Shown here: piece after piece, positions 1 to 64,000 of the stretch
Layout of the letters: each line of letters starts with the position of its first letter
How positions within the stretch are numbered: position 1 is the stretch's first letter
Translations under genes and position numbers: made by a program
NCBI RefSeq assembly: GCF_000284095.1
Contig: NC_017068.1
Span: 1,426,001-1,490,000, forward strand
Reading direction: 5' to 3'
Source: Selenomonas ruminantium subsp. lactilytica TAM6421
Lineage (GTDB): Bacteria > Bacillota > Negativicutes > Selenomonadales > Selenomonadaceae
DNA length: 64,000 bases
The notes under the pieces: generated by a model
What the model was told of the DNA's origin: nothing
The model's input: the letters and a program-made list of their open reading frames with translations, nothing else
The model's database searches: none

Positions 1-141
1 CAGACGGATATGTGGCGCTACCAGACCAATACCATGGATCAGAGCCATGATACGGTAGTATCGCCCGGAGATAAAGTTTTTTCATATGGAATGAACAGGT
101 TAGGCTGGCCGTATGAAGTGCGGGAATTCTGGGTATATTGA
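1..141 (+). CDS. C-terminal end of an unidentified gene
   Basis: The first reading frame is open from base 1 to a TGA at 139-141 and gives 46 residues ending in REFWVY. The fragment is rich in aromatic residues. A strong hairpin terminator follows about 75 bases later, which supports a real gene end here. The rest of the gene lies outside the window and no family can be recognised from this tail. Confidence 0.5.
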   Translation, partial: QTDMWRYQTNTMDQSHDTVVSPGDKVFSYGMNRLGWPYEVREFWVY

Positions 142-214
142 GAGTCGGTAATGGCAAAAGGCTATAAGCAACGGTCTATGTTATAGGTTGCAGCTTTAGG
201 TGGCGGAGTATTAC

Positions 215-258
215 AACAAGAAAAGGTCATTCAACTAAACGAATGACCTTTTCTTGTT
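215..258. terminator. Bidirectional intrinsic terminator
   Basis: A perfect 18-bp inverted repeat (215-232 and 241-258) with an 8-base loop has an A-rich left outer arm and a T-rich right outer arm. It therefore works as a terminator in both directions. It separates the plus-strand gene ending at 141 from the minus-strand gene ending at 279. Confidence 0.85.
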
Positions 259-278
259 CAGATACTGACTATTGTGAT

Positions 279-536
279 TTAGGGATATATATCTGGACAC
301 ACATCATATACGGTTACATAATAGGTGTCGTCCTTGTGGATCATTTCCAAAACGACACCGACATCACCATTACTTGTCCATAAGCATTGAGGCCCTTCGC
401 TCGTAAGTACATCTGGATGTTCAGCCATCCACAGGAGAACTTCTCCGAGGCTGATACAAGGGCTGATCTTTTCGGATAGATTGTGCTTTAGGATAAACTT
501 GATGAGATTCGAATCAAAATTCATTTGAATTTTCAT
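279..536 (-). CDS. Hypothetical 85-aa protein
   Basis: An 85-residue acidic protein with no family that I recognise. The start is supported by an AAAGGGG ribosome binding site 8-9 bases before the ATG on the minus strand, and the stop is followed by the bidirectional terminator at 215-258. The sequence is a plausible small globular protein with a hydrophobic patch (GEVLLWMAEHP) and a C-terminal half rich in Asp, Tyr and Val. About 160 bases upstream lies a minus-strand consensus -10 box next to a copy of the regional palindrome, so it may belong to the same regulon as the plus-strand operons. No function can be assigned. Confidence 0.6.
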   Translation of the reverse strand: MKIQMNFDSNLIKFILKHNLSEKISPCISLGEVLLWMAEHPDVLTSEGPQCLWTSNGDVGVVLEMIHKDDTYYVTVYDVCPDIYP

Positions 537-696
537 AAAAATACCCCTTTCTAAAGAGAACGATGATTTACAAATAGGCAGACTGATGCCAGTCTCCTAT
601 TTGTCCATTAAAATTTTCAGCAGTTTTTCATATGAGAAACTGTGATACTGTCTCCTAAAAAGAGGATTATTGCCTGTATTTCGTTTTATGCGTGTT

Positions 697-740
697 ATTA
701 TAGCAGATTTTTGAGATGATTGGTAGCCTGGCAGGCAACT
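697..740 (-). promoter_or_regulatory. Palindrome copy A with minus-strand extended -10 promoter
   Basis: Bases 722-740 read GGTAGCCTGGCAGGCAACT, a two-mismatch copy of the regional palindrome. On the minus strand a TGC-TATAAT extended -10 box lies at 702-697, 19 bases from the palindrome, pointing to the gene at 279-536. The same site would also lie in the leader of the plus-strand regulator at 814, where it could act as an autoregulatory operator. Confidence 0.55.
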
Positions 741-813
741 TATGAAAAAATTTTCGTTGGAGCGCTGGGGATATATCTGATGAACATAGATGTTAGGAAA
801 TGGGGGATGCAGC

Positions 814-1362
814 ATGTTGACGCAAAGCGTAATTGATGATTTGAAGCAATATTTGGCACTTCATTATCGGCCGGAGGGAGCCAAAATACGGGCATTTGAG
901 CAGGAGAATGAAAGTAGCCATAATAATGCAGCTCCCATAGGTGCATTGGTGGCCGCTGTTATAAGTTCAGATTTCTTCAAGGGGCTTGAACGCTTGGTTT
1001 CCAAGCTGGATATGACCTTTTCAGAAAAATTGATGTGGTGGATTGAGAAAAAGGGGCGTAAGCCAGTAGAGATTTACAGTAAGGTGGGAATCAGCAAATC
1101 GCATTTTGCAAAAATTAGAAATAATATCCAATACCATCCCACAAAAGAAACTGTACTAGCCTTTGTGGTAGCACTTCATTTGTCTTTGGAAGAGGCTGCT
1201 GACTTGTTGAAAAGGGCTGGTTACGCATTGTCTGAAAGCTGCCTCAACGATATGATCGTTGCGTATTTTCTCCAGGCAGGCCGTTATAACATAGATGAAG
1301 TTAACGATGCCTTAGATTTACATGGCTGCAAGCCATTGACCAACTGGCGTGAGAGCAAATAA
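814..1362 (+). CDS. XRE-type helix-turn-helix regulator (copy 1)
   Basis: A 182-aa DNA-binding protein. Roughly residues 67-145 form a helix-turn-helix domain (EIYSKVGISKSHFAKIR is the HTH core), followed by a conserved C-terminal tail with NID..N..LDL.G...LTNWR. A paralogue with the same layout lies at 6999. I chose the ATG at 814 over one at 790 because GGGGGA lies 7 bases before it. The palindrome copies at 722 and 1373 flank the gene, and a likely target promoter follows only 10 bases after its stop codon. It is the best candidate, with its paralogue, for the protein that binds the regional palindrome. That link is inferred from location only. Confidence 0.8.
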   Translation: MLTQSVIDDLKQYLALHYRPEGAKIRAFEQENESSHNNAAPIGALVAAVISSDFFKGLERLVSKLDMTFSEKLMWWIEKKGRKPVEIYSKVGISKSHFAKIRNNIQYHPTKETVLAFVVALHLSLEEAADLLKRAGYALSESCLNDMIVAYFLQAGRYNIDEVNDALDLHGCKPLTNWRESK

Positions 1363-1372
1363 AAATTTCAAA

Positions 1373-1417
1373 GGTTGCCTGCCAGGATACCACCTATCGT
1401 GAAAATCCCTGTATAAT
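1373..1417 (+). promoter_or_regulatory. Palindrome copy B plus -10 box of the 1465 operon
   Basis: GGTTGCCTGCCAGGATACC (1373-1391) is followed by exactly 20 bases and then a perfect TATAAT at 1412-1417. No good -35 box is present; the end of the palindrome overlaps where it would be. This suggests activation by a protein bound to the palindrome. The gene at 1465 follows. Confidence 0.7.
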
Positions 1418-1464
1418 CTAAATCATTAAGAGGATGACAGGTTATTGACGAGGAGGAGATTTTC

Positions 1465-1878
1465 ATGTTCTGGAATTTTTTGATTGGTGGAGTAGTAGGC
1501 TGGACGCTGGCAAACATTATGAAGTCAGAGACAGATGCGTCTGATAAAGAAGAATTAACGCCGGAAGAAGCCTTGGACGTGTTAGTGAGAGATATCCGCA
1601 ATAATGCGCAGTGGGCGATGGATGAATGCACTACGGATGCGGAACGTGAAGCAGTCTATGCTGAGGTAAAGGCATCTGTTCGCAAACTACAGGTTGTTTT
1701 GCAGGAAAAAGGGGAAGAAATCATTGCAGATTTGCGGGCACAAGCTGCTGGAGCTCCCAGCAAGGAAGAGGTAGCGGAATCTGTAGAAAATAGGGTGGAG
1801 GAATTTAAAACGAAAATGGATGGTTTGAACGATACGCTGAATAAAACACTTTCAGATTTAAAACCTGCAGTTATGTAA
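1465..1878 (+). CDS. Membrane-anchored coiled-coil protein (copy 1)
   Basis: A 137-aa protein with a hydrophobic N-terminus (FWNFLIGGVVGWTLANIM, about residues 2-19) that looks like a single membrane anchor, followed by a charged, mostly helical cytoplasmic part. A paralogue at 14973 shares the layout and the motif WAM.ECTTD.ERE.VYAEV...L. Both are the first gene of an operon behind the same palindrome promoter, and the second one leads straight into a kinase-VWA-PP2C set. The start has a very strong GGAGGAG site. I know no named family. A role as membrane adaptor for the signalling system is inferred from position. Confidence 0.75.
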   Translation: MFWNFLIGGVVGWTLANIMKSETDASDKEELTPEEALDVLVRDIRNNAQWAMDECTTDAEREAVYAEVKASVRKLQVVLQEKGEEIIADLRAQAAGAPSKEEVAESVENRVEEFKTKMDGLNDTLNKTLSDLKPAVM

Positions 1879-1899
1879 GAGTAATGGTGGATGATATTT

Positions 1900-1938
1900 G
1901 TGATTTTGTACAGGCCATATTTGCCTGTGCAAAATCAC
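1900..1938 (+). other. Long stable hairpin between two operon genes
   Basis: A 16-bp stem (1900-1915 with 1923-1938, one G-U pair) and a 7-base loop lie between the stop at 1878 and the next ribosome binding site. No T-run follows, so it is not a standard terminator. It may protect or process the mRNA. Confidence 0.6.
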
Positions 1939-1954
1939 GCTTCTAGAGGAGAAA

Positions 1955-2428
1955 ATGGCCATGGAAACGGATTTTTTGTTAAAAGGGAAGGCAGCTTATA
2001 ACGCGGGAAAGTACGAAATGGCAATAGACTGCTATGAGCAAGCAATTGCAAAAGGCAATGCAGAGGCAATGTATTTGGCTGCTTGTATGTATCAGTCTGG
2101 TATTGGTGTTGCAAAGGATATTGAAAAATCGAGAAAACTATTCAGACAAGCTTCTGATGAAGGTGAAGATAGAGCGAAAAATGCGTTGTTATTGATAGAA
2201 AATTCACTCGCCGTTCACCGGCGTGTTTATATAGCAGAGGCCTGCGATTTGCGGAAAAAAGGTAAGTATAAAGAAGCTATGGATGAATTTCGCTCTATGG
2301 CTGGAGAATACGCTATACCCGATGAATACACTGCAGAGTGTATGTACTGGATAGGAGTAATGTATAAATTGGGGCAAGGTGTAACAAAGGATGAAAAAAG
2401 GCAAAAGAATGGTTTGAAAAATCTGTAG
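1955..2428 (+). CDS. Sel1-repeat N-terminal part of a frameshifted gene
   Basis: Residues about 1-150 contain Sel1/TPR-like helical repeats (AMYLAACMYQSGIGVAKD, then CMYWIGVMYKLGQGVTKDE). The last repeat breaks in a run of six A at 2394-2399. One base slip backwards there continues in the other frame as KKAKEWFEKSVELGYWKA, which is the expected end of a Sel1 repeat, and runs into the ORF at 2458. This half therefore belongs to one larger Sel1-HPr-HAD protein, split either by a mutation or by programmed slippage on the A-run. Two in-frame ATGs exist (1955 and 1961). The AGAGGAG site fits 1961 slightly better. Confidence 0.75.
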   Translation: MAMETDFLLKGKAAYNAGKYEMAIDCYEQAIAKGNAEAMYLAACMYQSGIGVAKDIEKSRKLFRQASDEGEDRAKNALLLIENSLAVHRRVYIAEACDLRKKGKYKEAMDEFRSMAGEYAIPDEYTAECMYWIGVMYKLGQGVTKDEKRQKNGLKNL

Positions 2429-2457
2429 AACTTGGCTATTGGAAGGCGATAAAGGAA

Positions 2458-3249
2458 TTGAAACTGGACAAAATAAGGCCTGTGCTCGTATGTGAAGGAA
2501 ACAGGTCTAAAGCTACATCACTAGTTTATAATGAATGTGGATTTGCAAGTGATACGGTAGCAAAGAATTTTTGTAAAATAGTCAGAAAATTCAAATCAAA
2601 GATAGAAATGCACTCTAAAGGTAAAATCGTAGATGCCAAGAATATTATGATGGTTATGGTGGTAGGAGGATTGCAGGGAAATAAAATAGAGATTTGTGCG
2701 GAAGGTGAAGATTCACAACAGGCCGTAAAATCCTTGGCTAATTATCTGTTCAGTATAAGGCCCAAGGATTATATAAACGTTATTTTTTTAGACGTGGATG
2801 GTGTATTAAATTCTGCAAAAGACGGATATTCTATTAAATTATCCACAGATTTACATCTAAAGCTGTTAAAACGAATTGTAAAGGCTACAAAGGCGAAGAT
2901 TGTTTTGTCATCATCATGGAGAATAGGCTGGACTCCTGCCAGTAGGAATCTTCTAAATCGATTTAAGGATTTTGGCTTGGAAATTATGGATTGTACTCCC
3001 AAACTTCCTGAGTCGTGTCGTGGCGATGAAATCAAGCAATGGCTGAATGATAGTGAGTATGAGATTGGACGTTTTGTCATTTTGGATGATGAAGCTGACA
3101 TGGCAGAATTTACAGCTGCTAATCTTGTACAAACAGATACTAAGGTGGGCTTGCAGGAAAAGGATGCTATTAGGTGCATAAAGATGCTAAAAGGTCATTA
3201 TAGGGATGGATCTACTTCCAGTTTGAGTAAAAATCCATTTAAAATTTAG
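2458..3249 (+). CDS. HPr-like plus HAD-phosphatase C-terminal part of the frameshifted gene
   Basis: This frame is the continuation of the Sel1 protein at 1955 and the homologous sequence starts near 2398. If translated alone it would need the TTG at 2458. Residues about 15-100 resemble HPr of the phosphotransferase system (KIEMHSKGKIVDAKNIMMVM and the following EGEDSQQAV segment), but the active-site His region is replaced by GFASDTVA, so phosphate transfer is unlikely. Residues about 103-215 form a HAD domain of the type found in Swiss-Army-Knife RNA repair proteins, with FLDVDGVLN (nucleophile Asp), SSSWR and ILDDEADM. The HAD active site looks intact. The substrate is unknown. It lies in the palindrome-controlled operon between the coiled-coil protein and the PcfJ-like gene. 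Confidence 0.7.
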   Translation: MKLDKIRPVLVCEGNRSKATSLVYNECGFASDTVAKNFCKIVRKFKSKIEMHSKGKIVDAKNIMMVMVVGGLQGNKIEICAEGEDSQQAVKSLANYLFSIRPKDYINVIFLDVDGVLNSAKDGYSIKLSTDLHLKLLKRIVKATKAKIVLSSSWRIGWTPASRNLLNRFKDFGLEIMDCTPKLPESCRGDEIKQWLNDSEYEIGRFVILDDEADMAEFTAANLVQTDTKVGLQEKDAIRCIKMLKGHYRDGSTSSLSKNPFKI

Positions 3250-3285
3250 TAATAATACGGCATATTGTTTGATTGAGTGTGAGTT

Positions 3286-3483
3286 ATGTCAATGATTGGC
3301 AAAATTGGTCATGATTTTCTGGCGAAGGGTCTAGAATATGGATGTAAACGAGAAGTTTACCACCAAGTACTTCAGGAAGAACGGTGGCTGGATGCTGAAA
3401 TGAACGCAGGTGATGGTTGAGCAGCGATTACACAAGGCTGTTTATGTTATTATGGTGCAGCACGCTGGGAGGAAATTGTTGAT
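3286..3483 (+). pseudogene. Possible PcfJ-like remnant
   Basis: A 44-codon ORF (3286-3420) contains LAKGLEYGCKREVYHQVLQE, which resembles the C-terminal segment ILDKGYTREVYDSILKD of the protein at 3617. It has no good ribosome binding site. The bases after its stop (AAITQGCLCYYG) vaguely echo the ITQALGYCN core of the PcfJ-like protein at 13360. The 3250-3560 stretch holds nothing else I recognise. It is most simply a decayed extra copy of a PcfJ-like gene. Confidence 0.35.
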
Positions 3484-3616
3484 TGATATGAGCAGAAAAA
3501 TGTCTTGCTAAAGATTAATAAGATGTAAAATATTAGATGAATAGAGAAATGACTGTGTAATGGACATTGGATTGTATCATAGTATAACATTTATATCCTG
3601 TATAGGAGTGGCGTTT

Positions 3617-4918
3617 ATGAAGGATAGAATTATTTGCTTTGATATAAACAAGAAAAAATGGGCAGCTATTGCTGATGATAGCATTGCTAATGAGAAACTA
3701 GACAAGCTCCCAGTTATGCTCTTTACTGAAGATGATGGCTTACATCTTTTATGGGATGGGGAAGATAATAAATGGAAAGTTGTAGCATGGTGTGAAGGAA
3801 TAGAAGCATATACTACTGATGCTAAATATGTACGAGGAATACCTGTATTATTAAGTGCAAAGGGGATGGAATGTGATCAGCTAATACCTATGTTTTGGTT
3901 AGTTAAATATCTTGCTGAGCGTGAGGCCGTCTTTGTCGGAGTGGAATTTGTAGAACTACGTCTAAAAGGAAGCGATGTCATACCGCAGATAGAAAAAATA
4001 CATAGAAGCAAGTACGGTAATTGCACCTTTAAAATGCGTACAGGCGCACATTATGTATACAAAGATTATCAAACTCCGCCATTAGAAGTGGTTAGGGAAG
4101 CTGCTCAGATGATGCAGGTAATAATAGAAAAAATGTATGGCAGAAAAACTGTGCTTACAGAAAAAGTTTTCTATCAAAAAGAGTTTCTGGAGGCATTTTG
4201 TTTTCAGCCATTTGAACCACAATGTTATCCGTTAAAGAAGATGATAAGCTTTTGGAATGAAATACCGCGAGATAGTTCGAGTGTTTACGAGTGTATTTGC
4301 GGAAGCTGGCAGATTTCACCACCACCTAAATTGAAAATAATCTATAGAGATTTTCCTCAAGCTCTGCCGATGTACCGAATATTGCGAGAATTAGGTTTTA
4401 AAGATTTTTCACTTATAGAAAAATTCTTTGCAATAGGAAAAATTGGCTCGCTGGAGATGGACGATTTTGTTAGTATGCCAGTGTTACGTGCTGGAATATG
4501 TATTGAAACAGATAATGGTATAAAGAAAAAAACGGAGACCTATGATGGGGATGGAGCGGCTTTTTCACAAGCTGAAATAGATGCGCTTTTAGATGGAGGG
4601 GGAATAGACGATAATAGTGATGATAATTGGAATAGGGAGATATATTACGCAAGTGATTATAAAAAATGGCATTGGATGAAAATGCTTGTATCATGGATGA
4701 TAAAAAAAAGAAGCGAAGATGTTGCGGCAAAGCATCTGATTAATTATTCGAATAATAAACCTTCTGTATGGTTAGATGATTTATCGCGAATTGTTAGAGC
4801 TGATTTTAATGATTTACCAAATGAGATATTAGAAATGATATTAGATAAAGGTTATACGCGTGAGGTGTATGATTCAATTTTGAAAGATTATGTGATTCGT
4901 AAATGTGTATGTCGATAA
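3617..4918 (+). CDS. PcfJ-like protein lacking the C-terminal core
   Basis: A 433-aa protein related along its length to the N-terminal two thirds of the PcfJ-like protein at 13360. The opening MKDRIICFDINKKKWA matches MDKRYFYYNAVDDVW, and the segment MYRILRELGFKDFSLIEKFF and the final ILDKGYTREVYDSI also match. It ends where the 13360 protein continues into the conserved PcfJ core, so the core is missing. ATG 3617 is preferred to 3560 because AGGAGTGG precedes it and because it aligns with the paralogue start. PcfJ domains were named from a conjugative plasmid and have no known activity. It precedes a second broken PcfJ copy and an FtsZ-like gene. Confidence 0.7.
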   Translation: MKDRIICFDINKKKWAAIADDSIANEKLDKLPVMLFTEDDGLHLLWDGEDNKWKVVAWCEGIEAYTTDAKYVRGIPVLLSAKGMECDQLIPMFWLVKYLAEREAVFVGVEFVELRLKGSDVIPQIEKIHRSKYGNCTFKMRTGAHYVYKDYQTPPLEVVREAAQMMQVIIEKMYGRKTVLTEKVFYQKEFLEAFCFQPFEPQCYPLKKMISFWNEIPRDSSSVYECICGSWQISPPPKLKIIYRDFPQALPMYRILRELGFKDFSLIEKFFAIGKIGSLEMDDFVSMPVLRAGICIETDNGIKKKTETYDGDGAAFSQAEIDALLDGGGIDDNSDDNWNREIYYASDYKKWHWMKMLVSWMIKKRSEDVAAKHLINYSNNKPSVWLDDLSRIVRADFNDLPNEILEMILDKGYTREVYDSILKDYVIRKCVCR

Positions 4919-4939
4919 AGAGTGATACGAGGAGGTAAA

Positions 4940-5167
4940 ATGAGGTATAAGAAGAAATTTTATTATTACAATGCCAAAGAAGATGTTTGGCAGAAGGAAT
5001 TATGCCTACAATTTTATTAGAATTATCGCTTGAGTGAGATAAAGTAGAGTATAGTTACACATGCTTTGGAGCATTGCAATCAAAAATTGCCGTTGGAGTA
5101 TCGTACAGTTATTGCGGAATGGATAAAAGAAACAAGATTTTCTATATACAATGAGTGGAGGAGTTAA
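4940..5167 (+). pseudogene. Internally deleted PcfJ-like gene
   Basis: Behind a perfect GAGGAGG site, an ATG at 4940 opens a 26-codon frame (YYYNAKEDVWQKELC) that matches the start of the 13360 protein. It stops at 5020. About 50 bases on, a frame ending at 5167 reads ALEHCNQKLPLEYRTVIAEW, which matches the end of the same protein. The central 430 or so codons are gone. This is a clear internal deletion that has kept both ends. The tail overlaps the ribosome binding site of the next gene. Confidence 0.8.
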
Positions 5168-5168
5168 A

Positions 5169-5906
5169 ATGTTTGAGATGGAAAATCTGAACAAAGAATT
5201 ATGTAATCTTAGAGTGGCATTTATAGGAAAAACAGCTGATATATTGAGTGAAAAGACCTTTTCTAAAGAGTTCAAATTGTTAGATGGCGATCCTTTAGTA
5301 TCGTCATCATGGAAATCTGTTGATATTGGTTTTATCGTTGGTGATGCTGAAAAGGAAGAGGATGTAAATAATCTAAAGAAAGCAGTGGAGGCTGCTAAAA
5401 AGACATCCATACAGGTATTGATTCCTATATTAATTTCTGTAGAAAATGTAGAAGTGTCAGCACCTTTATTAGCTATAAATCCTGAAAATTATACGGATAA
5501 ATCTGAGTTGTATAATAGTATCTATTATGCTATTAAAGCGATAAATGATGTTGTTTGCCTTCCGGGGTTAGTGAATCTGGATATTCATGATGTAATGGAT
5601 GTTTGTAATGATAAAACTAGTTTATTATGTTCTGTGGGAGAAGCTAAGGGTGAAAACGCAAGCAAGCTTGCTGCCGTGGATGCCATAAATAAAATAGTTA
5701 AGCATAATAAAAATGCTCAGAATGCAGGCAAAGATGTTATGATGAATGTTATTGGCAGTGAAGATAACATAAGCATGTATGAAATAATGGAAGCTAGTGA
5801 GGTAGTATATGATTGGATGAAAGATAAGAGCGGAAATATCATTTGGGGTGCGTCAATAGATAATTCGTTGGACGTAGTACGTGTATTAATTTTAATGGGG
5901 AAATAA
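5169..5906 (+). CDS. Degenerate FtsZ-like protein without GTP-binding motifs
   Basis: A 245-aa protein whose C-terminal half follows FtsZ closely: GLVNLDIHDVMDV (T7 loop), SVGEAKGENAS, MMNVIGSEDNISMYEIMEA and the final VRVLIL strand. The N-terminal half keeps the strand pattern (LRVAFIG, VDIGFIVGDA, QVLIPILIS) but has lost the glycine-rich GGGGxN and GGxTGTG loops, so it should not bind GTP by itself. The catalytic Asn-x-Asp-x-x-Asp of the T7 loop is intact. The start at 5169 has GGAGGAG 5 bases before it. A second FtsZ-like protein at 12371 has the opposite pattern, so the two may form a mixed polymer. Function unknown. Confidence 0.8.
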   Translation: MFEMENLNKELCNLRVAFIGKTADILSEKTFSKEFKLLDGDPLVSSSWKSVDIGFIVGDAEKEEDVNNLKKAVEAAKKTSIQVLIPILISVENVEVSAPLLAINPENYTDKSELYNSIYYAIKAINDVVCLPGLVNLDIHDVMDVCNDKTSLLCSVGEAKGENASKLAAVDAINKIVKHNKNAQNAGKDVMMNVIGSEDNISMYEIMEASEVVYDWMKDKSGNIIWGASIDNSLDVVRVLILMGK

Positions 5907-5945
5907 ATACTGATGAAGAAAGGGTAGAGCAAAGGAGAGGTAAGG

Positions 5946-6815
5946 ATGACTTGTTTTATTCCACCAGAGTTTAGAGTGAAAAAAGAATTTGACGAAGAAA
6001 AGTTTTTCGAAGAATGTATGCGGGAATTTTCTAATATTCGCAGAGATTTACAGCTTGATGACGAAACGTTAAAAAAGGCACAGAGGAATCAACTTCTCGA
6101 GCGTTATACAAAGGATGTTATGAAAGGTTGTACAGTTGAGGGAATTAAAGAAATGGCTAAATCGGTCCCTGACTGTGATATGAATAAAGGATGGTGTTTT
6201 GGGAGTAGTTTTATATCATTTAGTCCATTACCTGTCTTTGATCCAACAGAAGAAAAAGTTAGGTGTATGATTATCTTTTATAGGGAAAAATGTGTTTTGT
6301 TGCGTGGAAGGATAGAACAGGTACAAGGCTTTGAAAGAATAATATGTGATAAGGAAAAGAAAGTAGCAGATGGTGATGTGGCAGCCATGTTTTTTCTTGG
6401 AAAAGCCTATGAAGAAGGCCGTATTTGTGTAAAGGATAAAGAAAAGTCACTGGCGTATTATCAGCAGGCAAAGGATACATGGGCAGGTTATTTATCTCGA
6501 CGATATGAAAAGTGGCTGGATAAGGCAGTGCAAGATAGTGGCTTGGAAATGATAGGACGTATTGGCCGGGAATATATAGCAGGAAATTTTGCACAGACAG
6601 CTAAAAAGAATCGTGACAGCAAATTGAAGAAAGAAGTTAAGTGGCTGACCAAAGCCATAGATGATGGTGATGGCTGGGCTGCTTTTACCAAAGGGAATAT
6701 CTGTTTCTATGGATATGGCAGATGGGGAACAAGAAAAAAGGAAGCATATAATAATTACTTGAAGGCCGCAAAATCTAAAGATTCAATATATGCAATGGAA
6801 TTAGGAGAATTTTGA
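5946..6815 (+). CDS. Sel1-like repeat protein
   Basis: A 289-aa soluble helical protein. Residues about 130-165 (DVAAMFFLGKAYEEGRI, then a KEKSLAYYQQAK segment) and 235-285 (GWAAFTKGNICFYGYG, then EAYNNYLKAAK) are Sel1-type repeats, which usually act as protein-protein scaffolds. The N-terminal 120 residues are charged, with a central Cys-containing segment and no family I know. It is the last gene of the palindrome-B operon; GGAGAGG precedes the ATG and a hairpin terminator follows. It likely scaffolds the operon's other products, but that is inference from the repeat type. Confidence 0.7.
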   Translation: MTCFIPPEFRVKKEFDEEKFFEECMREFSNIRRDLQLDDETLKKAQRNQLLERYTKDVMKGCTVEGIKEMAKSVPDCDMNKGWCFGSSFISFSPLPVFDPTEEKVRCMIIFYREKCVLLRGRIEQVQGFERIICDKEKKVADGDVAAMFFLGKAYEEGRICVKDKEKSLAYYQQAKDTWAGYLSRRYEKWLDKAVQDSGLEMIGRIGREYIAGNFAQTAKKNRDSKLKKEVKWLTKAIDDGDGWAAFTKGNICFYGYGRWGTRKKEAYNNYLKAAKSKDSIYAMELGEF

Positions 6816-6844
6816 GGACAAATTAATTCTGCGATGTTCAGTGT

Positions 6845-6893
6845 CCACCGGAGAACTTGTTGAGACTACTACATTCTTCGGTGGCCGTTTTCT
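6845..6893 (+). terminator. Intrinsic terminator after the Sel1 gene
   Basis: An 11-bp stem with one mismatch (6845-6855 with 6874-6884) is followed by CCGTTTTCTT. It ends the operon that starts at 1465. Confidence 0.6.
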
Positions 6894-6946
6894 TAGATGA
6901 CAGGTGTAAAAGAGGATTTTTGTCGGGGATGGCGAATAACAAGCAG

Positions 6947-6967
6947 TATAATATATGTTAGGCAACC
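6947..6967 (+). promoter_or_regulatory. Promoter with operator half-site before regulator copy 2
   Basis: A TATAAT box at 6947-6952 is followed 7 bases later by AGGCAACC (6960-6967), one complete arm of the regional palindrome. Here the site would cover the transcription start, the position expected of a repressor site, which suggests autoregulation of the gene at 6999. Confidence 0.5.
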
Positions 6968-6998
6968 CGTGAGTAGATGGGAAACGGGGGGATGTGAG

Positions 6999-7529
6999 AT
7001 GATGAGCAGCGAAGATGAGGTGCTTAGTCGAGAACTGGATATATACATTAGAAAGCACCTACATCCGGAGGGAATAAAACTTAGGGATTTCTTGAATCTT
7101 GGTGGGCAATATGGCGCTGCCCCCAATATAGGTGGGGCAAAGTGGGCACTGGAGTTTCTGTTAAAGAATCTGGAACTTACTTTTTCAGAGAGGCTGGTTG
7201 AGATTATTGAAGAAAAGGGACGTAAGCCTTCAGAAATATACACTAAGGCAGGGATTACAAAGACACACTTCTCTAAGATTAGATCAGATAAGGATTATCA
7301 TCCAACCAAGGAAACAGCGCTGGCTTTTGCTATTGCCCTGCATTTGGATTTAAGGGAAACCAATGATCTGTTGCGTAGAGCTGGTTATTCCATATCTCAT
7401 AGCCATGAGAGTGACCTTATTGTGGAATTTTATATCAAAAAGGGTATCTATAATATTGATAGAATCAACAATCAACTGGATTTACGCGGCCACAAAACTC
7501 TGACAAACTGGCGTAAAATCAAGGATTGA
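6999..7529 (+). CDS. XRE-type helix-turn-helix regulator (copy 2)
   Basis: A 176-aa paralogue of the regulator at 814. Shared features are the opening YIRKHLHPEG (YLALHYRPEG in copy 1), the HTH EIYTKAGITKTHFSKIR, YHPTKET.LAF..ALHL, the RAGY segment and the tail NID..N.QLDL.G.KTLTNWR. The start at 6999 (ATGATG) has ACGGGGGGAT just before it. A full palindrome plus promoter for the next gene begins 15 bases after its stop. Both regulators are thus placed directly before a palindrome-controlled operon, which fits local transcription factors that read this site. Whether they differ in specificity cannot be seen. Confidence 0.8.
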   Translation: MMSSEDEVLSRELDIYIRKHLHPEGIKLRDFLNLGGQYGAAPNIGGAKWALEFLLKNLELTFSERLVEIIEEKGRKPSEIYTKAGITKTHFSKIRSDKDYHPTKETALAFAIALHLDLRETNDLLRRAGYSISHSHESDLIVEFYIKKGIYNIDRINNQLDLRGHKTLTNWRKIKD

Positions 7530-7543
7530 AAAATTTTTTTGAA

Positions 7544-7588
7544 GGTTGCCTAGCAGGCAACCTTTTAGCGCATATCCTGATATAGACT
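7544..7588 (+). promoter_or_regulatory. Palindrome copy C plus -10 box
   Basis: GGTTGCCTAGCAGGCAACC (7544-7562) has perfect 8-base arms. After exactly 20 bases comes TAGACT (7583-7588), a weaker -10 box. Because T-runs flank it and it lies just after a stop codon, it could double as a terminator for the regulator gene. Confidence 0.65.
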
Positions 7589-7644
7589 ATGTATCGTAGA
7601 AAACAGGCAAGACTGATTTTGATGACAAGGGGAGGCGTTGCATC

Positions 7645-8346
7645 ATGAAATACAGTGTACATCGGGCATTGGCTATGTTGAAAACAACCAAGGCACGCAT
7701 CGAGCGGGAGCTGTCTGATAAAGAAATCCAGTGGGTAAGAGTAGCCCGTGGACAGGAAGATGTGGTCAGCGGGGTGGCAGTTAAGGATATTCAGCGTAAT
7801 ATCCAAGCTCACTATGACCGCATTACGGCACTTATCTCAAACTATACGAAAATCAAGGCTGCTGTTATCCAAAGCAATGCAGGGGTTACTCCAGACACAG
7901 AACTCCGCAAGGTTGATATTGCAGGCCAAGCATTGACTGTGGCCGAGATTATCGAGCTTGTGGATACGGTCTATGGCAGAGCAGGCAAGCCGGGCTTCAA
8001 GTCCAAGTTGTTGGCGAAGATGAAGAACGACTATAGTTCTGCCCAATGTGATTTTGATGACATGCAGGAGAAGGTTGATGAAGAGGTCAGCCAATACGTC
8101 CGTACTCTTGCCGGAAAGAAGCGGGAGGCCGAGGAAACGGATGTCACGGCGAAGTCGCTGATAGAAGCAACCTCCAAGATGCTCCATGAGCAAAAAGACC
8201 CGCGTATCATTGACCCACTGAAGATTGCAGACAAAATCAAGGCGTTGGAGAATGAGATTGAGGCTTTCCGTACGGAGGCTGATGCCATTCTCTCCGAGCA
8301 AAACGCCTTGACTACCATAGAACTCGACTTGACCGAGGTCAAGTAG
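7645..8346 (+). CDS. Coiled-coil protein of unknown function
   Basis: A 233-aa, strongly helical and charged protein. The opening KYSVHRALAMLKTTKARIE and the final segment KIKALENEIEAFRTEADAI are coiled coils; a central segment carries ALTVAEIIELVDTVYGR. It loosely recalls small DIP1984-type helical proteins, but I would not assign that family. A second protein of similar size and style lies at 20477. It is alone behind the palindrome-C promoter with a GGGGAGGCG ribosome binding site. No enzyme motifs are visible. Confidence 0.65.
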   Translation: MKYSVHRALAMLKTTKARIERELSDKEIQWVRVARGQEDVVSGVAVKDIQRNIQAHYDRITALISNYTKIKAAVIQSNAGVTPDTELRKVDIAGQALTVAEIIELVDTVYGRAGKPGFKSKLLAKMKNDYSSAQCDFDDMQEKVDEEVSQYVRTLAGKKREAEETDVTAKSLIEATSKMLHEQKDPRIIDPLKIADKIKALENEIEAFRTEADAILSEQNALTTIELDLTEVK

Positions 8347-8420
8347 GGGGATATAGATTCTGGATAGGCTGCCGAATCAGCTAAATTCATAGCAATGCTA
8401 TGGATTTTGGATGACGCTTC

Positions 8421-8678
8421 ATGCTTGCGGTAAAAGTATGTGAATATAAAGATGGGAAGGAGCAACGTGCTCCAAAATTGGAAAAGCTCAAAGTTTACCG
8501 CTCAAAGGGTAAAGCTAAAAGCTCAAAGTTCTTTCCGTCTAAAGCTCAAGGCTTAACGTTCAAAGAGGGGCTGCTACCGTATGTGATTAGCAGCCCCGGT
8601 GAAATCCTGCAACAGGAGTTTCAGGCATCATCCATGTCATGGCTGTCTCGCAGGCTGGCAGCTTGTCCAACCTATTAA
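8421..8678 (+). pseudogene. Possible HigA-type antitoxin remnant
   Basis: The last 30 codons read SPGEILQQEFQASSMSWLSR, which resembles the start of HigA-like antitoxins (PGEILxEEFLxPxxLSxxxLARR). The frame stops soon after. The first 50 codons cover low-complexity DNA with four copies of GCTCAA(A/G)G (8486-8550) and are probably not coding. A 10-bp hairpin (8567-8597) lies at the transition. No partner toxin is seen nearby. Confidence 0.3.
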
Positions 8679-8682
8679 AAAC

Positions 8683-8725
8683 AAACGCTGCTGCATATCA
8701 ATTGACTGATGCAGCAGCGTTTTTA
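8683..8725 (+). terminator. Intrinsic terminator
   Basis: A 14-bp stem built on ACGCTGCTGCAT and its complement, with a 12-base loop, is followed by TTTTTAA. It ends transcription before the paralogue triplet starting at 8770. Confidence 0.8.
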
Positions 8726-8769
8726 ACAAGTTACTGAATTATCTCGGCTACGTCAAAGGGGGTGCTATT

Positions 8770-9213
8770 GTGTCAAAGAAGAAGAAAATGATGGCAGGAT
8801 ATGAGGAAGACCTGGAGCCAATCATATATGATAAAAATCTGTCTCCTAGCGACCTGAAACATTATATCGACATATCCAATATAAAACTTGTTCTTAGTGA
8901 CTATGATTGGTGCAATTATACTCTTTTGGCGGAGATGATAACTAAAGAATATGGGGAACTGAAAATTAAGTTTGATTATTGCGGAATGGTTTTGTGTAGC
9001 ATGGAAGTAGAGACCGAAAAAAGAATACATACCTTCCAGTTTTATGCTGATTTATTTGAAGAGTATATCATAAGAATTCTTCGGAAGAATATGAGAAATC
9101 TGCTTGAAGGATATACCTTCGATGGCACGGAAGATGTGGTGGATTTTTATAATGCAGTACTTACTTCTACAAAAACAAGATACGAAGGGAGTAAGATAAA
9201 CAAGAGACATTGA
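8770..9213 (+). CDS. Unknown protein, tandem triplet copy 1
   Basis: A 147-aa acidic protein and first of three tandem paralogues. All three share an N-terminal LxPIxYDE motif (here LEPIIYDKNLS), a central Y.L......TK.YG.L.IKF.Y strand region and a C-terminal VV(N/D)FYNAVL. Copy 1 uses a GTG start with AAGGGGG about 8 bases before it. I do not know a family for it. Tandem duplication with strong divergence fits effectors, immunity proteins or surface-recognition factors under diversifying selection, but nothing in the sequence shows which. Confidence 0.65.
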   Translation: MSKKKKMMAGYEEDLEPIIYDKNLSPSDLKHYIDISNIKLVLSDYDWCNYTLLAEMITKEYGELKIKFDYCGMVLCSMEVETEKRIHTFQFYADLFEEYIIRILRKNMRNLLEGYTFDGTEDVVDFYNAVLTSTKTRYEGSKINKRH

Positions 9214-9258
9214 AGCAACTTTTGCAGAAATGCCAGTAAAAAATGGTGGTGATATCAC

Positions 9259-9702
9259 ATGACAGATAAAGAAAGAGAACTCGGGGTATACGAGCCAGTA
9301 TTAAAGCCTATCCTTTATGATGAAGAGCATTCAGCCTTTAATTTGTGGGATAATTTTTATTTGTTTGATAGTATTCTTGTTATAGAAGGTCGTGACAAGA
9401 TGACTTATACGCTATCCTCCTGTTTGCCAACCAAAGCATATGGCAAGCTTAATGTTAAGTTTATGTATACGGGGGATGCCTATATGCAAGTAAAAACCCC
9501 ATGGAGGATTTTTGTTTACGAATTTAATAAAGATATTTTTCTGAAGCATATCATCATATATATGAAAAAGCATACTCGTCACTGGAAAGGTAAGTATGCA
9601 TTCGGAGGGCTCGAAGAAGTGGTGAATTTCTATAACGCTGTTCTTACTGCTCATGATACAGTAGAAAAACCAGAACTTCAGAAAATATTTGACGGCAAGT
9701 GA
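9259..9702 (+). CDS. Unknown protein, tandem triplet copy 2
   Basis: A 147-aa paralogue of the genes on both sides, with LKPILYDEEHS, TYTLSS..PTKAYGKLNVKF and EEVVNFYNAVL. It also shares an H.RHWKGKYAF segment with copy 3, where the match is HVAHWKSRYAF. Copies 2 and 3 are closer to each other than to copy 1. The ATG follows GGTGGTGATATCAC, a weak ribosome binding site. No known domain, signal peptide or membrane segment is visible. Confidence 0.65.
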   Translation: MTDKERELGVYEPVLKPILYDEEHSAFNLWDNFYLFDSILVIEGRDKMTYTLSSCLPTKAYGKLNVKFMYTGDAYMQVKTPWRIFVYEFNKDIFLKHIIIYMKKHTRHWKGKYAFGGLEEVVNFYNAVLTAHDTVEKPELQKIFDGK

Positions 9703-9726
9703 TTTTTCTTATATGGAGGTATGACT

Positions 9727-10227
9727 ATGGAAAAACTAAAACCTATTCCTTACGATGAGAATTTAACTGAATTTGCATTAGAGAGAACTCCATGGGATAA
9801 TGATAGATTAACAACAGATTTGAAGCTAGAGGACTATTCATGGATGGTTTATGAATTGGCATCTTTCTTTCCTACCAAGAAGTATGGAGATTTAGATATA
9901 CATTTCAAATATTTCGGTCTTGGGACGAGCAAATTATATATCAGGCAAAAATGGGATAATAAAGTATGTTGTCATAATATCATTTTTGATACCGCAATAT
10001 TCAAGAAATACATCACTATCTTTATGGAAAAACATGTAGCACACTGGAAAAGTAGATATGCATTCTTTGGCGGGGAAATTGTAGTGAATTTTTATAATGA
10101 GGTTCTTGAAAACTACATAGAATACGAGGTAGGACCTATCAGAGCATTTAAGAAAAAAGAGCGGAGGCATCGTCGTTGGCGCAACCGTCAGAAAGCGAGA
10201 AATCTCGAGATAGAAATAGATCCATAA
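9727..10227 (+). CDS. Unknown protein, tandem triplet copy 3 with basic tail
   Basis: A 166-aa paralogue (LKPIPYDENLTEFAL, FPTKKYGDLDIHFKY, EIVVNFYNEVL). It differs by a C-terminal extension of about 30 residues that is very basic (KKKERRHRRWRNRQKAR), which could bind nucleic acid or a membrane. I prefer ATG 9727 to 9721 because GGAGGT ends at 9720, too close to the first ATG. It ends just before the convergent minus-strand gene at 10233. Confidence 0.65.
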   Translation: MEKLKPIPYDENLTEFALERTPWDNDRLTTDLKLEDYSWMVYELASFFPTKKYGDLDIHFKYFGLGTSKLYIRQKWDNKVCCHNIIFDTAIFKKYITIFMEKHVAHWKSRYAFFGGEIVVNFYNEVLENYIEYEVGPIRAFKKKERRHRRWRNRQKARNLEIEIDP

Positions 10228-10232
10228 ATTCA

Positions 10233-10442
10233 TCAAGTGATTTTACACACCCATTGAGAGCAGGATTGGCTGGCTAACCGCTGTATCTTTCCCGGTCGGA
10301 CTGTGCAGTAGCTTTTTGCCTTCTCGTCATAGTTCCACAAGTTCAAGCCAGGATTAAGCGGATGGATGGCACTATTTCCGGGGTCATACCAATGAATGCA
10401 GAAGGCACATAGCCGACAGCTTTTGACGCTGGCACGTCTCAT
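10233..10442 (-). CDS. Small Cys-rich protein
   Basis: A 69-aa protein with six cysteines: CRLCAFC near the N-terminus, a single Cys in SYCTVRPG, and CSQWVC near the end, so a zinc site is likely. The ATG has AAGGAGATG at good distance. It lies 25 bases downstream of the NERD-helicase gene on the same strand and is probably co-transcribed with it. Function unknown; a helicase accessory factor is possible by position alone. Confidence 0.65.
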   Translation of the reverse strand: MRRASVKSCRLCAFCIHWYDPGNSAIHPLNPGLNLWNYDEKAKSYCTVRPGKIQRLASQSCSQWVCKIT

Positions 10443-10467
10443 ATCACATCATCTCCTTATGACAAAA

Positions 10468-12135
10468 TCAGCCAATGCCGAGCGTCCGCATCAAATCGGC
10501 ATCCTTTATTTCCTCAGTATCCTTGAAGAGAGCCACCTGCAAATAGGCATTGGCTCTTGAGCAGCCAACGTAGAAAATACGGCGGGCCAGTTCACTATCT
10601 GCTTCGCTGTATCTGAAGTCCACAATAAGGACGGCCTGGGCTTCCAGCCCTTTGAACTTCCGTATGGAGGTAAACCATACCTTGTTTGGTTCCTTTTTGC
10701 CGGAAAGGGGAATCCCGGCCAATGCCGTGAGTTCGTTAAGAGGATTGGTTTCAGTACGGTGGATGCTGAGGATAACTATATCATCGGGCTTCAGGCCATT
10801 TTTCAGCATTTCTTTGACGAAGTTGGCTGCTATGGTCTGAAGCTCCTTTCTGTCCTTATAGGTGAAGCACTGGGGCTGCTTGCCATGGATGTCATTGATG
10901 TAGCTTTCCTCCTTGACTTGAACGAGACCACTGATTAGCTTGGCTATCTCAGAGGTGTTCCGGCAATTGCGGTAAAGCACCAGACGGCAGTCAGCATGTT
11001 CGTCAATCCACTTTGAGGGCTCCCGCTTCATGATAGCCTGATTGCGGTCATAGAAGGTGTAGAATACGCCGCCAGTCATTTCCATTAGGTAGGATAGGTG
11101 CTCCAACAGCGTATCGCTTAAATCCTGAGCCTCGTCAACGATAATGTTTGGGTAGGGCCAGAGGCTGTCATCGTATTCTTCATCAAGATACTGCTCGAAG
11201 GTAGGGATTATCTTGTCGATGGGTATATCCTCTCGATCAAGGATTTCCTGCCCCAGGGTGCGGACATTGTGAAAGGTGATGTTTTTTTCCTGATAATATG
11301 CCTTGCGAAGAGCCTCCAGTAGGAATTCGTTAAAGCATAGGTAAAGGGTTTTCTGCCCTAAGGAAGACAGCATCCGAGCTTTTTCCACCGCTAGCAGGGT
11401 CTTGCCAGTACCGGCAGGGCCGTGGATTGCGGCAATGGGCTGCTCTGATAGGAAATTCAGGATAGCGGATTGCTGGCCGGTCATCCGCACATACTGCTCC
11501 TTGTTCTCCCGAATCAGGCTGCTGATGGCCGGAGCAATACGGAAGCTGGGCATCAGCGTGTTTACTACTTGCGAGAACTGGGCAGGGGACAGGTCTGTCT
11601 TCCCTGCGTTCAAGTTCTCCTTCCAGAAGGAAAAGGCTCTTTTTAGTCCCGCCTCAGGATTATCCAAATCCGTCTCGTCCAGCAGAATAGCGGGAGAGGC
11701 AGACGGGGGCAGGGGGAGCTTCTTATCCAGTACTACTGAAGTAAACCAAGCAGCCCGTCCTACAACAGGCCGAGGCATAAGGTTCGGGAGTTTTTGACGC
11801 AGTATGTTGATGATGTGGTGTTGGCTCTCCGCAGCTTGCCCCAATGGGTCAATGATTTTATCCTCCCCAGTGTAGCGATTGGTCTGAAGCCAATGCCCAT
11901 CTTGATAGGAGATGCCTCCAGCCTTGACCTCGATGACCAGAATTCCCAGGGATGGATGCAGAACGACAAAATCTGCCTCTCCTTCACTGCGCCGCTGTTT
12001 GTCATTGCCCAGCCACACAAAGGAATGGAACACAGTATAGCTATCGGAAAGCCCCTGCCGTAGGGAATCATATACCAACTGCTCGCCATCACTGCCGTGA
12101 AAGTTCTTGTTTAGGGAAGGGTAAAATCTAGCCAT
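10468..12135 (-). CDS. NERD-domain SF1 helicase
   Basis: A 555-aa protein. The N-terminal 130 residues form a NERD (nuclease-related) domain with the restriction-endonuclease-like pattern GEADFVVLHPSLGILVIEVKAG (Asp, Glu-x-Lys). Residues about 220-550 are a UvrD-like superfamily 1 helicase with GPAGTGKT (Walker A), IIVDEAQDL (Walker B), YRNCRNT, and VGCSRAN near the end. It probably unwinds or cleaves DNA, in stress repair or defence. The ATG has AAGGAG 9 bases upstream. It is transcribed away from the FtsZ-like operon and has no copy of the palindrome in its own promoter orientation. Confidence 0.85.
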   Translation of the reverse strand: MARFYPSLNKNFHGSDGEQLVYDSLRQGLSDSYTVFHSFVWLGNDKQRRSEGEADFVVLHPSLGILVIEVKAGGISYQDGHWLQTNRYTGEDKIIDPLGQAAESQHHIINILRQKLPNLMPRPVVGRAAWFTSVVLDKKLPLPPSASPAILLDETDLDNPEAGLKRAFSFWKENLNAGKTDLSPAQFSQVVNTLMPSFRIAPAISSLIRENKEQYVRMTGQQSAILNFLSEQPIAAIHGPAGTGKTLLAVEKARMLSSLGQKTLYLCFNEFLLEALRKAYYQEKNITFHNVRTLGQEILDREDIPIDKIIPTFEQYLDEEYDDSLWPYPNIIVDEAQDLSDTLLEHLSYLMEMTGGVFYTFYDRNQAIMKREPSKWIDEHADCRLVLYRNCRNTSEIAKLISGLVQVKEESYINDIHGKQPQCFTYKDRKELQTIAANFVKEMLKNGLKPDDIVILSIHRTETNPLNELTALAGIPLSGKKEPNKVWFTSIRKFKGLEAQAVLIVDFRYSEADSELARRIFYVGCSRANAYLQVALFKDTEEIKDADLMRTLGIG

Positions 12136-12291
12136 AGTTGCCGCTCCTTTTATACATTTGCTTGTTATGTAGGTATTCTATGGATAGCATATATTTCCTG
12201 CCCAAATTTGTCGGCGTAGCTTTCAGATACGAATTTCGGATAATGAAAGCAGTAATCATATCTTGGTGATGTTGCACATAAAATTTTCAAA

Positions 12292-12336
12292 GGTTGCCTG
12301 GCAGGCAACCTTTTTTATTGTGGCATAGTCTACACT
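12292..12336 (+). promoter_or_regulatory. Palindrome copy D plus -10 box of the FtsZ-like operon
   Basis: GGTTGCCTGGCAGGCAACC (12292-12310, perfect 8-base arms) is followed by exactly 20 bases and TACACT at 12331-12336. The T-rich right flank could also allow termination, but no plus-strand gene ends just upstream, so a promoter role is better supported. Confidence 0.7.
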
Positions 12337-12370
12337 AAGTATGATGATAGATTTGATACAGGAGGGGCTT

Positions 12371-13330
12371 ATGAGCTATATAAGAAAAAATGCTAAGGAT
12401 GGATTGGTTGATATAAAGGTTGTCGGAATCGGTGGTGGTGGCATCAATGTCCTAAATACCCTGATTAAAATGGGGTTAGAGAATGCAGATTTTATTGCAA
12501 TGGATACAGATGCTGAGAAACTCGCATCATCATTGGCATCAAAGAAAATACTTATAGGTGAGAACATTTTTGGTGTAGATAGTAATGTTGAAGGTCCTTT
12601 TATAGGGGAACAAGCGGCAAAAGAGAGCTATGGGGATATTGCTGAGGCAATAAGAGGTGCCGATATGGTGATTATTCTTGCATGTATGGGGGGCAATACG
12701 GGAACGGGGGCTGCACCGATTGTAGCGTCCTGTGCCCGAGAGATTGGAGCACTTACCTTCTCAATAACAGCGAAGCCTCTTTCTCTGGAGGGTACTAAGC
12801 GTTGTAATACTGCTGATGAAGGCATGGATATATTGAAAAAACAGGCAGATGTCAGCATTATCGTTGTGAATGAGCGTGTTTGGTCGATAATAGATGATAA
12901 TGCAACGACAAATGATGTATTTGTTTTTGCCAATGTAGCGATTTCTCAGATAGTAAGATCTATAACGAATTATACTAAGCCGTCTGATATCATAAACATG
13001 GATTTTGCCTGCATGAGATCTATGTTAAAGGGGACAGGCCGGGCAATAATAGGAATGGGAGAGGCTATTGGCGAAAATGCTATATTGACGGCTACCAAAA
13101 ACGCAATGGAGCCATTTGGGGGTGAATGCATGCAAGATGCTGGTGTTATCCTTATGAATGTTATGGGAAATACGCCTAACTTGATGGATTTAAGAGAGGC
13201 TTCTGAAGTCGTTAGAGAAGCTGCATATAGAAAAGCAGAAATAATCTGTAATGTGGTGGAAGACAAAACCATGGATGATAAAGTTATCGTTACATTATTA
13301 GCCACTAAATTTGGAGATGACATTGATTGA
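12371..13330 (+). CDS. FtsZ-like GTPase with altered T7 loop
   Basis: A 319-aa FtsZ homologue. GTP-binding motifs are present: VGIGGGGINVLN (about residue 20) and the tubulin signature GGNTGTGAAP (about 107). The T7 loop, which in FtsZ triggers hydrolysis of GTP on the neighbouring subunit, reads IINMDFACM, so the second catalytic Asp (Asp212 in E. coli) is Cys. The C-terminal FtsZ peptide that binds FtsA/ZipA is absent. It should bind GTP but be poor at self-activated hydrolysis. It is not the cell-division gene: it sits in accessory DNA with a PcfJ-like partner. The start at 12371 has AGGAGGGG upstream. Confidence 0.88.
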   Translation: MSYIRKNAKDGLVDIKVVGIGGGGINVLNTLIKMGLENADFIAMDTDAEKLASSLASKKILIGENIFGVDSNVEGPFIGEQAAKESYGDIAEAIRGADMVIILACMGGNTGTGAAPIVASCAREIGALTFSITAKPLSLEGTKRCNTADEGMDILKKQADVSIIVVNERVWSIIDDNATTNDVFVFANVAISQIVRSITNYTKPSDIINMDFACMRSMLKGTGRAIIGMGEAIGENAILTATKNAMEPFGGECMQDAGVILMNVMGNTPNLMDLREASEVVREAAYRKAEIICNVVEDKTMDDKVIVTLLATKFGDDID

Positions 13331-13359
13331 AATGAAAGACAGATTTTGAGGTATCAACT

Positions 13360-14874
13360 ATGGATAAAAGATATTTTTACTACAATGCTGTGGATGATGT
13401 TTGGCAGGAGGAGGCTTGCGCACAGGATGATATAGAATATCGTTTGAATCAATTAAGGTTTTATGATAGATTCAAAGCTTATGTATATTTACCTATGATT
13501 TGGACTGTTGAAGTGCTTCCAGATAAAGTTGTGGAGCTGATATTACATACTAAAAGAGTAACAATAACATATAATGATATTTCTGATATCACTGATAAAG
13601 AATGGACAATTGACTGCGATTTCTGCAATGGAATAGTGCAAGGATGGCCAATATCTATCGTGGCAAAAACAGAAAGGAATTGGCGTAACGGCTATATTTG
13701 CAATGATAGCATTGTATTCCCAGAATTGTTGGCAGCAAGATATGTAGATATCCCTGCAACAGTTGTTGATGTGGCCATTGAATACTTGAGAGATATAGCT
13801 AAGGATAAATTTGGATTTCGTCCCAGCTATTTAGGCGATGCACATGGATTAGCTCATATGATGGCCTTTTGCGAAAGCCCTTTAGATCCCAATTTGTATA
13901 TTATCAAGGATGTATTGGGAAAAGAGGAATATGAGAGGATAAAGCGAGAGGGGGGATATGACACCTATAAGGAACTGTGTAAATATTTTGCCATAGAAAC
14001 CCCACCGCCTAGCCTTCGGAAGGCGTATGTAATGAATCCGGAAAGCATTTTGATATATGTCTATATGCGTCAATGTGGATTTCGTGACATCAATATCATA
14101 CGGCGCTTTTTCTACCGGGAAACGTTTTTTGGCCACCAACTATTGAAAATGCGATATGACGCTATTACCGGAATGATGAGTATGATAGGTGATGCGAGAT
14201 ATGTCTTTGCTAACTTTCAGAGGTTTTGTTGTTGGCTGTTGCGTAACCGTTCAGAAAAAGCAATTGCTCCGCGTGTGCTGCGATGGTGCAATGAGAATTT
14301 ATCTAATGCTGCCACAGATACACTTAGAATGTTTGCTGAGGCCCGCCTGGATCTGAATGATGGAATTGTTGATTCAGTAGTGCGCAGGCGTTTGCTTAGT
14401 GAAGGGCTTACACAGGAAGTGCATGATATTCTGATGGAAGAGCTATTTATTGTTCGACCAGCTGTTGTGAATCCATATCCATTTGTGGGCGAGGAAGAAA
14501 AAGGTTATAAATTTGGAAATATAACGTATGAGTACAAGAAGAAGGAACTGAGTTTAGAAAAAGCGTTGGACGAATATACATTCCACTTGCCGAAAGAGAC
14601 AAAAGAATTGCGAAAATGGGGGAATTTATTCCATAACTGCGTTGCCAGTTATGATACAGATATTATAGACAAAACATCTTTAATCGTAGCAATGAAGGAA
14701 CAGGAAAAATATGTTGCCTGTATAGAAATACGGCAGGGAAGGATTACGCAGGCGTTGGGGTATTGCAATCAACGCTTGGAGCTAAAATATCGTGACGCAA
14801 TAAGTGAATGGGCCAAGGCAAATAAGTTGTTTTATGGCCATAAGCCGAGGTACGAACCAATTCGAATTATTTAA
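13360..14874 (+). CDS. PcfJ-like protein, full length
   Basis: A 504-aa protein. The N-terminal 390 residues have no known domain. Residues about 405-495 form the PcfJ core with ELRKWGNLFHNCVASY, a strand YVACIEI, then ITQALGYCNQ and a final ISEWAK helix. It lies 30 bases after the FtsZ-like gene and is clearly co-transcribed. Relatives at 3617 and 4940 are truncated and also adjoin an FtsZ-like gene, so PcfJ-like and FtsZ-like proteins form a repeated gene pair here. The activity of PcfJ domains is unknown. Confidence 0.8.
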   Translation: MDKRYFYYNAVDDVWQEEACAQDDIEYRLNQLRFYDRFKAYVYLPMIWTVEVLPDKVVELILHTKRVTITYNDISDITDKEWTIDCDFCNGIVQGWPISIVAKTERNWRNGYICNDSIVFPELLAARYVDIPATVVDVAIEYLRDIAKDKFGFRPSYLGDAHGLAHMMAFCESPLDPNLYIIKDVLGKEEYERIKREGGYDTYKELCKYFAIETPPPSLRKAYVMNPESILIYVYMRQCGFRDINIIRRFFYRETFFGHQLLKMRYDAITGMMSMIGDARYVFANFQRFCCWLLRNRSEKAIAPRVLRWCNENLSNAATDTLRMFAEARLDLNDGIVDSVVRRRLLSEGLTQEVHDILMEELFIVRPAVVNPYPFVGEEEKGYKFGNITYEYKKKELSLEKALDEYTFHLPKETKELRKWGNLFHNCVASYDTDIIDKTSLIVAMKEQEKYVACIEIRQGRITQALGYCNQRLELKYRDAISEWAKANKLFYGHKPRYEPIRII

Positions 14875-14919
14875 GGTTGCCTGTCAGGCGACCTCTGCAG
14901 AGAATCAACGTATTATACT
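14875..14919 (+). promoter_or_regulatory. Palindrome copy E plus -10 box of the TerY-P operon
   Basis: GGTTGCCTGTCAGGCGACC (14875-14893) starts at the base after the PcfJ stop codon. After exactly 20 bases comes TATACT (14914-14919). No T-run follows, which argues against a terminator. Confidence 0.7.
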
Positions 14920-14972
14920 GAGCTTAGATGAAGTTTAAAGGATAATGAAAGATTGTTAGGAGGTAGATTTTT

Positions 14973-15413
14973 ATGACATGGTGGAAAAATGGATTGTTAT
15001 TAGCAGCTGGTGGTGTGGCAGGGCTGGCGCTGGCAGCCTGGCTGGAATCGGAATCGGAGGCTTGCGCCAGGAATGGAAGCCATAAAGTTCCAGGTGTGGA
15101 TGGGATTGAGCTTTTGGTAGAGAATGTCCGCAAGGATGCGGAATGGGCAATGGCGGAATGTACTACGGATGAGGAACGTGAGAAAGTCTATGCGGAAGTG
15201 ACAGATTCCATTAAGGAACTTCAGGCCACTCTGCAAAAGCGTGGTGATGAAATCATTGCTGACCTCAAGAAGCAGGTTTGTAATGATGCGGCTCTCAACG
15301 AACTGGAAGCTGGCAATGATGATGCTGTAACCAAATTCAAGAGCAGCATGGAAGACTTGACCAAAACTTTGGATGAGACTTTGGCTTCGCTGAAACCGGA
15401 GCCTATGATTTAA
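14973..15413 (+). CDS. Membrane-anchored coiled-coil protein (copy 2)
   Basis: A 146-aa paralogue of the protein at 1465. N-terminal WWKNGLLLAAGGVAGLALAAW is a single hydrophobic anchor. The helical tail carries EWAMAECTTDEEREKVYAEV and ends ETLASLKPEP. The ATG has TTAGGAGGT upstream. It is the first gene of the kinase-VWA-phosphatase operon, only 12 bases from the kinase gene, so it may bring that signalling unit to the membrane. Confidence 0.75.
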   Translation: MTWWKNGLLLAAGGVAGLALAAWLESESEACARNGSHKVPGVDGIELLVENVRKDAEWAMAECTTDEEREKVYAEVTDSIKELQATLQKRGDEIIADLKKQVCNDAALNELEAGNDDAVTKFKSSMEDLTKTLDETLASLKPEPMI

Positions 15414-15425
15414 GGAGAAAATCTT

Positions 15426-16727
15426 ATGCAGCTCAAGAGAAATCAGGAACTCTTCCTACGGGATGGAAGGACTATTACTGTCGTAGATAAGCTGGGGGTT
15501 GGTGGTCAGGGGATCGTATATAAGGTTCGCCTCAGCTCTGGCGAGATGCGTGCTCTCAAATGGTACTATGGTGATAAGCTGAGCCGTCCTGAGGAATTTT
15601 ATCGTCATCTTGCGCAGAACATAGATGCCGGCAGTCCATCTGCGGCCTTTATCTGGCCGGAGGAACTTACGGAATGGGTAGATGGCACCTTTGGATATAT
15701 CATGTCACTTTTTCCGCAGGGGTATGTCGGTTTTTCCAAGTTTGTCACGGCAAGGGTAAACTTTAGCAACATTGATGCCATGATAAACGCTGCCCTTAAC
15801 ATTGTCACGGCCTTTATGGACTTGCATAACAAAGGCTACAACTACCAGGATCTGAACGATGGAAATTTCTCCATCAACCCTGCCAATGGTGATGTGCTGA
15901 TCTGTGATAACGACAACGTTGGCGGTCACGGCTTCGAGTCAGGGATTTTAGGCAAGGCACGTTATATGGCCCCGGAGGTGGTGCGAAAGGAAAAGAAACC
16001 GGATAAGCTGACAGATCGCTTCTCGTTGGCCGTGGTGTTGTTTATTCTCTTTATGGGGGATCATCCCTTAGAGGGGAAACGAACGAATGTCCCCGCGCTG
16101 ACCAGCAAATACGAAAAACGCTTCTTCGGTGAAAATCCTGTGTTTATCTTTGATCCGAAGGATGACAGCAATCGCCCGGTGCCAGGGCTTCATCGCAATG
16201 CTATCGCCAAATGGCCGTATTTCCCGAGCTATATCCAGGAAGCATTTATAACTTCCTTCAGCCAGGAAAGCCTTATGGAAGGAACTGGCCGTTTGTTGGA
16301 AGGAATGTGGCGTCATGTGCTGATAAGATTGAAATCATCCTTGGTGAAATGCCCGCACTGTCATGAACATGTCTTTGCTGAAGTTGGTACGTTTATCTGC
16401 CCATCGTGTGGTGGAGTGGTAAAGCCTGCAGGTTATGTAAGGTTTCCAAAACGGGCCAATATGGATATTGTTGTTCCTATTATGGGGGGGACAAGGCTTT
16501 TCGCCTATCATCTGGATGAGAATGGCCCAAATGATGAAAATGTTGCAGCTCATATCATGGAAAAGCCGGGGAAATTTGGCATCAAGAACGAATCTGCAAG
16601 TATATGGACAGTATCGGCACCGGATGGTTCACAGGCAATCAAGGAACCTGGTGATGTAGCTGTTATCGGAGAAGGCTTCAAGCTGGACTTCGGTCATGGT
16701 ATTATCGGTGAAATCGTCAAGAATTAA
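15426..16727 (+). CDS. Ser/Thr protein kinase with zinc ribbon and FHA-like tail
   Basis: A 433-aa protein. Residues about 15-290 are a kinase: LGVGGQGIVYKV (P-loop), ALKWY (ATP-binding Lys), YQDLNDGN (catalytic loop, His-Arg replaced by Tyr-Gln but Asp and Asn kept), CDNDN in place of DFG, and YMAPEV. Next comes a zinc ribbon (CPHC...CPSC). The last 90 residues are beta-rich and may be FHA-like. The architecture fits TerY-P type kinases, which act with a VWA protein and a PP2C phosphatase, exactly the next two genes. Its substrates are unknown. Confidence 0.85.
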   Translation: MQLKRNQELFLRDGRTITVVDKLGVGGQGIVYKVRLSSGEMRALKWYYGDKLSRPEEFYRHLAQNIDAGSPSAAFIWPEELTEWVDGTFGYIMSLFPQGYVGFSKFVTARVNFSNIDAMINAALNIVTAFMDLHNKGYNYQDLNDGNFSINPANGDVLICDNDNVGGHGFESGILGKARYMAPEVVRKEKKPDKLTDRFSLAVVLFILFMGDHPLEGKRTNVPALTSKYEKRFFGENPVFIFDPKDDSNRPVPGLHRNAIAKWPYFPSYIQEAFITSFSQESLMEGTGRLLEGMWRHVLIRLKSSLVKCPHCHEHVFAEVGTFICPSCGGVVKPAGYVRFPKRANMDIVVPIMGGTRLFAYHLDENGPNDENVAAHIMEKPGKFGIKNESASIWTVSAPDGSQAIKEPGDVAVIGEGFKLDFGHGIIGEIVKN

Positions 16728-16740
16728 GGAGGAGACAATA

Positions 16741-17469
16741 ATGGCTGGTATTTTAGATAAGGTAGAGATGACAAGGCGTATGTGCCCCGTGATTTTCCTG
16801 GTGGATACATCAGGAAGTATGGATGGAGCGCCGATAGGGGCTGTGAATTCGGCTATTGAAGGCGTGCTGCCTGAACTCTGTGTCATGAACGATGAGAATG
16901 CAGATGCTGAGATAAATGTGGCCATCATGAGTTTTTCTGGTGGTGCTGATTGGGTGACGGGAGAAAAACTTCTGCCACCGCAGAATGTAGCCTGGAATGG
17001 TCTGGATGCAATCGGTCCTACGGAAATGGGCGTAGCTTTTCGCGAGCTGGGTAAAAAACTTTCTATAGAGACAGGATTTATGCGCCGCGCCAGCGGTTCG
17101 GTAGCTCCCGTATTGTTCCTGCTCTCTGACGGTGCTCCCACGGATGATTACAAATCGGCGTTGGCCAAACTCAAAGAAAATAACTGGTATAAGGTAGCTG
17201 TTCGGGTGGCAATAGGCTATGGAGATGCAGATGACAATATCCTGGCGGAGTTTACCGGCAATCGAGAAACCGTCCTGCATACGAATTCCCCGGAAGATCT
17301 GAAGAAGATGATTCGTTTTGTATCTATTACATCATCTATGGTGGCAAGCCATAAGGTTGCCACGAATACTACGGAAGATGCTCCGGATGACAATACTGCA
17401 GCATTAGCGGAAGAATTGGAAGCTCAGGGTGGTGAGATGACAACAGCTTCAGCAGAAGAAGCGTGGTAA
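16741..17469 (+). CDS. TerY-like VWA domain protein
   Basis: A 242-aa von Willebrand factor A protein. The metal-ion site is complete: VDTSGSMDG (DxSxS), a Thr in GPTEMG and SDGAPTDD. The C-terminal 40 residues are acidic and disordered. TerY-like VWA proteins occur with a kinase and a PP2C phosphatase in Ter stress systems, and that triad is present here in order. GGAGG precedes the ATG. It probably presents or assembles phosphorylated partners. Confidence 0.85.
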   Translation: MAGILDKVEMTRRMCPVIFLVDTSGSMDGAPIGAVNSAIEGVLPELCVMNDENADAEINVAIMSFSGGADWVTGEKLLPPQNVAWNGLDAIGPTEMGVAFRELGKKLSIETGFMRRASGSVAPVLFLLSDGAPTDDYKSALAKLKENNWYKVAVRVAIGYGDADDNILAEFTGNRETVLHTNSPEDLKKMIRFVSITSSMVASHKVATNTTEDAPDDNTAALAEELEAQGGEMTTASAEEAW

Positions 17470-17499
17470 TTGAAGGAAATACAGGAGGGAGGGGCGAAA

Positions 17500-18447
17500 G
17501 TGTCCTATAGAATATATTCTCTGTCCAGGCTTGGCGAAAAATATGCCAGACATGGTTTCAGATGTCAGGACAGTTCAGGGAACTGTACAAAAAACGGTGT
17601 GCAGATTGTCGCTGTGGCAGATGGCCATGGAGCTGGCGATTGTTTCAGAAGTGAAATAGGAGCCAATATTGCTATAGACATGGTATTCTGCGAGGCGCTG
17701 CCCCTTCTCTATGAAGAAGACCATCCTTTTAGTGAACAAGGCATAAAAAATTTCAAGTACAGGTTATGGCAAAGTTGGCAGAAAGCAGTGAAGAGTGATT
17801 GGGATAACCGATTAACGCTTGGAAAGTTGGGTGAAAATGAAGCCCGCTATGAACTGGTCAGTGATAAATATAGATTACGCTACCAGAAAGAGAGTGATAA
17901 ATATCTTTACACGGCTTATGGCACCACACTATTGGCCGCTATTGCCATCAAGAATGAATTGCTGCTTTTGCAGATAGGCGATGGTTCAGCAGTAGTCTTA
18001 TGTGCTAACGGCTTATTCATCTTGCCAGTTCCTCAGGATGAGGAAAATTTTCTCAATGTCACTACAAGCCTGTCAGATGAGAATGCTGACCAGAAGATTC
18101 GCCATGCGGTGCTATCCCTCGATAAAACCTCCAGTACCTATCCTGTAGCTGTATTTTTATCTAGTGATGGCGTGGATGATTGTTTTCCTGCCTATCAGAA
18201 TGAGGAGCATCTCTTTAAGTTTTACAAGGTATTGATAGAAACCGCATTGGCAGAAAATACTGAGTCCCTGTTTACCGAGCTTTCTCATGATGTATTGGCA
18301 GACATGTCCGTCAAGGGCAGCCATGATGATATATCGATGGGGATTATGATGACTGAGGATATGGAACTGCTAGGGAAGGCTTGCAGCGATATAAGTCTGC
18401 CACAAAGTGCCATGGATGATGAAGCTGGACAGGAGGTGACAGAATAA
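17500..18447 (+). CDS. PP2C-type Ser/Thr phosphatase
   Basis: A 315-aa protein phosphatase of the PPM/PP2C family: VADGHGAG (metal-binding Asp), a GTTLLAA-like core, QIGDGSAVV, LSSDGVDD and GSHDDIS near the end, so all metal-ligand positions look intact. The GTG start at 17500 is preferred to an upstream TTG because GGAGGGAGGGG lies before it. It reverses the action of the kinase at 15426 within the triad. The stop overlaps the start of the next gene (TAATG). Confidence 0.85.
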   Translation: MSYRIYSLSRLGEKYARHGFRCQDSSGNCTKNGVQIVAVADGHGAGDCFRSEIGANIAIDMVFCEALPLLYEEDHPFSEQGIKNFKYRLWQSWQKAVKSDWDNRLTLGKLGENEARYELVSDKYRLRYQKESDKYLYTAYGTTLLAAIAIKNELLLLQIGDGSAVVLCANGLFILPVPQDEENFLNVTTSLSDENADQKIRHAVLSLDKTSSTYPVAVFLSSDGVDDCFPAYQNEEHLFKFYKVLIETALAENTESLFTELSHDVLADMSVKGSHDDISMGIMMTEDMELLGKACSDISLPQSAMDDEAGQEVTE

Positions 18448-19316
18448 TGCTTAGCCTGGCAACGTTAGGCGAGTATCTACAAAGGAATCCTGCCCTTATG
18501 GAAAATCGCATACTGCTTCAAGGAGTTCTGAGGGATATATTTCCGCAGGATAAACTGATCGTGAACCTATTGCTTATGGGATTTGACGAGGATATATTTT
18601 CTCTGGTGGGGACAAATCTTTCTGAAGTGCAGCTTACTAAGTTGGCTGGCTCTATTGTGAACAACCACGGCGTAAGTGAGGAAAATGCCATCTATATCAT
18701 CGACACATGGCTGGGCATAGTGTTTCAGGAGAACCTGCCTGCTGCCTTTGGAAATGTCAGAAGGCAGCAGAATAATCACAGTCAAGCTGCAGCCCAAAAC
18801 ATGAATGTGGCAATATCATTAACTCCAGGAGGTATTCGCCGTTTGTCTGTAGCCGATGTACGGGAGGTATTCTTCCGGGCTAAGGAAAGGTTGATGCGTA
18901 AGTGTCGTTTTGCCCGCAGTCAGGACATGGGAACATGGGATGTGGTCGATATGCGCAGCAACAATCACTACAGCAGAGGCATTAACCAACGGGAAAGAAG
19001 TTTGCTTGTGAAAAAACTGGGTAAAGGGCACTATCAGGAAGCGGATTTCGCATATATCCGGACAAAATCCGATATGACCACCTCGTGGGGACTAACCTAC
19101 GATAGCATCGTCATCACAGCATTGAAAGACCTGCTGATTCCCTTTGCAGATATTGACTATGTAGAATCACAACGTGGCTTTTTTACAGATACCATGACGA
19201 TTATCTTGAAAGATGGCAGGATTTATGAACTGGATGAGCATCAGATGATGGCTACACCGGTTTATGATAATATTTCAGACCTGGCTGGTTTTCTGAATGT
19301 CATAAAGGAGATGTGA
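18447..19316 (+). CDS. Unknown protein with helical N-terminus and PH-like C-terminus
   Basis: A 289-aa protein. Residues about 20-100 (DKLIVNLLLMGFDEDIFSLV, then SEENAIYIIDTWLG) resemble a helical module common at the ends of bacterial kinases and VWA proteins. A Gln/Asn-rich linker follows. Residues about 200-285 have an alternating strand pattern (SIVITALKDLLIPFADIDYV, TMTIILKDGRIYEL) that suggests a PH-like domain. It is translationally coupled to the phosphatase, so it is part of the triad's complex. Confidence 0.7.
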   Translation: MLSLATLGEYLQRNPALMENRILLQGVLRDIFPQDKLIVNLLLMGFDEDIFSLVGTNLSEVQLTKLAGSIVNNHGVSEENAIYIIDTWLGIVFQENLPAAFGNVRRQQNNHSQAAAQNMNVAISLTPGGIRRLSVADVREVFFRAKERLMRKCRFARSQDMGTWDVVDMRSNNHYSRGINQRERSLLVKKLGKGHYQEADFAYIRTKSDMTTSWGLTYDSIVITALKDLLIPFADIDYVESQRGFFTDTMTIILKDGRIYELDEHQMMATPVYDNISDLAGFLNVIKEM

Positions 19317-19322
19317 TGGAAG

Positions 19323-19739
19323 ATGAAAAATGTTAGTGAGAAAGACTTCCAGGATGTAGATATGGGGAAATACGCTGATGAATATACAGAGAACGGATTT
19401 TGGGTGAAACTACGTGACAATGTAGCCAATATAGGTATTGCACTTATCTATAAGGCGTTGCAGCTCTATTATGTTGCCCAGTCGCCAAACTGCCCGAAAA
19501 AGGTAAAGGCTGGTATATATGCAGCCTTGGGTTACCTCATATCTCCCATCGACCTTATCCCAGATTTCACTCCGATTGCAGGCTATGCTGATGATGCGAC
19601 GGCTATTGGAATGGCATTGCTCTTGGCACAGATGTATATAACTGAAGATATAAATGCGCAGGCAAGAAATAAAATCCATGATTTGTTCGGAGAAAACGCT
19701 GTAGCAAGACTGGAGGATAGCAACGATTATCATGGATGA
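19323..19739 (+). CDS. DUF1232 (YkvA-like) membrane protein
   Basis: A 138-aa protein with the DUF1232 signature AALGYLISPIDLIPDFTPIAGYADD around residues 65-90, followed by a hydrophobic segment (IGMALLLAQMY). DUF1232 proteins are small predicted membrane proteins of unknown role that often accompany stress systems. It lies 6 bases after the preceding gene and closes this part of the operon. Confidence 0.8.
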   Translation: MKNVSEKDFQDVDMGKYADEYTENGFWVKLRDNVANIGIALIYKALQLYYVAQSPNCPKKVKAGIYAALGYLISPIDLIPDFTPIAGYADDATAIGMALLLAQMYITEDINAQARNKIHDLFGENAVARLEDSNDYHG

Positions 19740-19835
19740 AGGCAGCTGAAAAAGTATTCCAAAGAAAATTGTCATAATATTTAAGAAACATAGGGCTGTA
19801 CAATCAGGATGATGTTAGCGAAGGAGGGATGCCAT

Positions 19836-20129
19836 ATGGCTAACCAGATATTGGATGTATTGCTTGGCAGCTTGTTGGGGACGCAGGCTGAATCAATCGC
19901 TTCCAGCCAACATAGACACGAACTGGTGCGGGGGGATGTGATATGCGTCAGAGATGGGTTCTCTAATCGGTATGGTGTATGGACAGGGAAAAATGTTATC
20001 ATGTACGGCAATGGCCTACATGGAATCAAAGATGTTCATAAACGTTCCCTGAAAAAATTCCTAAGAGGAGCATCTGGCTACTCCATTTGTCTGTTTCCTA
20101 AAAAATACGGGCATCCGAGGCGAATATAG
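19836..20129 (+). CDS. LRAT/NlpC-like domain, N-terminal half before in-frame stop
   Basis: A 97-aa product behind AAGGAGGGATG. The segment HELVRGDVICVRDG, then YGVWTGKNVIMYG, matches the opening of LRAT-type thiol-hydrolase domains, but the catalytic His at the strand start is replaced (NRYGVW). The frame hits TAG at 20127-20129, and the missing second half of the same domain follows in the same frame. It is either a nonsense-mutated gene or a readthrough product. Confidence 0.6.
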   Translation: MANQILDVLLGSLLGTQAESIASSQHRHELVRGDVICVRDGFSNRYGVWTGKNVIMYGNGLHGIKDVHKRSLKKFLRGASGYSICLFPKKYGHPRRI

Positions 20130-20378
20130 GCTATCTCGCCAATTCAAGGCGTGGTAATGCCTCAAAATAAGATTTGGAGAATGCTGGAACAGGCGGAAAA
20201 AGTAAGGCGATACAAGTGGTATTCTCCAGAAGAAACTGCTGTCCGTGCCGAAAAGGCGATTGGGCGGAGCGATTTTTCCAGTAGTGAGCACTTTGCTGTG
20301 TGGTGCAAGACCAGTATTGCTGAATCTCATGAGATGGAAACCTTGCGAGAGGTCTTGGAAAGTATAATAGCCTACTAG
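20130..20378 (+). pseudogene. LRAT-like domain, C-terminal half after in-frame stop
   Basis: In the same frame as 19836-20129 and directly after its TAG. SPEETAVRAEKAIGR and then SSSEHFAVWCKTSI match the LRAT end (NNCEHFAxWC). The catalytic Cys of NCEHF is Ser here and about three residues before it are missing. With the changed His in the first half, the ancestral enzyme was probably already inactive. No own ribosome binding site. Confidence 0.6.
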
Positions 20379-20476
20379 GAACATATATGATGCTAAATTC
20401 AGAAAAATAAGTAAAACATGGAAGGAATAAGCACAAAAACGGCGAAACAATAGAAAAAAGGGGAGGTGTCGCCATT

Positions 20477-21106
20477 ATGAATTTGAAAGAAGCTTTTCAG
20501 GCACAAAACACAATCGTTGACCTGATGGATTATATCGCCAGCTATCTGGCTAAAGAAGACAACGTGATGACCATTACGGAGAAACATCTCCGCAGCAAGG
20601 CTTTGGCCGGGCAGCAGGATGAGAGTGTCGATGTCAGCAATAAGTCTGAGGAAATGTTCGATGTAGGTAAGCTTATCAGCATTTGGCAGCAACTGCTTGT
20701 AGAAAAGGAGAAGCTGGGACAGGCCATTGGCAAAGCCAAAGCAAATATGGCGTTCAATCTGGATGTGGCGGTAGATATCAACAAATGCCGTCATGAATTC
20801 TTGCCGTACATTGAGAAACTGGCTAACCGCAAGAGCTCCCATGAGCTTCAAAAGGGCGAGGGCCGAGGCTATGTCTTCAACAATGAAGGCAATCAGACTG
20901 CTTACTGTTATGACATAGACCGTGTCATGACCATAGACTATGACAGGAACAAGGTTCGAAACGTTGTGAAGGAGGTTAACCGTACGGCGGATGAGCTATC
21001 TATCAAAATAGATGAGGCCCTGCTTCAGACACAGGTGGATTATGAGTTGAAGTTCGACCTGGTTGGCAAGGAAAGTTTCATACTGGAAGAACTGATGGAA
21101 AAATAA
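20477..21106 (+). CDS. Coiled-coil protein of unknown function
   Basis: A 209-aa helical protein. It opens LKEAFQAQNTIVDLMDYI and has a middle segment WQQLLVEKEKLGQAIGKAKANM. After a short strand pair (YCYDIDRVMTIDYDRN) it ends in a coiled coil (VKEVNRTADELSIKIDEALL). The layout recalls DIP1984-type proteins and the protein at 7645, but similarity is too weak for an assignment. AGGGGAGG precedes the ATG by about 10 bases. Confidence 0.65.
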   Translation: MNLKEAFQAQNTIVDLMDYIASYLAKEDNVMTITEKHLRSKALAGQQDESVDVSNKSEEMFDVGKLISIWQQLLVEKEKLGQAIGKAKANMAFNLDVAVDINKCRHEFLPYIEKLANRKSSHELQKGEGRGYVFNNEGNQTAYCYDIDRVMTIDYDRNKVRNVVKEVNRTADELSIKIDEALLQTQVDYELKFDLVGKESFILEELMEK

Positions 21107-21177
21107 GGCTCTGCAAATTCTCTCATGGGATTTAGTAACTCACAAATAAAATAAGACGGATAGGGAGGTTTATAAAA

Positions 21178-21426
21178 ATGTATATTCTAAAGGAAGTCAA
21201 AGATAACGGCGACTCGAAGGAATATTCCTTCGAATCTTTTGAGGAAGCCCAAGCATTGCTAAATGAAAAGGCTGAGGCTGATAAGGCTGCACAAGTTGAT
21301 AGTTGTGATATTTTGCATGGTGATGATATTTACAATAGGGTTACGCATGGCACCAATAAATATTATTATCTCAAAATTGAAGGCTTGAATAATCCAAACC
21401 CTACTTTTGATTCGATTAGCTTTTAG
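21178..21426 (+). CDS. Hypothetical 82-aa protein
   Basis: A small acidic protein starting MYILKEVKDNGDSKEYSF, with a strand-helix-strand look and no known domain. The ATG follows a strong TAGGGAGG ribosome binding site. It stands between the coiled-coil gene at 20477 and a gene-poor stretch. Confidence 0.6.
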   Translation: MYILKEVKDNGDSKEYSFESFEEAQALLNEKAEADKAAQVDSCDILHGDDIYNRVTHGTNKYYYLKIEGLNNPNPTFDSISF

Positions 21427-21890
21427 CTGAGAGTATTGTATAAACGGAACTCAAGTCTGCTTTCTGGGTGTTGACTTTTTGCTTGCTTTATTTCACAGAG
21501 TATATTAATGAATGGTTGCAGAGCCAAAAATAATCATCGAGCGGCATTAGCCGCTTGAGCAGGGACAGGCAACAGAGGGAATTCGGTTCAGATGCAGATG
21601 AACTGTGAGGCTGCATAAAATAATGAAGAATGGCTTATGTTAAATACATATAAAAGTATGGTAGATTGGAACCAGGAGACCAGCTCCAAATCCAAATTCT
21701 TCGCCAAAACTTATCATGTATCGTTCAGACGCTATTCGATCTGCGATAAGTCGCCAAATTAAAATATCTCCAATTCATAGGATCATTTCGTGCTATCACC
21801 CGTTTTCTTTTCTTAAATGTCCCTAATGGGGACAGCTTGATTTGTACAATGTTGTTTCGGCAACAACGTACAGAAATGGGAGGAACTTTG
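21427..21890. other. Gene-poor stretch
   Basis: No convincing gene in 460 bases. Two small hairpins are visible, AGCGGC-ATTA-GCCGCT (21540-21555) and TGTCCC-TAAT-GGGGACA (21819-21834). It marks the border between the palindrome-controlled region and the second module and may contain the promoter of the large operon, although I see no clear -35/-10 pair. Confidence 0.5.
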
Positions 21891-22037
21891 GTGGCTGTCT
21901 CTGCTCAAGCGGTTAATGTAAACTGCATATTGCTACCGAAAGGAACATACATAGGAACTGAAACCAAATCTGTTGTTGATATGCTGGAGGTTTGTCAAAT
22001 TCTCGCAGATCTTCAGGATGCTTTTACGTTGCGATAA
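21891..22037 (+). CDS. Possible 48-aa small protein
   Basis: A GTG start with GGGAGGA 7 bases upstream opens 48 codons (VAVSAQAVNVNCILLPKGTY at the start). Nothing similar is known to me. It precedes the large operon by 110 bases and could be a leader peptide or chance. Confidence 0.3.
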   Translation: MAVSAQAVNVNCILLPKGTYIGTETKSVVDMLEVCQILADLQDAFTLR

Positions 22038-22149
22038 TTGGTGATTTTTACCAAAAGGGTGACATAGCATATAGGTAAATAAAAGCCATATGCCGAATAA
22101 TAAAATATCGATTCTGGCATTTACAATAATTTTACAGGAGGAGATTTAT

Positions 22150-22881
22150 ATGGCCTTTAACCCGGCAAATTATCAGGTATCTACCAAAGAGAGATGTATG
22201 TCCGTGGTATTGTTGCTGGATGTCAGCTACTCCATGGATGGGGAGAAAATAGACCGCCTTTATGATGCGGTGACGGAAATGCTAGGTACTTTCGTTGCTC
22301 ATACGAGAAGCGACGAGATGCCATATAAGGTCGCCATCATAACATTCGGGCAAACGGTCGATTGCCATACCCGCTATACGGATGCCAAGCTGCTTAGTAA
22401 TCTGCCCCGCTTTTACGCTAATGGCAGCACACCGCTGGGCACGGCCCTGCGTATGGCCAAAGGCATGATTGAAGATCGTGAAGAAACTCCTACCCGTTGG
22501 TATGGGCCGACTACTATTCTGGTTAGTGACGGCTACCCAAATGATTCCGGATGGGAAGTGGCTATGCACGATTTCATCAACAATGGGCGCACATCTAGGC
22601 GTCAACGTATTTCGGTCGCTATTGGTAACGATGCTGATGAGGAGATGTTGAAAAGTTTTGCCAGCAATGCGGAACTTTTCTTCAAAGCTGATGATGCCAG
22701 CAAGATTGCAGATATATTTGAAAAAGTCACGCGGTCAGTTGAAGCCGAAAGACAACATTTAACAAATAGTGGTCCAGCTTCTATGCCTAAGCCGCAAACT
22801 AGTAGTAAGCTTGCTCCTAGGATCAGTCGCCGTGATACTGTCAAGAAAAACCTTGAAGAAGATGATGATGATTGGAATTGA
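22150..22881 (+). CDS. VWA domain protein (second module)
   Basis: A 243-aa von Willebrand factor A protein with an intact metal site: LLDVSYSMDG (DxSxS), GSTPLG (Thr) and VSDGYPNDSG (Asp). The acidic tail ends EEDDDDWN. ATG 22150 has GGAGGAG 5 bases before it. It opens an operon of ten genes with mostly overlapping or closely spaced ends. It is a distant relative of the VWA protein at 16741 and probably has the same job in this second TerY-P type system. Confidence 0.85.
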   Translation: MAFNPANYQVSTKERCMSVVLLLDVSYSMDGEKIDRLYDAVTEMLGTFVAHTRSDEMPYKVAIITFGQTVDCHTRYTDAKLLSNLPRFYANGSTPLGTALRMAKGMIEDREETPTRWYGPTTILVSDGYPNDSGWEVAMHDFINNGRTSRRQRISVAIGNDADEEMLKSFASNAELFFKADDASKIADIFEKVTRSVEAERQHLTNSGPASMPKPQTSSKLAPRISRRDTVKKNLEEDDDDWN

Positions 22882-22887
22882 TAAGCC

Positions 22888-23355
22888 ATGGACAGAGACA
22901 TTAATATAGTATTTGATTTGTCAGGCAGCATGGCGGAACTGGGGAAAATACGCATCCTAAAATCATTGGCAGCACGTCTAATACCTCTAGTCAGTAGGCA
23001 CGGGGACGTAGTGCATTTTTGGGGCTGGCGCGAGGCGGTAACGCCCTTAAAAGGGCCGCGCGATATGGTTCTTGCTGCCAATAATTCCCAAGGATTAATT
23101 GATTTCATTGGAGACAATGGTTTCGGCGGAAAATATTTGTTGCTGAGTGATGGCCTTTGGGCTGCGGAGATAACCGACCAAATAAAACAACAAGTGACCA
23201 CCACGCGCTCTTGCCTAGTGGCAGTCGCCATTGGAGCGGATGCCAACAGTTGGTCGCTCTCCCAAATCAGCCATGGACAGACAATGTATAGTTCGGCCGA
23301 CATCGTGACAGCAGTGCAATTGTTGTGCTGTGCTGATATGGAGGTTTCTTCATGA
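22888..23355 (+). CDS. Short second VWA-like protein
   Basis: A 155-aa minimal VWA domain: NIVFDLSGSMAELGK supplies DxSxS and LLLSDGLW the later Asp site. It is shorter than usual and lacks the tail of the preceding VWA protein. Its stop overlaps the start of the phosphatase (ATGA). Two adjacent VWA genes suggest a heterodimer or competing partners for one phosphorylated target. Confidence 0.8.
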   Translation: MDRDINIVFDLSGSMAELGKIRILKSLAARLIPLVSRHGDVVHFWGWREAVTPLKGPRDMVLAANNSQGLIDFIGDNGFGGKYLLLSDGLWAAEITDQIKQQVTTTRSCLVAVAIGADANSWSLSQISHGQTMYSSADIVTAVQLLCCADMEVSS

Positions 23356-24062
23356 AATATGGCGGCCTATCATTGGTAGGTTCCTATCATTCGGTAAATC
23401 AAGATTGCTACGCTGCCCGTCAGGTAACAGGAGGTTACGTACTGGCGGTATCCGACGGGCTGGGCAGTCACATTCATTCGCAGGCTGGTTCTGCCGCTTT
23501 ATGCACAGCAGCCTGTGAACTAGCAAATTCGCTGGAGTGTCGCTTGGTGAGCCAGGAGCTGTTTCTGCAAAAGCTGCATGAGCTGTGGCTGGACTTGTTG
23601 GCTAAAGCCTGTCTGAAGGTGAAGGATTGTCGTGCCACGGCTTTGATAGGAGTGGTCGGGGAAAAAGATCTGTGGCTCTTCCGCTTAGGGGATGGATTTA
23701 TCGGTGCAGTCGTTGATGACGTAGTTTGTGTGATGTTTGATGACAAAGACGAGCATTGTATAAACGAGACTGACTGTCTGGGCAGCACGTTGGAGCTTGA
23801 TTTGTGGGAGTTTCACCACTTTCAATGCCAATCCTTTCGTGGGATAGTGGCTGGTACAGATGGGCTGATGTTGCCCAGTGCAATCCCACCGTTGACAGAT
23901 TTTACACGGGAATTTTGCATGGCCTATCGTGACATGGATCTGCCGGCAATCTTGAAGGACATTGGCGATTGGTTGCCAAAATACAAAGGGATTGACGACA
24001 AGACTTTGGCGTTTATCATCGAGGATAGAGCAAAAGGGGACGAAGATAGTGGAAATAACTGA
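23352..24062 (+). CDS. PP2C-type phosphatase (second module)
   Basis: A 236-aa phosphatase: SVNQD near residue 17, AVSDGLGSH (metal Asp), FRLGDGFIG, GTDGLM and the C-terminal DDKT Asp pair. It is compact compared with the phosphatase at 17500 and only distantly related. The kinase gene overlaps its 3' end by 14 bases, so the two are made together. Confidence 0.85.
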   Translation: MKYGGLSLVGSYHSVNQDCYAARQVTGGYVLAVSDGLGSHIHSQAGSAALCTAACELANSLECRLVSQELFLQKLHELWLDLLAKACLKVKDCRATALIGVVGEKDLWLFRLGDGFIGAVVDDVVCVMFDDKDEHCINETDCLGSTLELDLWEFHHFQCQSFRGIVAGTDGLMLPSAIPPLTDFTREFCMAYRDMDLPAILKDIGDWLPKYKGIDDKTLAFIIEDRAKGDEDSGNN

Positions 24063-25485
24063 GCAGGGGGTCGATGGTTTCGTACAACCGACCGAGTGTG
24101 TAGACGAGTTCAAGCATAAATATCGTTTGCTAAAGGAAATAGCCAGGGGAGGTCAGGGGGCAGTATACAGGACCCATGCGCCGCGCCTGGTAATAAAATT
24201 GGAGCTTAGCGATCATCGGTTTGTCCAAGCGAGCAAGGCTGCTAGAGATAAATATCTTTCTCTGCGTCTTCTGCCCATCCCAAAAGATTTGCCAATCACC
24301 CTGCCCCTGGCCGTACTGGAGAAATACTCCGGCTATGTGATGCGCCTGATGGATGATATGATTTCCTTTCGGGATGCTTTTAACTGCAATGGGGATGATG
24401 CTCCCATAGAAAACGAATGGTTGGAGAACATAGCCACCCAAAACCAGAATATTGCTATAATATGCTGCAATTTGATAAAACACGGTGGTATGCGTCGCTT
24501 TTGGCAAGCGTATATGAAAACCGCTTGCTTATTGGCGCGTCTACATGAGGTGGGGCTAGTTTATTGCGATTTTTCTGCTAACAATGTTTTTATATCCGAT
24601 AGCCAGGAATTTTGCAATGTCTGGCTGATTGACGCGGATAATCTGGATTTTGAGGAAAATACCTGCCAGCATCGAGTTTGGACGCCGGGTATTGGTGCGC
24701 CAGAAATCATCGACGAATACGTGGCGAAGGGTTGCACCTTCTATTCCGATTGCTATGCCTTTGCCGCTACATTGTTCCAGCAGCTAACCCACCATCATCC
24801 CTTTGAGGGCGAGTTGTTTGATGAACAAGTAGAGGAGTTGGATGACATCGTGCAGGTGGAATACCTGCGCGATTGCGGAGAATATCCCTGGGTATTCGAT
24901 ACGACAGACGACAGCAATATCTGGTCGGGCGATGGCGATTTCTATCAGAATTTGATCCCGCCACGCCTGATGGCTCTGTTGAACGAGACTTTTAGCGCCG
25001 AAGAGGGGTTGTTTCACAAACAACGCCGCCCCTCTATGGCAGAGTGGGCATATTCCTTAGCGCGCTCGCTGGATGAGACTGTGCGCTGCCCCAAGTGCCA
25101 AATGGAGCGCTACGGCAAGAAGACCGTTTGTCCATGGTGCGACCATGAGCATCCCCTGCTGACTATAACCTCATACAGCCAGAATGGGGAGATTTGGTGG
25201 CAATTGGCCCATGAGATAGAGCTGGGGCAAAATATATCCATCCCATTGCGTCTGGTAAATGGCTTCAAGGTACGGGAAATCGACGAGGTGGCTTTCACAA
25301 TGCAGTGGACAGCCAACGGAATTTATATTCATAAGACCAAGGAAAGCCTAAGCATCGAATTTGCTGACCGAAAAATGGGGCGCGTTGCTGCTTCCGGCTT
25401 TGAGACGACTGAGGATACCCTGTACATATATTGTTTGGGCAACGGCAACACTGCCAAAAGAATAGAGGTGAGACTCATTAAATGA
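24049..25485 (+). CDS. Ser/Thr protein kinase with zinc ribbon (second module)
   Basis: A 478-aa kinase. ARGGQGAVY is the P-loop, VIKLEL carries the ATP-binding Lys, YCDFSANN the catalytic loop (Asp and Asn kept, His-Arg changed) and IDADN replaces DFG. A zinc ribbon (CPKC...CPWC) and a beta-rich tail follow, the same architecture as the kinase at 15426. The GTG at 24049 with AAGGGGAC upstream is preferred to an ATG at 23962 that lies deep in the phosphatase gene. The stop overlaps the helicase start (ATGA). Confidence 0.85.
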   Translation: MEITEQGVDGFVQPTECVDEFKHKYRLLKEIARGGQGAVYRTHAPRLVIKLELSDHRFVQASKAARDKYLSLRLLPIPKDLPITLPLAVLEKYSGYVMRLMDDMISFRDAFNCNGDDAPIENEWLENIATQNQNIAIICCNLIKHGGMRRFWQAYMKTACLLARLHEVGLVYCDFSANNVFISDSQEFCNVWLIDADNLDFEENTCQHRVWTPGIGAPEIIDEYVAKGCTFYSDCYAFAATLFQQLTHHHPFEGELFDEQVEELDDIVQVEYLRDCGEYPWVFDTTDDSNIWSGDGDFYQNLIPPRLMALLNETFSAEEGLFHKQRRPSMAEWAYSLARSLDETVRCPKCQMERYGKKTVCPWCDHEHPLLTITSYSQNGEIWWQLAHEIELGQNISIPLRLVNGFKVREIDEVAFTMQWTANGIYIHKTKESLSIEFADRKMGRVAASGFETTEDTLYIYCLGNGNTAKRIEVRLIK

Positions 25486-28400
25486 AACTTGAAGACATCA
25501 GCACAGACCGTGGATTTCTTTTTGAACATGTGCCTTGCGAACGGCTGGAACTAGGCGAAATATCGGTAACTGAGGGACGACTGGAAATGCAGGGTGTAAA
25601 TGTTTACTGTTTCAAAAATCGGGAAAACACCTTTACCCTCCGCATCACTGATTCTGCCCAGCAAAAGGGCATCCAGGACTGTTTGCGCCGCCAGTTAGTT
25701 GGATTGGCCAGCCTGGAAAGCTCTGGTAGCCTAGCTACTTTGGCAGACGGCAGAAAAAAATTCTGTCTGCGCATCATGTTTTTTCTGCGCAGTGTTCGTT
25801 TCGGTAGATTTCAGGTCATACTGAGTAATAAGGCCAAAAATACCTTGAAAAAGCATGGCTATGAGATGTCTGATTATAACTGCTTGGCAGACTTATTTCA
25901 ATTCACTGACGGAGTAAGCGGGGAGCATTGCTTTGCCTTTCAAAGCGTTGATTCGCTCCTTGAGAAGCCGAAAGAAAATAATGGGGAAGATAAAGAAGCA
26001 GCAACTAAGGTAGCGAGCCACGAGGCTCTTCAGACGGAAAAGGAAACACCTCCCGAGCTTGCCACGGATGCCACGGTGGCTGCAGAAGACGATAGTTCCG
26101 TCATAGACGAGACGATAGCTACTCTCGAGGAGACTGATGAAAACACTGATGGGGATTTGGCTAGCTCAATAGATGGCAAATCCCTCAAGCTCTGCGGCCA
26201 GGGCATAACCTTATTCGTCACCATCGAGGGCGATGGGGTGGAGAGTCGCGCTATGGCATATCGGGCTGTCGTGTCCAAGAGCCGACCTGCTAACGCCACA
26301 CTTTACTGGCAGCTGGCCTATGGGGAACTGGCATTCTCGGATGAGCAAAGCTACGTGGCGGCGCGAGTGAGGGATATTTTGCATGCCACACCGAATTATA
26401 TAAGCATCTGGAATGAATATGCCATACGTGAAGGCGATTTTTTGCTTAGAAGAGCCAGGGCAGTGGGTGAAATTTCCTATAGTTCTAATTTCAATATAAC
26501 CCCGGAGGGTATAGAACTGACGGTGACAGATGAAAGCACGAGTCATTTGGAGAATCTTGCTACGGGAGATTGCCTGGCCGCCTATCTAACGCCTCCCCCC
26601 TATATTGAAGATCAGAATATGAACTGGCAGTCTTACCAAGATTGGAAAGCGCAGCAATTACAGTTATTGAAAGTTAAGCGTCTGCCCAGAGTGCCAGTTT
26701 TTGAAGTCAAGGCCAAAAGCAAGTATAGCGTGACCTTGGCCAATGAGCGGGAATTGCCGGTCGGCAGCAAACTTTATTTTTCCATCAATGGCGATGAAAA
26801 GCAGATAGAACGTCGAGAAAAAGCGCGCTACCGCATAGAAAACGGCACTAGTGCCTCACCAACCTTGGGGCTGATTTTAGGCAGCCAAAACGGCGCCTTT
26901 TCGACCAGCCAGGATGTAGCCGCTATCGGTCTGACCACAAAAAAAATTTCTTACATAGAGCCCTTGTCGCAGATTTTGCGCCAAAAGATTTTCCGAAACC
27001 CGCCGACCTCAGCACAAATAAAAGCAATAGATATAGCTTTAAACACGCCTGATATAGCCATAATTCAAGGTCCACCTGGCACAGGCAAGACTACCGTAAT
27101 TACCGCCATTTTGGAACGATTGAACGAACTGTCAGAAAAACGCCAAATGCAACCAGGGCAAGTGCTAGTGACCAGTCTGCAACATGATGCCGTGCATAAT
27201 ATTATCGAGCGAGTCAATGTCAATTCTTTGCCAACCATAAAATTCGGGCAACGACGGACGGATGATAATTTATCCATGCAGGAGGAATTGAGCCGTTGGT
27301 GCAATCGCACACTGACAGAGCTGGAGCAAAAACATCCGCAGCTAAAGCAATCGGCCGATGAGAAGAAACTATTTTCCCTTTACAATGCTTATTTCCAATC
27401 GCCCAGTGATACCAAGGCTGTTAATTTTCTGACTGCCGCAAAAGAATTGGTCAGGGATGACCTCCTGCTGGAGGAAATCGAGCGCATCCTTGAGGAGATT
27501 GCTCCGCTGAAATCCACTGGCAATGACGAGTTATTAAGAAAGATTTACCAACTGCGCACCAAAGAGTCCTCATTTGCTGATGACGGGCAAATAGCCGCTA
27601 TGGATTTGTACAATGAGTTGGAGACATTGTATGGCGAGGCACTTACCGAGAAACAAGCAGCGCGTTTGGATTTGCTGAAAAAAGCTGCTATGGCTGATAT
27701 ACCGGACAAAGTGTTACTGGACGAATTGGTCAGAATCCGTCATCAATTATTAGCGGAATGCATTGGTTCCCCGCCTTTTGAAAGCGATGAGGCCAGGGAG
27801 GATATAGCTGTCCTTTATGGGAAACTCAAAAAAAAGCTACAACGCCCCGGCGATGAGCTAGGGAACATCGTCTATGATTTATATAGCGAGCTTAGGGATA
27901 ATCCGTACAGCGTTTACCAGGCAATAGCTTCCTATAGCTTTGTGTTTGCAGCCACTGCCCAACAGACTGAAAAAGCTGAGATCAAACGAGCCAAAGGGGT
28001 GGAAAATCCCCAGGACGATGATACCCATGCGCAATATGAAACAGTCGTGGTGGACGAGGCCGCCCGAGTCAATCCCGGCGACCTAATGATACCGCTCAGC
28101 CAGGCGTCGCGCCGCATAATTCTGGTGGGTGATCAACGCCAGCTCCCCCACATGTACGATGAGGAAATTTTTCAATCACTGCGCGAGGAAGGGCTATTGG
28201 AGGACGAAGGCGACATAAAGACCAGTATGTTTGAGCATCTTTGGGAAAAGGCGCTGGAGCTTTCCAAGTCAGACGGAATAGACAGACGGGTAACGCTGGA
28301 TGCCCAATACCGAATGCATCCATTGCTGGGGAAATTCGTCAGCGATAATTTTTACAAGCCATACGGTGAGCCGTTTTCCTCGCCTTTACCCGCTGAAAAG

Positions 28401-29060
28401 TTTGCTCAGGGCATTTGCTCCTCGCCTATACGCTGGGTAAACATTCCCAACAGCTACGGTCAGCATGAACGCACTAATAATTTCAGCCTCAAGCGCAAAT
28501 GTGAGGTAGATTACATCGTCGATACTTTGGCTGCGTATCTTGCCGACCCGCAAAATAATGAGCTTACTTTTGGGGTGATAAGTTTTTATCGTTCCCAGGT
28601 ACAGGCTATCAAACAGGCCATAAAGCAGCGACTGCCGGAGAATTTAGCCAAAAGGGTAAGGATAGGCACCGTCGATGAGTTTCAAGGCATGGAATTTGAT
28701 GTCATGTTTCTTTCCATTGTGCGGAGCAAGAGATTTTTCCCGAATATGCAGGTAAAAGTAGGCGATCGTCACAAAGAAATAAATTTGGACGAGCTGGAGC
28801 GCATCCCGGCAGATGCTGATGTCGAAGACAAAAAAAGTCATAAAGATTATGTCCAAGCTGTTGGCAGTAGTATATACGGTTTCTTGACCGACAATCGTCT
28901 TTGCGTGGCCTTGAGCAGGCAAAAGAGGCTGCTGATAGTGGTAGGAGATGCCGATATGTTTGGCGGAGAAATCTCGCAAAGGATAGCCAAAGTCTGTGTC
29001 CCTGCCATGTATAATTTATTTAGGCTTTGCCTGCAAGAAAACAGTCTGGTAAATAGCTAG
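25482..29060 (+). CDS. UPF1/DNA2-like SF1 helicase
   Basis: A 1192-aa protein. The first 500 residues contain a novel N-terminal domain, an acidic linker (about 165-230) and a beta-barrel-like region. Residues about 510-1180 are a superfamily 1 helicase: GPPGTGKTT (Walker A), VVVDEAARV (Walker B), LVGDQRQLPHM, DAQYRMHP, GTVDEFQGMEFD and ALSRQKRLLIV. It should unwind RNA or DNA with 5'-3' polarity, as the family does. A large insert lies between motifs I and II. It directly follows and overlaps the kinase, so its activity may be switched by phosphorylation. Confidence 0.88.
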   Translation: MKLEDISTDRGFLFEHVPCERLELGEISVTEGRLEMQGVNVYCFKNRENTFTLRITDSAQQKGIQDCLRRQLVGLASLESSGSLATLADGRKKFCLRIMFFLRSVRFGRFQVILSNKAKNTLKKHGYEMSDYNCLADLFQFTDGVSGEHCFAFQSVDSLLEKPKENNGEDKEAATKVASHEALQTEKETPPELATDATVAAEDDSSVIDETIATLEETDENTDGDLASSIDGKSLKLCGQGITLFVTIEGDGVESRAMAYRAVVSKSRPANATLYWQLAYGELAFSDEQSYVAARVRDILHATPNYISIWNEYAIREGDFLLRRARAVGEISYSSNFNITPEGIELTVTDESTSHLENLATGDCLAAYLTPPPYIEDQNMNWQSYQDWKAQQLQLLKVKRLPRVPVFEVKAKSKYSVTLANERELPVGSKLYFSINGDEKQIERREKARYRIENGTSASPTLGLILGSQNGAFSTSQDVAAIGLTTKKISYIEPLSQILRQKIFRNPPTSAQIKAIDIALNTPDIAIIQGPPGTGKTTVITAILERLNELSEKRQMQPGQVLVTSLQHDAVHNIIERVNVNSLPTIKFGQRRTDDNLSMQEELSRWCNRTLTELEQKHPQLKQSADEKKLFSLYNAYFQSPSDTKAVNFLTAAKELVRDDLLLEEIERILEEIAPLKSTGNDELLRKIYQLRTKESSFADDGQIAAMDLYNELETLYGEALTEKQAARLDLLKKAAMADIPDKVLLDELVRIRHQLLAECIGSPPFESDEAREDIAVLYGKLKKKLQRPGDELGNIVYDLYSELRDNPYSVYQAIASYSFVFAATAQQTEKAEIKRAKGVENPQDDDTHAQYETVVVDEAARVNPGDLMIPLSQASRRIILVGDQRQLPHMYDEEIFQSLREEGLLEDEGDIKTSMFEHLWEKALELSKSDGIDRRVTLDAQYRMHPLLGKFVSDNFYKPYGEPFSSPLPAEKFAQGICSSPIRWVNIPNSYGQHERTNNFSLKRKCEVDYIVDTLAAYLADPQNNELTFGVISFYRSQVQAIKQAIKQRLPENLAKRVRIGTVDEFQGMEFDVMFLSIVRSKRFFPNMQVKVGDRHKEINLDELERIPADADVEDKKSHKDYVQAVGSSIYGFLTDNRLCVALSRQKRLLIVVGDADMFGGEISQRIAKVCVPAMYNLFRLCLQENSLVNS

Positions 29061-29075
29061 GGGCGGAGGATAATT

Positions 29076-31181
29076 ATGGCAGAGAATGTAAAATGTATCA
29101 GTCTGTTTCTGGAAAAAGAATACCAAAACAAATTTCCCAGCATCCCCGTTTTAGCCGAAAATGATTACTTTGTCGAGTTCAATGCTTATGAAGTTTTTTT
29201 GCCAAAAACGTGGCTGGAAGGTGTTGCGACCAGCAACACGGAGCAGGAAGAAAGCTTAAATATATTTGAAGTGAGCGTGCTAAGGCTCTTGGGCATTGGA
29301 AATTATTCTGCCGTTGACCTTAGCGAAAAACTCTGCCTGCCGCTGGACTTAGTGCAATTTATTTGTCAGCGACTTAAGGAAAGCGGCTTATTGGACAGCA
29401 ATCGCCAAATTACTGTTCGTGGCAGACAAAAGATTGGCCAAGCGACAACAAATGACGAACCAGTCCAGGATGAAATACCTCATCTGCTGTTAATGTCGCG
29501 TGACAATCAAAAAGTTATGCCTATGCTGTTTTCTCGTTGTGAACAGGTCGGTGAGCTGGAAAAACCGCATATCAATATGGTAGTAGGTAGCACCGGTCAT
29601 GCAAAGAACGTGAGAGGACGATGCTTACTGGTAAAAGAACGGACAAAACATCCGGCTATGCTGACGCAAGGGCAAATTTTCGATGCGCTGCGAGGGCTGG
29701 CCTGTAAACCGGGCAACCGCCAACAAATCCGATATGACCGTAAAGTACACATAGCCTCGACTTATTATGCGCCAATTTTCCTTCATGCCAAAGCCGTTCT
29801 GCAAAACGGTTTCATCGACTATGCGATAGTAAGCGATGGCGAATCTATACATAACGATTTTCTCCGGGAATATATGGAAAGACAGATCAAAGGAATAGAT
29901 ACTAAGCTAAAAGAAAAGGCTTACCGACTGAGTACCAAGCAGAAAAAAATTACCAAATACGATGGACGCTATCCCGAAATTCATGTGGCTTTGCGTCAGC
30001 AACAAAAACGTACCGAGACTGCTGACGAGCGAAGAAACACTGAGCGACAGGAACGTCAGCAAGTCCAAGGCCTTGCCCAGGCTATCGAGTGGGCCTTGCT
30101 CTATCATTTGCGAAAATACCCCCCGCCTATGGAGCTTTTGGCTTCACTGGAAGTGCAAACCCCAGAAGAAAATGCGCAAACACTGTTAAATTTTGCTGAA
30201 AGGCTCGGCCTTACAGCGGCAAAGATGCATCCAAAAATGTTTTCCCGGGTGTATGGCAGACTGGTGAGGGGATGCTTGCAGTCGGATAATCCCAGTCTTG
30301 CCATATTGCTGCCCCTCAGCATAGGAACAGCGGCCAAAGTTCCCGATAGCCGAATAGTTGAAGCATTGAACACTCTGCCGGGAACGGCAAGAATTCCCTT
30401 TGGCGACAACGAGCCCACAGATATTGCCAATAAGAGAGAGAATGCCTTTTCCTTTTTAAATCGCCTCGATCGCTACGGAAAGGAAATCCGACATAATGAT
30501 GAGTGGCATCCTATAGAAAGCGATGATGCTGAAAAACTTTATGCGGCTGTTCGGCAGTTCGTGCAGGTACTTTTGCCGGATTACGATAATCAGCAATTAA
30601 TGGAGGATGATAGCGCTAACGCTTCCTTGCAAAGGCTAAGCGCCGAGATAACAGTAATGAAGGCCCTGGGGGAGGATGTCTATATGAACATGCCGCCAGA
30701 TTTGCAAGAGCAGTTCCTAAAGATTTCGCCTGACAAAGACGACAGTGAAGAAAAAACAGGGCGGCAAGTATTAGCCACGAAATTTGTAGAGACTCTATCC
30801 ATCATACTGGAGAAAATTCTCTCTAGTCTGCTGCATGCAAAGCCTATTATTAATATGGAAAAATCGGCGGTTATAGCCAGGCTACAAAGCCAGGGCATTT
30901 CCACCGATTTATCGACGGTAAACGATAGGTATTATGAAAATGCTTGTCAGCAGCAAAAGGCAACCTTAGGCGCATATACCCTGGCATATATGGCCAGCCT
31001 AAATGACACTGAGTTAACAAAATTCGCCGAAAAAAAAATTCCCGAGCTGGCTTATGAAATTGCAGGCTATCGCGGGCATAGCAATAACCTTAACATGGTA
31101 TTGGATGAGGCACTTTTGCTTGATTTGCGCCACCGGGTATTTGAAGCAGTTAAATATTTGGGAGGGTTTATAAATGAATGA
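29076..31181 (+). CDS. Winged-helix protein with HEPN-like motif
   Basis: A 701-aa protein of no named family. Residues about 65-125 look like a winged helix (VLRLLGIGNYSAVDLSEKL, then RLKESGLL). A highly charged coiled region lies around 270-330 (a QQKRTETADERRNTERQERQ run). Near residue 465, EIRHNDEWH fits the R-x(4-6)-H active-site pattern of HEPN ribonucleases, within a helical region. This is suggestive only, because short motifs of this type are common. Strong GGCGGAGG site; it lies between the helicase and the McrB-like gene. Confidence 0.7.
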   Translation: MAENVKCISLFLEKEYQNKFPSIPVLAENDYFVEFNAYEVFLPKTWLEGVATSNTEQEESLNIFEVSVLRLLGIGNYSAVDLSEKLCLPLDLVQFICQRLKESGLLDSNRQITVRGRQKIGQATTNDEPVQDEIPHLLLMSRDNQKVMPMLFSRCEQVGELEKPHINMVVGSTGHAKNVRGRCLLVKERTKHPAMLTQGQIFDALRGLACKPGNRQQIRYDRKVHIASTYYAPIFLHAKAVLQNGFIDYAIVSDGESIHNDFLREYMERQIKGIDTKLKEKAYRLSTKQKKITKYDGRYPEIHVALRQQQKRTETADERRNTERQERQQVQGLAQAIEWALLYHLRKYPPPMELLASLEVQTPEENAQTLLNFAERLGLTAAKMHPKMFSRVYGRLVRGCLQSDNPSLAILLPLSIGTAAKVPDSRIVEALNTLPGTARIPFGDNEPTDIANKRENAFSFLNRLDRYGKEIRHNDEWHPIESDDAEKLYAAVRQFVQVLLPDYDNQQLMEDDSANASLQRLSAEITVMKALGEDVYMNMPPDLQEQFLKISPDKDDSEEKTGRQVLATKFVETLSIILEKILSSLLHAKPIINMEKSAVIARLQSQGISTDLSTVNDRYYENACQQQKATLGAYTLAYMASLNDTELTKFAEKKIPELAYEIAGYRGHSNNLNMVLDEALLLDLRHRVFEAVKYLGGFINE

Positions 31182-33744
31182 AGATATGAACGTAGTTCAG
31201 ATAGACACAGATGAGTCGGCAAATCAAGAAATCATAAGCCCCGTTGATAAAGATATCCCTTCCCACGAGGAATCGCCCACCGAAAAATTAAAAAACTGGG
31301 AAAAGGAATTGGCCGCGCAAAGAGAATCACTGGCGGAGGAAAAAAAGGATATAGCCATTCGCGAGGCGCGTGTTCAATCTCGCGAGGACATATTGGCAGA
31401 GAAGGAAAAGAAAACAGCTGCTTTGGCATGTGAGTTGGCAAAGCGCGAAGAAAGCGTGGTTGATTTAGAGCAAAAACGCGAAGAAATATCCCGCAGTGAA
31501 AAGGAACTATCGTCTCGTAGTGAGCGATTAAATGTCCAGCAGGCTGCCATGGACGAGCGGCAGCTTGCCTTGGATGCCTTGCAGGCGGAGCTGACTAAGA
31601 AAGAGCAAGAAATCCAGGCACAAGCCGCCAAACGGCAAGCCGAGGAACTTGGCAACTTGCGCACCGAGTTGGAGAAAATTCGCCAGCAACGGATCAGCGA
31701 GCTGGAAGCAGAGCTGGAGCATATAAGGAAGGCTGCAGCAGATGAGGCCGAAAAATTGAGACAGGGTCTGGATGCAGATATAAATACCAGACGTCAGCGG
31801 CTGGATGAGGAAATGGCCGAAAAGCGCAGTCAACTCGCACAAGAGATAAAGGAGCAACGTGATAGCCTGGAGGCCGAGCAAAAACAGCTATTCAAGGAAA
31901 AAGAGCAGCTAGAGACAGAAAAAAAGACGCTGGAGTTTGATCGGAAGCGGACAAAAAAGCTGGAAGATACCCTTAAGGCGCGTCAAGATAATATTGAGGC
32001 CGAAGTGTCGACAGCGAGCGAAGAATATCGACAAAGCCTGGACAAGAAACTAGAAGCCTCTCGCCTGGAGAACGAACATCTGCGTGCAGAGCTGAAAAAC
32101 TCTGAGTCCCTGCTGGCAAATTACAATAGCTTTCAGGCGGTGTATGGCGATAATCCCGACATCTTACGTAAAAAAATGGCGGATCTTCGCGCGGCGTATG
32201 ACTCTTTGCAGGATGAACTGGGTAAACGCCCCGGGCAAGAAGTGCAGCAGGAGTGTGAGCGCTTGAAGGCAGAAAATGCACGGCTGCAAAATGATATGGT
32301 AGTGCAGGAAAAGCAATTTGGCAATATGCAGCAGCAAGTAGTCGAGCTGGAAAAGATGCGCAACAACAATGTGATTTTGCAAGCCTCCAATGAAAGCTTG
32401 CATGCTCAATGGACAGAAGCACAGGACATCATCAAGAACCAAGCCGAACAATTGAAACGTCTCACCGCAACTGAAGTAACACCGGCTGATCGGGAGGCAC
32501 GGGCACAAAGTCTACGCGAGCCTTACCTGGAAAGGCCTTTTGTCGCGCCAGTTATTTCCAAGGCCGATGCATCCGTTGTAAGCGAGCTGGAATGGCTGAC
32601 AGGAATAGAAAATGCCTGCAAGGACTATGGCATATCCTTCCCTCGTCGTGTGCTTTATGCTTTCCACACTTCGTTAAAAATCGCCAACTGGTCTACTATC
32701 ACCGTATTGGCAGGTGTCAGTGGCACAGGCAAATCGGAGCTGCCCAGACTCTACTCGGCCTTTGGAGGGCTTAATTTCATCAGCGTCCCGGTACAGCCTA
32801 ACTGGGACTCGCAAGAATCCATGCTCGGATTTTTTAACTCTATCGATAATAAATTCGATGCACAGCCTGTGCTGAGATTTTTGGTGGAATGCACTGAGCA
32901 ATACGATAACAATATGGCCGTCGTGCTCCTGGATGAAATGAATCTGGCGCATGTAGAGCATTATTTTGCAGACTTTTTGAGTAAACTGGAGACGCGTCGC
33001 AGCGCACCGGACGATAATCTTCCCAAGATTTATGTCAATCTAGGTGCCGGCGTAAAGCCTTATGAATTGCCGCTTAAACGCAATATTCTCTGGTGTGGGA
33101 CGATGAATCAGGACGAGACTACCAAATCCTTGTCCGACAAGGTTCTCGACCGGGGAATTGTCATCAATTTCCCGCGTCCGCGTCATCTCAAAGATCGTCA
33201 GGGAGCACGTAATATCGACACCTTTTGCGAAAAGCGCGGCATCGCTCCGCTTAGCCGCCAGGTATGGAATGCTTGGCGAGTGACCAACATCCAGTTCCAG
33301 GACAAGCAGACGGAAAAACTGAACGAATACCGTTCTTTGTTGGAAAAGATGAATGACCATTTAAGTACTGTAGGGCGTGCCATTGGGCACCGCGTCTGGC
33401 AGGCGATTGCCCATTATGTAGTGAATTATCCCACGGTCAGGGCAGCATTTAATGAAGCTAACGGGGAATTGACAGATAGCCTGGAGCTGGCTATGCACAC
33501 AGCAGTGGAAGATCAGATTGTCCAAAAAGTAATGCCGAAACTGCGTGGCATTGATACACGTGGCAAAAGCTACGATAATTGCCTTAGTCCCATCAAAGGA
33601 TTATTGAATGAATATAAGTTCAATCTGGAGAATGATTTTACCAGAGCGTGCGAGATGGGATACGGGCAATTTATGTGGGGCAGCGCCGAATATATTGAAG
33701 ATGATAACGGCGACGAGCAGGAGTTAAATGATGCAAATCAATAA
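31174..33744 (+). CDS. McrB-like AAA+ ATPase with long coiled coil
   Basis: An 856-aa protein. Residues about 35-445 are one long coiled coil rich in Glu, Lys, Gln and Arg. Residues about 470-760 form an AAA+ module of the McrB type: AGVSGTGKSEL (Walker A), VLLDEMNLAHVEHYF (Walker B), and WCGTMNQDETTKSL followed by LDRG. Classic McrB has a DNA-reading domain in place of the coiled coil. It overlaps both neighbours, and the next gene is the likely partner, as McrC is for McrB. Confidence 0.85.
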   Translation: MNEDMNVVQIDTDESANQEIISPVDKDIPSHEESPTEKLKNWEKELAAQRESLAEEKKDIAIREARVQSREDILAEKEKKTAALACELAKREESVVDLEQKREEISRSEKELSSRSERLNVQQAAMDERQLALDALQAELTKKEQEIQAQAAKRQAEELGNLRTELEKIRQQRISELEAELEHIRKAAADEAEKLRQGLDADINTRRQRLDEEMAEKRSQLAQEIKEQRDSLEAEQKQLFKEKEQLETEKKTLEFDRKRTKKLEDTLKARQDNIEAEVSTASEEYRQSLDKKLEASRLENEHLRAELKNSESLLANYNSFQAVYGDNPDILRKKMADLRAAYDSLQDELGKRPGQEVQQECERLKAENARLQNDMVVQEKQFGNMQQQVVELEKMRNNNVILQASNESLHAQWTEAQDIIKNQAEQLKRLTATEVTPADREARAQSLREPYLERPFVAPVISKADASVVSELEWLTGIENACKDYGISFPRRVLYAFHTSLKIANWSTITVLAGVSGTGKSELPRLYSAFGGLNFISVPVQPNWDSQESMLGFFNSIDNKFDAQPVLRFLVECTEQYDNNMAVVLLDEMNLAHVEHYFADFLSKLETRRSAPDDNLPKIYVNLGAGVKPYELPLKRNILWCGTMNQDETTKSLSDKVLDRGIVINFPRPRHLKDRQGARNIDTFCEKRGIAPLSRQVWNAWRVTNIQFQDKQTEKLNEYRSLLEKMNDHLSTVGRAIGHRVWQAIAHYVVNYPTVRAAFNEANGELTDSLELAMHTAVEDQIVQKVMPKLRGIDTRGKSYDNCLSPIKGLLNEYKFNLENDFTRACEMGYGQFMWGSAEYIEDDNGDEQELNDANQ

Positions 33745-36700
33745 TTTTGATGAATATTGCCAGGCCCTCAAATCCGGCGGCATGATTTATGAACGTGCCT
33801 GCCTGTTGCGCTATATTCGCAGTTGGCTCATAAATGTTCAGGCTCTAGATAAAGGACGCGATGAGGAAAAGCTAGGCTATGTAGGGCTGACAGAGCTCCT
33901 AAATCTAAATATGACCGCCGAGAGCGACGAGATAACGCGTATAGCCAAAGAAACGATTGGGGCAATGTGCCATATAGCGAACAGTTTTCGTGATAAAATT
34001 GTGCGTGAAAAGGTGATGATGCCCACCTATAAGGCAAAGGAGCTTGACAGCGCTGGTCTTAGTTGGCTCAGCAAACGTTCGGGGCGTACCATCAGGGAGA
34101 AACTGTCCTCCACGAACAGCCTATTGGCGGTGCGCCGTCGCCTTAGTCTGGACACGGGTGAGAACAGGCTTTTTCTAGCCTTTGTGCGCGAGCTTGAAGA
34201 GTGCATTGAGCAGAAACGAATAGCCAACAAAAATTTTGTCGATGTCGTGGAAGAAGATTTCCAGGATAATGCGCTGAAACTTTTGCACAACAGCGATATA
34301 GAGGAAATCGGCAGGTGGGAAAACCTGCCGCCTAATAATACGTTGCTCTCAGATAGATTTTATCGGCAAATTTGGCGCGGCTGGACTGACTTGCAAAATT
34401 TTTCAGAGATGATAAAGTCAGATGACGATAATCTAGGCCAACGGCTATGTCTGGTCTTTTTCTGGAAACTTGCTAGTCGGGTAGCCGAATATTGTCATTT
34501 TGCTCAGCAACCAGTCACTTATGATTACCTGCATTTTATGTTGCTGCCATTTACGGGGAAATCCCTTTATGGTTGGCATGCCAAAGGCATATTTTCTATC
34601 AGCCTGGAAGATTGTTGTCTGAGCTTATACCATCAAAATAGGCAATATCGGATAAAATTTGCGGACATGACGGCCAGTCTTTATCGAGATGAGGAAGAAC
34701 TACAACACGATGTTTTGACAGCCGATACATTTGACTGCTTTGTTATGCAGGCGGTACAATTCCTGTTTGGCGATAAGGAAAAACTGCCCAGAACCGCTAC
34801 CTCTGATAGCGAGTCAACGATAGAAGGCAATTTGTATATTGACCTCTTTACCAGCAGGCCTATTTATCTTAATGCAAGTGGTGAACCAGTCCGCTTTGCG
34901 GAGCGCATTATGCGGCAAATTTTCATCAGGGATAATCATAGCTATGATTTACCCGTTAATAAATCCACCGCCATGCACATTTCCCAAGAATCCCCAGCCT
35001 ATTCGATAGCCTCTTGCATGCACACCAAGAAAGATGCTAGCAATAGATTTAATGAGCTTTTGCAGATGGTAGGGCATTATTTGCACGGACGTAACGTCAA
35101 ATCGGTGTCGGTGCCATTGCCGGATATTTACAATGAATTTCAGTTAAGTGCCATAAGAAGAGCGTTGCACCTCCATTACAGCCATGTGCAAACAATGCCG
35201 CGAAGCATTGCAGTATTGTTTTATGAGCTATCGCAACAGCAAGGTAACAAATATAATGATGGTGATTTTGTCTTAGTCGTTGATTACATAAAAGGCAAGA
35301 TTTCTCTGACGTTGGTCGAGGCTAAAAGAAATCCTATTGTTGCTAAAGCACTGCCCGAGACAGAAGGTATTATTTGGGAGAGGCATCCTACCTATAGTAA
35401 AGAATGTCGCATCGGAGATAATGTCACCTATACCGACAAGCTAAACGATTTACTGCTTAAATGTGGTTTGCAAGCTTCCGAGGAAAACATTGCCCGTATT
35501 CTTAAGGTGTTCGGTGTAAAAGGGTTGCCCTATGAAGCAGATATTTTGGCATTCACTTTTGGTGATACCTGGAGTATGCTGTCAGCCGAGGCCGCAAAGT
35601 TTTTTATACAGACAAAGCTAGATGCATCGTTAATAATTTCAAATTATCTGCAACGCATAAAACCAATAATTGGCAATAAAAAAGTCCATGTCTGTGTAGT
35701 TTCCCCTTACATCCATAAGATTAAACAGGGTTGCACTATGAGGACTGACGGTTATATGCCGTTGCATGGCTTCCAATATTATTCAGCCTTACAGTCAAGA
35801 GTAGAAGACTTTCAAAAAAGTAGCGATGAGCTGGTCCCCCCCCTGTGGAGCGACCAACTTCCCGCACTTTCAATCAAGCGGTTGTACGGTGAGTTTCCGC
35901 TCATCGATCCGCGAAATGCGAACAAAATCTCCCCACAATTCGGCAGAGAACAGGAAATACCAATTCCGCGGCATTTTGTCTTACCCCAAAATCAGTCTGA
36001 ATATAGATTTGGCCTTATTATGGGCAAGAATGAGCGTGATATTGATTATGAAGCTGTTGTCAGGCATCGGGCATTCCCGCTCAAAGAAGATGTAGAATGC
36101 GAGCTGAGACTCACTTATACTTATGGCAAAGATATGCCCTATGAATTGACATTTATGCCAGTGGGGGACATAAAACCATTTCATATGGCAGAGGTTTTGT
36201 GGGAAGATGCCAAGGAGCATCCCTATATGGACTTGCAGTCTCCTAAATTTCCAGCCGATGAGGAAAACTGGCAAAGTTTGCAACATATAAAGACGAAACG
36301 GAAAGAGGATGTTGATGCGCTTGATTGGATAGAAGGGACATTCCGAGGACGTATAATTATAGACTTTGACAATGACGATACGTTTTCTTATGCCAACAAG
36401 TACGATAATCAGATTATTGTTCTAGCAAATGTCAATGGGCGAATGGCAATTGTAAGATTTTCGGATAAAGACAACAAATTTAAAGACAAGAACGGCAATC
36501 TTCACGGCACAATTAATCTTTCAGTGTTTCCTGATAATCACAAGCACTATAAAATACATTTCGGAAGCTTTGAAGCTATGCGTTGGCGTAAGGATGTAAA
36601 TGGGCAAGCATATTGTTTTTGTTATGTGGACGAGGAGCATCCTCATGTTGCTTTTTTTGAAAGTGCGCTTATTTTAGGTTCCCGTGTAGAAGATATGCAA

Positions 36701-37639
36701 AATTGTGACGTCATTTTTGACATAAAATCTCGCCCGGACGGGAAAGAAAATGCCAGCCGTATAATTATTGATAAAGTTGGCTATGAATCTTTTTTTGGCG
36801 CACGTATATCATGTGGAAATATTCCCTACGACATAGAAAATCCTAAAGTCCTATACCCGTTGCACAAAGTCTATTTCAATGGCCGTTCCAGCAAGATGCC
36901 GGATTGCCCAGCACATTTCAGAGATTGTATCAGTACTGTATCGCAAGAGATTACGAAGTATTTTGTTGAAGCCTGGAAAAATCGCGATGTTGATTTGTTG
37001 CGAAAACTATTTCGGATTATGTGTATTATGCACACAGATATAGGACATGATGTCTATGATATAGCCAATGTGGTCATTAAGAAGCATCCCGGGCTCATCA
37101 ATGATGATCTTGGCTGCATTTTGGGTGATTATGATAGTGAAGAGCAACAGAAGTTGTTAATTTTACTCGTTTCTAACGAGACCATCGAGCCGGAAAAAAT
37201 TATAGCTATTCTAAGCAAGGCCGCCTGGAAAAATGAAGGTTTTATGCGCAATGCGCCGCCACACATACTGCTGTCTTACTTCGACAAAGCATTGGTGTTT
37301 ATAAATGACTACAAAAGTTATGATAAGCAGGGTAAGCGCAATGTTTTGCAATGCCTGGAATATGTGCTAGCGATTTTCCGTCTGCGCAATCGCGGTGATG
37401 CAGATATAAACAAAAAACTATCCCTAAACAATTCTGCTATGCAGTCGCTATATGCGACCGTAGAGGATATGATTGACAGTAAATATGAATTGCCTGCTTC
37501 CAGAGTACAACTAGAAGCCGCACAAAGCGAAGAATTTCGTGCTAGCAACATTTCGGATTTTTACTATGCGCTTCTTGTGTACATTACCGGGGGCGAAGAT
37601 GAGATAAAACTGGCCGGCATTAACGAAGCCGAAGAATAG
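33728..37639 (+). CDS. Giant 1303-aa protein, possible McrC/DUF2357-like partner
   Basis: A 1303-aa soluble protein. Residues about 110-240 resemble the DUF2357/McrC-type N-terminal region (SLDTGENRLFLAFVRELEE and LLSDRFYRQIWRGW). I see no McrC nuclease motif (D...ExK). Residues about 490-560 have a strand set DFVLVVDYIKGKISLTLVEAK like a degenerate actin/Hsp70 fold, but glycine signatures are missing. The rest is unassigned. The start overlaps the McrB-like gene by 17 bases, and ATG 33731 fits the CAGGAG site equally well. Confidence 0.7.
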   Translation: MMQINNFDEYCQALKSGGMIYERACLLRYIRSWLINVQALDKGRDEEKLGYVGLTELLNLNMTAESDEITRIAKETIGAMCHIANSFRDKIVREKVMMPTYKAKELDSAGLSWLSKRSGRTIREKLSSTNSLLAVRRRLSLDTGENRLFLAFVRELEECIEQKRIANKNFVDVVEEDFQDNALKLLHNSDIEEIGRWENLPPNNTLLSDRFYRQIWRGWTDLQNFSEMIKSDDDNLGQRLCLVFFWKLASRVAEYCHFAQQPVTYDYLHFMLLPFTGKSLYGWHAKGIFSISLEDCCLSLYHQNRQYRIKFADMTASLYRDEEELQHDVLTADTFDCFVMQAVQFLFGDKEKLPRTATSDSESTIEGNLYIDLFTSRPIYLNASGEPVRFAERIMRQIFIRDNHSYDLPVNKSTAMHISQESPAYSIASCMHTKKDASNRFNELLQMVGHYLHGRNVKSVSVPLPDIYNEFQLSAIRRALHLHYSHVQTMPRSIAVLFYELSQQQGNKYNDGDFVLVVDYIKGKISLTLVEAKRNPIVAKALPETEGIIWERHPTYSKECRIGDNVTYTDKLNDLLLKCGLQASEENIARILKVFGVKGLPYEADILAFTFGDTWSMLSAEAAKFFIQTKLDASLIISNYLQRIKPIIGNKKVHVCVVSPYIHKIKQGCTMRTDGYMPLHGFQYYSALQSRVEDFQKSSDELVPPLWSDQLPALSIKRLYGEFPLIDPRNANKISPQFGREQEIPIPRHFVLPQNQSEYRFGLIMGKNERDIDYEAVVRHRAFPLKEDVECELRLTYTYGKDMPYELTFMPVGDIKPFHMAEVLWEDAKEHPYMDLQSPKFPADEENWQSLQHIKTKRKEDVDALDWIEGTFRGRIIIDFDNDDTFSYANKYDNQIIVLANVNGRMAIVRFSDKDNKFKDKNGNLHGTINLSVFPDNHKHYKIHFGSFEAMRWRKDVNGQAYCFCYVDEEHPHVAFFESALILGSRVEDMQNCDVIFDIKSRPDGKENASRIIIDKVGYESFFGARISCGNIPYDIENPKVLYPLHKVYFNGRSSKMPDCPAHFRDCISTVSQEITKYFVEAWKNRDVDLLRKLFRIMCIMHTDIGHDVYDIANVVIKKHPGLINDDLGCILGDYDSEEQQKLLILLVSNETIEPEKIIAILSKAAWKNEGFMRNAPPHILLSYFDKALVFINDYKSYDKQGKRNVLQCLEYVLAIFRLRNRGDADINKKLSLNNSAMQSLYATVEDMIDSKYELPASRVQLEAAQSEEFRASNISDFYYALLVYITGGEDEIKLAGINEAEE

Positions 37640-37662
37640 TGTCCGTAAGGAGGAATTGATAA

Positions 37663-40600
37663 ATGGCTGATTTTAGTAAGATAAATGAAACTGTTTCCCA
37701 GTCAGTTATCAAATCAAAACGGGATTTAGAAAATTCTCTACACGACCAAAAGTTAAAAAAAGAAGCAGACTATTCCTTGCTTAAAAAACTCGGCAACAGA
37801 CCGGATAAATTAGTGAATAAGAAATACCAGTGGCAAGGAGAAAATATCAGCTTCGACATCGATGATTTTTGGCTTTGCCAAGTGGACGAGATTACTTTCG
37901 TCGATAAAGCACCGCAAAAAGAGGGCGTGGAAAATATACTGGGGACATTTCGTGGCTTGCGTGGCTTCAATTTTGTTTATATGATTTTGGGGTCGCCTGA
38001 AAAAACCTGCTTTTATCTCGGCGTAGCAAAAGATAAAGTACACGCCGGTCGAGGAAATTTCAGTGTCGAAGAAGTGGGCGAAAAGCTTTTGCGCCCTGCT
38101 ATACAAGGCAATTTTCGTGGGTGTAAATTGAAAACCGTAACAGATGAATCTGATGAGGGCAAGACAGGTATGCTCAGCAAATCAGACATTCTTGCCAGAC
38201 TGCATAATCAGGACTTTCATGTGAGCATGATGGACGGCGTGCCAAGCGTGAACGTATCTAATAACCATACATCTGGCGGCAAGGAGAATTTTCAAAGTAT
38301 TGACCGTTTGGTGGATGTTATGCAGGGCTGTTATTTTGGAGTGGTAGTCATAGCACGTCCATGTAGTGCCAGGGAAGCGGATGAGCTTGGAAAAAATTTA
38401 TATACTGCCGTAAATTCTTTAAGTCCTATAACAAAATACTCCTTACAATACGCCAAAAACATCAATTTGGCACATAATGACAACAGCGCCTTGAGCACTA
38501 GCAAACAAAATTCGCATACTACCCAGAAGTCGCAATCTGACAGTTACTCACATACAGAGGGGCACAGCTCTGATTACAGACGTGATATAGCCAAACAGAT
38601 AGCAAAGTCTTGTAATGATACTTCCTCAAGTCAATTTGCCCATAACAAGTCCTATGGCTATAGCCGCGATGTCGGTAATGGCGGCAAAGACAGGGAGGAT
38701 ATGCATCAAACTGCTGATGACAATAATCATTCAGTACAAAAATCCACTGGAAACAATTATAATTTTAGCACCAATGAAAATAACTCCCAATCTAAATCGG
38801 AAAATAACCAGCACAGCGACAGCCACAGTAAGAGTGACTCTACAGGCCTAACTATCTCTAGTAACGATCAGCTGTCATTTACCGAGTCAAGCACGGAAAA
38901 CTCTTCACTCAGCGAGCAGTTGGAAATTGAATCTAAGGCGGCTGCCGACTGGCTGAAGTACATAGATGAGGTATTGCTACCCAGATTGGATAATGGTAAC
39001 GGCAAAGGGATATTTAACGTATGCACTTATCTGTTTGCCGAAAGCGAGATTTCACTTAAGCGTCTTTCAAATACGGCGATTTCGTTATACAGTGGCCCAA
39101 CTGGCAATAAAGCTGCCCTGCGGTCCATAAGGTTTGATCAGTCGCAGCGAAATTCGGGATGTAACAAACTTTTAAGCAATTTTCAGATACCTGCCGCCAT
39201 CGTTGACCATAGCCATACACCTTACGAAACCTTAATCTCCATGATTACCGGGAAAAACAGTGCCAACCAGGAAATTTTCTTTTGTGGGAGTTGGATGTCT
39301 GCCAATGAGTTAGGCTTGATGACTGGCTTCCCTCAACGGGAGATTATTGGCCTCAAGCTGCGTGAGGAAGTAGAATTTGGACTTAATAGTACCAATGTAA
39401 AGTTGGAAAACCGCATAGACTTAGGGCACATGGTACAATGCGGGCGAGAAATAGATACTGTGCGCATTTCCCTTGACAAGACTGAGCTGGATAAGCACAC
39501 ATTTATAGCTGGTGTAACAGGCAGCGGCAAGACCACTACCTGTCAAAATATTTTAATAGCTTGCCAGATACCATTCTTAGTTGTTGAGCCGGCAAAAACT
39601 GAGTATCGAGCATTGAACAATCACCCTGAATTGCGAGATAAGGGAATAATTTATTTTACGCCGGGCAAACAGGGCGTTGCTCCTTTCTTCCTTAATCCTT
39701 TTGAATTGTTCCCTGGCGAGGAAATAAGCTCGCGGGCAGATATGCTGAAAGCCACATTCGAGGCATCTTTTGAGATGGAGGCAGCCATTCCGCAAATTAT
39801 GGGAACAGCAATATATACTGCTTACGAGAACAAAGGCTGGAACACATCAACAACTACTTGGCAGAATAAGGCTGCCGATGCACCTGATGGGCCATTTGCA
39901 GATGGTGTATATGCTTTTCCTACGCTCAGCGATTTCAAGATTGCCGTAAAGAAAGTCATTGAAAAACAAGGCTTTGACGATCGTCTGCGCGAGGAATATC
40001 TTGGTTCTATTAATGCCCGCATCGAAAGCCTGATGATTGGAGCCAAGGGGCAAATGCTAAATACTCCTCGGTCAATTGATTTTAGGGATTTGGTAACTAA
40101 GCGGGTGGTCATAGAGCTAGAAGAAATCAAGAGCGGTTCAGAAAAATCCCTTATCATGGGCTTATTAATGACAAATTTACTGCAGGCAGTAAAAATCAAA
40201 AATAAGGAATTCAAAAAGGAAAAAAAGCAATTCCGTCATATAACCTTAGTCGAAGAAGCCCATCGTCTTCTTAGTCGCTATATGCCTGGTGATAATCGCA
40301 ACCAAAAACAGGGCGTGGAAGTATTTTCCGATATGCTGGCGGAAGTGCGTAAATATGGTGAGTCACTGATAATCGTTGACCAAATTCCCGATAAAATGAC
40401 ACCAGAGGTACTAAAAAATACCAATACTAAAATCGTGCATAAACTGTTTGCCAAGGACGATAAGGATGCTATTGGTAATACCATGTCATTGTCCGATGAA
40501 CAAAAAAACTTCCTTTCCAATCTGCCACCAGGACGCGCCGTTGTATTTTCTCAAGGCTGGGACAAGGCTGTGCAAGTGCAAGTGGATAAGAAAAGCAATA

Positions 40601-41100
40601 CAAGCGACAATGATATCGACGAGGAAGAAATATATCAACGGTCACTTCGCTATTACGCTTCGCCGGAGGTGGCACGTCGTGGGGTAGTTCCCGGTTTGCA
40701 AGACATTCCTGCCAATCAGCTTACACCTGAAATAGCTGGCATGATGTTATGGCTGCGACAGCAAAGTTATCAGTGGCTAGATGAATGGAAAGAGCGTGTA
40801 ATTTCGTTATTACCGCTCGTTCCTTCTGAGCCGGTCTGTGACAATATATCCTTACAGAGAAAGGAGGTTAGGATAATCGAAGGAATACGTGAAGCATTGA
40901 GTAAAATAAGTTCGGAGCAAATGACAAAGTATATTTATAATAGTTTCAAGGATATTGTTTTTGATGAGGATAGTTTTTTTGTCAAAACTGAGGAACTGCT
41001 ATTGGATTTAAGAGACTTAACTAAACCCAAGGATGGTATAAAAATATTACGTGATTACAATGCCAGTTTGAAAAATGAGGATATCTGCAAATTATTTTAG
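37663..41100 (+). CDS. HerA/FtsK-like ATPase with disordered insert
   Basis: A 1145-aa protein. The N-terminal 260 residues are globular (DDFWLCQVDEITFVDK). Residues about 275-420 form a low-complexity stretch dominated by Ser, Asn, His, Gln and Lys. Residues about 590-980 are a HerA-like (DUF87) motor: AGVTGSGKTTT (Walker A), VVEPAKTEYRAL, TLVEEAHRLLSRY (Walker B), SLIIVDQIPDKM and LPPGRAVVFSQGWDKAVQV. HerA motors pump or thread DNA, often with a nuclease. The AGGAGG site is good. Confidence 0.85.
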   Translation: MADFSKINETVSQSVIKSKRDLENSLHDQKLKKEADYSLLKKLGNRPDKLVNKKYQWQGENISFDIDDFWLCQVDEITFVDKAPQKEGVENILGTFRGLRGFNFVYMILGSPEKTCFYLGVAKDKVHAGRGNFSVEEVGEKLLRPAIQGNFRGCKLKTVTDESDEGKTGMLSKSDILARLHNQDFHVSMMDGVPSVNVSNNHTSGGKENFQSIDRLVDVMQGCYFGVVVIARPCSAREADELGKNLYTAVNSLSPITKYSLQYAKNINLAHNDNSALSTSKQNSHTTQKSQSDSYSHTEGHSSDYRRDIAKQIAKSCNDTSSSQFAHNKSYGYSRDVGNGGKDREDMHQTADDNNHSVQKSTGNNYNFSTNENNSQSKSENNQHSDSHSKSDSTGLTISSNDQLSFTESSTENSSLSEQLEIESKAAADWLKYIDEVLLPRLDNGNGKGIFNVCTYLFAESEISLKRLSNTAISLYSGPTGNKAALRSIRFDQSQRNSGCNKLLSNFQIPAAIVDHSHTPYETLISMITGKNSANQEIFFCGSWMSANELGLMTGFPQREIIGLKLREEVEFGLNSTNVKLENRIDLGHMVQCGREIDTVRISLDKTELDKHTFIAGVTGSGKTTTCQNILIACQIPFLVVEPAKTEYRALNNHPELRDKGIIYFTPGKQGVAPFFLNPFELFPGEEISSRADMLKATFEASFEMEAAIPQIMGTAIYTAYENKGWNTSTTTWQNKAADAPDGPFADGVYAFPTLSDFKIAVKKVIEKQGFDDRLREEYLGSINARIESLMIGAKGQMLNTPRSIDFRDLVTKRVVIELEEIKSGSEKSLIMGLLMTNLLQAVKIKNKEFKKEKKQFRHITLVEEAHRLLSRYMPGDNRNQKQGVEVFSDMLAEVRKYGESLIIVDQIPDKMTPEVLKNTNTKIVHKLFAKDDKDAIGNTMSLSDEQKNFLSNLPPGRAVVFSQGWDKAVQVQVDKKSNTSDNDIDEEEIYQRSLRYYASPEVARRGVVPGLQDIPANQLTPEIAGMMLWLRQQSYQWLDEWKERVISLLPLVPSEPVCDNISLQRKEVRIIEGIREALSKISSEQMTKYIYNSFKDIVFDEDSFFVKTEELLLDLRDLTKPKDGIKILRDYNASLKNEDICKLF

Positions 41101-41113
41101 GAGGGAAAAAGCA

Positions 41114-42022
41114 ATGGGATGGCTCAGTAGTTTTGTCGGTGGGATAGCTTCCGGCATTGGCAAAATTGTATCTTGTGTATCTTCTGCGGTCTCGGTGGCG
41201 GCAAATGGTGTTTTCAAAGTAGCCAGTGCCGCCGTATCATCGCTAGCTTCAGTGGGGGGCTTTATAGGAAACGTAGCTGCCGGAGCAGGCAAGATTTTAA
41301 GCATGGCTTCTTCTTTTTTGGCCGGTCCCTTGGGCCCAATATTGGGACCGATTATCGGCCAGTTAGTTATTCAGGCAATTGGCAAAGCAATGGCTTGGGT
41401 AGCAAAAAAAATCGGTCTCATTAAGGAGAACGATGAAGTGGAAGAGGTCGGCTATCGTATTGAAGAGGCCGCTAAACATGAAGACTGGGAAACGCGTGAG
41501 GCCTTTGGTTCATTTGCAGAATACCACGATTATCTCAGGGAGAAAATTCCGTCCAGTGCCATCGATCGTCATAAACTTGAGCAAAATCGCTTAGGTTATA
41601 TAAGTTTGGGTATAAGCGCTTTAAAAGATGGTGTGGGAGCAAAGTTTGGCTTGGATATGCCTATTGATTTTTTGCTGGAAATCGGCAAGTGCCGCTTAGA
41701 AGGCAATGAGCTGAATGCTTTGCTGGTGGAATTTAGTGCTAAGGGATATGATCTTTCTATGTTCAGGCGTTTCTTGCAAGGTGAATTAAGTGGTGATATG
41801 CGTCGTACCGTAGAGGACAGCATTTTGACGGCCTTAAAGACAGTATATCCTGAAAAAAATACTGAAGACTTGAGGTTGCAAATATCGTCGATGCGCAACG
41901 TAAGCCGTGATGATGCAAGCATAGTGGAAAATTATAAACCTGAACTGGAAGAATTGCTCAAGAAGGACAAGTCACAACAAACGGAGCAGGATTTGCCCAG
42001 GTTAATTGATACACAGAAATGA
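41114..42022 (+). CDS. Glycine-zipper membrane protein (copy 1), candidate effector
   Basis: A 302-aa protein. The first 105 residues are almost uncharged and rich in Gly, Ala, Ser and Val, with short-period glycine repeats (GGIASGIGK, then AGPLGPILGPIIGQLVIQAI at about 73-92), typical of glycine-zipper membrane insertion. Residues 110-300 are a soluble helical domain shared with the next gene (VGYRIEEAA, SFAEYHDYLRE, DMPIDFLLEIGKC). A membrane-perforating or membrane-tethered role is inferred. ATG 41114 has TAGGAGGG upstream and is preferred to 41075 inside the HerA gene. Confidence 0.75.
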   Translation: MGWLSSFVGGIASGIGKIVSCVSSAVSVAANGVFKVASAAVSSLASVGGFIGNVAAGAGKILSMASSFLAGPLGPILGPIIGQLVIQAIGKAMAWVAKKIGLIKENDEVEEVGYRIEEAAKHEDWETREAFGSFAEYHDYLREKIPSSAIDRHKLEQNRLGYISLGISALKDGVGAKFGLDMPIDFLLEIGKCRLEGNELNALLVEFSAKGYDLSMFRRFLQGELSGDMRRTVEDSILTALKTVYPEKNTEDLRLQISSMRNVSRDDASIVENYKPELEELLKKDKSQQTEQDLPRLIDTQK

Positions 42023-42034
42023 GGATGGTAAATT

Positions 42035-42919
42035 ATGTTGGGGATAGATAAACACTCAATGGGAAATATTGTCGAAAAAACAGGGATTTTGCAGTCAGCT
42101 GAAAAACTGGGAGGCTGGATAGTCAAAAAAGGGCTAGCAAAAGCGATACCGCTGGCGGGAAAACTGGCAACCCAAGGTGGTATGCTAGGCAAAATCGGGC
42201 TCGGGTGTACAAAATTCTTAGGGGGGGCAGCCGGTTTTATGGCCGGTCCATTAGGTCCCATTGTAGGCGAAATTGTGGGGCAGCTTGTGATTTATGCCGC
42301 CACTAATGCACTCACCCAAGTGGCCAAAAAGCTTAACCTAATCTCCGTAGATGATAAAGCTGAGGAAATTGGTTATCGTCTGGAAGTTGCCAGCCAGCAT
42401 AATGAGTGGAAATGTCGGGAAGATTTCGCCACTTTTGGCGAATATTACGACTACCTGCGCCAGCAAGTGCCAGATGAAACCATTGATCCTACAAAGCTAC
42501 ATGATGATAGGCTGTACTATACGGCCATGGGCGGAAATGCCCTCAGGCTAGGCATAGCCGAGCATTATCATATGGACATTCCCATCGATATGCTGATCGA
42601 AATTGGCCGTTGTCACTTGGACGGTGATTCACTCCAGGAGATAATGGAGCGATTTTCTGCCGAGGGGTATAATCTGGGCAAGTTTCGAGAATATTTGCAA
42701 GGTGAGTTGAAAGGGATTGAGAGAAGTAAAGTAGAGCAGTATATAGCCGAGTCACTGATGAAAGTCTATCCGGAATACAGTCCAGAACAATTGACGAATA
42801 AATTACGTGAGATGCGCAATGCTTCCCGCGACGAACGCTTTTTGGAAAGCACGATTTATAAACAAGTAATAGAGTCTATTCGAGAGCAGAATAATACAGT
42901 CGATAGCCTCAACTCATAA
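42035..42919 (+). CDS. Glycine-zipper membrane protein (copy 2), candidate effector
   Basis: A 294-aa paralogue of the preceding gene, 12 bases downstream. The hydrophobic part is shorter and more charged at the N-terminus, but the core AGPLGPIVGEIVGQLVIYAA is retained (about residues 69-88). The soluble domain aligns along its length (IGYRLEVAS, TFGEYYDYLRQ, DIPIDMLIEIGRCHL, FREYLQGEL, MRNASRDE). Two paralogues in a row suggest a hetero-oligomeric membrane complex, or an effector with its control partner. Confidence 0.75.
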   Translation: MLGIDKHSMGNIVEKTGILQSAEKLGGWIVKKGLAKAIPLAGKLATQGGMLGKIGLGCTKFLGGAAGFMAGPLGPIVGEIVGQLVIYAATNALTQVAKKLNLISVDDKAEEIGYRLEVASQHNEWKCREDFATFGEYYDYLRQQVPDETIDPTKLHDDRLYYTAMGGNALRLGIAEHYHMDIPIDMLIEIGRCHLDGDSLQEIMERFSAEGYNLGKFREYLQGELKGIERSKVEQYIAESLMKVYPEYSPEQLTNKLREMRNASRDERFLESTIYKQVIESIREQNNTVDSLNS

Positions 42920-42933
42920 AAGGAGCTGGGAAA

Positions 42934-43281
42934 ATGGCTGACAAGAAAATCTGGGAAAAAATATCTGCGGACATCAAGCAGACACAAAAAAAATGTCATC
43001 AAGAAATGGTCAACATTGACCTCAGCCTTGACAAGACCTTTGCCGATCCAGAACAATATGGAAAGATAAAGTTAGGAGATGATCCGGGCATTACTGGGCT
43101 TAATCTAGCCATAAGAAAGCATAAAGATGCCAAAGACAACTTTAATAAATTATTTATCGATAGAGCTAAACAGTATAATGCCTGCAAAAGTGACATAAAA
43201 AATGAAGCATTAAAAATAAATAATTATTTTCAGGAGTCGAGGCAATTAGCACAAAAATATGGCCTGCGCGTAGAGCATTGA
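42934..43281 (+). CDS. Small helical protein, last gene of the module
   Basis: A 115-aa, Lys-rich helical protein (IWEKISADIKQTQKKCHQEM at the start). No known family. It lies 14 bases after the second glycine-zipper gene, with AAAGGAGCTGGG before its ATG, so it belongs to the operon. A chaperone or immunity role for the membrane proteins is possible by position alone. Confidence 0.65.
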   Translation: MADKKIWEKISADIKQTQKKCHQEMVNIDLSLDKTFADPEQYGKIKLGDDPGITGLNLAIRKHKDAKDNFNKLFIDRAKQYNACKSDIKNEALKINNYFQESRQLAQKYGLRVEH

Positions 43282-43458
43282 AAGCAAGTTAAAGCCACTA
43301 ATTATTATTTAGCTGCTTATGGTTCCAAATTATTTCCTATATTTATAAGAGCAACTTATATTGAAGATAGTATGTAAGAGTGTTTTTTAGCATATATGAA
43401 TAGGGAGAGAATTTATCTTCTTAGAAATAATATGTACTCTGATGTCTTCAGATTGGGG

Positions 43459-43466
43459 TCAGATGG
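43459..43466 (+). repeat. 8-bp target duplication of IS256 element (left)
   Basis: TCAGATGG here matches TCAGATGG at 44909-44916 exactly, the two bases flanking the IS256-family element on each side. Confidence 0.85.
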
Positions 43467-44908
43467 GAGTCTATCCCGGATTTTGTGTAAACCTCCCCAG
43501 TGATGTAAAATAGGAGCATCACTTGGGGAGGTTTTATCATGAGCAGAAAAACACGCAGTCCAGAAGAGCAGGCTCGCAGAGCAAAGATTCGGGAGTTGTT
43601 GCAGGCAAGCAACATTGGCAGTATGGAGGACATCCAGAACTTGTTCAGGGAAACCATTGCCGAATTTATGGAAAACGGCCTTGAAACCGAGATGGATGAA
43701 ACTCTTGGCTATGGTAAGTACGACTATAAGAACAAAGATACCGACAATAGCCGCAATGGGCATAGCAAAAAGAACCTTCGCACCAGCTTTGGTGAAGTTG
43801 AAGTCTCTGTCCCTAGAGACCGCAAGGGAGAGTTCGACCCGCAGCTCATCAAAAAGAACCAGACCAGCATAAGTCAGGACATTGAGGAGAAGATTTTCTC
43901 CATGTATGCCAAAGGCATGACTACCAGTGATATTGAATCCCACGTTCGTGACATATATGGTATTGAGGTGTCAGACACCACCATTAGCCGCATCACAGAC
44001 AAAATACTGCCGATTGCCAGAGAGTGGCAGCAACGTCCACTGGAAAGCCTTTATGCCGTAGTGTTTATGGATGCCATTCATTACCATGTTCGCAGTGAGG
44101 GGCAAATTGTCAAGAAAGCCGTATATATCGCCATTGGCATTGACATGGACGGACACAAAGATGTACTGGGGATGTGGGTAGGCGAGAACGAAAGTGCCAA
44201 ATTCTGGGCCAACATCCTAAACAGTCTCAGGAACCGTGGTGTAGAAGACATCCTCATTGCCTGCACGGACAACCTGACGGGCTTCTCAGCAGCCATAGAG
44301 GCGGTTTTCCCACAGACAGATATACAAAACTGCATTATCCACCAATTGCGAAATTCCAGCAAATATGTCAGCTACAAAGACCTCAAGGCACTTATGGCTG
44401 ATTTGAAGGAGGTTTACGCAGCGGTAGATGAGCCATCTGCCCTGGCTGCATTGGAGCGATTTTCGGAGCGTTGGGATAAGAAATATCCCAAGATTTCCCA
44501 ATCTTGGCAGGATAACTGGGCTAATTTGAGCACCTACTTTAAATTTCCCAAGGAGCTAAGAAAGTTGATTTACACCACTAATACTATTGAAGGCTTTAAC
44601 CGCCAACTACGGAAAGTGACAAAAGCCAAATCTGTATTCCCGACAGATGACAGCTTGCTGAAGATGCTTTATCTGGCCATGATGGATATTACAAGGAAAT
44701 GGACAGGACGCCGCCAAGACTGGAGCCTTATCCATGCCCAGCTTGCCATTTATTTCGACGGGAGAATTCCGGAATAAAAAATGCCTGCACTACCAAGAAT
44801 CTCTTGGTGTGCAGACAAAGGATTTCTATACTTCGATATAGAAAGAAAAAAATACTATACCTGTTTTACATTGCTACAGGGAGTTTACACAGAATTTGGG
44901 ACAGCCTC
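43467..44908 (+). mobile_element. Complete IS256-family insertion sequence (1442 bp)
   Basis: Imperfect terminal inverted repeats of about 30 bp begin GAGTCTATCCC on the left and GAGGCTGTCCC on the right (read inwards), both continuing into TTTTGTGTAAAC/TTCTGTGTAAAC. An 8-bp duplication TCAGATGG flanks them. A single transposase gene fills the element. A hairpin built on CTGCAC...GTGCAG follows the gene near its right end. A second, truncated copy lies at 59266. Confidence 0.9.
43539..44777 (+). CDS. IS256-family (Mutator-type) transposase
   Basis: A 412-aa DDE transposase of the Transposase_mut family, full length. The catalytic Asps fall in VVFMDAIHYHV and IACTDNLTGF and the Glu in NTIEGFNRQLRK. 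The start MSRKTRSPEEQARR has GGGGAGG before it. It moves the element by copy-out through a circular intermediate, as known for the family. Confidence 0.95.
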   Translation: MSRKTRSPEEQARRAKIRELLQASNIGSMEDIQNLFRETIAEFMENGLETEMDETLGYGKYDYKNKDTDNSRNGHSKKNLRTSFGEVEVSVPRDRKGEFDPQLIKKNQTSISQDIEEKIFSMYAKGMTTSDIESHVRDIYGIEVSDTTISRITDKILPIAREWQQRPLESLYAVVFMDAIHYHVRSEGQIVKKAVYIAIGIDMDGHKDVLGMWVGENESAKFWANILNSLRNRGVEDILIACTDNLTGFSAAIEAVFPQTDIQNCIIHQLRNSSKYVSYKDLKALMADLKEVYAAVDEPSALAALERFSERWDKKYPKISQSWQDNWANLSTYFKFPKELRKLIYTTNTIEGFNRQLRKVTKAKSVFPTDDSLLKMLYLAMMDITRKWTGRRQDWSLIHAQLAIYFDGRIPE

Positions 44909-47900
44909 TCAGATGGCAATTTCTGACTGTGCCTCACGTTCAGTTTCATCCATAGCTGTAAAATCACGATTATCCTGCTGATTCAACATCACAGATAGTC
45001 CGCCATCGGCAGAATGGTGTGGCTTAACCAAGGAATGTGCTACATCTTCCATACACCGACGGGCAGAAGTACCGCCGGTGTTTTCTTTATGAATTTTGAT
45101 TGGTCGCTCCAGGATGAGTCCTGCCTTAATTGCAGCCTTCATATTGGTAATAGCACTTAAACGTCGTTGCAATTGTTGAATGGATTTGCTGAGCTCATCT
45201 ACCTTGGCAACATTGGTTTTGTTTTTCTGTATAATCCTGGCAGCAGTATGGGCAATAGAGGATTTGGCCGCAGGAGTACTGCACTTCTGTTCCAACCGAG
45301 ATTGCATTTTCTCCAGCCTAGCCTGCTTGTGCGCAAAGTCTTGCTGACGCTGCTGCAATGTGTCTTCCATAGACTTTACGTGGGACATTGCTTCGTTGTA
45401 GGCATCACTGCTCTGATACCATTTTGGCTTAGGCATAGTAGCAAAATCTGCTTGAGCAGAGGCGTATTCATTGGCTGCTGCACTTATGCGGTCAGATTCT
45501 TTTTGCAGATTGCGCATATCCAGACGCAATTGTTTGTCAGCGCCGTTAAGGTACCGTGATTTGGCAATGAGGGTTGCCCTTTCTGGGGAAATAAGTCTTT
45601 TCTTCAGATTATCAAGCTCAGAGATTTTCTGTCGCAACGTTCTCTTCAGGCAGCGTTCTTCGTTGTCAAGGTAATGACTGATATCCTTGCTGGTAAAGGC
45701 TCCTGCACCGCTACCAGAAAGAAAATTACCTATGTGGCCAATGATTTCCTTGTCCATTTCGTTCTGAAGGAGTTGCGTATCCTGATTGAGTTTTTGGATA
45801 AGATGCCAGTACTCTTGTTGCTGTGGTTTGTCTGCCCTGAGAATTTCTTGGGAAATACTGGCAAGCTGCTTTTGCACTTCTTGTGCAGTAAGCCGTGCCT
45901 GTATTTCATCATATTTAGCACTAAGTAAATTCTGACGTTCCTGCTGATGTAGAATATCTTCTGTGAGGCACTGGATAATATCATCAGAAGCCGCAGATGT
46001 TCCAGATTCCAGCAATGAGGTGCGCAGAGTTTTTAGCTCATCCTGTTTTAGGGTGAGCTTTTTTTGTGCCCGGATAATGGCAAGGTCGGATGCTGGCAGT
46101 AAATGTGCTATAGCCATATCATGAGCAGTTTCTTTAGAAATCATAACTTTTTCTAGCGCAAGGAGTGCTTGATAATCACTGTTTACCCTGTCTTTTAGTG
46201 TTGCAAGCTCAGAGGAGCGGTGAACTGCATTATTAAAGTGGAGCTCGTGATCGGCAAAAGCCTTGCTGGCATTGTCCTTTGCATTTTGGGCAAAAGACGC
46301 CCCGTGTTCAACCTTCAGATTATCAATCATGGAGGAAAGCTGACTGCGCTGAAATTTATAAGCCCGATACTCCATGAGGTTGATTACCTTGGTGTTATGC
46401 TTATCCGCAGCAAGAGCAGGTCCCAGATGTTCTTCAGGCAAGCGGTTAAGAAGCAGGGCGGCATCCAGGTCGCCTTTTTTTAATGCGTCCTCGTATTGTG
46501 CCTTTAGTGAGCGGTGGTCAACCTGGGCATTTACATTATATTTTTTGAGCACTGAATTTTGGATTTCAGCGAAGTCACGGCGCATTTCGCAAAGGTAGCG
46601 GGCACGGTTCTTATTGTTCCACTTGCCTGCCTTGGGGCAGCCGCCTCGTTCCGGATGTTTGGAATTGGCACGATGAAAGAAAAGCTCAGCAGAGCGCTCA
46701 GCCTTTTTTTCCACATCGTCCATTTCCCGCTCGGAAAACATGATATGAACATGCGTATTGTGCTCGCCGTTACTCATTATGCCAATCTTGTCATGGATGG
46801 CATAGGCGTAATAGTGATCCTTCAGGTGATGTTCAATGAAGGTGTCGATGATTTCTTTTTGGGCAGCCGTATTAAGCTCATTAGGCAGGGCAAATTCAAT
46901 TTCCCGGTAGCGGGTACCGTTGGCCCGTTCGTATTTGTCAGCGGCGGCAAAAAAAGCTTTAGGGTTATTGTTTGCCCATTTAGGCAGATGATGTGCGGTA
47001 TAGATACAGCCTCCCTTGGCAGTGAATGATTCCCGGCGGTTGATGTAATCAGAATGTCTGGAGGCAGGCGTGATACCATCGGCCTGTGCCAAAATACGGG
47101 CAGCCATAGCATCTATTTTTCTTCGGGTACCCCAACGGAAGTCCCGTCGCATTGTATCAGGGCACTGGGTTCCTGACTGTTCCATGCTGATTGCATGGTT
47201 AGGCGGCAATAGCATTCCAGGATTTCTGTGGTTCTCATCCATATCGCGTTGAAGCAATACGCGCAGGGGAGTTCTTTGGGAGGCCGGTCTTTTTCGGGCA
47301 GTTGGTTCAAGGTGGGGGAGATGTACAGTCTGGCTGATTCCTCCTGCAGACTGCTCTGGATAGCTTTGTCCAGTTCTTCCTCGGTCATATCCATTGTCTG
47401 ATTGGCGGATGTGTTCTGTTCCATGATGATTTTCCTCCAAAAGTTTTTGATAGTTTTTGTTGATGACATGACTGGCAAATTGGACGGGATAATCCATATC
47501 CTGTCCGGCCCGGAGCATGGATGTTACTTCATTGAGCGGCCCGGAAAGGTCTAGTTCATTCCCGTACCTGTGTTTGGCAAGTGCCAGTGCTATCTGCTTG
47601 GTTTCCTGGCTGGCTCCGTCCGTATATTCGAGGCCGTCAGTGGTTTCAATAATACTGCCATAGACGCTCTTATAAAGATATTTCGCATCCTTATTTTGGT
47701 GCAAGGATGCTGGACGTGACTGGCGCAAGGTTTTGGCAAGCTTTGCTGGACGTAAGAGGCAACCGGATAGAACCTGCGCATCCAGTTCACGCTTGAAGTC
47801 GATATTCTGAAAAGAGCCATCCCGGTTGATGTAGTCAGCATGAGTGGCGGCAGAGATAGATGTTTTGTCTGGCTTTTGGTCTACCTTGATGGTGAAATGA

Positions 47901-47911
47901 TAGCTGGCCAT
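44909..47911 (-). CDS. MobA/MobL-type relaxase
   Basis: A 1000-aa ORF. Residues 1-160 open like a MobA/L protein (SYHFTIKVDQ, HADYINRDGSF). Residues about 280-480 form the relaxase proper, with a second HSDYINRRESF, YERANGTRYREIEFALPNEL and the metal-binding NTHVHIMFSERE. The remaining 500 residues are mostly coiled coil. Residues about 163-265 look non-globular and lie over a separate small gene in another frame (47113-47424), so the true relaxase may be this whole ORF or may start at the ATG at 47107. It should nick the oriT at about 48019-48071 for conjugal mobilisation. The TGA stop lies inside the IS256 target duplication and is preserved. Confidence 0.82.
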   Translation of the reverse strand: MASYHFTIKVDQKPDKTSISAATHADYINRDGSFQNIDFKRELDAQVLSGCLLRPAKLAKTLRQSRPASLHQNKDAKYLYKSVYGSIIETTDGLEYTDGASQETKQIALALAKHRYGNELDLSGPLNEVTSMLRAGQDMDYPVQFASHVINKNYQKLLEENHHGTEHIRQSDNGYDRGRTGQSYPEQSAGGISQTVHLPHLEPTARKRPASQRTPLRVLLQRDMDENHRNPGMLLPPNHAISMEQSGTQCPDTMRRDFRWGTRRKIDAMAARILAQADGITPASRHSDYINRRESFTAKGGCIYTAHHLPKWANNNPKAFFAAADKYERANGTRYREIEFALPNELNTAAQKEIIDTFIEHHLKDHYYAYAIHDKIGIMSNGEHNTHVHIMFSEREMDDVEKKAERSAELFFHRANSKHPERGGCPKAGKWNNKNRARYLCEMRRDFAEIQNSVLKKYNVNAQVDHRSLKAQYEDALKKGDLDAALLLNRLPEEHLGPALAADKHNTKVINLMEYRAYKFQRSQLSSMIDNLKVEHGASFAQNAKDNASKAFADHELHFNNAVHRSSELATLKDRVNSDYQALLALEKVMISKETAHDMAIAHLLPASDLAIIRAQKKLTLKQDELKTLRTSLLESGTSAASDDIIQCLTEDILHQQERQNLLSAKYDEIQARLTAQEVQKQLASISQEILRADKPQQQEYWHLIQKLNQDTQLLQNEMDKEIIGHIGNFLSGSGAGAFTSKDISHYLDNEERCLKRTLRQKISELDNLKKRLISPERATLIAKSRYLNGADKQLRLDMRNLQKESDRISAAANEYASAQADFATMPKPKWYQSSDAYNEAMSHVKSMEDTLQQRQQDFAHKQARLEKMQSRLEQKCSTPAAKSSIAHTAARIIQKNKTNVAKVDELSKSIQQLQRRLSAITNMKAAIKAGLILERPIKIHKENTGGTSARRCMEDVAHSLVKPHHSADGGLSVMLNQQDNRDFTAMDETEREAQSEIAI
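47113..47424 (-). CDS. Small Cys-rich protein nested in the relaxase ORF
   Basis: A 103-aa protein in a different frame from the relaxase ORF that covers it. It has its own strong site (TTGGAGG, 8 bases before the ATG) and a globular look, with CAYC, ECYC and QCDG that suggest a zinc site. The stop (TAG) lies 6 bases before an ATG in the relaxase frame. Similar short Cys-rich proteins accompany relaxase genes in mobilisable elements. It is likely the real product of this stretch. Confidence 0.6.
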   Translation of the reverse strand: MEQNTSANQTMDMTEEELDKAIQSSLQEESARLYISPTLNQLPEKDRPPKELPCAYCFNAIWMRTTEILECYCRLTMQSAWNSQEPSALIQCDGTSVGVPEEK

Positions 47912-48018
47912 GGCAGGGATGCTCCTTTCTGGGCATGGGGCTATGGTGCTTAACTGCGCAGCAGTTCAACGAGTGAACACGAGTGGCGGTGGTAATTATG
48001 GCCGCATAGCGGCTATCC

Positions 48019-48071
48019 GAGTTTCTGCGCCCAGGGCTCTGCCATGGGCGAGAAACTCCTAAGTGCGCCTT
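48019..48071. other. Origin of transfer (oriT), IncQ-like
   Basis: An inverted repeat (GAGTTTCTGCGCCCA 48019-48033, TGGGCGAGAAACTC 48045-48058) is followed by TAAGTGCGCCTT (48060-48071). This closely matches the IncQ/pSC101-type nic region TAAGTGCGCCCT next to an inverted repeat containing GAGAAAC. It lies between the relaxase start and the divergent accessory genes, the usual oriT position for MobA/L (MOBQ) systems. Confidence 0.8.
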
Positions 48072-48195
48072 TTCATTTATCTTAGCCTAATTATAGCCCA
48101 AGGGAGGCTTTGAAAATTCCCAGTTTATCCCTATTAAGGGTTAGTGGCCACTGGATGTATCTGCTGTGATAGAATCCATAGCAGGAGGCGATGTT

Positions 48196-48444
48196 ATGGG
48201 GGTACCAGAGGTAAAGAAAAAGATTGAAGAGCTCCGGGAAGAAATTCAAAGGCTGGACAAGGAAGACCGAAGAAATCTGGCTTATATGGAATCTTCACGG
48301 AAGAAGGCACAGAAAAGGGCAATATTTTTGAAGAAATTGGCCGCAGGCAGTGTGCTGGAGGAGGCCGGTATCTTGGATAACTATGATGTGGCTGCCTTAA
48401 AGAAAATGCTGGTGGAACATAGAGAAGAAATTACAGGGGGATGA
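48196..48444 (+). CDS. Small helical mobilisation accessory protein
   Basis: An 82-aa charged protein (MGVPEVKKKIEELREEIQRL) that is mostly one coiled coil and ends in a hydrophobic helix (DVAALKKMLVEH). GGAGG lies 8 bases before ATG 48196. It stands just right of oriT and divergent from the relaxase, where MobC- or TraD-like relaxosome proteins of IncQ-type systems occur. The family assignment is by position and size only. Confidence 0.65.
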   Translation: MGVPEVKKKIEELREEIQRLDKEDRRNLAYMESSRKKAQKRAIFLKKLAAGSVLEEAGILDNYDVAALKKMLVEHREEITGG

Positions 48445-48447
48445 ATA

Positions 48448-48822
48448 ATGGCTGAAATGGAAGATATGTTAAAGAAGCTGGAACGGGTATCCGGACGGCA
48501 CAGCAGGATAAAAGAAAAAATTGAAGCGCTGAAGCAGCAGCTTATGGAAGAAGAAAAATCCATGCAGCGGGAAAAGGACAAGGTTAATGGCAAGTGGATG
48601 AAAAAGTTTGCGGCTTTAGCAGAAAATAAGGGCTTGCAGGTGTTTGATCTTGATCCGGCTAAGATTATTGAACTGGTCGCTGCTGCTCCAGAAGATTTCT
48701 ATGTATCTGGAAAAGGCTGCGGAGATAACGGTCAGAGAGCAGAGTCAAAAGAAGACCTGACAGATAGCAAAGTTGTTCCGGAAGTCAATAAGATTCCCGG
48801 ATTCCAAAAGGAGGAGCCATGA
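48448..48822 (+). CDS. Second small mobilisation accessory protein
   Basis: A 124-aa protein: an N-terminal coiled coil (MLKKLERVSGRHSRIKEKIE), then a short globular part (MKKFAALAENKGLQVFDLDP). It follows the preceding gene by 3 bases and overlaps topoisomerase III by 4 bases, so the three are one operon. It resembles short proteins found before topB or relaxase genes in mobilisable elements; precise role unknown. Confidence 0.6.
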   Translation: MAEMEDMLKKLERVSGRHSRIKEKIEALKQQLMEEEKSMQREKDKVNGKWMKKFAALAENKGLQVFDLDPAKIIELVAAAPEDFYVSGKGCGDNGQRAESKEDLTDSKVVPEVNKIPGFQKEEP

Positions 48823-51104
48823 GTCATAGATTGTTTATTGCGGAAAAGCCGTCCTTAGCCAGGGAACTTGCGAAAGGTCTGGGAGATGGAAACAATAAGG
48901 ATGGCTATATCGAGGTAGGGAATGACGTGGTGACATGGGAGTATGGCCATCTGCTGGAAAATTATGCTCCTGAAGATTATGACGAAAAGTATAAAGTGTG
49001 GCGCAGCGAGGATCTGCCCATTGTGCCGACTCACTGGCAGATGAAGATCCGCCGTGATGGTGCAAAACAGGTCAAGGTTATAAAGAAGCTCCTGGCAGAA
49101 ACGGATATCGTAGTTAATGGCGGAGATCCAGATCGGGAAGGGCAGCTATTAGTGGATGAACTACTGGAGTATCTGGGAAATACAAAGCCGGTGCAAAGAA
49201 TCCTGATAAATGCTCTGGATGAAAAGTCGGTAAAGCAGGCGTTGGCTGATTTACGGGATAACAAGGATTTTGCGGGACTTAAGGAATCAGCAAGAGCCCG
49301 CAGTTACGCAGATTGGCTGGTGGGAACGAATTTAAGCAGAGCATATACCATTGCAGGAAGAAATGCGGGCTTTCAGGATGCTATTCGGATTGGCCGGGTA
49401 AAAACGCCCACCATGTCTCTGGTGGTTCGACGTGAAGAGGAAATCAGAACGCATAAGCCGGTTAATTACTATGAGCTTCAGATAGAATGGCAGTATAAAG
49501 ATTCAACGATCCTGTCGGTCTGGCAGCCGGATGAGTCGGCTATAGATGATAATTATGATTTGGAAAATCGTCTGCTGAAACAGGAAGTGGCAGTAGACAT
49601 CCGGGATAAAATTGCATCAGCTGGTGAAGCAGGTGTGGTTACGCGCCGGGAAGATAAAGTAAAACAGGAATTGCCGCTGCTGCCATATTCGCTTTCGGCA
49701 TTGCAGGTCGCTGCCGGGAAAAAATATGGCTATGAGCCCCAGACTGTCCTGAAAGCAATGCAGGAGCTCTATGAAAAAAAGCTGACTACCTATCCCCGGT
49801 CGGATTGCGCATATCTGCCAGAGAATCAGCTGGCTGATGTGGATGAGATTATGGAAAACCTTGCTGGCATTTCTGGGCTTGAGAAATATTGCAGGGAGGC
49901 AAATACCAGTCTGCGCAGCAGAGCATGGAATGACAGTAAGATATCGGCTCACCATGCAATAGTGCCCACCAGGGAAAAGGCAGATCTTTCTCAGCTTAGT
50001 GATATAGAGCAAAACTTATACAAGATGGTGGCTAAAGCCTATGTGGCCCAATTCTATGAGGCGTATAAGTACAATGCGGCCAAAATTCATATCGAATGTG
50101 CTGGGGAAACTTTTGTGGCGATAGGCAAGCAGGTCATACAGCAGGGATGGAAGGTTCTGTATAGTCAAGAAAAATTGGAGAAGGATGTCCAGACTGGTGA
50201 TGAGGAAGTAGCGGAAAAGACTTTGCCAGATATTAGTGAAGGAGAATCAACCGCATTTAAGGATGGCCATGTTTTGAGCAAGGTCACGAAGCCTCCCCAG
50301 AGATTCACGCCGTCTACGCTATTGCAGGCGATGAAGGAAATACATAAGCACGCCAGAGATAAAGAAGCTGTTTCCAAGCTGAAATCTGTTTCGGGGATTG
50401 GCACGGAAGCTACGCGGGCCGGGATTATTGACTCCCTGATTACTTCCGGCTTGCTGAAGAAGGAGAAAAAGTACCTGGTACCATCTGAGATGGCGGAATC
50501 TATGGTGAAATTCCTGCCGGATGAGCTGACTTGGCCGGATATGACTGCAGAATGGGAAAATAGTCTGGAAGAAATAAGGGAAGGACGGCTGACTGTAAAT
50601 GAATTTATAAATGGCAAGGCGGATACAGTAGCTGCATGCGTGGAGGCATCAGCTATCCTGCATCTGCAGCCTATGTCGGAATCTGTAAAATGCCCGTCAT
50701 GTGGAAAGGTTATGATGCGCCGTAAGGGAAAAAAAGGATTTTTCTGGGGATGTTCTGGGTATCCTGAGTGTAAACAAACCTTTCCAGATAAAAAGGGTAA
50801 ACCGGATTTGGAGGCAAAAGCCGGGAAAAAACTTACGGGCAAAAGTTGGGTTTGTCCGAAATGTGGCAAGGTATTACGGCAGATAGATGGAGCTAATGGA
50901 AAGTTTTGGGCTTGTGAAGACCGACAGGGGTGCGGAGCTAAATTTGCAGATTACAAGGATGCACCAATTATTATGAAGTGTACTGCTTGTGGTGAGGGCT
51001 ATATGAGGATGGTCAAAGGGAAGAAAGGTACATTCTGGTCATGCGACAGGTATCCGGAGTGCAAAAATATTATGGAGGATGCAGGCGGCAGGCCGAAGAC
51101 GTAA
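48819..51104 (+). CDS. topB: DNA topoisomerase III
   Basis: A 761-aa type IA topoisomerase. The TOPRIM domain opens LFIAEKPSLARELAKGLG and has GGDPDREGQLLVDE (metal-binding Asp and Glu). The active-site Tyr is in KLTTYPRSDC (about residue 326). Three C-terminal zinc ribbons follow (CPSC, CPKC and CTAC, each with a distal Cys pair). It decatenates and relaxes single-stranded-region DNA and is a frequent passenger of conjugative and mobilisable elements, where it helps resolve transfer intermediates. This copy is an element gene rather than the host topB, judging from its mobility-gene neighbours. Confidence 0.92.
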   Translation: MSHRLFIAEKPSLARELAKGLGDGNNKDGYIEVGNDVVTWEYGHLLENYAPEDYDEKYKVWRSEDLPIVPTHWQMKIRRDGAKQVKVIKKLLAETDIVVNGGDPDREGQLLVDELLEYLGNTKPVQRILINALDEKSVKQALADLRDNKDFAGLKESARARSYADWLVGTNLSRAYTIAGRNAGFQDAIRIGRVKTPTMSLVVRREEEIRTHKPVNYYELQIEWQYKDSTILSVWQPDESAIDDNYDLENRLLKQEVAVDIRDKIASAGEAGVVTRREDKVKQELPLLPYSLSALQVAAGKKYGYEPQTVLKAMQELYEKKLTTYPRSDCAYLPENQLADVDEIMENLAGISGLEKYCREANTSLRSRAWNDSKISAHHAIVPTREKADLSQLSDIEQNLYKMVAKAYVAQFYEAYKYNAAKIHIECAGETFVAIGKQVIQQGWKVLYSQEKLEKDVQTGDEEVAEKTLPDISEGESTAFKDGHVLSKVTKPPQRFTPSTLLQAMKEIHKHARDKEAVSKLKSVSGIGTEATRAGIIDSLITSGLLKKEKKYLVPSEMAESMVKFLPDELTWPDMTAEWENSLEEIREGRLTVNEFINGKADTVAACVEASAILHLQPMSESVKCPSCGKVMMRRKGKKGFFWGCSGYPECKQTFPDKKGKPDLEAKAGKKLTGKSWVCPKCGKVLRQIDGANGKFWACEDRQGCGAKFADYKDAPIIMKCTACGEGYMRMVKGKKGTFWSCDRYPECKNIMEDAGGRPKT

Positions 51105-51131
51105 TCGGATAATTATATATGTTGAGTGCAG

Positions 51132-51167
51132 AGCCATGGTCTTGGATGGAGACCATGGCTTTTTTTA
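51132..51167 (+). terminator. Intrinsic terminator after topB
   Basis: An 11-bp perfect stem (AGCCATGGTCT with AGACCATGGCT), 7-base loop, followed by seven T. Confidence 0.9.
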
Positions 51168-51319
51168 GTTTCAAACAAAGGGGCACCATGGGGATTTGGT
51201 AGCAAAAACGCAGGATAACAATTTTTTAATAAAAAATGCGCAGTTTTTGAGGCTAAAATCACTATTCAATTATTGAAGGATGTTTTAGAAGTTACCAAAT
51301 GCATAACAGGAGGTGCCTT

Positions 51320-51667
51320 ATGAAGATTGAAAATCCGCATTATTTCTATGGAAGAAAAATTATATGGAATGCGTATCGTGCCATATTGCGGGAAGAGAGG
51401 CAAAAGTATATGGAACAGAGGGAGATGATAGAACGGCTGGGGGCAAGGCTGCTGGGAGATAAAAGTAAGTCGTTTACCAGTGTGGAGATAGTAGATACCT
51501 TCAATCAACTGGATGAAAAACAACGCAAGCTGCTGCAGATGCGGTATGTCTATGGTTTTTCTGTCAAGGAATTGGCGGCTTACTACAATGTGCATCCATC
51601 AAGGATTTCTCATAGGCTCACAGAAAGCCGGAAAGCCTTCAAAAAGTTATGGGACGGTGATCGTTGA
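51320..51667 (+). CDS. Sigma-70 region 4-like regulator
   Basis: A 115-aa protein. Residues about 55-110 (FNQLDEKQRKLLQMRYVYGF, KELAAYYNVHPSRISHRL) form a sigma region 4 helix-turn-helix. No region 2 is present, so it is not a full sigma factor. AGGAGGTG lies before ATG 51320 (an upstream frame opening at 51299 lacks one). Such small sigma-like proteins often control recombination genes in integrative elements. The next gene starts in its stop codon. Confidence 0.75.
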   Translation: MKIENPHYFYGRKIIWNAYRAILREERQKYMEQREMIERLGARLLGDKSKSFTSVEIVDTFNQLDEKQRKLLQMRYVYGFSVKELAAYYNVHPSRISHRLTESRKAFKKLWDGDR

Positions 51668-51969
51668 TGGATGACTGGTCATTATATGAAGATAATCAGG
51701 ACTTGCTGACAGAGGAATTGATTATGGCGGTGCAGGCGGGTAATAGAAAGGCAGAGTGGAAGTTGCTTCTGATTTTCAAAAGTGAGATTATCCGTGCCTG
51801 CAGTAAGGCTGCAAGAATATTGAGGGAAGAGTGTGGCAGGCCCAATAATGGGCCGGAGCCGGACTGGATGATCAGGATGGAGAAGGCACTGATCAAGGGA
51901 TATCGGTCATCCTTCAGGCTTGACTATTGGGATGAGGATAACTTCATTGAGAAGTTTGAGCGACAATAA
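51667..51969 (+). CDS. Small helical protein coupled to the sigma-like gene
   Basis: A 100-aa protein (MDDWSLYEDNQDLLTEELIM) with a C-terminal YWDEDNFIEKFERQ. It resembles the short sigma/HTH-type proteins encoded near recombinases of Tn916-like and serine-recombinase elements (region-2-like helices). It is translationally coupled by a TGATG overlap, so the two may form a split sigma factor. That is inference. Confidence 0.6.
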   Translation: MDDWSLYEDNQDLLTEELIMAVQAGNRKAEWKLLLIFKSEIIRACSKAARILREECGRPNNGPEPDWMIRMEKALIKGYRSSFRLDYWDEDNFIEKFERQ

Positions 51970-51987
51970 TTATGGAGGGCAAGTATA

Positions 51988-52182
51988 ATGGATAAACATA
52001 TTACAGATGAGGCTGCATCCAAGCAGGGTATTGAAAGGGAAGCGGGGAAGAATGCTGTGGAGTATGCAAAGCAGATGGCATGGTTGATATCCCTGCGAAA
52101 ACTGGAGTACATAACGGAAGAAGAGTATAACGAAGCGCACAAGCGCCTTAACATCAAATATCATCAGCCCCATAAATTCTAA
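51988..52182 (+). CDS. Small protein upstream of the recombinases
   Basis: A 64-aa helical protein ending with LISLRKLEYITEEEYNEAHK, a helix-turn-helix of the short SHOCT-like kind (LxxLGxITEEEY) common in integrative elements just before the recombinase genes. AATTATGGAGGGC precedes the ATG. It may modulate excision. Confidence 0.6.
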   Translation: MDKHITDEAASKQGIEREAGKNAVEYAKQMAWLISLRKLEYITEEEYNEAHKRLNIKYHQPHKF

Positions 52183-52220
52183 GGGGCTGAATCATTAAAA
52201 GAAAATATATCTCAATGGTG

Positions 52221-52271
52221 TTGCATATCATTTTTGTACCATGTATACTAAATGTAGGCATGGTACAAAAA
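52221..52271 (+). promoter_or_regulatory. Recombinase promoter inside an inverted repeat
   Basis: TTGCAT (52221-52226), a 17-base spacer and TATACT (52244-52249) form a good promoter. A 13-bp perfect inverted repeat (TTTTTGTACCATG, 52231-52243, with 52259-52271) brackets the -10 box, fitting a dimeric repressor or recombinase site that would control expression. Confidence 0.75.
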
Positions 52272-52283
52272 TGAAAGGGGGGG

Positions 52284-54143
52284 ATGGAAGTGGATGTTCA
52301 AGTCATAGAATCATCGAAGAAGACCAGCGACGGTAGGGCCACAGAATATACGAAAATATATCATGTTGCAGCCTATTGCCGTGTCAGTACTGATGAGCTG
52401 GAGCAAAAAAACAGTTATGAATCGCAAATAAACTACTATAGGCAGAAAATAGCTGAGCACAAAGACTGGAAATTAGTAGATATTTACGCAGATGAGGCCA
52501 TATCTGGAACCCAGACTGAAAAACGGACAGGATTTCAAAAAATGATTGATGCCTGCCGTGCTGGGCTGGTAGATCTCATCATTACCAAATCGATTTCCAG
52601 ATTTGCCAGAAATACACAGGATGTGCTGAAATATGTGCGGGAATTGCAGGACAGGCATATTGCAGTCATATTTGAAGAGGAAAATATAAATACTCTTCGC
52701 ATGGATGGGGAGCTCCTGCTTTCCATCCTCAGTGCAGTGTACCAGCAGGAAGTAGAAAATATATCAGCACATGTCAAGAAAGGACTTAGAATGAAGATGC
52801 TACGTGGTGAGTTGGTTGGCTACGCAGCTTGTTTGGGTTTTGATTATGATATTAAGACCAAGCAGCTTAGCATAAATGAAAAGGAGGCCGATATTGTCCG
52901 TTTCATATTCAAACGATATCTTGAAGGTGTCGGCGGGAGCAGAATAGCCAAAGAATTGGAAGCCATGGGTGTAAAAACTAAGCGTGGCAGCAGCAACTGG
53001 GCTGTATCTACAGTGAACAACATCATAAAGAATGAAAAATATATTGGTGAAATAGTTCAGGGTAAGACCTATACGGCTAATCCCATAACCAAGAAGCGTC
53101 GCAAAAATAATGGTGAGCTGGATTCATACCGGACAAGAGAACATCATCCGGCGATCATTAGTAAGGAAGATTTTAATTTGGCTCAGGAAATCCGTACTGG
53201 ACGCGGGGCTGCTCAGAACTCTAGTGAAGTAGGGGCTATTCCCCGGTTTGGCAGAAGATATGCCTTCAGTCACATGGTTGAATGTGGTTTCTGCGGGGAA
53301 AAATACGTCCGGCGTAATTGGCATAGCAGAACTACATATGCAAAGTTTGTGTGGCAATGTGGTGGAACCACAAGAGAGGGGCGAAAAAAATGTCCTTGTA
53401 GCCGGGCAGTATCAGAGACAGAGTTGGAGCAGGCATTTGTAACCAGTTACAACTCTGTAAATACAGCTGATAATAATGAAACAATGGTTATCTTTGAGGA
53501 TCTGATGAGGGAAGTCATTACCAGAAAGGAAAAAGGGCAGACCAAGAGCCAGATCGAAAATAGTATTGCGGCGGTACAGAAGAAGATTGATATGCTTCTG
53601 GATATGCATCTGAATAAAATGATTGCAGAAGATGATTATGGCAAGAAGTATAAGATGCTCAGAGAAGAGCTGGATAAGCTGGTCAATAAGAAGAAAGACG
53701 TGGATACGTTGAAAATGGCCACTATGACACCGCAACAACGTTTAAAGAAGTTTCGGGAGGTATTGACTTCCAATCCGAATCTGATGGAATTTAACAGGGA
53801 GCTATTCGAGGCTGTAATCAAAAAGGTCACGATCGGCAAAATCAATGAAAATGGCGATCCGGAACCGCACGTTGTAAGATTTGAGTATGTTCATGGTGTT
53901 GTGGATGAAGTGATGGTTCAGGGGACTGGCAGGAACGCCAAGACAACAGCAGACGAAGATGTTGTCAGAATGGTTCATGAAGAAAGAGCCGGTTATGGAA
54001 TGGCGGAGCAGCTTACAGGCATGCAAAGACAGTCGCTGGATTCTATGCTGAGCAATGGAGTGATCGATAAAAGATTGTACAATAAAACAGCAAAAAGGCT
54101 TATCGGGGTGAATAAGGTGACAGCCAGCTTGTCCGGGGGGTGA
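52284..54143 (+). CDS. Large serine recombinase 1
   Basis: A 619-aa serine site-specific recombinase. The N-terminal resolvase domain has AAYCRVSTD (catalytic Ser), YADEAISGTQTEKRTGFQKM and SISRFARNTQD. A recombinase domain follows, then a zinc ribbon (CGFCGEKYVRR with a distal Cys pair) and a coiled coil (about 430-480). It should integrate or excise the element. GGGGGG precedes the ATG. It is the first of two tandem recombinases with the same domain order, a layout like ccrAB-type pairs, and sits at the right end of the element. Confidence 0.92.
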   Translation: MEVDVQVIESSKKTSDGRATEYTKIYHVAAYCRVSTDELEQKNSYESQINYYRQKIAEHKDWKLVDIYADEAISGTQTEKRTGFQKMIDACRAGLVDLIITKSISRFARNTQDVLKYVRELQDRHIAVIFEEENINTLRMDGELLLSILSAVYQQEVENISAHVKKGLRMKMLRGELVGYAACLGFDYDIKTKQLSINEKEADIVRFIFKRYLEGVGGSRIAKELEAMGVKTKRGSSNWAVSTVNNIIKNEKYIGEIVQGKTYTANPITKKRRKNNGELDSYRTREHHPAIISKEDFNLAQEIRTGRGAAQNSSEVGAIPRFGRRYAFSHMVECGFCGEKYVRRNWHSRTTYAKFVWQCGGTTREGRKKCPCSRAVSETELEQAFVTSYNSVNTADNNETMVIFEDLMREVITRKEKGQTKSQIENSIAAVQKKIDMLLDMHLNKMIAEDDYGKKYKMLREELDKLVNKKKDVDTLKMATMTPQQRLKKFREVLTSNPNLMEFNRELFEAVIKKVTIGKINENGDPEPHVVRFEYVHGVVDEVMVQGTGRNAKTTADEDVVRMVHEERAGYGMAEQLTGMQRQSLDSMLSNGVIDKRLYNKTAKRLIGVNKVTASLSGG

Positions 54144-54147
54144 GTGC

Positions 54148-56313
54148 ATGGCTGAGACGGAAGTCATTAAGGCGCATAATTTTCATGATAAGCATCCAAA
54201 AGCGCTGCGGAGAGTGGCGGCATATTGCAGAGTCAGTACAGACTCTGAGGAGCAGGCTACCAGCTATAAATCTCAGATTGTCTATTATAGTGAGAAAATC
54301 AGGAACACACCAGGGTGGCTGTTAGCGGGGGTTTATGCAGATGAAGGGATAAGCGGAACTTCATTTGATAAGCGTAAAGAGTTCAAAAGGATGATTGAGG
54401 ACTGTCTGGCAGGCAAGATTGATATGGTGCTTACCAAATCCTTATCAAGGTTTTCTAGAAATACAGAAGATATCATAAAGTATGTCAGGATGCTCAGAGA
54501 AAAGGCCATTCCTATAATCTTTGAAGAAGAGCATATAAATACTTGCTCGATGGATGGAGAACTAATGTTGACCATTCTGGGTGCAATTTATCAGCAGGAA
54601 ATACATAATACGTCTAGTCATGTTAGGTTAGGCTTGAAAATGAAGATGAGACGTGGGGAGCCGATTGGTAGCATTAAGGTTTACGGTTATAATTATGACA
54701 AAGTTACTAAGAAACTGACCATAAATAATCAAGAGGCGAAAGTGGTAAGATTTATCTTTCAAAAGTATGCAGAAGGTCTAGGCGCTTTAAGAATATGCAG
54801 AGAATTGGAAAGATGTGGGATAAAGGCTCCAAAAGCTGAGTTTTGGTCACCACCGGTGATAATGAGTACTATAAAAAATGTGAAATATCGCGGAGACTTA
54901 CTTTTAGGAAAGATGTATACACGGGATCCCATCAGTCAAAAGCAGATTTCTAATTTTGGTGAAAGAGAAAAGTACTATGTGAGGAACCATCATGAGGCTA
55001 TTGTAGAGCCGGAACTATTTGATAAAGTGCAGGAAATTTTGCGAAAAAGAAGAAAACAGAACAAAATAGATAGAGTAACGGGGAAACACATAGAGAGAAA
55101 ACCAAGAGAGAGTAAACAAGGGGAAGTATTCGTAAAAAAAATTTATTGTGCTGAATGCGGTAAGACATTCATCAAGAAACGCCGTATGAGGCGGTCTAGA
55201 AAAAATGTATTGATAAAATGGCAATGCTATGGTTTTGCATATCATGGAAATAACTGTCGGAATACTAGAGCATGGGACAATTCATGGATAGAAAAAGCTT
55301 TCGTTGAGAGCTTTAATCTGCTTTGTCGTACGGGAGAGGTATCCATTGGTAGCTTCCTCGATATGATGAAAACAGTACTCTGTAAAAAGGAGCAGGAACG
55401 TAAATCACTCGGAAAAAATATAAAATCTCAAATAAGTGTAATGCAAAAGCAGATGGATGATTTGCTTAGTTGTAGGTTAGACGGCAGTATAAATGAACAG
55501 GTATTTAGCGTAAAATATGAGTCCTTAAGAAAAAAATTGGATAAAGCAAATGTCGAAGCAAAAATGATTGCATCGCAGGTTGCCAGAGAAAACGGTTTGA
55601 CAGCAAGGATAAAAGATCTTCAGACAAAACTGAGGCAATCAGGTCCGTTGGATAAATTTGATGCAAAAATATTTGATTCTGTAGTTGAAAGAGCTCTAAT
55701 TGGCAGGGATGGTGATACAGAATATATTACGTTTATATATCGTAATGGTGAGGAAAACAGCTTCAATCTCGAAAAGTTTCAGAAAGCTGTCGAACTCAAA
55801 AGACAATTGAATATGGTATCTGCTCATTACAAGAAGGAAAAGTCAGTGTCTTGTGCATCAATGTACTCAGCAGTGTCAAAACAAGGTATGGATTTGTTAC
55901 CACTGGATGACAAACAAGGCAATGGTCAATGTGCTCATGAGAAAAACAGAACTGATATGACGGATAGTGTGACTACGGAGGACGGAGTGGAATATTCTTC
56001 CAAACCCATAAATAAAGGGAATACACATTCAGAAGCGTATGAAAAATGCTCCATGCGTAGTGTAAATTCTTTATTACACTATGATATGAGTACCAAGGAT
56101 GATATGTCATCCCCCCTTGACATGGAAGGGATGATGATGACTCCTAAAATGGCTGAAAAAAAATGCTCCATGCGTAGTGTAAACACCGGACAAGGTGCTT
56201 GGCACTTCCGGAGCACTGAAGATGGCCATGTCCGGTTTTTCCAGTCCTGCCCTGGCCCTGGTAGGGGCAGCCCTCTTTATCTCAGCGGCTATGATGAAGA
56301 CGGGGCTGGATAA
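54148..56313 (+). CDS. Large serine recombinase 2, reading across the right junction
   Basis: A 721-aa relative of the preceding gene, 4 bases downstream: AAYCRVSTDSEEQ (catalytic Ser), DEGISGTSFDKRKEF, SLSRFSRNTED and a zinc ribbon (CAECGKTFIKKRRM). The C-terminal 150 residues are an unusual low-complexity tail. Within it a 25-bp direct repeat (56042-56066, 56159-56183) encodes KCSMRSVN twice. The last 43 codons, after about 56183, lie in what is host DASS-gene DNA in another frame, so the end of this protein is created by integration. Confidence 0.88.
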   Translation: MAETEVIKAHNFHDKHPKALRRVAAYCRVSTDSEEQATSYKSQIVYYSEKIRNTPGWLLAGVYADEGISGTSFDKRKEFKRMIEDCLAGKIDMVLTKSLSRFSRNTEDIIKYVRMLREKAIPIIFEEEHINTCSMDGELMLTILGAIYQQEIHNTSSHVRLGLKMKMRRGEPIGSIKVYGYNYDKVTKKLTINNQEAKVVRFIFQKYAEGLGALRICRELERCGIKAPKAEFWSPPVIMSTIKNVKYRGDLLLGKMYTRDPISQKQISNFGEREKYYVRNHHEAIVEPELFDKVQEILRKRRKQNKIDRVTGKHIERKPRESKQGEVFVKKIYCAECGKTFIKKRRMRRSRKNVLIKWQCYGFAYHGNNCRNTRAWDNSWIEKAFVESFNLLCRTGEVSIGSFLDMMKTVLCKKEQERKSLGKNIKSQISVMQKQMDDLLSCRLDGSINEQVFSVKYESLRKKLDKANVEAKMIASQVARENGLTARIKDLQTKLRQSGPLDKFDAKIFDSVVERALIGRDGDTEYITFIYRNGEENSFNLEKFQKAVELKRQLNMVSAHYKKEKSVSCASMYSAVSKQGMDLLPLDDKQGNGQCAHEKNRTDMTDSVTTEDGVEYSSKPINKGNTHSEAYEKCSMRSVNSLLHYDMSTKDDMSSPLDMEGMMMTPKMAEKKCSMRSVNTGQGAWHFRSTEDGHVRFFQSCPGPGRGSPLYLSGYDEDGAG
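56042..56183 (+). repeat. 25-bp direct repeat pair at the right element end
   Basis: Identical 25-bp copies at 56042-56066 and 56159-56183 (core ATGCTCCATGCGTAGTG), 117 bases apart. The first is followed by a TAGTGTAA...TTACACTA inverted repeat (56058-56081). The second abuts the host gene and is the likely att junction. Confidence 0.75.
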
Positions 56314-57421
56314 GCGGCTGGCTCTCTTTATCCTATCGAAGATTGGTGCCAAGACAAAAAATGTTTTGGCTGGAGTTATTCTCGTGGGCTTTATTCTGAG
56401 CTTCTTTGTGCCCAGCACTACAGCCCGTGTATCCTGCATGGTGCCTATTGTCATGGGCATTATTGCGGCCTTTGGCGTACCTTTGAAGAGCCGTTTCTCA
56501 GCGGTGATGATGATTGCTATCGCCCAGGCTGACAGCATCTGGAATGTGGGCATCAAGACGGCGGCGGCGCAGAATATGATTGCGCTGGAATTTATCGAAA
56601 AGCAGCTGGGGACGACAATCAGCTGGTTGGACTGGTTTATTACGGCAGCTCCCTTTGCAGCCATTATGAGCGTGGTGCTCTATTTCCTGCTCTTGAAGCT
56701 GGTGCCGCCGGAAATGGATGAGATTGAGGGCGGTCAGGAGACTGTTGCCCGGGAATTGAAGGAACTGGGCCCTATGACCTGGAGCGAAAAAAAGCTTATG
56801 ATTATTTCCATGTTGCTGCTGTTCCTGTGGTCCACGGAAAAGATCCTGCATAACTTTGACACTTCATCCACCACCATGGCTGCCATTACTTTGATGATGC
56901 TGCCAGGTATTGGCATCATGAACTGGAAGGAAGCCCAGGCCAAGATTGGCTGGGGCACCTTGGTGCTCTTTGGCGTGGGTATTAGCCTGGGGTCGGCTGT
57001 GCTTTCCACCAAGGCGGCCACCTGGATCGCCCATGTGATTGTCAATGTCTTTGGCCTCTATTACACCTCGTCGTTTATGATCATCGCCATCCTGGCGCTT
57101 TTCCTCATTGTGATCCATCTGGGCTTTGCCAGCGCCACAGCTTTGGCAGCGGCCATGATTCCCATTGTGATCTCGGTGCTGCAGGGAGCGGCGGAGTATT
57201 CCCATCTAAATGTGGTGGGGATGACGCTTATTCTGCAATATGTAATCTGTTTTGGCTTTATCCTGCCGGTGAATGCCCCACAGAATATGGTGGCCTTCGG
57301 TACGGAAACCTTTGAAGCCAGAACCTTCATCAAGACCGGTATTCCCTTGACCATCATCGCTTACAGCCTGATCATGCTGATGGCTGCAACCTATTGGAAA
57401 TGGTTAGGTATAATCATCTGA
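56195..57421 (+). CDS. DASS-family anion transporter, N-terminally truncated by the element
   Basis: A 408-residue remainder of a divalent anion:sodium symporter (DASS/CitT-SdcS family). About 10 transmembrane segments remain, with the family motif FVPSTTARVSCMVPI and a second SATALAAAMIPI helix pair. Full proteins have about 470 residues, so about 60 N-terminal residues are missing. In this frame a TAA lies at 56180-56182, immediately before the host sequence begins, and no ribosome binding site precedes the GTG at 56195. Its left part should lie at the other end of the element. It is probably non-functional. Confidence 0.85.
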   Translation: MLGTSGALKMAMSGFSSPALALVGAALFISAAMMKTGLDKRLALFILSKIGAKTKNVLAGVILVGFILSFFVPSTTARVSCMVPIVMGIIAAFGVPLKSRFSAVMMIAIAQADSIWNVGIKTAAAQNMIALEFIEKQLGTTISWLDWFITAAPFAAIMSVVLYFLLLKLVPPEMDEIEGGQETVARELKELGPMTWSEKKLMIISMLLLFLWSTEKILHNFDTSSTTMAAITLMMLPGIGIMNWKEAQAKIGWGTLVLFGVGISLGSAVLSTKAATWIAHVIVNVFGLYYTSSFMIIAILALFLIVIHLGFASATALAAAMIPIVISVLQGAAEYSHLNVVGMTLILQYVICFGFILPVNAPQNMVAFGTETFEARTFIKTGIPLTIIAYSLIMLMAATYWKWLGIII

Positions 57422-57461
57422 CAGGCATGCGGAGGCATATATTCATGAAAATGGCGGTGGT

Positions 57462-57490
57462 TTGACTTTCCTTTGTGTCAGCTCTATACT
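57462..57490 (+). promoter_or_regulatory. Sigma-A promoter of the YczE-type gene
   Basis: TTGACT (57462-57467), 17-base spacer, TATACT (57485-57490), 26 bases before the ATG at 57517. Confidence 0.8.
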
Positions 57491-57516
57491 ATCTAACGTA
57501 GGAGGAGATGGTGTAG

Positions 57517-58230
57517 ATGTCTATGGTGTTACGTTATTTTTTGTTCGTTGTTGCAGTTATCGTACAGGCGTCTGGGATAGCACTGGTGGTTAAGAGTATG
57601 CTGGGAACTTCACCTATTTCCAGCCTGCCATATGTCATTAGTCTGGCATCGCCATTTACATTGGGGCAGATGACCTTTTCGATTAACATGCTGCTGGTAC
57701 TGGGGCAGTACTTGTTGCTCCGCAGAGCTTTTGATAATATCCAGTTTCTGCAAATTCCGGTGACGTTGATATTCTCCTGGTTTATTGATTTTTTCATGGA
57801 TGCATGGGCGTGGATCGTTCCTACAAATTACGTATTCCAGCTATTGCCTTTGCTTATTGGCACCACTTTGATAGCCTTTGGCGTAGCTGTCCAGGGAATT
57901 GCCAATGTACTGATGCTTCCCGGCGAAGGAATAGTATATGCTGTATCCCGGCATTTCCGCATTGAATTCGGCAAGGTGAAAACAGCCAATGATGTCAGCC
58001 TTGTGTCACTAGCCGCTGTGATTTCGTTGATATATCTTGATGGAATTGAAGGCATACGGGAAGGCACACTGATATCGGCCTTGATTACGGGAACTATAGC
58101 GAGACATTTCCTTAAACATCTGAGCAAGGTGGATGGAAGTGGTAATTTGGTATTCCATCCGCATTGGCGGGAGAAAAATAAGGATATGCAGGATGGTCCA
58201 GAGCAGAAGATAAGCCTGGAAAATGGATGA
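57517..58230 (+). CDS. YczE/YyaS-type membrane protein
   Basis: A 237-aa integral membrane protein of about five helices. The opening RYFLFVVAVIVQASGIALVV, the motif MLGTSPISSLPYVISL and the later ALITGTIARHFL match the YczE/YyaS (DUF6198) family, whose function is not established. The C-terminal 30 residues are cytoplasmic and charged. GGAGGAG and a good promoter precede it and a terminator follows, so it is a single-gene unit of the host chromosome. Confidence 0.85.
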   Translation: MSMVLRYFLFVVAVIVQASGIALVVKSMLGTSPISSLPYVISLASPFTLGQMTFSINMLLVLGQYLLLRRAFDNIQFLQIPVTLIFSWFIDFFMDAWAWIVPTNYVFQLLPLLIGTTLIAFGVAVQGIANVLMLPGEGIVYAVSRHFRIEFGKVKTANDVSLVSLAAVISLIYLDGIEGIREGTLISALITGTIARHFLKHLSKVDGSGNLVFHPHWREKNKDMQDGPEQKISLENG

Positions 58231-58250
58231 AGTCCTGAATCTTGGCATCA

Positions 58251-58297
58251 AAAAAGCCCATTCTGAGGGTGATTGAATCACTCCGGGATGGGCTTTG
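58251..58297 (+). terminator. Intrinsic terminator after the YczE-type gene
   Basis: A long imperfect stem starts AAAGCCCAT and ends ATGGGCTTT, with an A-rich outer left arm, so it can act in both directions. Confidence 0.75.
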
Positions 58298-58421
58298 CTA
58301 TTGTATATCAGGCCTTGATGAACTCCAAAACATCCTAAAAATAATACTCAACTATTTTACATAAAATCAGTTGCTTTCGCAAGTTTTACGATATCGCTGC
58401 ATTACTACAGCAGCATCATTT

Positions 58422-58450
58422 TTGACATCTGTTGTCTGTTTATCTATACT
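58422..58450 (+). promoter_or_regulatory. Consensus promoter of the HD hydrolase gene
   Basis: TTGACA (58422-58427), 17-base spacer, TATACT (58445-58450), 22 bases before the ATG at 58472. Confidence 0.85.
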
Positions 58451-58471
58451 GAAGGAAAAGGGGGAATTTTG

Positions 58472-59032
58472 ATGAGCAAACTTACATTGGATAGAGCCAA
58501 GGAGATCCTGGCAAAACATACTACGGAGGAACATCTGTTCCATCATGCTGCTGCTGTCAGTGCGGCCATGGGAGCCATGGCAGAAGCCTATGGGGAAGAT
58601 AAAGATTATTGGGCTGCTATTGGCTGGCTTCATGATGTGGATTATGAAAAGTTCCCGGATGAGCATTGCCATCATGTGCGGGAATTGTTAGCGCCAGAAG
58701 GTGTGGATGAGGAAGACATTAAAGCCATTATCACTCATGGATATGAAATCACGACAGATGAGGCAGAGCCGGTAAACAATCTGGAAAAAAGTCTCTTTGC
58801 AGTGGATGAACTTACGGGTATCATACAGGCATATGCACTCATGCGCCCAGAAAAGATGGAAGGCATGGCTGTTAAATCTCTGAAAAAGAAATATAAAGAC
58901 AAGCGGTTCGCTGCCAAGTGTAACCGGGAAATCATTGATAAGGGCGTCGAAAAACTGGGGATGGAGCTCAGTGAGGTTATGAGCCACTGCATTAAGGGCA
59001 TGACTGAACATAGCGATGAGATAGGTCTGTAA
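58472..59032 (+). CDS. HD-domain hydrolase
   Basis: A 186-aa metal-dependent phosphohydrolase of the HD superfamily: FHHAAAVS, GWLHDVDYE (the His-Asp pair), a later HG in ITHGYEI, and a third metal site likely in FAVDELTG. Substrate unknown; small single-domain HD proteins often hydrolyse nucleotides. GGAAAAGGGGG lies before the ATG (an upstream in-frame TTG is less likely). Confidence 0.85.
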   Translation: MSKLTLDRAKEILAKHTTEEHLFHHAAAVSAAMGAMAEAYGEDKDYWAAIGWLHDVDYEKFPDEHCHHVRELLAPEGVDEEDIKAIITHGYEITTDEAEPVNNLEKSLFAVDELTGIIQAYALMRPEKMEGMAVKSLKKKYKDKRFAAKCNREIIDKGVEKLGMELSEVMSHCIKGMTEHSDEIGL

Positions 59033-59137
59033 TAGCGGGGGGAAGCTCTGACTTTAGCTGTTTTATTCGGATAATCGAAAACGGGGAATATCGTGATCTG
59101 CCGATCATTGCTGAAAACTTAGGCCCTGATAATTATA

Positions 59138-59281
59138 ATGCAAGCATCGTCTGAACAGATAGAGATAATAAAAGCATCACAGGAACTACAGCCGGGACAG
59201 GTTATGAAGATTGATGCCTGTGCCGGTTCCGGCAAGACCACCACACTGGTGGCAGTGGCCAATGCGCATGACTACCAGTGA
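59138..59281 (+). pseudogene. UvrD-type helicase N-terminal fragment
   Basis: Forty-seven codons from ATG 59138 read like the start of a UvrD-family helicase: EQIEIIKASQELQPGQVMKI and then DACAGSGKTTTLVAVANA (Walker A). The frame ends at once in the truncated IS256 copy, so the helicase gene was cut off by that element or by a deletion starting from it. No downstream part is visible. Confidence 0.75.
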
Positions 59282-60261
59282 CATTGAATCACATGTCCGT
59301 GACATATATGGCATCGATGTGTCGGATACCACCATCAGCCGCATCACAGACAAAATACTGCCCATTGCCAGAGAGTGGCAGCAGCGTCCACTGGAAAGCC
59401 TTTATGCTGTAGTATTTATGGATGCCATCCATTACCATGTCCGCAGTGAGGGTCAGATCGTCAAGAAAGCCGTATATATCGCCATTGGCATTGACATGGA
59501 CGGACATAAGGATGTACTGGGGATGTGGGTAGGCGAGAACGAAAGTGCCAAATTCTGGGCCAATATCCTGAACAGTCTTAGAAACCGCGGCGTAGAAGAC
59601 ATCCTCATTGCCTGCACGGACAACCTGACAGGCTTCGCAGCAGCCATTGAGGCGGTTTTCCCTCAGACAGATATACAGAACTGCATTATCCACCAATTGC
59701 GTAATTCCAGCAAATATGTCAGCTACAAAGACCTCAAGGCTCTTATGGCTGATTTGAAGGCGGTTTACGCTGCGGTAGACGAGCCCTCTGCCCTGGCTGC
59801 ATTGGAGCGATTTTCAGAGCGTTGGGATAAGAAATATCCCAAGATTTCCCAATCCTGGCAGGATAACTGGGCCAATTTGAGCACCTACTTCAAATTCCCC
59901 ACGGAGCTGAGAAAGTTGATTTACACCACCAATACCATTGAAGGCTTTAACCGCCAATTACGGAAAGTGACAAAAGCCAAGTCCGTATTCCCCACGGATG
60001 ACAGCCTGCTGAAGATGCTCTATTTGGCCATGATGGATATTACCAGAAAATGGACAGGACGCCGCCAGGACTGGAGCCTTATTCATGCCCAGCTTGCCAT
60101 TTATTTTGATGGGAGGATTCCGGAATAAAAAATGTCTGCACTGCCAAGAATTTCTTGACGTGCAGACAAAAGGGTTTCTATACTTCGATATAGAAAGAGA
60201 AAATATACTATCCCTGTTTTACATTACTACAGGGAGTTTACACAGAATTTGGGACAGCCTC
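59266..60261 (+). mobile_element. 5'-truncated IS256-family copy
   Basis: Nearly identical to the complete element at 43467 from about its base 449 to its right end, with the same right terminal repeat (GTTTACACAGAATTTGGGAC). The left 448 bases and left repeat are missing; the junction is in the helicase fragment at about 59266. Confidence 0.9.
59268..60128 (+). pseudogene. IS256-family transposase fragment
   Basis: Codes for the C-terminal 286 residues of the transposase and includes all three catalytic motifs (MDAIHYHV, CTDNLTGF, NTIEGFNRQLRK). It lacks the N-terminal 126 residues that bind the element ends. It cannot move by itself, but could be mobilised or recombine with the complete copy. 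Confidence 0.85.
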
Positions 60262-60351
60262 GACGCTAACTTGCTAGCTAAGTATGGTGTTCCTACGGCT
60301 CGGTTCATTGAATTTGGCCTCGTAGCTGCAAAGATATATCTGTTGGGCTAA
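60262..60351 (+). pseudogene. Possible ATP-grasp (PurD-like) remnant
   Basis: Immediately after the IS right end a frame reads LLAKYGVPTARFIEF and then AAKIYLLG before a stop. This recalls the KxxMxxxGIPTAxY segment of PurD and other ATP-grasp ligases. Only 29 codons remain. Confidence 0.3.
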
Positions 60352-60363
60352 TCCCTAGCAGAT

Positions 60364-60404
60364 AAAGCTTCTATTTTGCTATTAGCAATCTAGGAGCTTT
60401 TTTC
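60364..60404. terminator. Hairpin terminator at the end of the YgbA-family gene
   Basis: AAAGCTTCTA (60364-60373) pairs with TAGGAGCTTT (60391-60400), with T-rich and A-rich outer flanks. It lies over the stop codon of the minus-strand gene at 60390 and can act in both directions. Confidence 0.6.
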
Positions 60405-60779
60405 TTTTGCCCTAGCGCTAACCATTTCTTCCTTATCACGTAATCCATGCCGGGTACGCCATTCAATAAAGATATGACGAAGAGCCATTACTGGATGATG
60501 CCATAACATCCTTGGCCCGCCATAGCGCATCATTTCCTGAATCTGCGCAGCTTCTTCTTTGCCATAGCAGTGAATCGGGCAGACGCTGCAAAAGGTCTTG
60601 ATATCCATGCGAGGGCATTTATTTAGTTTATCCAGAGCGTAGTCAGCTATCTTACGGCAATTAGGACACAAATCTTTACCGTTGGCTCGTAGGTGATTAT
60701 GGCCTCTGCAATATATTTTGATGATTTCCAGTACAGTCTGTGTTTCTTCTTGCCGTCGTTTTTCAATATCTATGGACAC
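60390..60779 (-). CDS. YgbA-family (nitrous oxide-stimulated promoter) protein
   Basis: A 129-aa protein. A first cysteine pair (CPNCRKIADYA), a second group (CPRMDIKTFCSVCPIHCY) and the tail (RMLWHHPVMALRHIF) are the pattern of the YgbA/nitrous oxide-stimulated promoter family. The conserved cysteines probably hold a metal or iron-sulfur centre. E. coli ygbA is controlled by NsrR and helps recovery from nitric oxide; the same role here is an inference. GTG start with AAGGAGAG upstream. Confidence 0.85.
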   Translation of the reverse strand: MSIDIEKRRQEETQTVLEIIKIYCRGHNHLRANGKDLCPNCRKIADYALDKLNKCPRMDIKTFCSVCPIHCYGKEEAAQIQEMMRYGGPRMLWHHPVMALRHIFIEWRTRHGLRDKEEMVSARAKEKSS

Positions 60780-61004
60780 CAGAACACTCTCCTTAATCTA
60801 TTTCATATTGCTATTTTATCAGCAACCAAAGTATAACACCACCGCAAATGTTACTTTGGTTTTTATTTTTTTACGGTAATTTTTCTACAAAATGTATAAA
60901 ACAGGTGGAGTTAGAATATAAATAGTACAAGTCAAAATGAGAAATCCTAAATGAGCCCATAACATGGTACAATGTACGTACCTAATCTTGAGGAGGATTT
61001 CAGA

Positions 61005-61265
61005 ATGGCTAAACAACATGACAAACAGTTTAAACTTGACGCAATTCAATATTATGAAGATCATAAGGAGCTTGGCTTGCGTGGCTGCGCCAATAACCTT
61101 GGCATCGGTTACAGCACTTTGACCAAGTGGCGGAAAGAACTTCGTGACTCCGGCAACTACGAATCAGATGAGCAGAAAGAAATTGCCAGATTACGCCGTG
61201 AATTGCGGGATACGAAAGACGCACTTGACGTGTTAAAAAAAGCTATCAGCATTCTGGGAAAATAA
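61005..61265 (+). CDS. IS3-family OrfA
   Basis: An 86-aa helix-turn-helix protein: FKLDAIQYYEDHKELGLRGC, an HTH (LGIGYSTLTKWRKEL) and a C-terminal leucine-zipper-like coiled coil (IARLRRELRDTKDALDVLKK). GAGGAGG precedes the ATG. The end, GGA AAA TAA, allows a -1 slip into the orfB frame. Confidence 0.92.
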   Translation: MAKQHDKQFKLDAIQYYEDHKELGLRGCANNLGIGYSTLTKWRKELRDSGNYESDEQKEIARLRRELRDTKDALDVLKKAISILGK

Positions 61266-61342
61266 CAGAGGCCATTTATCTTCAGGTCTCTGAACAGGCG
61301 GAAATTGCAAAAGAAGAAGGACGCCCTATTTCCGTCTCCGGA

Positions 61343-62176
61343 ATGCTGCGAAAACTTGGCGGTTCACGCTCGGGCTATAACGCTTGGCGCCATCGTCTGC
61401 CATCAGACACATCAATAAGACGACAGGAAGTAAAAGAACAAATCCAGCGAATCTACGATGAGTCTCATCAGAACTATGGTGCGCCAAAAATCACATCAGA
61501 ACTGCGTAAAGCCGGAGAAATCATCTCTGAAAGGACTGTAGGTCAATATATGCGCCAGATGGGGCTTCGTGCTCAATGGGTTAAGCCCTGGGTTCCAACT
61601 ACCGTTGATCCAGACTTCAGTGACAGTCTGCAGAACATCTTGGATGAACAATTTAATCCGGAACGGCCTAATGCGGTTTGGTGCTCAGACATCACTTATG
61701 TATGGACAATTGACGGATTTGTATACTTGACCGGCATTATGGACTTGTACTCTCGCAAAATCATCGCATGGACGCTTTCTGACAGTTTAGAAGTAAGCTG
61801 CGTAACGGAAACAATTCAAAAAGCGAAATTACGCCGCCACCTCGATTTACCACTGATTATCCACTCAGACCGAGGCAGCCAATACGTAGCTAAAGAATAT
61901 AAGAAGGCCACCGCCCAAATGCAGCGGAGCTATTCCAAGAAAGCTTATCCATGGGATAATGCCTGTATCGAGTCATTTCACGCATTGATAAAGCGTGAAT
62001 GGCTGAATCGCTTTAGAATCCGGGATTTTAATCATGCTCACAGCCTAATTTTTGAGTATATTGAAGCATTTTATAATACAAAGCGGATTCACAGCCATTG
62101 TGAATATCTTTCGCCAGATGACTTTGAAAAACTTTACAATGCGAGCGTTGCTAGAGAATCACGATTGGTAAGTTGA
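61343..62176 (+). CDS. IS3-family OrfB, DDE transposase
   Basis: The frame is open from about 61262 and gives ITEAIYLQVSEQAEIAKEEG after a -1 slip from OrfA; the first ATG is 61343. Catalytic triad: WCSDITYVW, IIHSDRGSQYV and DNACIESFHALIKRE. Residues 20-75 are the HTH_21 region (YDESHQNYGAPKI). Likely made as an OrfAB fusion. Confidence 0.92.
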   Translation: MLRKLGGSRSGYNAWRHRLPSDTSIRRQEVKEQIQRIYDESHQNYGAPKITSELRKAGEIISERTVGQYMRQMGLRAQWVKPWVPTTVDPDFSDSLQNILDEQFNPERPNAVWCSDITYVWTIDGFVYLTGIMDLYSRKIIAWTLSDSLEVSCVTETIQKAKLRRHLDLPLIIHSDRGSQYVAKEYKKATAQMQRSYSKKAYPWDNACIESFHALIKREWLNRFRIRDFNHAHSLIFEYIEAFYNTKRIHSHCEYLSPDDFEKLYNASVARESRLVS

Positions 62177-62286
62177 AAATAATTAAAATTTCTCATTTTA
62201 TGTTGTACTAAATCTTGATATAGGACCAAGGGACCTGAATCAGTAATAGGGATTACGTAAGACAAAAAACAGAGAGGGGAATATGT

Positions 62287-62868
62287 TTGCGTAAACTCGC
62301 ATCTATTCAGGTCATTAAGAAGATTGAAGCTATCGAGGGAGCCGACCGCATTGAGAAAGCTACGGTGCTTGGCTGGCATGTAGTGGTCAAGAAGGGACTC
62401 TACAAAGAGGGAGACTTGGTAGTATATCTGGAGATTGATTCTGTACTGCCGAAGGCGTTGGCAGTGCGTGCAGAATTCACGGATAAGTATTTGAAGACTC
62501 GCCGGTTCAAAGGCATCTATTCACAGGGCATGTGCTTGCCTATTAGCGAACTGCCAGAGTGGTTACAGAAGAAGGGCATCAAAGAAGGTCAGGATGTGAC
62601 TACAGAACTGGGCATCACGAAGTACGAAGCAGACATCCGCAATGATGAGCAGTGGTGGAAGAAACATGCGAATAAACCTTTGCCGAAGAAATGGTATATG
62701 AATTTCCGCATCGGCCGCTGGTTCTGGAAGAAGTTCCTATATAAACCAACATCCGGGCCATTCCCCACAAACCTTGTTCCTAAAACAGATGAGACTCGTG
62801 TTCAGATTTTGGGCGATGTATTGAAGGGGGCTGCGGACAAAAAGTTGGACTCTGACGGAGGAGATTAA
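62287..62868 (+). pseudogene. RNA ligase, truncated by an insertion
   Basis: The first 175 residues match the N-terminal OB-fold part of bacterial RNA ligases of the DraRnl/Rnl5 kind (RKLASIQVIKKIEAIEGADR, VVVKKGLYKEGDLVVYLEID). The reading frame continues to NLVPKTDETRVQIL, where the nucleotidyltransferase domain with the catalytic Lys should begin, and then runs into the left end of an insertion sequence. The enzyme is therefore lost. TTG start with GAGAGGGGA upstream. Confidence 0.75.
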
Positions 62869-62869
62869 G

Positions 62870-63106
62870 ATGTCATTTTCATTAGAGCAGAAACAAAAAG
62901 CCTTGCAACTGTATGATGAAACGAAATCAGTAACCATGGTAATTGTTCGATTGGGATATCCAACACGTCAATGCCTGTATCGCTGGTTAAGAGAGAAACG
63001 CGCCTATAAAGTCTTTAAAAGTACGGAAGAAATTCATCAATACAGTAGAGCATCCTTTACATCCATCCGTGGAGACAAAATTAAATATTCTTCATCGTTG
63101 CTTTGA
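62870..63106 (+). CDS. IS150-like transposase N-terminal frame
   Basis: A 78-aa frame with an HTH (ALQLYDETKSVTMVIVRLGY, then CLYRWLREKR). Near 63045 the frame no longer matches the family: the next frame reads HPLHPSVETKLNILHRCFEL, the expected start of the second HTH. So there is a frameshift here, either a mutation or the normal OrfA/OrfB slip. GGAGGAG precedes the ATG. Confidence 0.7.
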   Translation: MSFSLEQKQKALQLYDETKSVTMVIVRLGYPTRQCLYRWLREKRAYKVFKSTEEIHQYSRASFTSIRGDKIKYSSSLL

Positions 63107-64000
63107 ACTTGGAGAGAATGTACAATTAGTATCAGAAGAAACAGGTTATTCAAGAACCGCTATATACACATGGCGAAGACGATACATCAAGGGAGGACGA
63201 TTGTCACTAATGAATTCGAAAGATATTCCCAGAGCGTGCTTAGAAGAAGGTTCCCCCAAGACATCACAGGAAGAATTGGATGATATGAAGCAAAAAATGC
63301 ATGATATGCAACTGGAAATGGATATCTTAAAAGAAACGATTGCTGTATTAAAAAAAGACCCAGGCATCAATCTAGACCCGCTAAAGAATCGGGAAAAGGT
63401 AGTGATAATTGATGCCTTACAACAAAAATATTCACTACCAGTGCTCTTGTTAAAGCTTGGCCTATCTAGAAGTAGTTATTATTACCAAAAGAAGGTACAG
63501 AACCGTATTGACAAATATGCCGACTTAAGAGAGAAAATTCGAGAACTATTCTTTAAGAGCCGACAATGCTATGGATACCGTCGTATTTATGGACTTCTTC
63601 GCCGCGAGGGAATTATTCTTTCCGAAAAGGTAATTCGGCGAATCATGTTCGAAGAAGGATTGCAAGTACCTGTTAAATCACATAAAAAGTACTCATCATA
63701 TCAAGGTGAAATAACCCCTTCCGTTGAAAATTTACTAAATCGGGATTTTCATGCAGATGCACCGAATAAAAAATGGCTCACTGATATAACAGAATTATCC
63801 ATATCCGCCGGCAAGGTTTATTTATCTGCTTTGGTAGATTGTTTTGATGGAATGATTGTTGCCTGGAGGTTGGGGACAAGTCCCAATGCCAATCTAGTGA
63901 ACAGTATGTTGGCAGACGGTATTCGTCAGCTTGGCCCTGGAGAGCATCCTATCGTCCATACAGATCGAGGATGCCATTATCGCTGGCCTGGTTGGATTAA
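63051..64000 (+). CDS. IS150-like transposase C-terminal frame, partial
   Basis: Open to the window end, with no start codon required if joined to the frame before it. It contains a second HTH (ETGYSRTAIYTWRRRYIKGG), a coiled coil (LDDMKQKMHDMQLEMDILKE), the HTH_21 region (SRQCYGYRRIYGLLRREG), WLTDITELSIS (first Asp) and VHTDRGCHYRW (second Asp). The Glu motif lies beyond base 64000. Confidence 0.85.

Follow-up and report, generated by a model that had tools for sequence, protein, structure and literature searches.

A DASS transporter gene of Selenomonas ruminantium as the probable insertion site of an ICE-like element with its attachment site inside a serine recombinase gene

Results

Genes and features near the right end

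The window, by which we mean the whole stretch of 64,000 nucleotides analysed (G000:C1:1426001-1490000), contains two tandem recombinase genes, the second of which reads into a transporter gene of the sodium:sulfate symporter (DASS) family. The features discussed below, some of them defined by comparison with a sister element, L060, are as follows.

44909..47911, minus strand: MobA/MobL relaxase, 1000 aa (PF03389, E 1e-23)
48819..51104, plus strand: protein from the ORF lists that we take to be topoisomerase-like, adjoining the recombinases in L060 too
51299..51667, plus strand: sigma-70 region 4-like protein, also in L060 (PF08281, E 4e-9)
52284..54143, plus strand: recombinase 1, large serine recombinase of 619 aa (PF00239, PF07508, PF13408)
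54148..56313, plus strand: reading frame of recombinase 2, with 721 codons when integrated (PF00239, PF07508, PF13408)
54628..54873, plus strand: part of the Recombinase (DNA-binding) domain of recombinase 2 (residues 161-242), where divergence from L060 is greatest (47.6% aa identity)
55813..56184, plus strand: element-coded C-terminal tail of recombinase 2, residues 556-679, open in both elements
56042..56090, plus strand: S1, internal attP-like site with both arms, located by a 25-bp repeat; palindrome at 56058-56081, centre CT
56161..56187, plus strand: P arm and crossover CC (56186-56187) at the right junction, from junction comparison and palindrome
56186..56313, plus strand: host-coded 3' end of recombinase 2, 42 codons and stop, in a frame that differs from that of DASS (junction mapping)
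56186..57421, plus strand: C-terminal part of the DASS gene (PF00939, E 6e-97)

Both tandem proteins contain Resolvase, Recombinase and zinc-ribbon domains. A search of their own genome with recombinase 2 gave two matches at E 1e-40 (6 of 10 candidates scored). Homologues of recombinase 2 were detected at the same threshold in 44 of 189 genomes of the family, the best non-self match being 48% identical over 325 residues, and homologues of recombinase 1 in 3 of the 189 at E 1e-130. In genome G167 recombinase 1 is 97% identical, on a contig that stops within the gene and looks identical to L064, a partial copy described below. The promoter suspected upstream of recombinase 1 was absent among the sites of a promoter scan. 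An inverted repeat, TTTTGTACCATG / CATGGTACAAAA, lies before the gene at 52228-52268 and was also seen by eye in L060; it is a possible operator.

Insertion site and size of the element

An earlier note on this DNA had described a DASS transporter lacking about 60 residues. The family assignment holds (PF00939) but the length does not, as about 75-77 residues of a full length of 485 are missing. The note had proposed looking for the N-terminal piece at the left junction, and it is present: when the first 77 residues of a homologue from genome G011 were used as query, residues 1-75 were matched with 97% identity, which places the first 75 codons of the cut gene at G000:C1:1334254-1334478, on the same contig and outside the window. 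With this position, the distance between the CC of the left and the CC of the right junction, and hence the size of the element, is 147,710 bp, in accord with the earlier estimate of more than 56 kb.

At the left junction the DASS gene reads AATATGATGAAT-CCG and then switches to CTTTACACTATGAAATGA; at the right junction the element stops with TAGTGTAAACA-CC and the gene resumes with GGACAAGG, the host DNA on that side beginning at the CC (56186-56187). The bases common to both junctions are CC, or CCG, and nothing more. Joining the flanks in silico gives a transporter frame of 485 codons without interruption, in agreement with the earlier view that excision would restore this gene. DASS homologues were searched in 22 genomes of the genus, including the genome itself, at a threshold of E 1e-60, with a match in 15 and none in 7. 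The 14 matches among the 21 other genomes are one partial match (G006) and 13 uninterrupted frames with lengths of 485-527 codons, of which 10 have 92-96% identity and 3 have 64-66%. Judged from the sequence, the junction is genuine and the overall interpretation of the earlier note is supported.

In the right flank, the segment at 57451-59141, comprising a DUF6198 gene and the one that follows it, recurs inside the element at 90-97% identity (G000:C1:1349714-1351819), with two short inserts between the pieces of the copy and an early stop in the DUF6198 copy. In 10 relatives, no such neighbour lies within the 1.5 kb or less covered downstream of their DASS genes. A Mutator-family transposase gene on the element (43539-44777) likewise corresponds to a stretch of 92.5% identity in the right flank (59258-60261).

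Element content

Pfam scans covered 30 element proteins, from ORFs picked by length, and four others, among them the two recombinases and the DASS protein. The genes at the left end encode HTH_36, ParA-type and ParB-type proteins (ParB_N under the cut-off), and VirB4-, TrbL-, TrbI- and coupling-protein-like conjugation genes were found. Integrase, relaxase, VirB4-like ATPase and coupling protein all lie within the delimited element, which is ICE-like in its gene content.

Several other genes were noted on the element. A run of large genes at 23352-41100 looks like a defence island: it encodes an MkoA-like helicase (PADLOC, E 4e-77), a PRTase-associated wHTH protein, a PDC-M26A-like ATPase, a DUF2357 protein of 1303 aa and a HerA-like protein. 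A NERD nuclease-helicase (10468-12135, minus strand) resembles PADLOC RTasNERD-Hel (E 3e-65). An FtsZ/tubulin-family protein (12341-13330; PF00091, E 3e-30) adjoins a PcfJ-like gene, protein kinase and PP2C phosphatase genes lie near each other at 15426-18447, and there is a second, weaker kinase-like gene at 23962-25485.

Attachment site and the 25-bp repeat

When the two element ends are joined they form the palindrome TAGTGTAAA-CACCGC-TTTACACTA, that is TAGTGTAAA-N6-TTTACACTA with CC at its centre, and the predicted circle junction reads GTGTAAACA-CC-GCTTTACAC. Read outward from CC, the arms are equal at 16 of 25 positions, including a run of 9; among 200,000 shuffles, 19 reached 16 matches and 8 reached a run of 9. 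In serine integrase attP sites, according to an excerpt of PMC3783163, half-sites of 25 bp flank a central dinucleotide, and the CC-centred palindrome fits what a large serine recombinase would be expected to use. As to a putative central dinucleotide, CC(G) is shared by the two junctions of the window element; in L060, of which one end was seen, the match to an intact host site in genome G009 starts at the corresponding position of the arm, with GG instead of the CC of the window element.

The 25-bp repeat that had been reported to end at 56183 is there, with exact copies at 56042-56066 and 56159-56183 and a chance expectation of about 1e-5 in 147,710 bp. A copy at the left end was not found: searching the whole genome with 21 bases and up to 3 mismatches located two places, both at the right end. 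The repeat therefore is an internal copy, and a flanking att repeat is ruled out. Across 189 genomes the P-arm pattern matched in two only, the own genome (2 copies) and G007 (1 copy). We regard the latter (L101, 1501-1520) as probable chance; none of the ORFs in the 3 kb inspected encodes a recombinase. The match falls in a presumed macrodomain-type gene, and a presumed DUF6198 homologue lies some 1.3 kb away. The one stretch of viral contigs that matched the attP pattern, L103 (401 bases read), was also taken as chance.

The internal site S1

The first copy of the repeat belongs to S1, which lies exactly 117 bp inside the right end, with the same spacing in the window element and in L060. 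Bases equal between S1 and attP of the window element number 28/33 upstream, 15/17 downstream, 1/7 in the core and 5/21 beyond. No further attP-like palindrome was found in the 164 kb scanned, where S1 has 1 mismatch in 18 and the next best site 5, as do reversed-arm controls. Aligned with L060, S1 shows an upstream arm that is almost unchanged and a downstream arm that has changed in part. The centre of S1 is CT in the window element and AG in L060, and that of attP is CC and GG, respectively (in L060 by position); since the centres of S1 and attP differ, recombination between the two is not expected.

We also considered S1 as a relic of another left end. When the left end was aligned with the 68 bases following S1, the match did not exceed that of shuffled sequences (p 0.15 in the own element, 0.49 in L060), and this origin is thus unsupported. 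Nothing resembling S1 was detected among exact repeats of at least 11 bases in four other homologues: phi-SsuZKB4_rum and phi1605 have none, pAPRE01 has one of 13 bases, 197 bp apart, and G070 has two, 418 and 1339 bp apart.

A sister element in another gene

L060 is a contig of the viral collection, the one relative among 12 matched stretches. It has the same gene order (topoisomerase-like, sigma-like, recombinase 1, recombinase 2), and its recombinases 1 and 2 are 94% and 70% identical to those of the window element. A third copy, L064, is incomplete; it ends within recombinase 1 and shares 99% identity with L060 across 3451 aligned columns. The P arms of the window element and L060 are equal at 20 of 22 bases (by eye). 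The target gene at the right end of L060 is one that we take to be pilin-type: 106 of 107 bases of its host flank equal the intact G009 gene, a frame of 139 codons, and recombinase 2 of L060 reads on into this gene for a tail of 34 codons. A left junction of L060 in the form of the cut pilin gene was not seen among the matches listed for 189 genomes (3 candidates scored per genome).

The two recombinase 2 proteins differ unevenly along their length. Residues 1-160 are 90.6% identical, whereas residues 161-245 are 49% identical to L060 and likewise 49% to two streptococcal rum integrases. At the nucleotide level, in 100-base steps, the two elements share 68-98% identity between the end of the topoisomerase-like gene and residue 150 of recombinase 2, with most values above 80%; identity is 71% over residues 152-184, 58-59% over 185-251, 66-79% from 251 to about 517, 85-88% over 518-584 and 68-72% in the remaining tail. 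Estimates of dS are 0.63 for residues 1-160, 2.0 for 161-242 and 0.42 for the tail, the high values being near saturation. Such unevenness of dS points to exchange of the middle segment rather than fast change alone.

The probable tail exchange of recombinase 2

The integrated form of recombinase 2 has 721 residues, of which 680-721 are encoded by host codons, the first of them shared across the crossover. The earlier note had the frame entering host DNA by 43 codons; the host-coded end is confirmed and the count corrected to 42. In the circular form the frame would take up 53 codons of the left end instead, for a total of 732 residues. The note's view that excision would restore the recombinase gene as well is less secure, as the circular frame would acquire this different tail. 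The two frames fit the earlier claim that integration alters the C-terminus. Homologues with the same tail in elements inserted elsewhere would speak against this idea; in the one relative, L060, the pilin-derived tail is different and from another gene, and so the idea survives this comparison. About 9 tail residues, up to residue 688, are still included in the protein alignment with L060; we ascribe this to chance, the two tails being derived from different genes.

The enzyme proper appears to extend to about residue 560, since relatives in plasmid and phage records match only to residue 545 (among the matches listed, 15 of 2318 and 15 of 460 records) and the structure model has pLDDT below 50 from residue 563 onward; this model, from an alignment of 8 rows, has a mean pLDDT of 59.9 and low overall confidence. 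Between the window element and L060, dN/dS is 0.71 in the tail versus 0.15 in the body of recombinase 2. When neutral drift of 0.34 substitutions per site was simulated from the window sequence, only 2.8% of the 5000 runs kept the 123-codon tail free of stops, which hints at some importance of its translation. We read a tail that stays open despite its high dN/dS as suggesting weak selection against truncation, short of functional proof. Relatives of the left end were limited to weak matches in 17 other genomes among 189, none spanning its first 167 bases (2 candidates scored per genome). Neither the first left-end gene nor the circular tail had a relative in the viral sequences scanned.

Discussion

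Very probably, an ICE-like element of 147.7 kb was inserted by recombinase in a DASS gene, has its attP inside the frame of recombinase 2 and reaches its right end at this locus. Both junctions, the intact joined frame, the palindrome of the joined ends and one sister junction elsewhere were observed directly. In the mechanism that we propose, one or more large serine recombinases would join attP of the circle, with its palindromic arms and central CC, to the CC of the transporter gene through a two-base crossover. Since attP lies within the recombinase 2 frame, integration would replace the 3' end of that frame with host DNA in the same event that interrupts the transporter gene; on excision the transporter would become whole again and recombinase 2 would receive its left-end tail. 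We infer catalysis by these recombinases, CC as the cleaved dinucleotide, excision, and transfer.

The evidence comes from one assembly and one sister junction, at its right end, and the element itself is known from that single assembly. It could accordingly be asked whether faulty assembly or some old rearrangement, instead of insertion by a recombinase, produced the junction. This is very improbable, given that one gene is split into exactly complementary pieces, that the two element ends form a palindrome and that the junction of L060 falls at the same place of the arm. A separate question is what the exchanged tail does. It might act as a latch, with the 732-aa circular and 721-aa integrated forms of recombinase 2 differing in activity such that integration stabilises itself. 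Neither attP-like site interrupts the frame in either element, few drift runs kept it open, and for phage Mx8 an altered integrase is less active, according to an excerpt of PMC4701971. We nevertheless consider a latch unlikely in view of the dN/dS of the tail, its want of confident structure in the model and the absence of a left-end tail relative that would show conservation. On the first two of these grounds we prefer to see the tail as probably, for the most part, a tolerated by-product and not a switch.

The function of S1 can be weighed in a similar manner. It may be a former attP or a duplicated pair of arms without present function, which we rate as a substantial possibility somewhat short of an even chance: its core differs from that of attP while the flanks agree, and the downstream arm is partly changed in L060, but both elements keep the 117-bp spacing and the upstream arm of L060 is nearly unchanged. 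Alternatively, S1 may be an accessory or decoy site in a system with divided labour, where recombinase 1 would read the conserved arms of attP, recombinase 2 would read the chromosomal target, and the target would change by exchange of the DNA-binding domain of recombinase 2. Recombinase 1 and the P arms are so alike in elements with different targets while residues 161-245 of recombinase 2 are not, and the inner attP motif TTTACACTA is not recognisable in the DASS attB (3/9 and 1/9 positions, by eye), both of which favour such a division. With its case built on one pair of elements and on the P' arm of the window element, it is a speculative proposal that we hold to be rather improbable as a whole. 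Regarding target change itself, the simplest reading of the sequences is that it would occur via the DNA-binding domain of recombinase 2.

The exchange of an integrase 3' end is already described. In streptococcal rumA ICEs, as set out in excerpts of PMC4701971, the att site lies in the gene of a single serine integrase and integration swaps the 3' parts, which alters sequence and length of both proteins. Because of this precedent our central observation belongs to an established type: the window element likewise has its att site within a serine integrase gene whose 3' end is exchanged with the target. It differs from the rumA ICEs, with their single integrase and rumA target, in two tandem recombinases, DASS and pilin targets, a long tail with a second attP-like site, and a distant host. 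Streptococcal "_rum" records are among the best phage-collection matches to recombinase 2 (39-40% over residues 4-545).

Other systems share single aspects. The same excerpts describe ICEs in which serine integrases lie as triplets close to one end of the element, a gene is disrupted and direct repeats measure 2-8 bp (PMC4701971); like these, the window element has several serine integrases in a row near its end, disrupts a gene and has very short repeats, but its recombinases are two and adjacent, and the last frame crosses the att site. In Myxococcus phage Mx8 attP is inside the integrase gene and integration replaces the C-terminus (PMC4701971, in part); Mx8 is a phage with a tyrosine integrase, in contrast to the serine recombinases found here. 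The gin element splits gerE of Bacillus cereus, which is rejoined upon excision, and has three recombinases with 22-26% mutual identity (excerpt of PMC5595907). It resembles the window element as a serine-recombinase element that splits a protein gene and differs in the number of recombinases, two in our case; a tail exchange of gin is not described in that excerpt. SCC elements have a pair of serine recombinases, CcrA and CcrB, in one operon (PMC5595907, same excerpt), and resemble the window element in this pairing. As far as these partial sources go, the features that make the window element a variant are the tandem pair with tail exchange, S1 at 117 bp and the concentration of divergence in the DNA-binding domain of recombinase 2. 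Among the literature listed in our searches, we met no description of the window element or of tandem recombinases with att inside one of their genes.

The present element extends the rumA-type tail exchange to an element with two recombinases in a distant host, Selenomonas and Streptococcus belonging to different bacterial classes. The sisters constitute a natural test of target change, combining a nearly identical partner enzyme and P arm with a different DNA-binding domain and a different landing gene. If labour is divided between the two recombinases, the choice of target could be studied separately from the recognition of attP.
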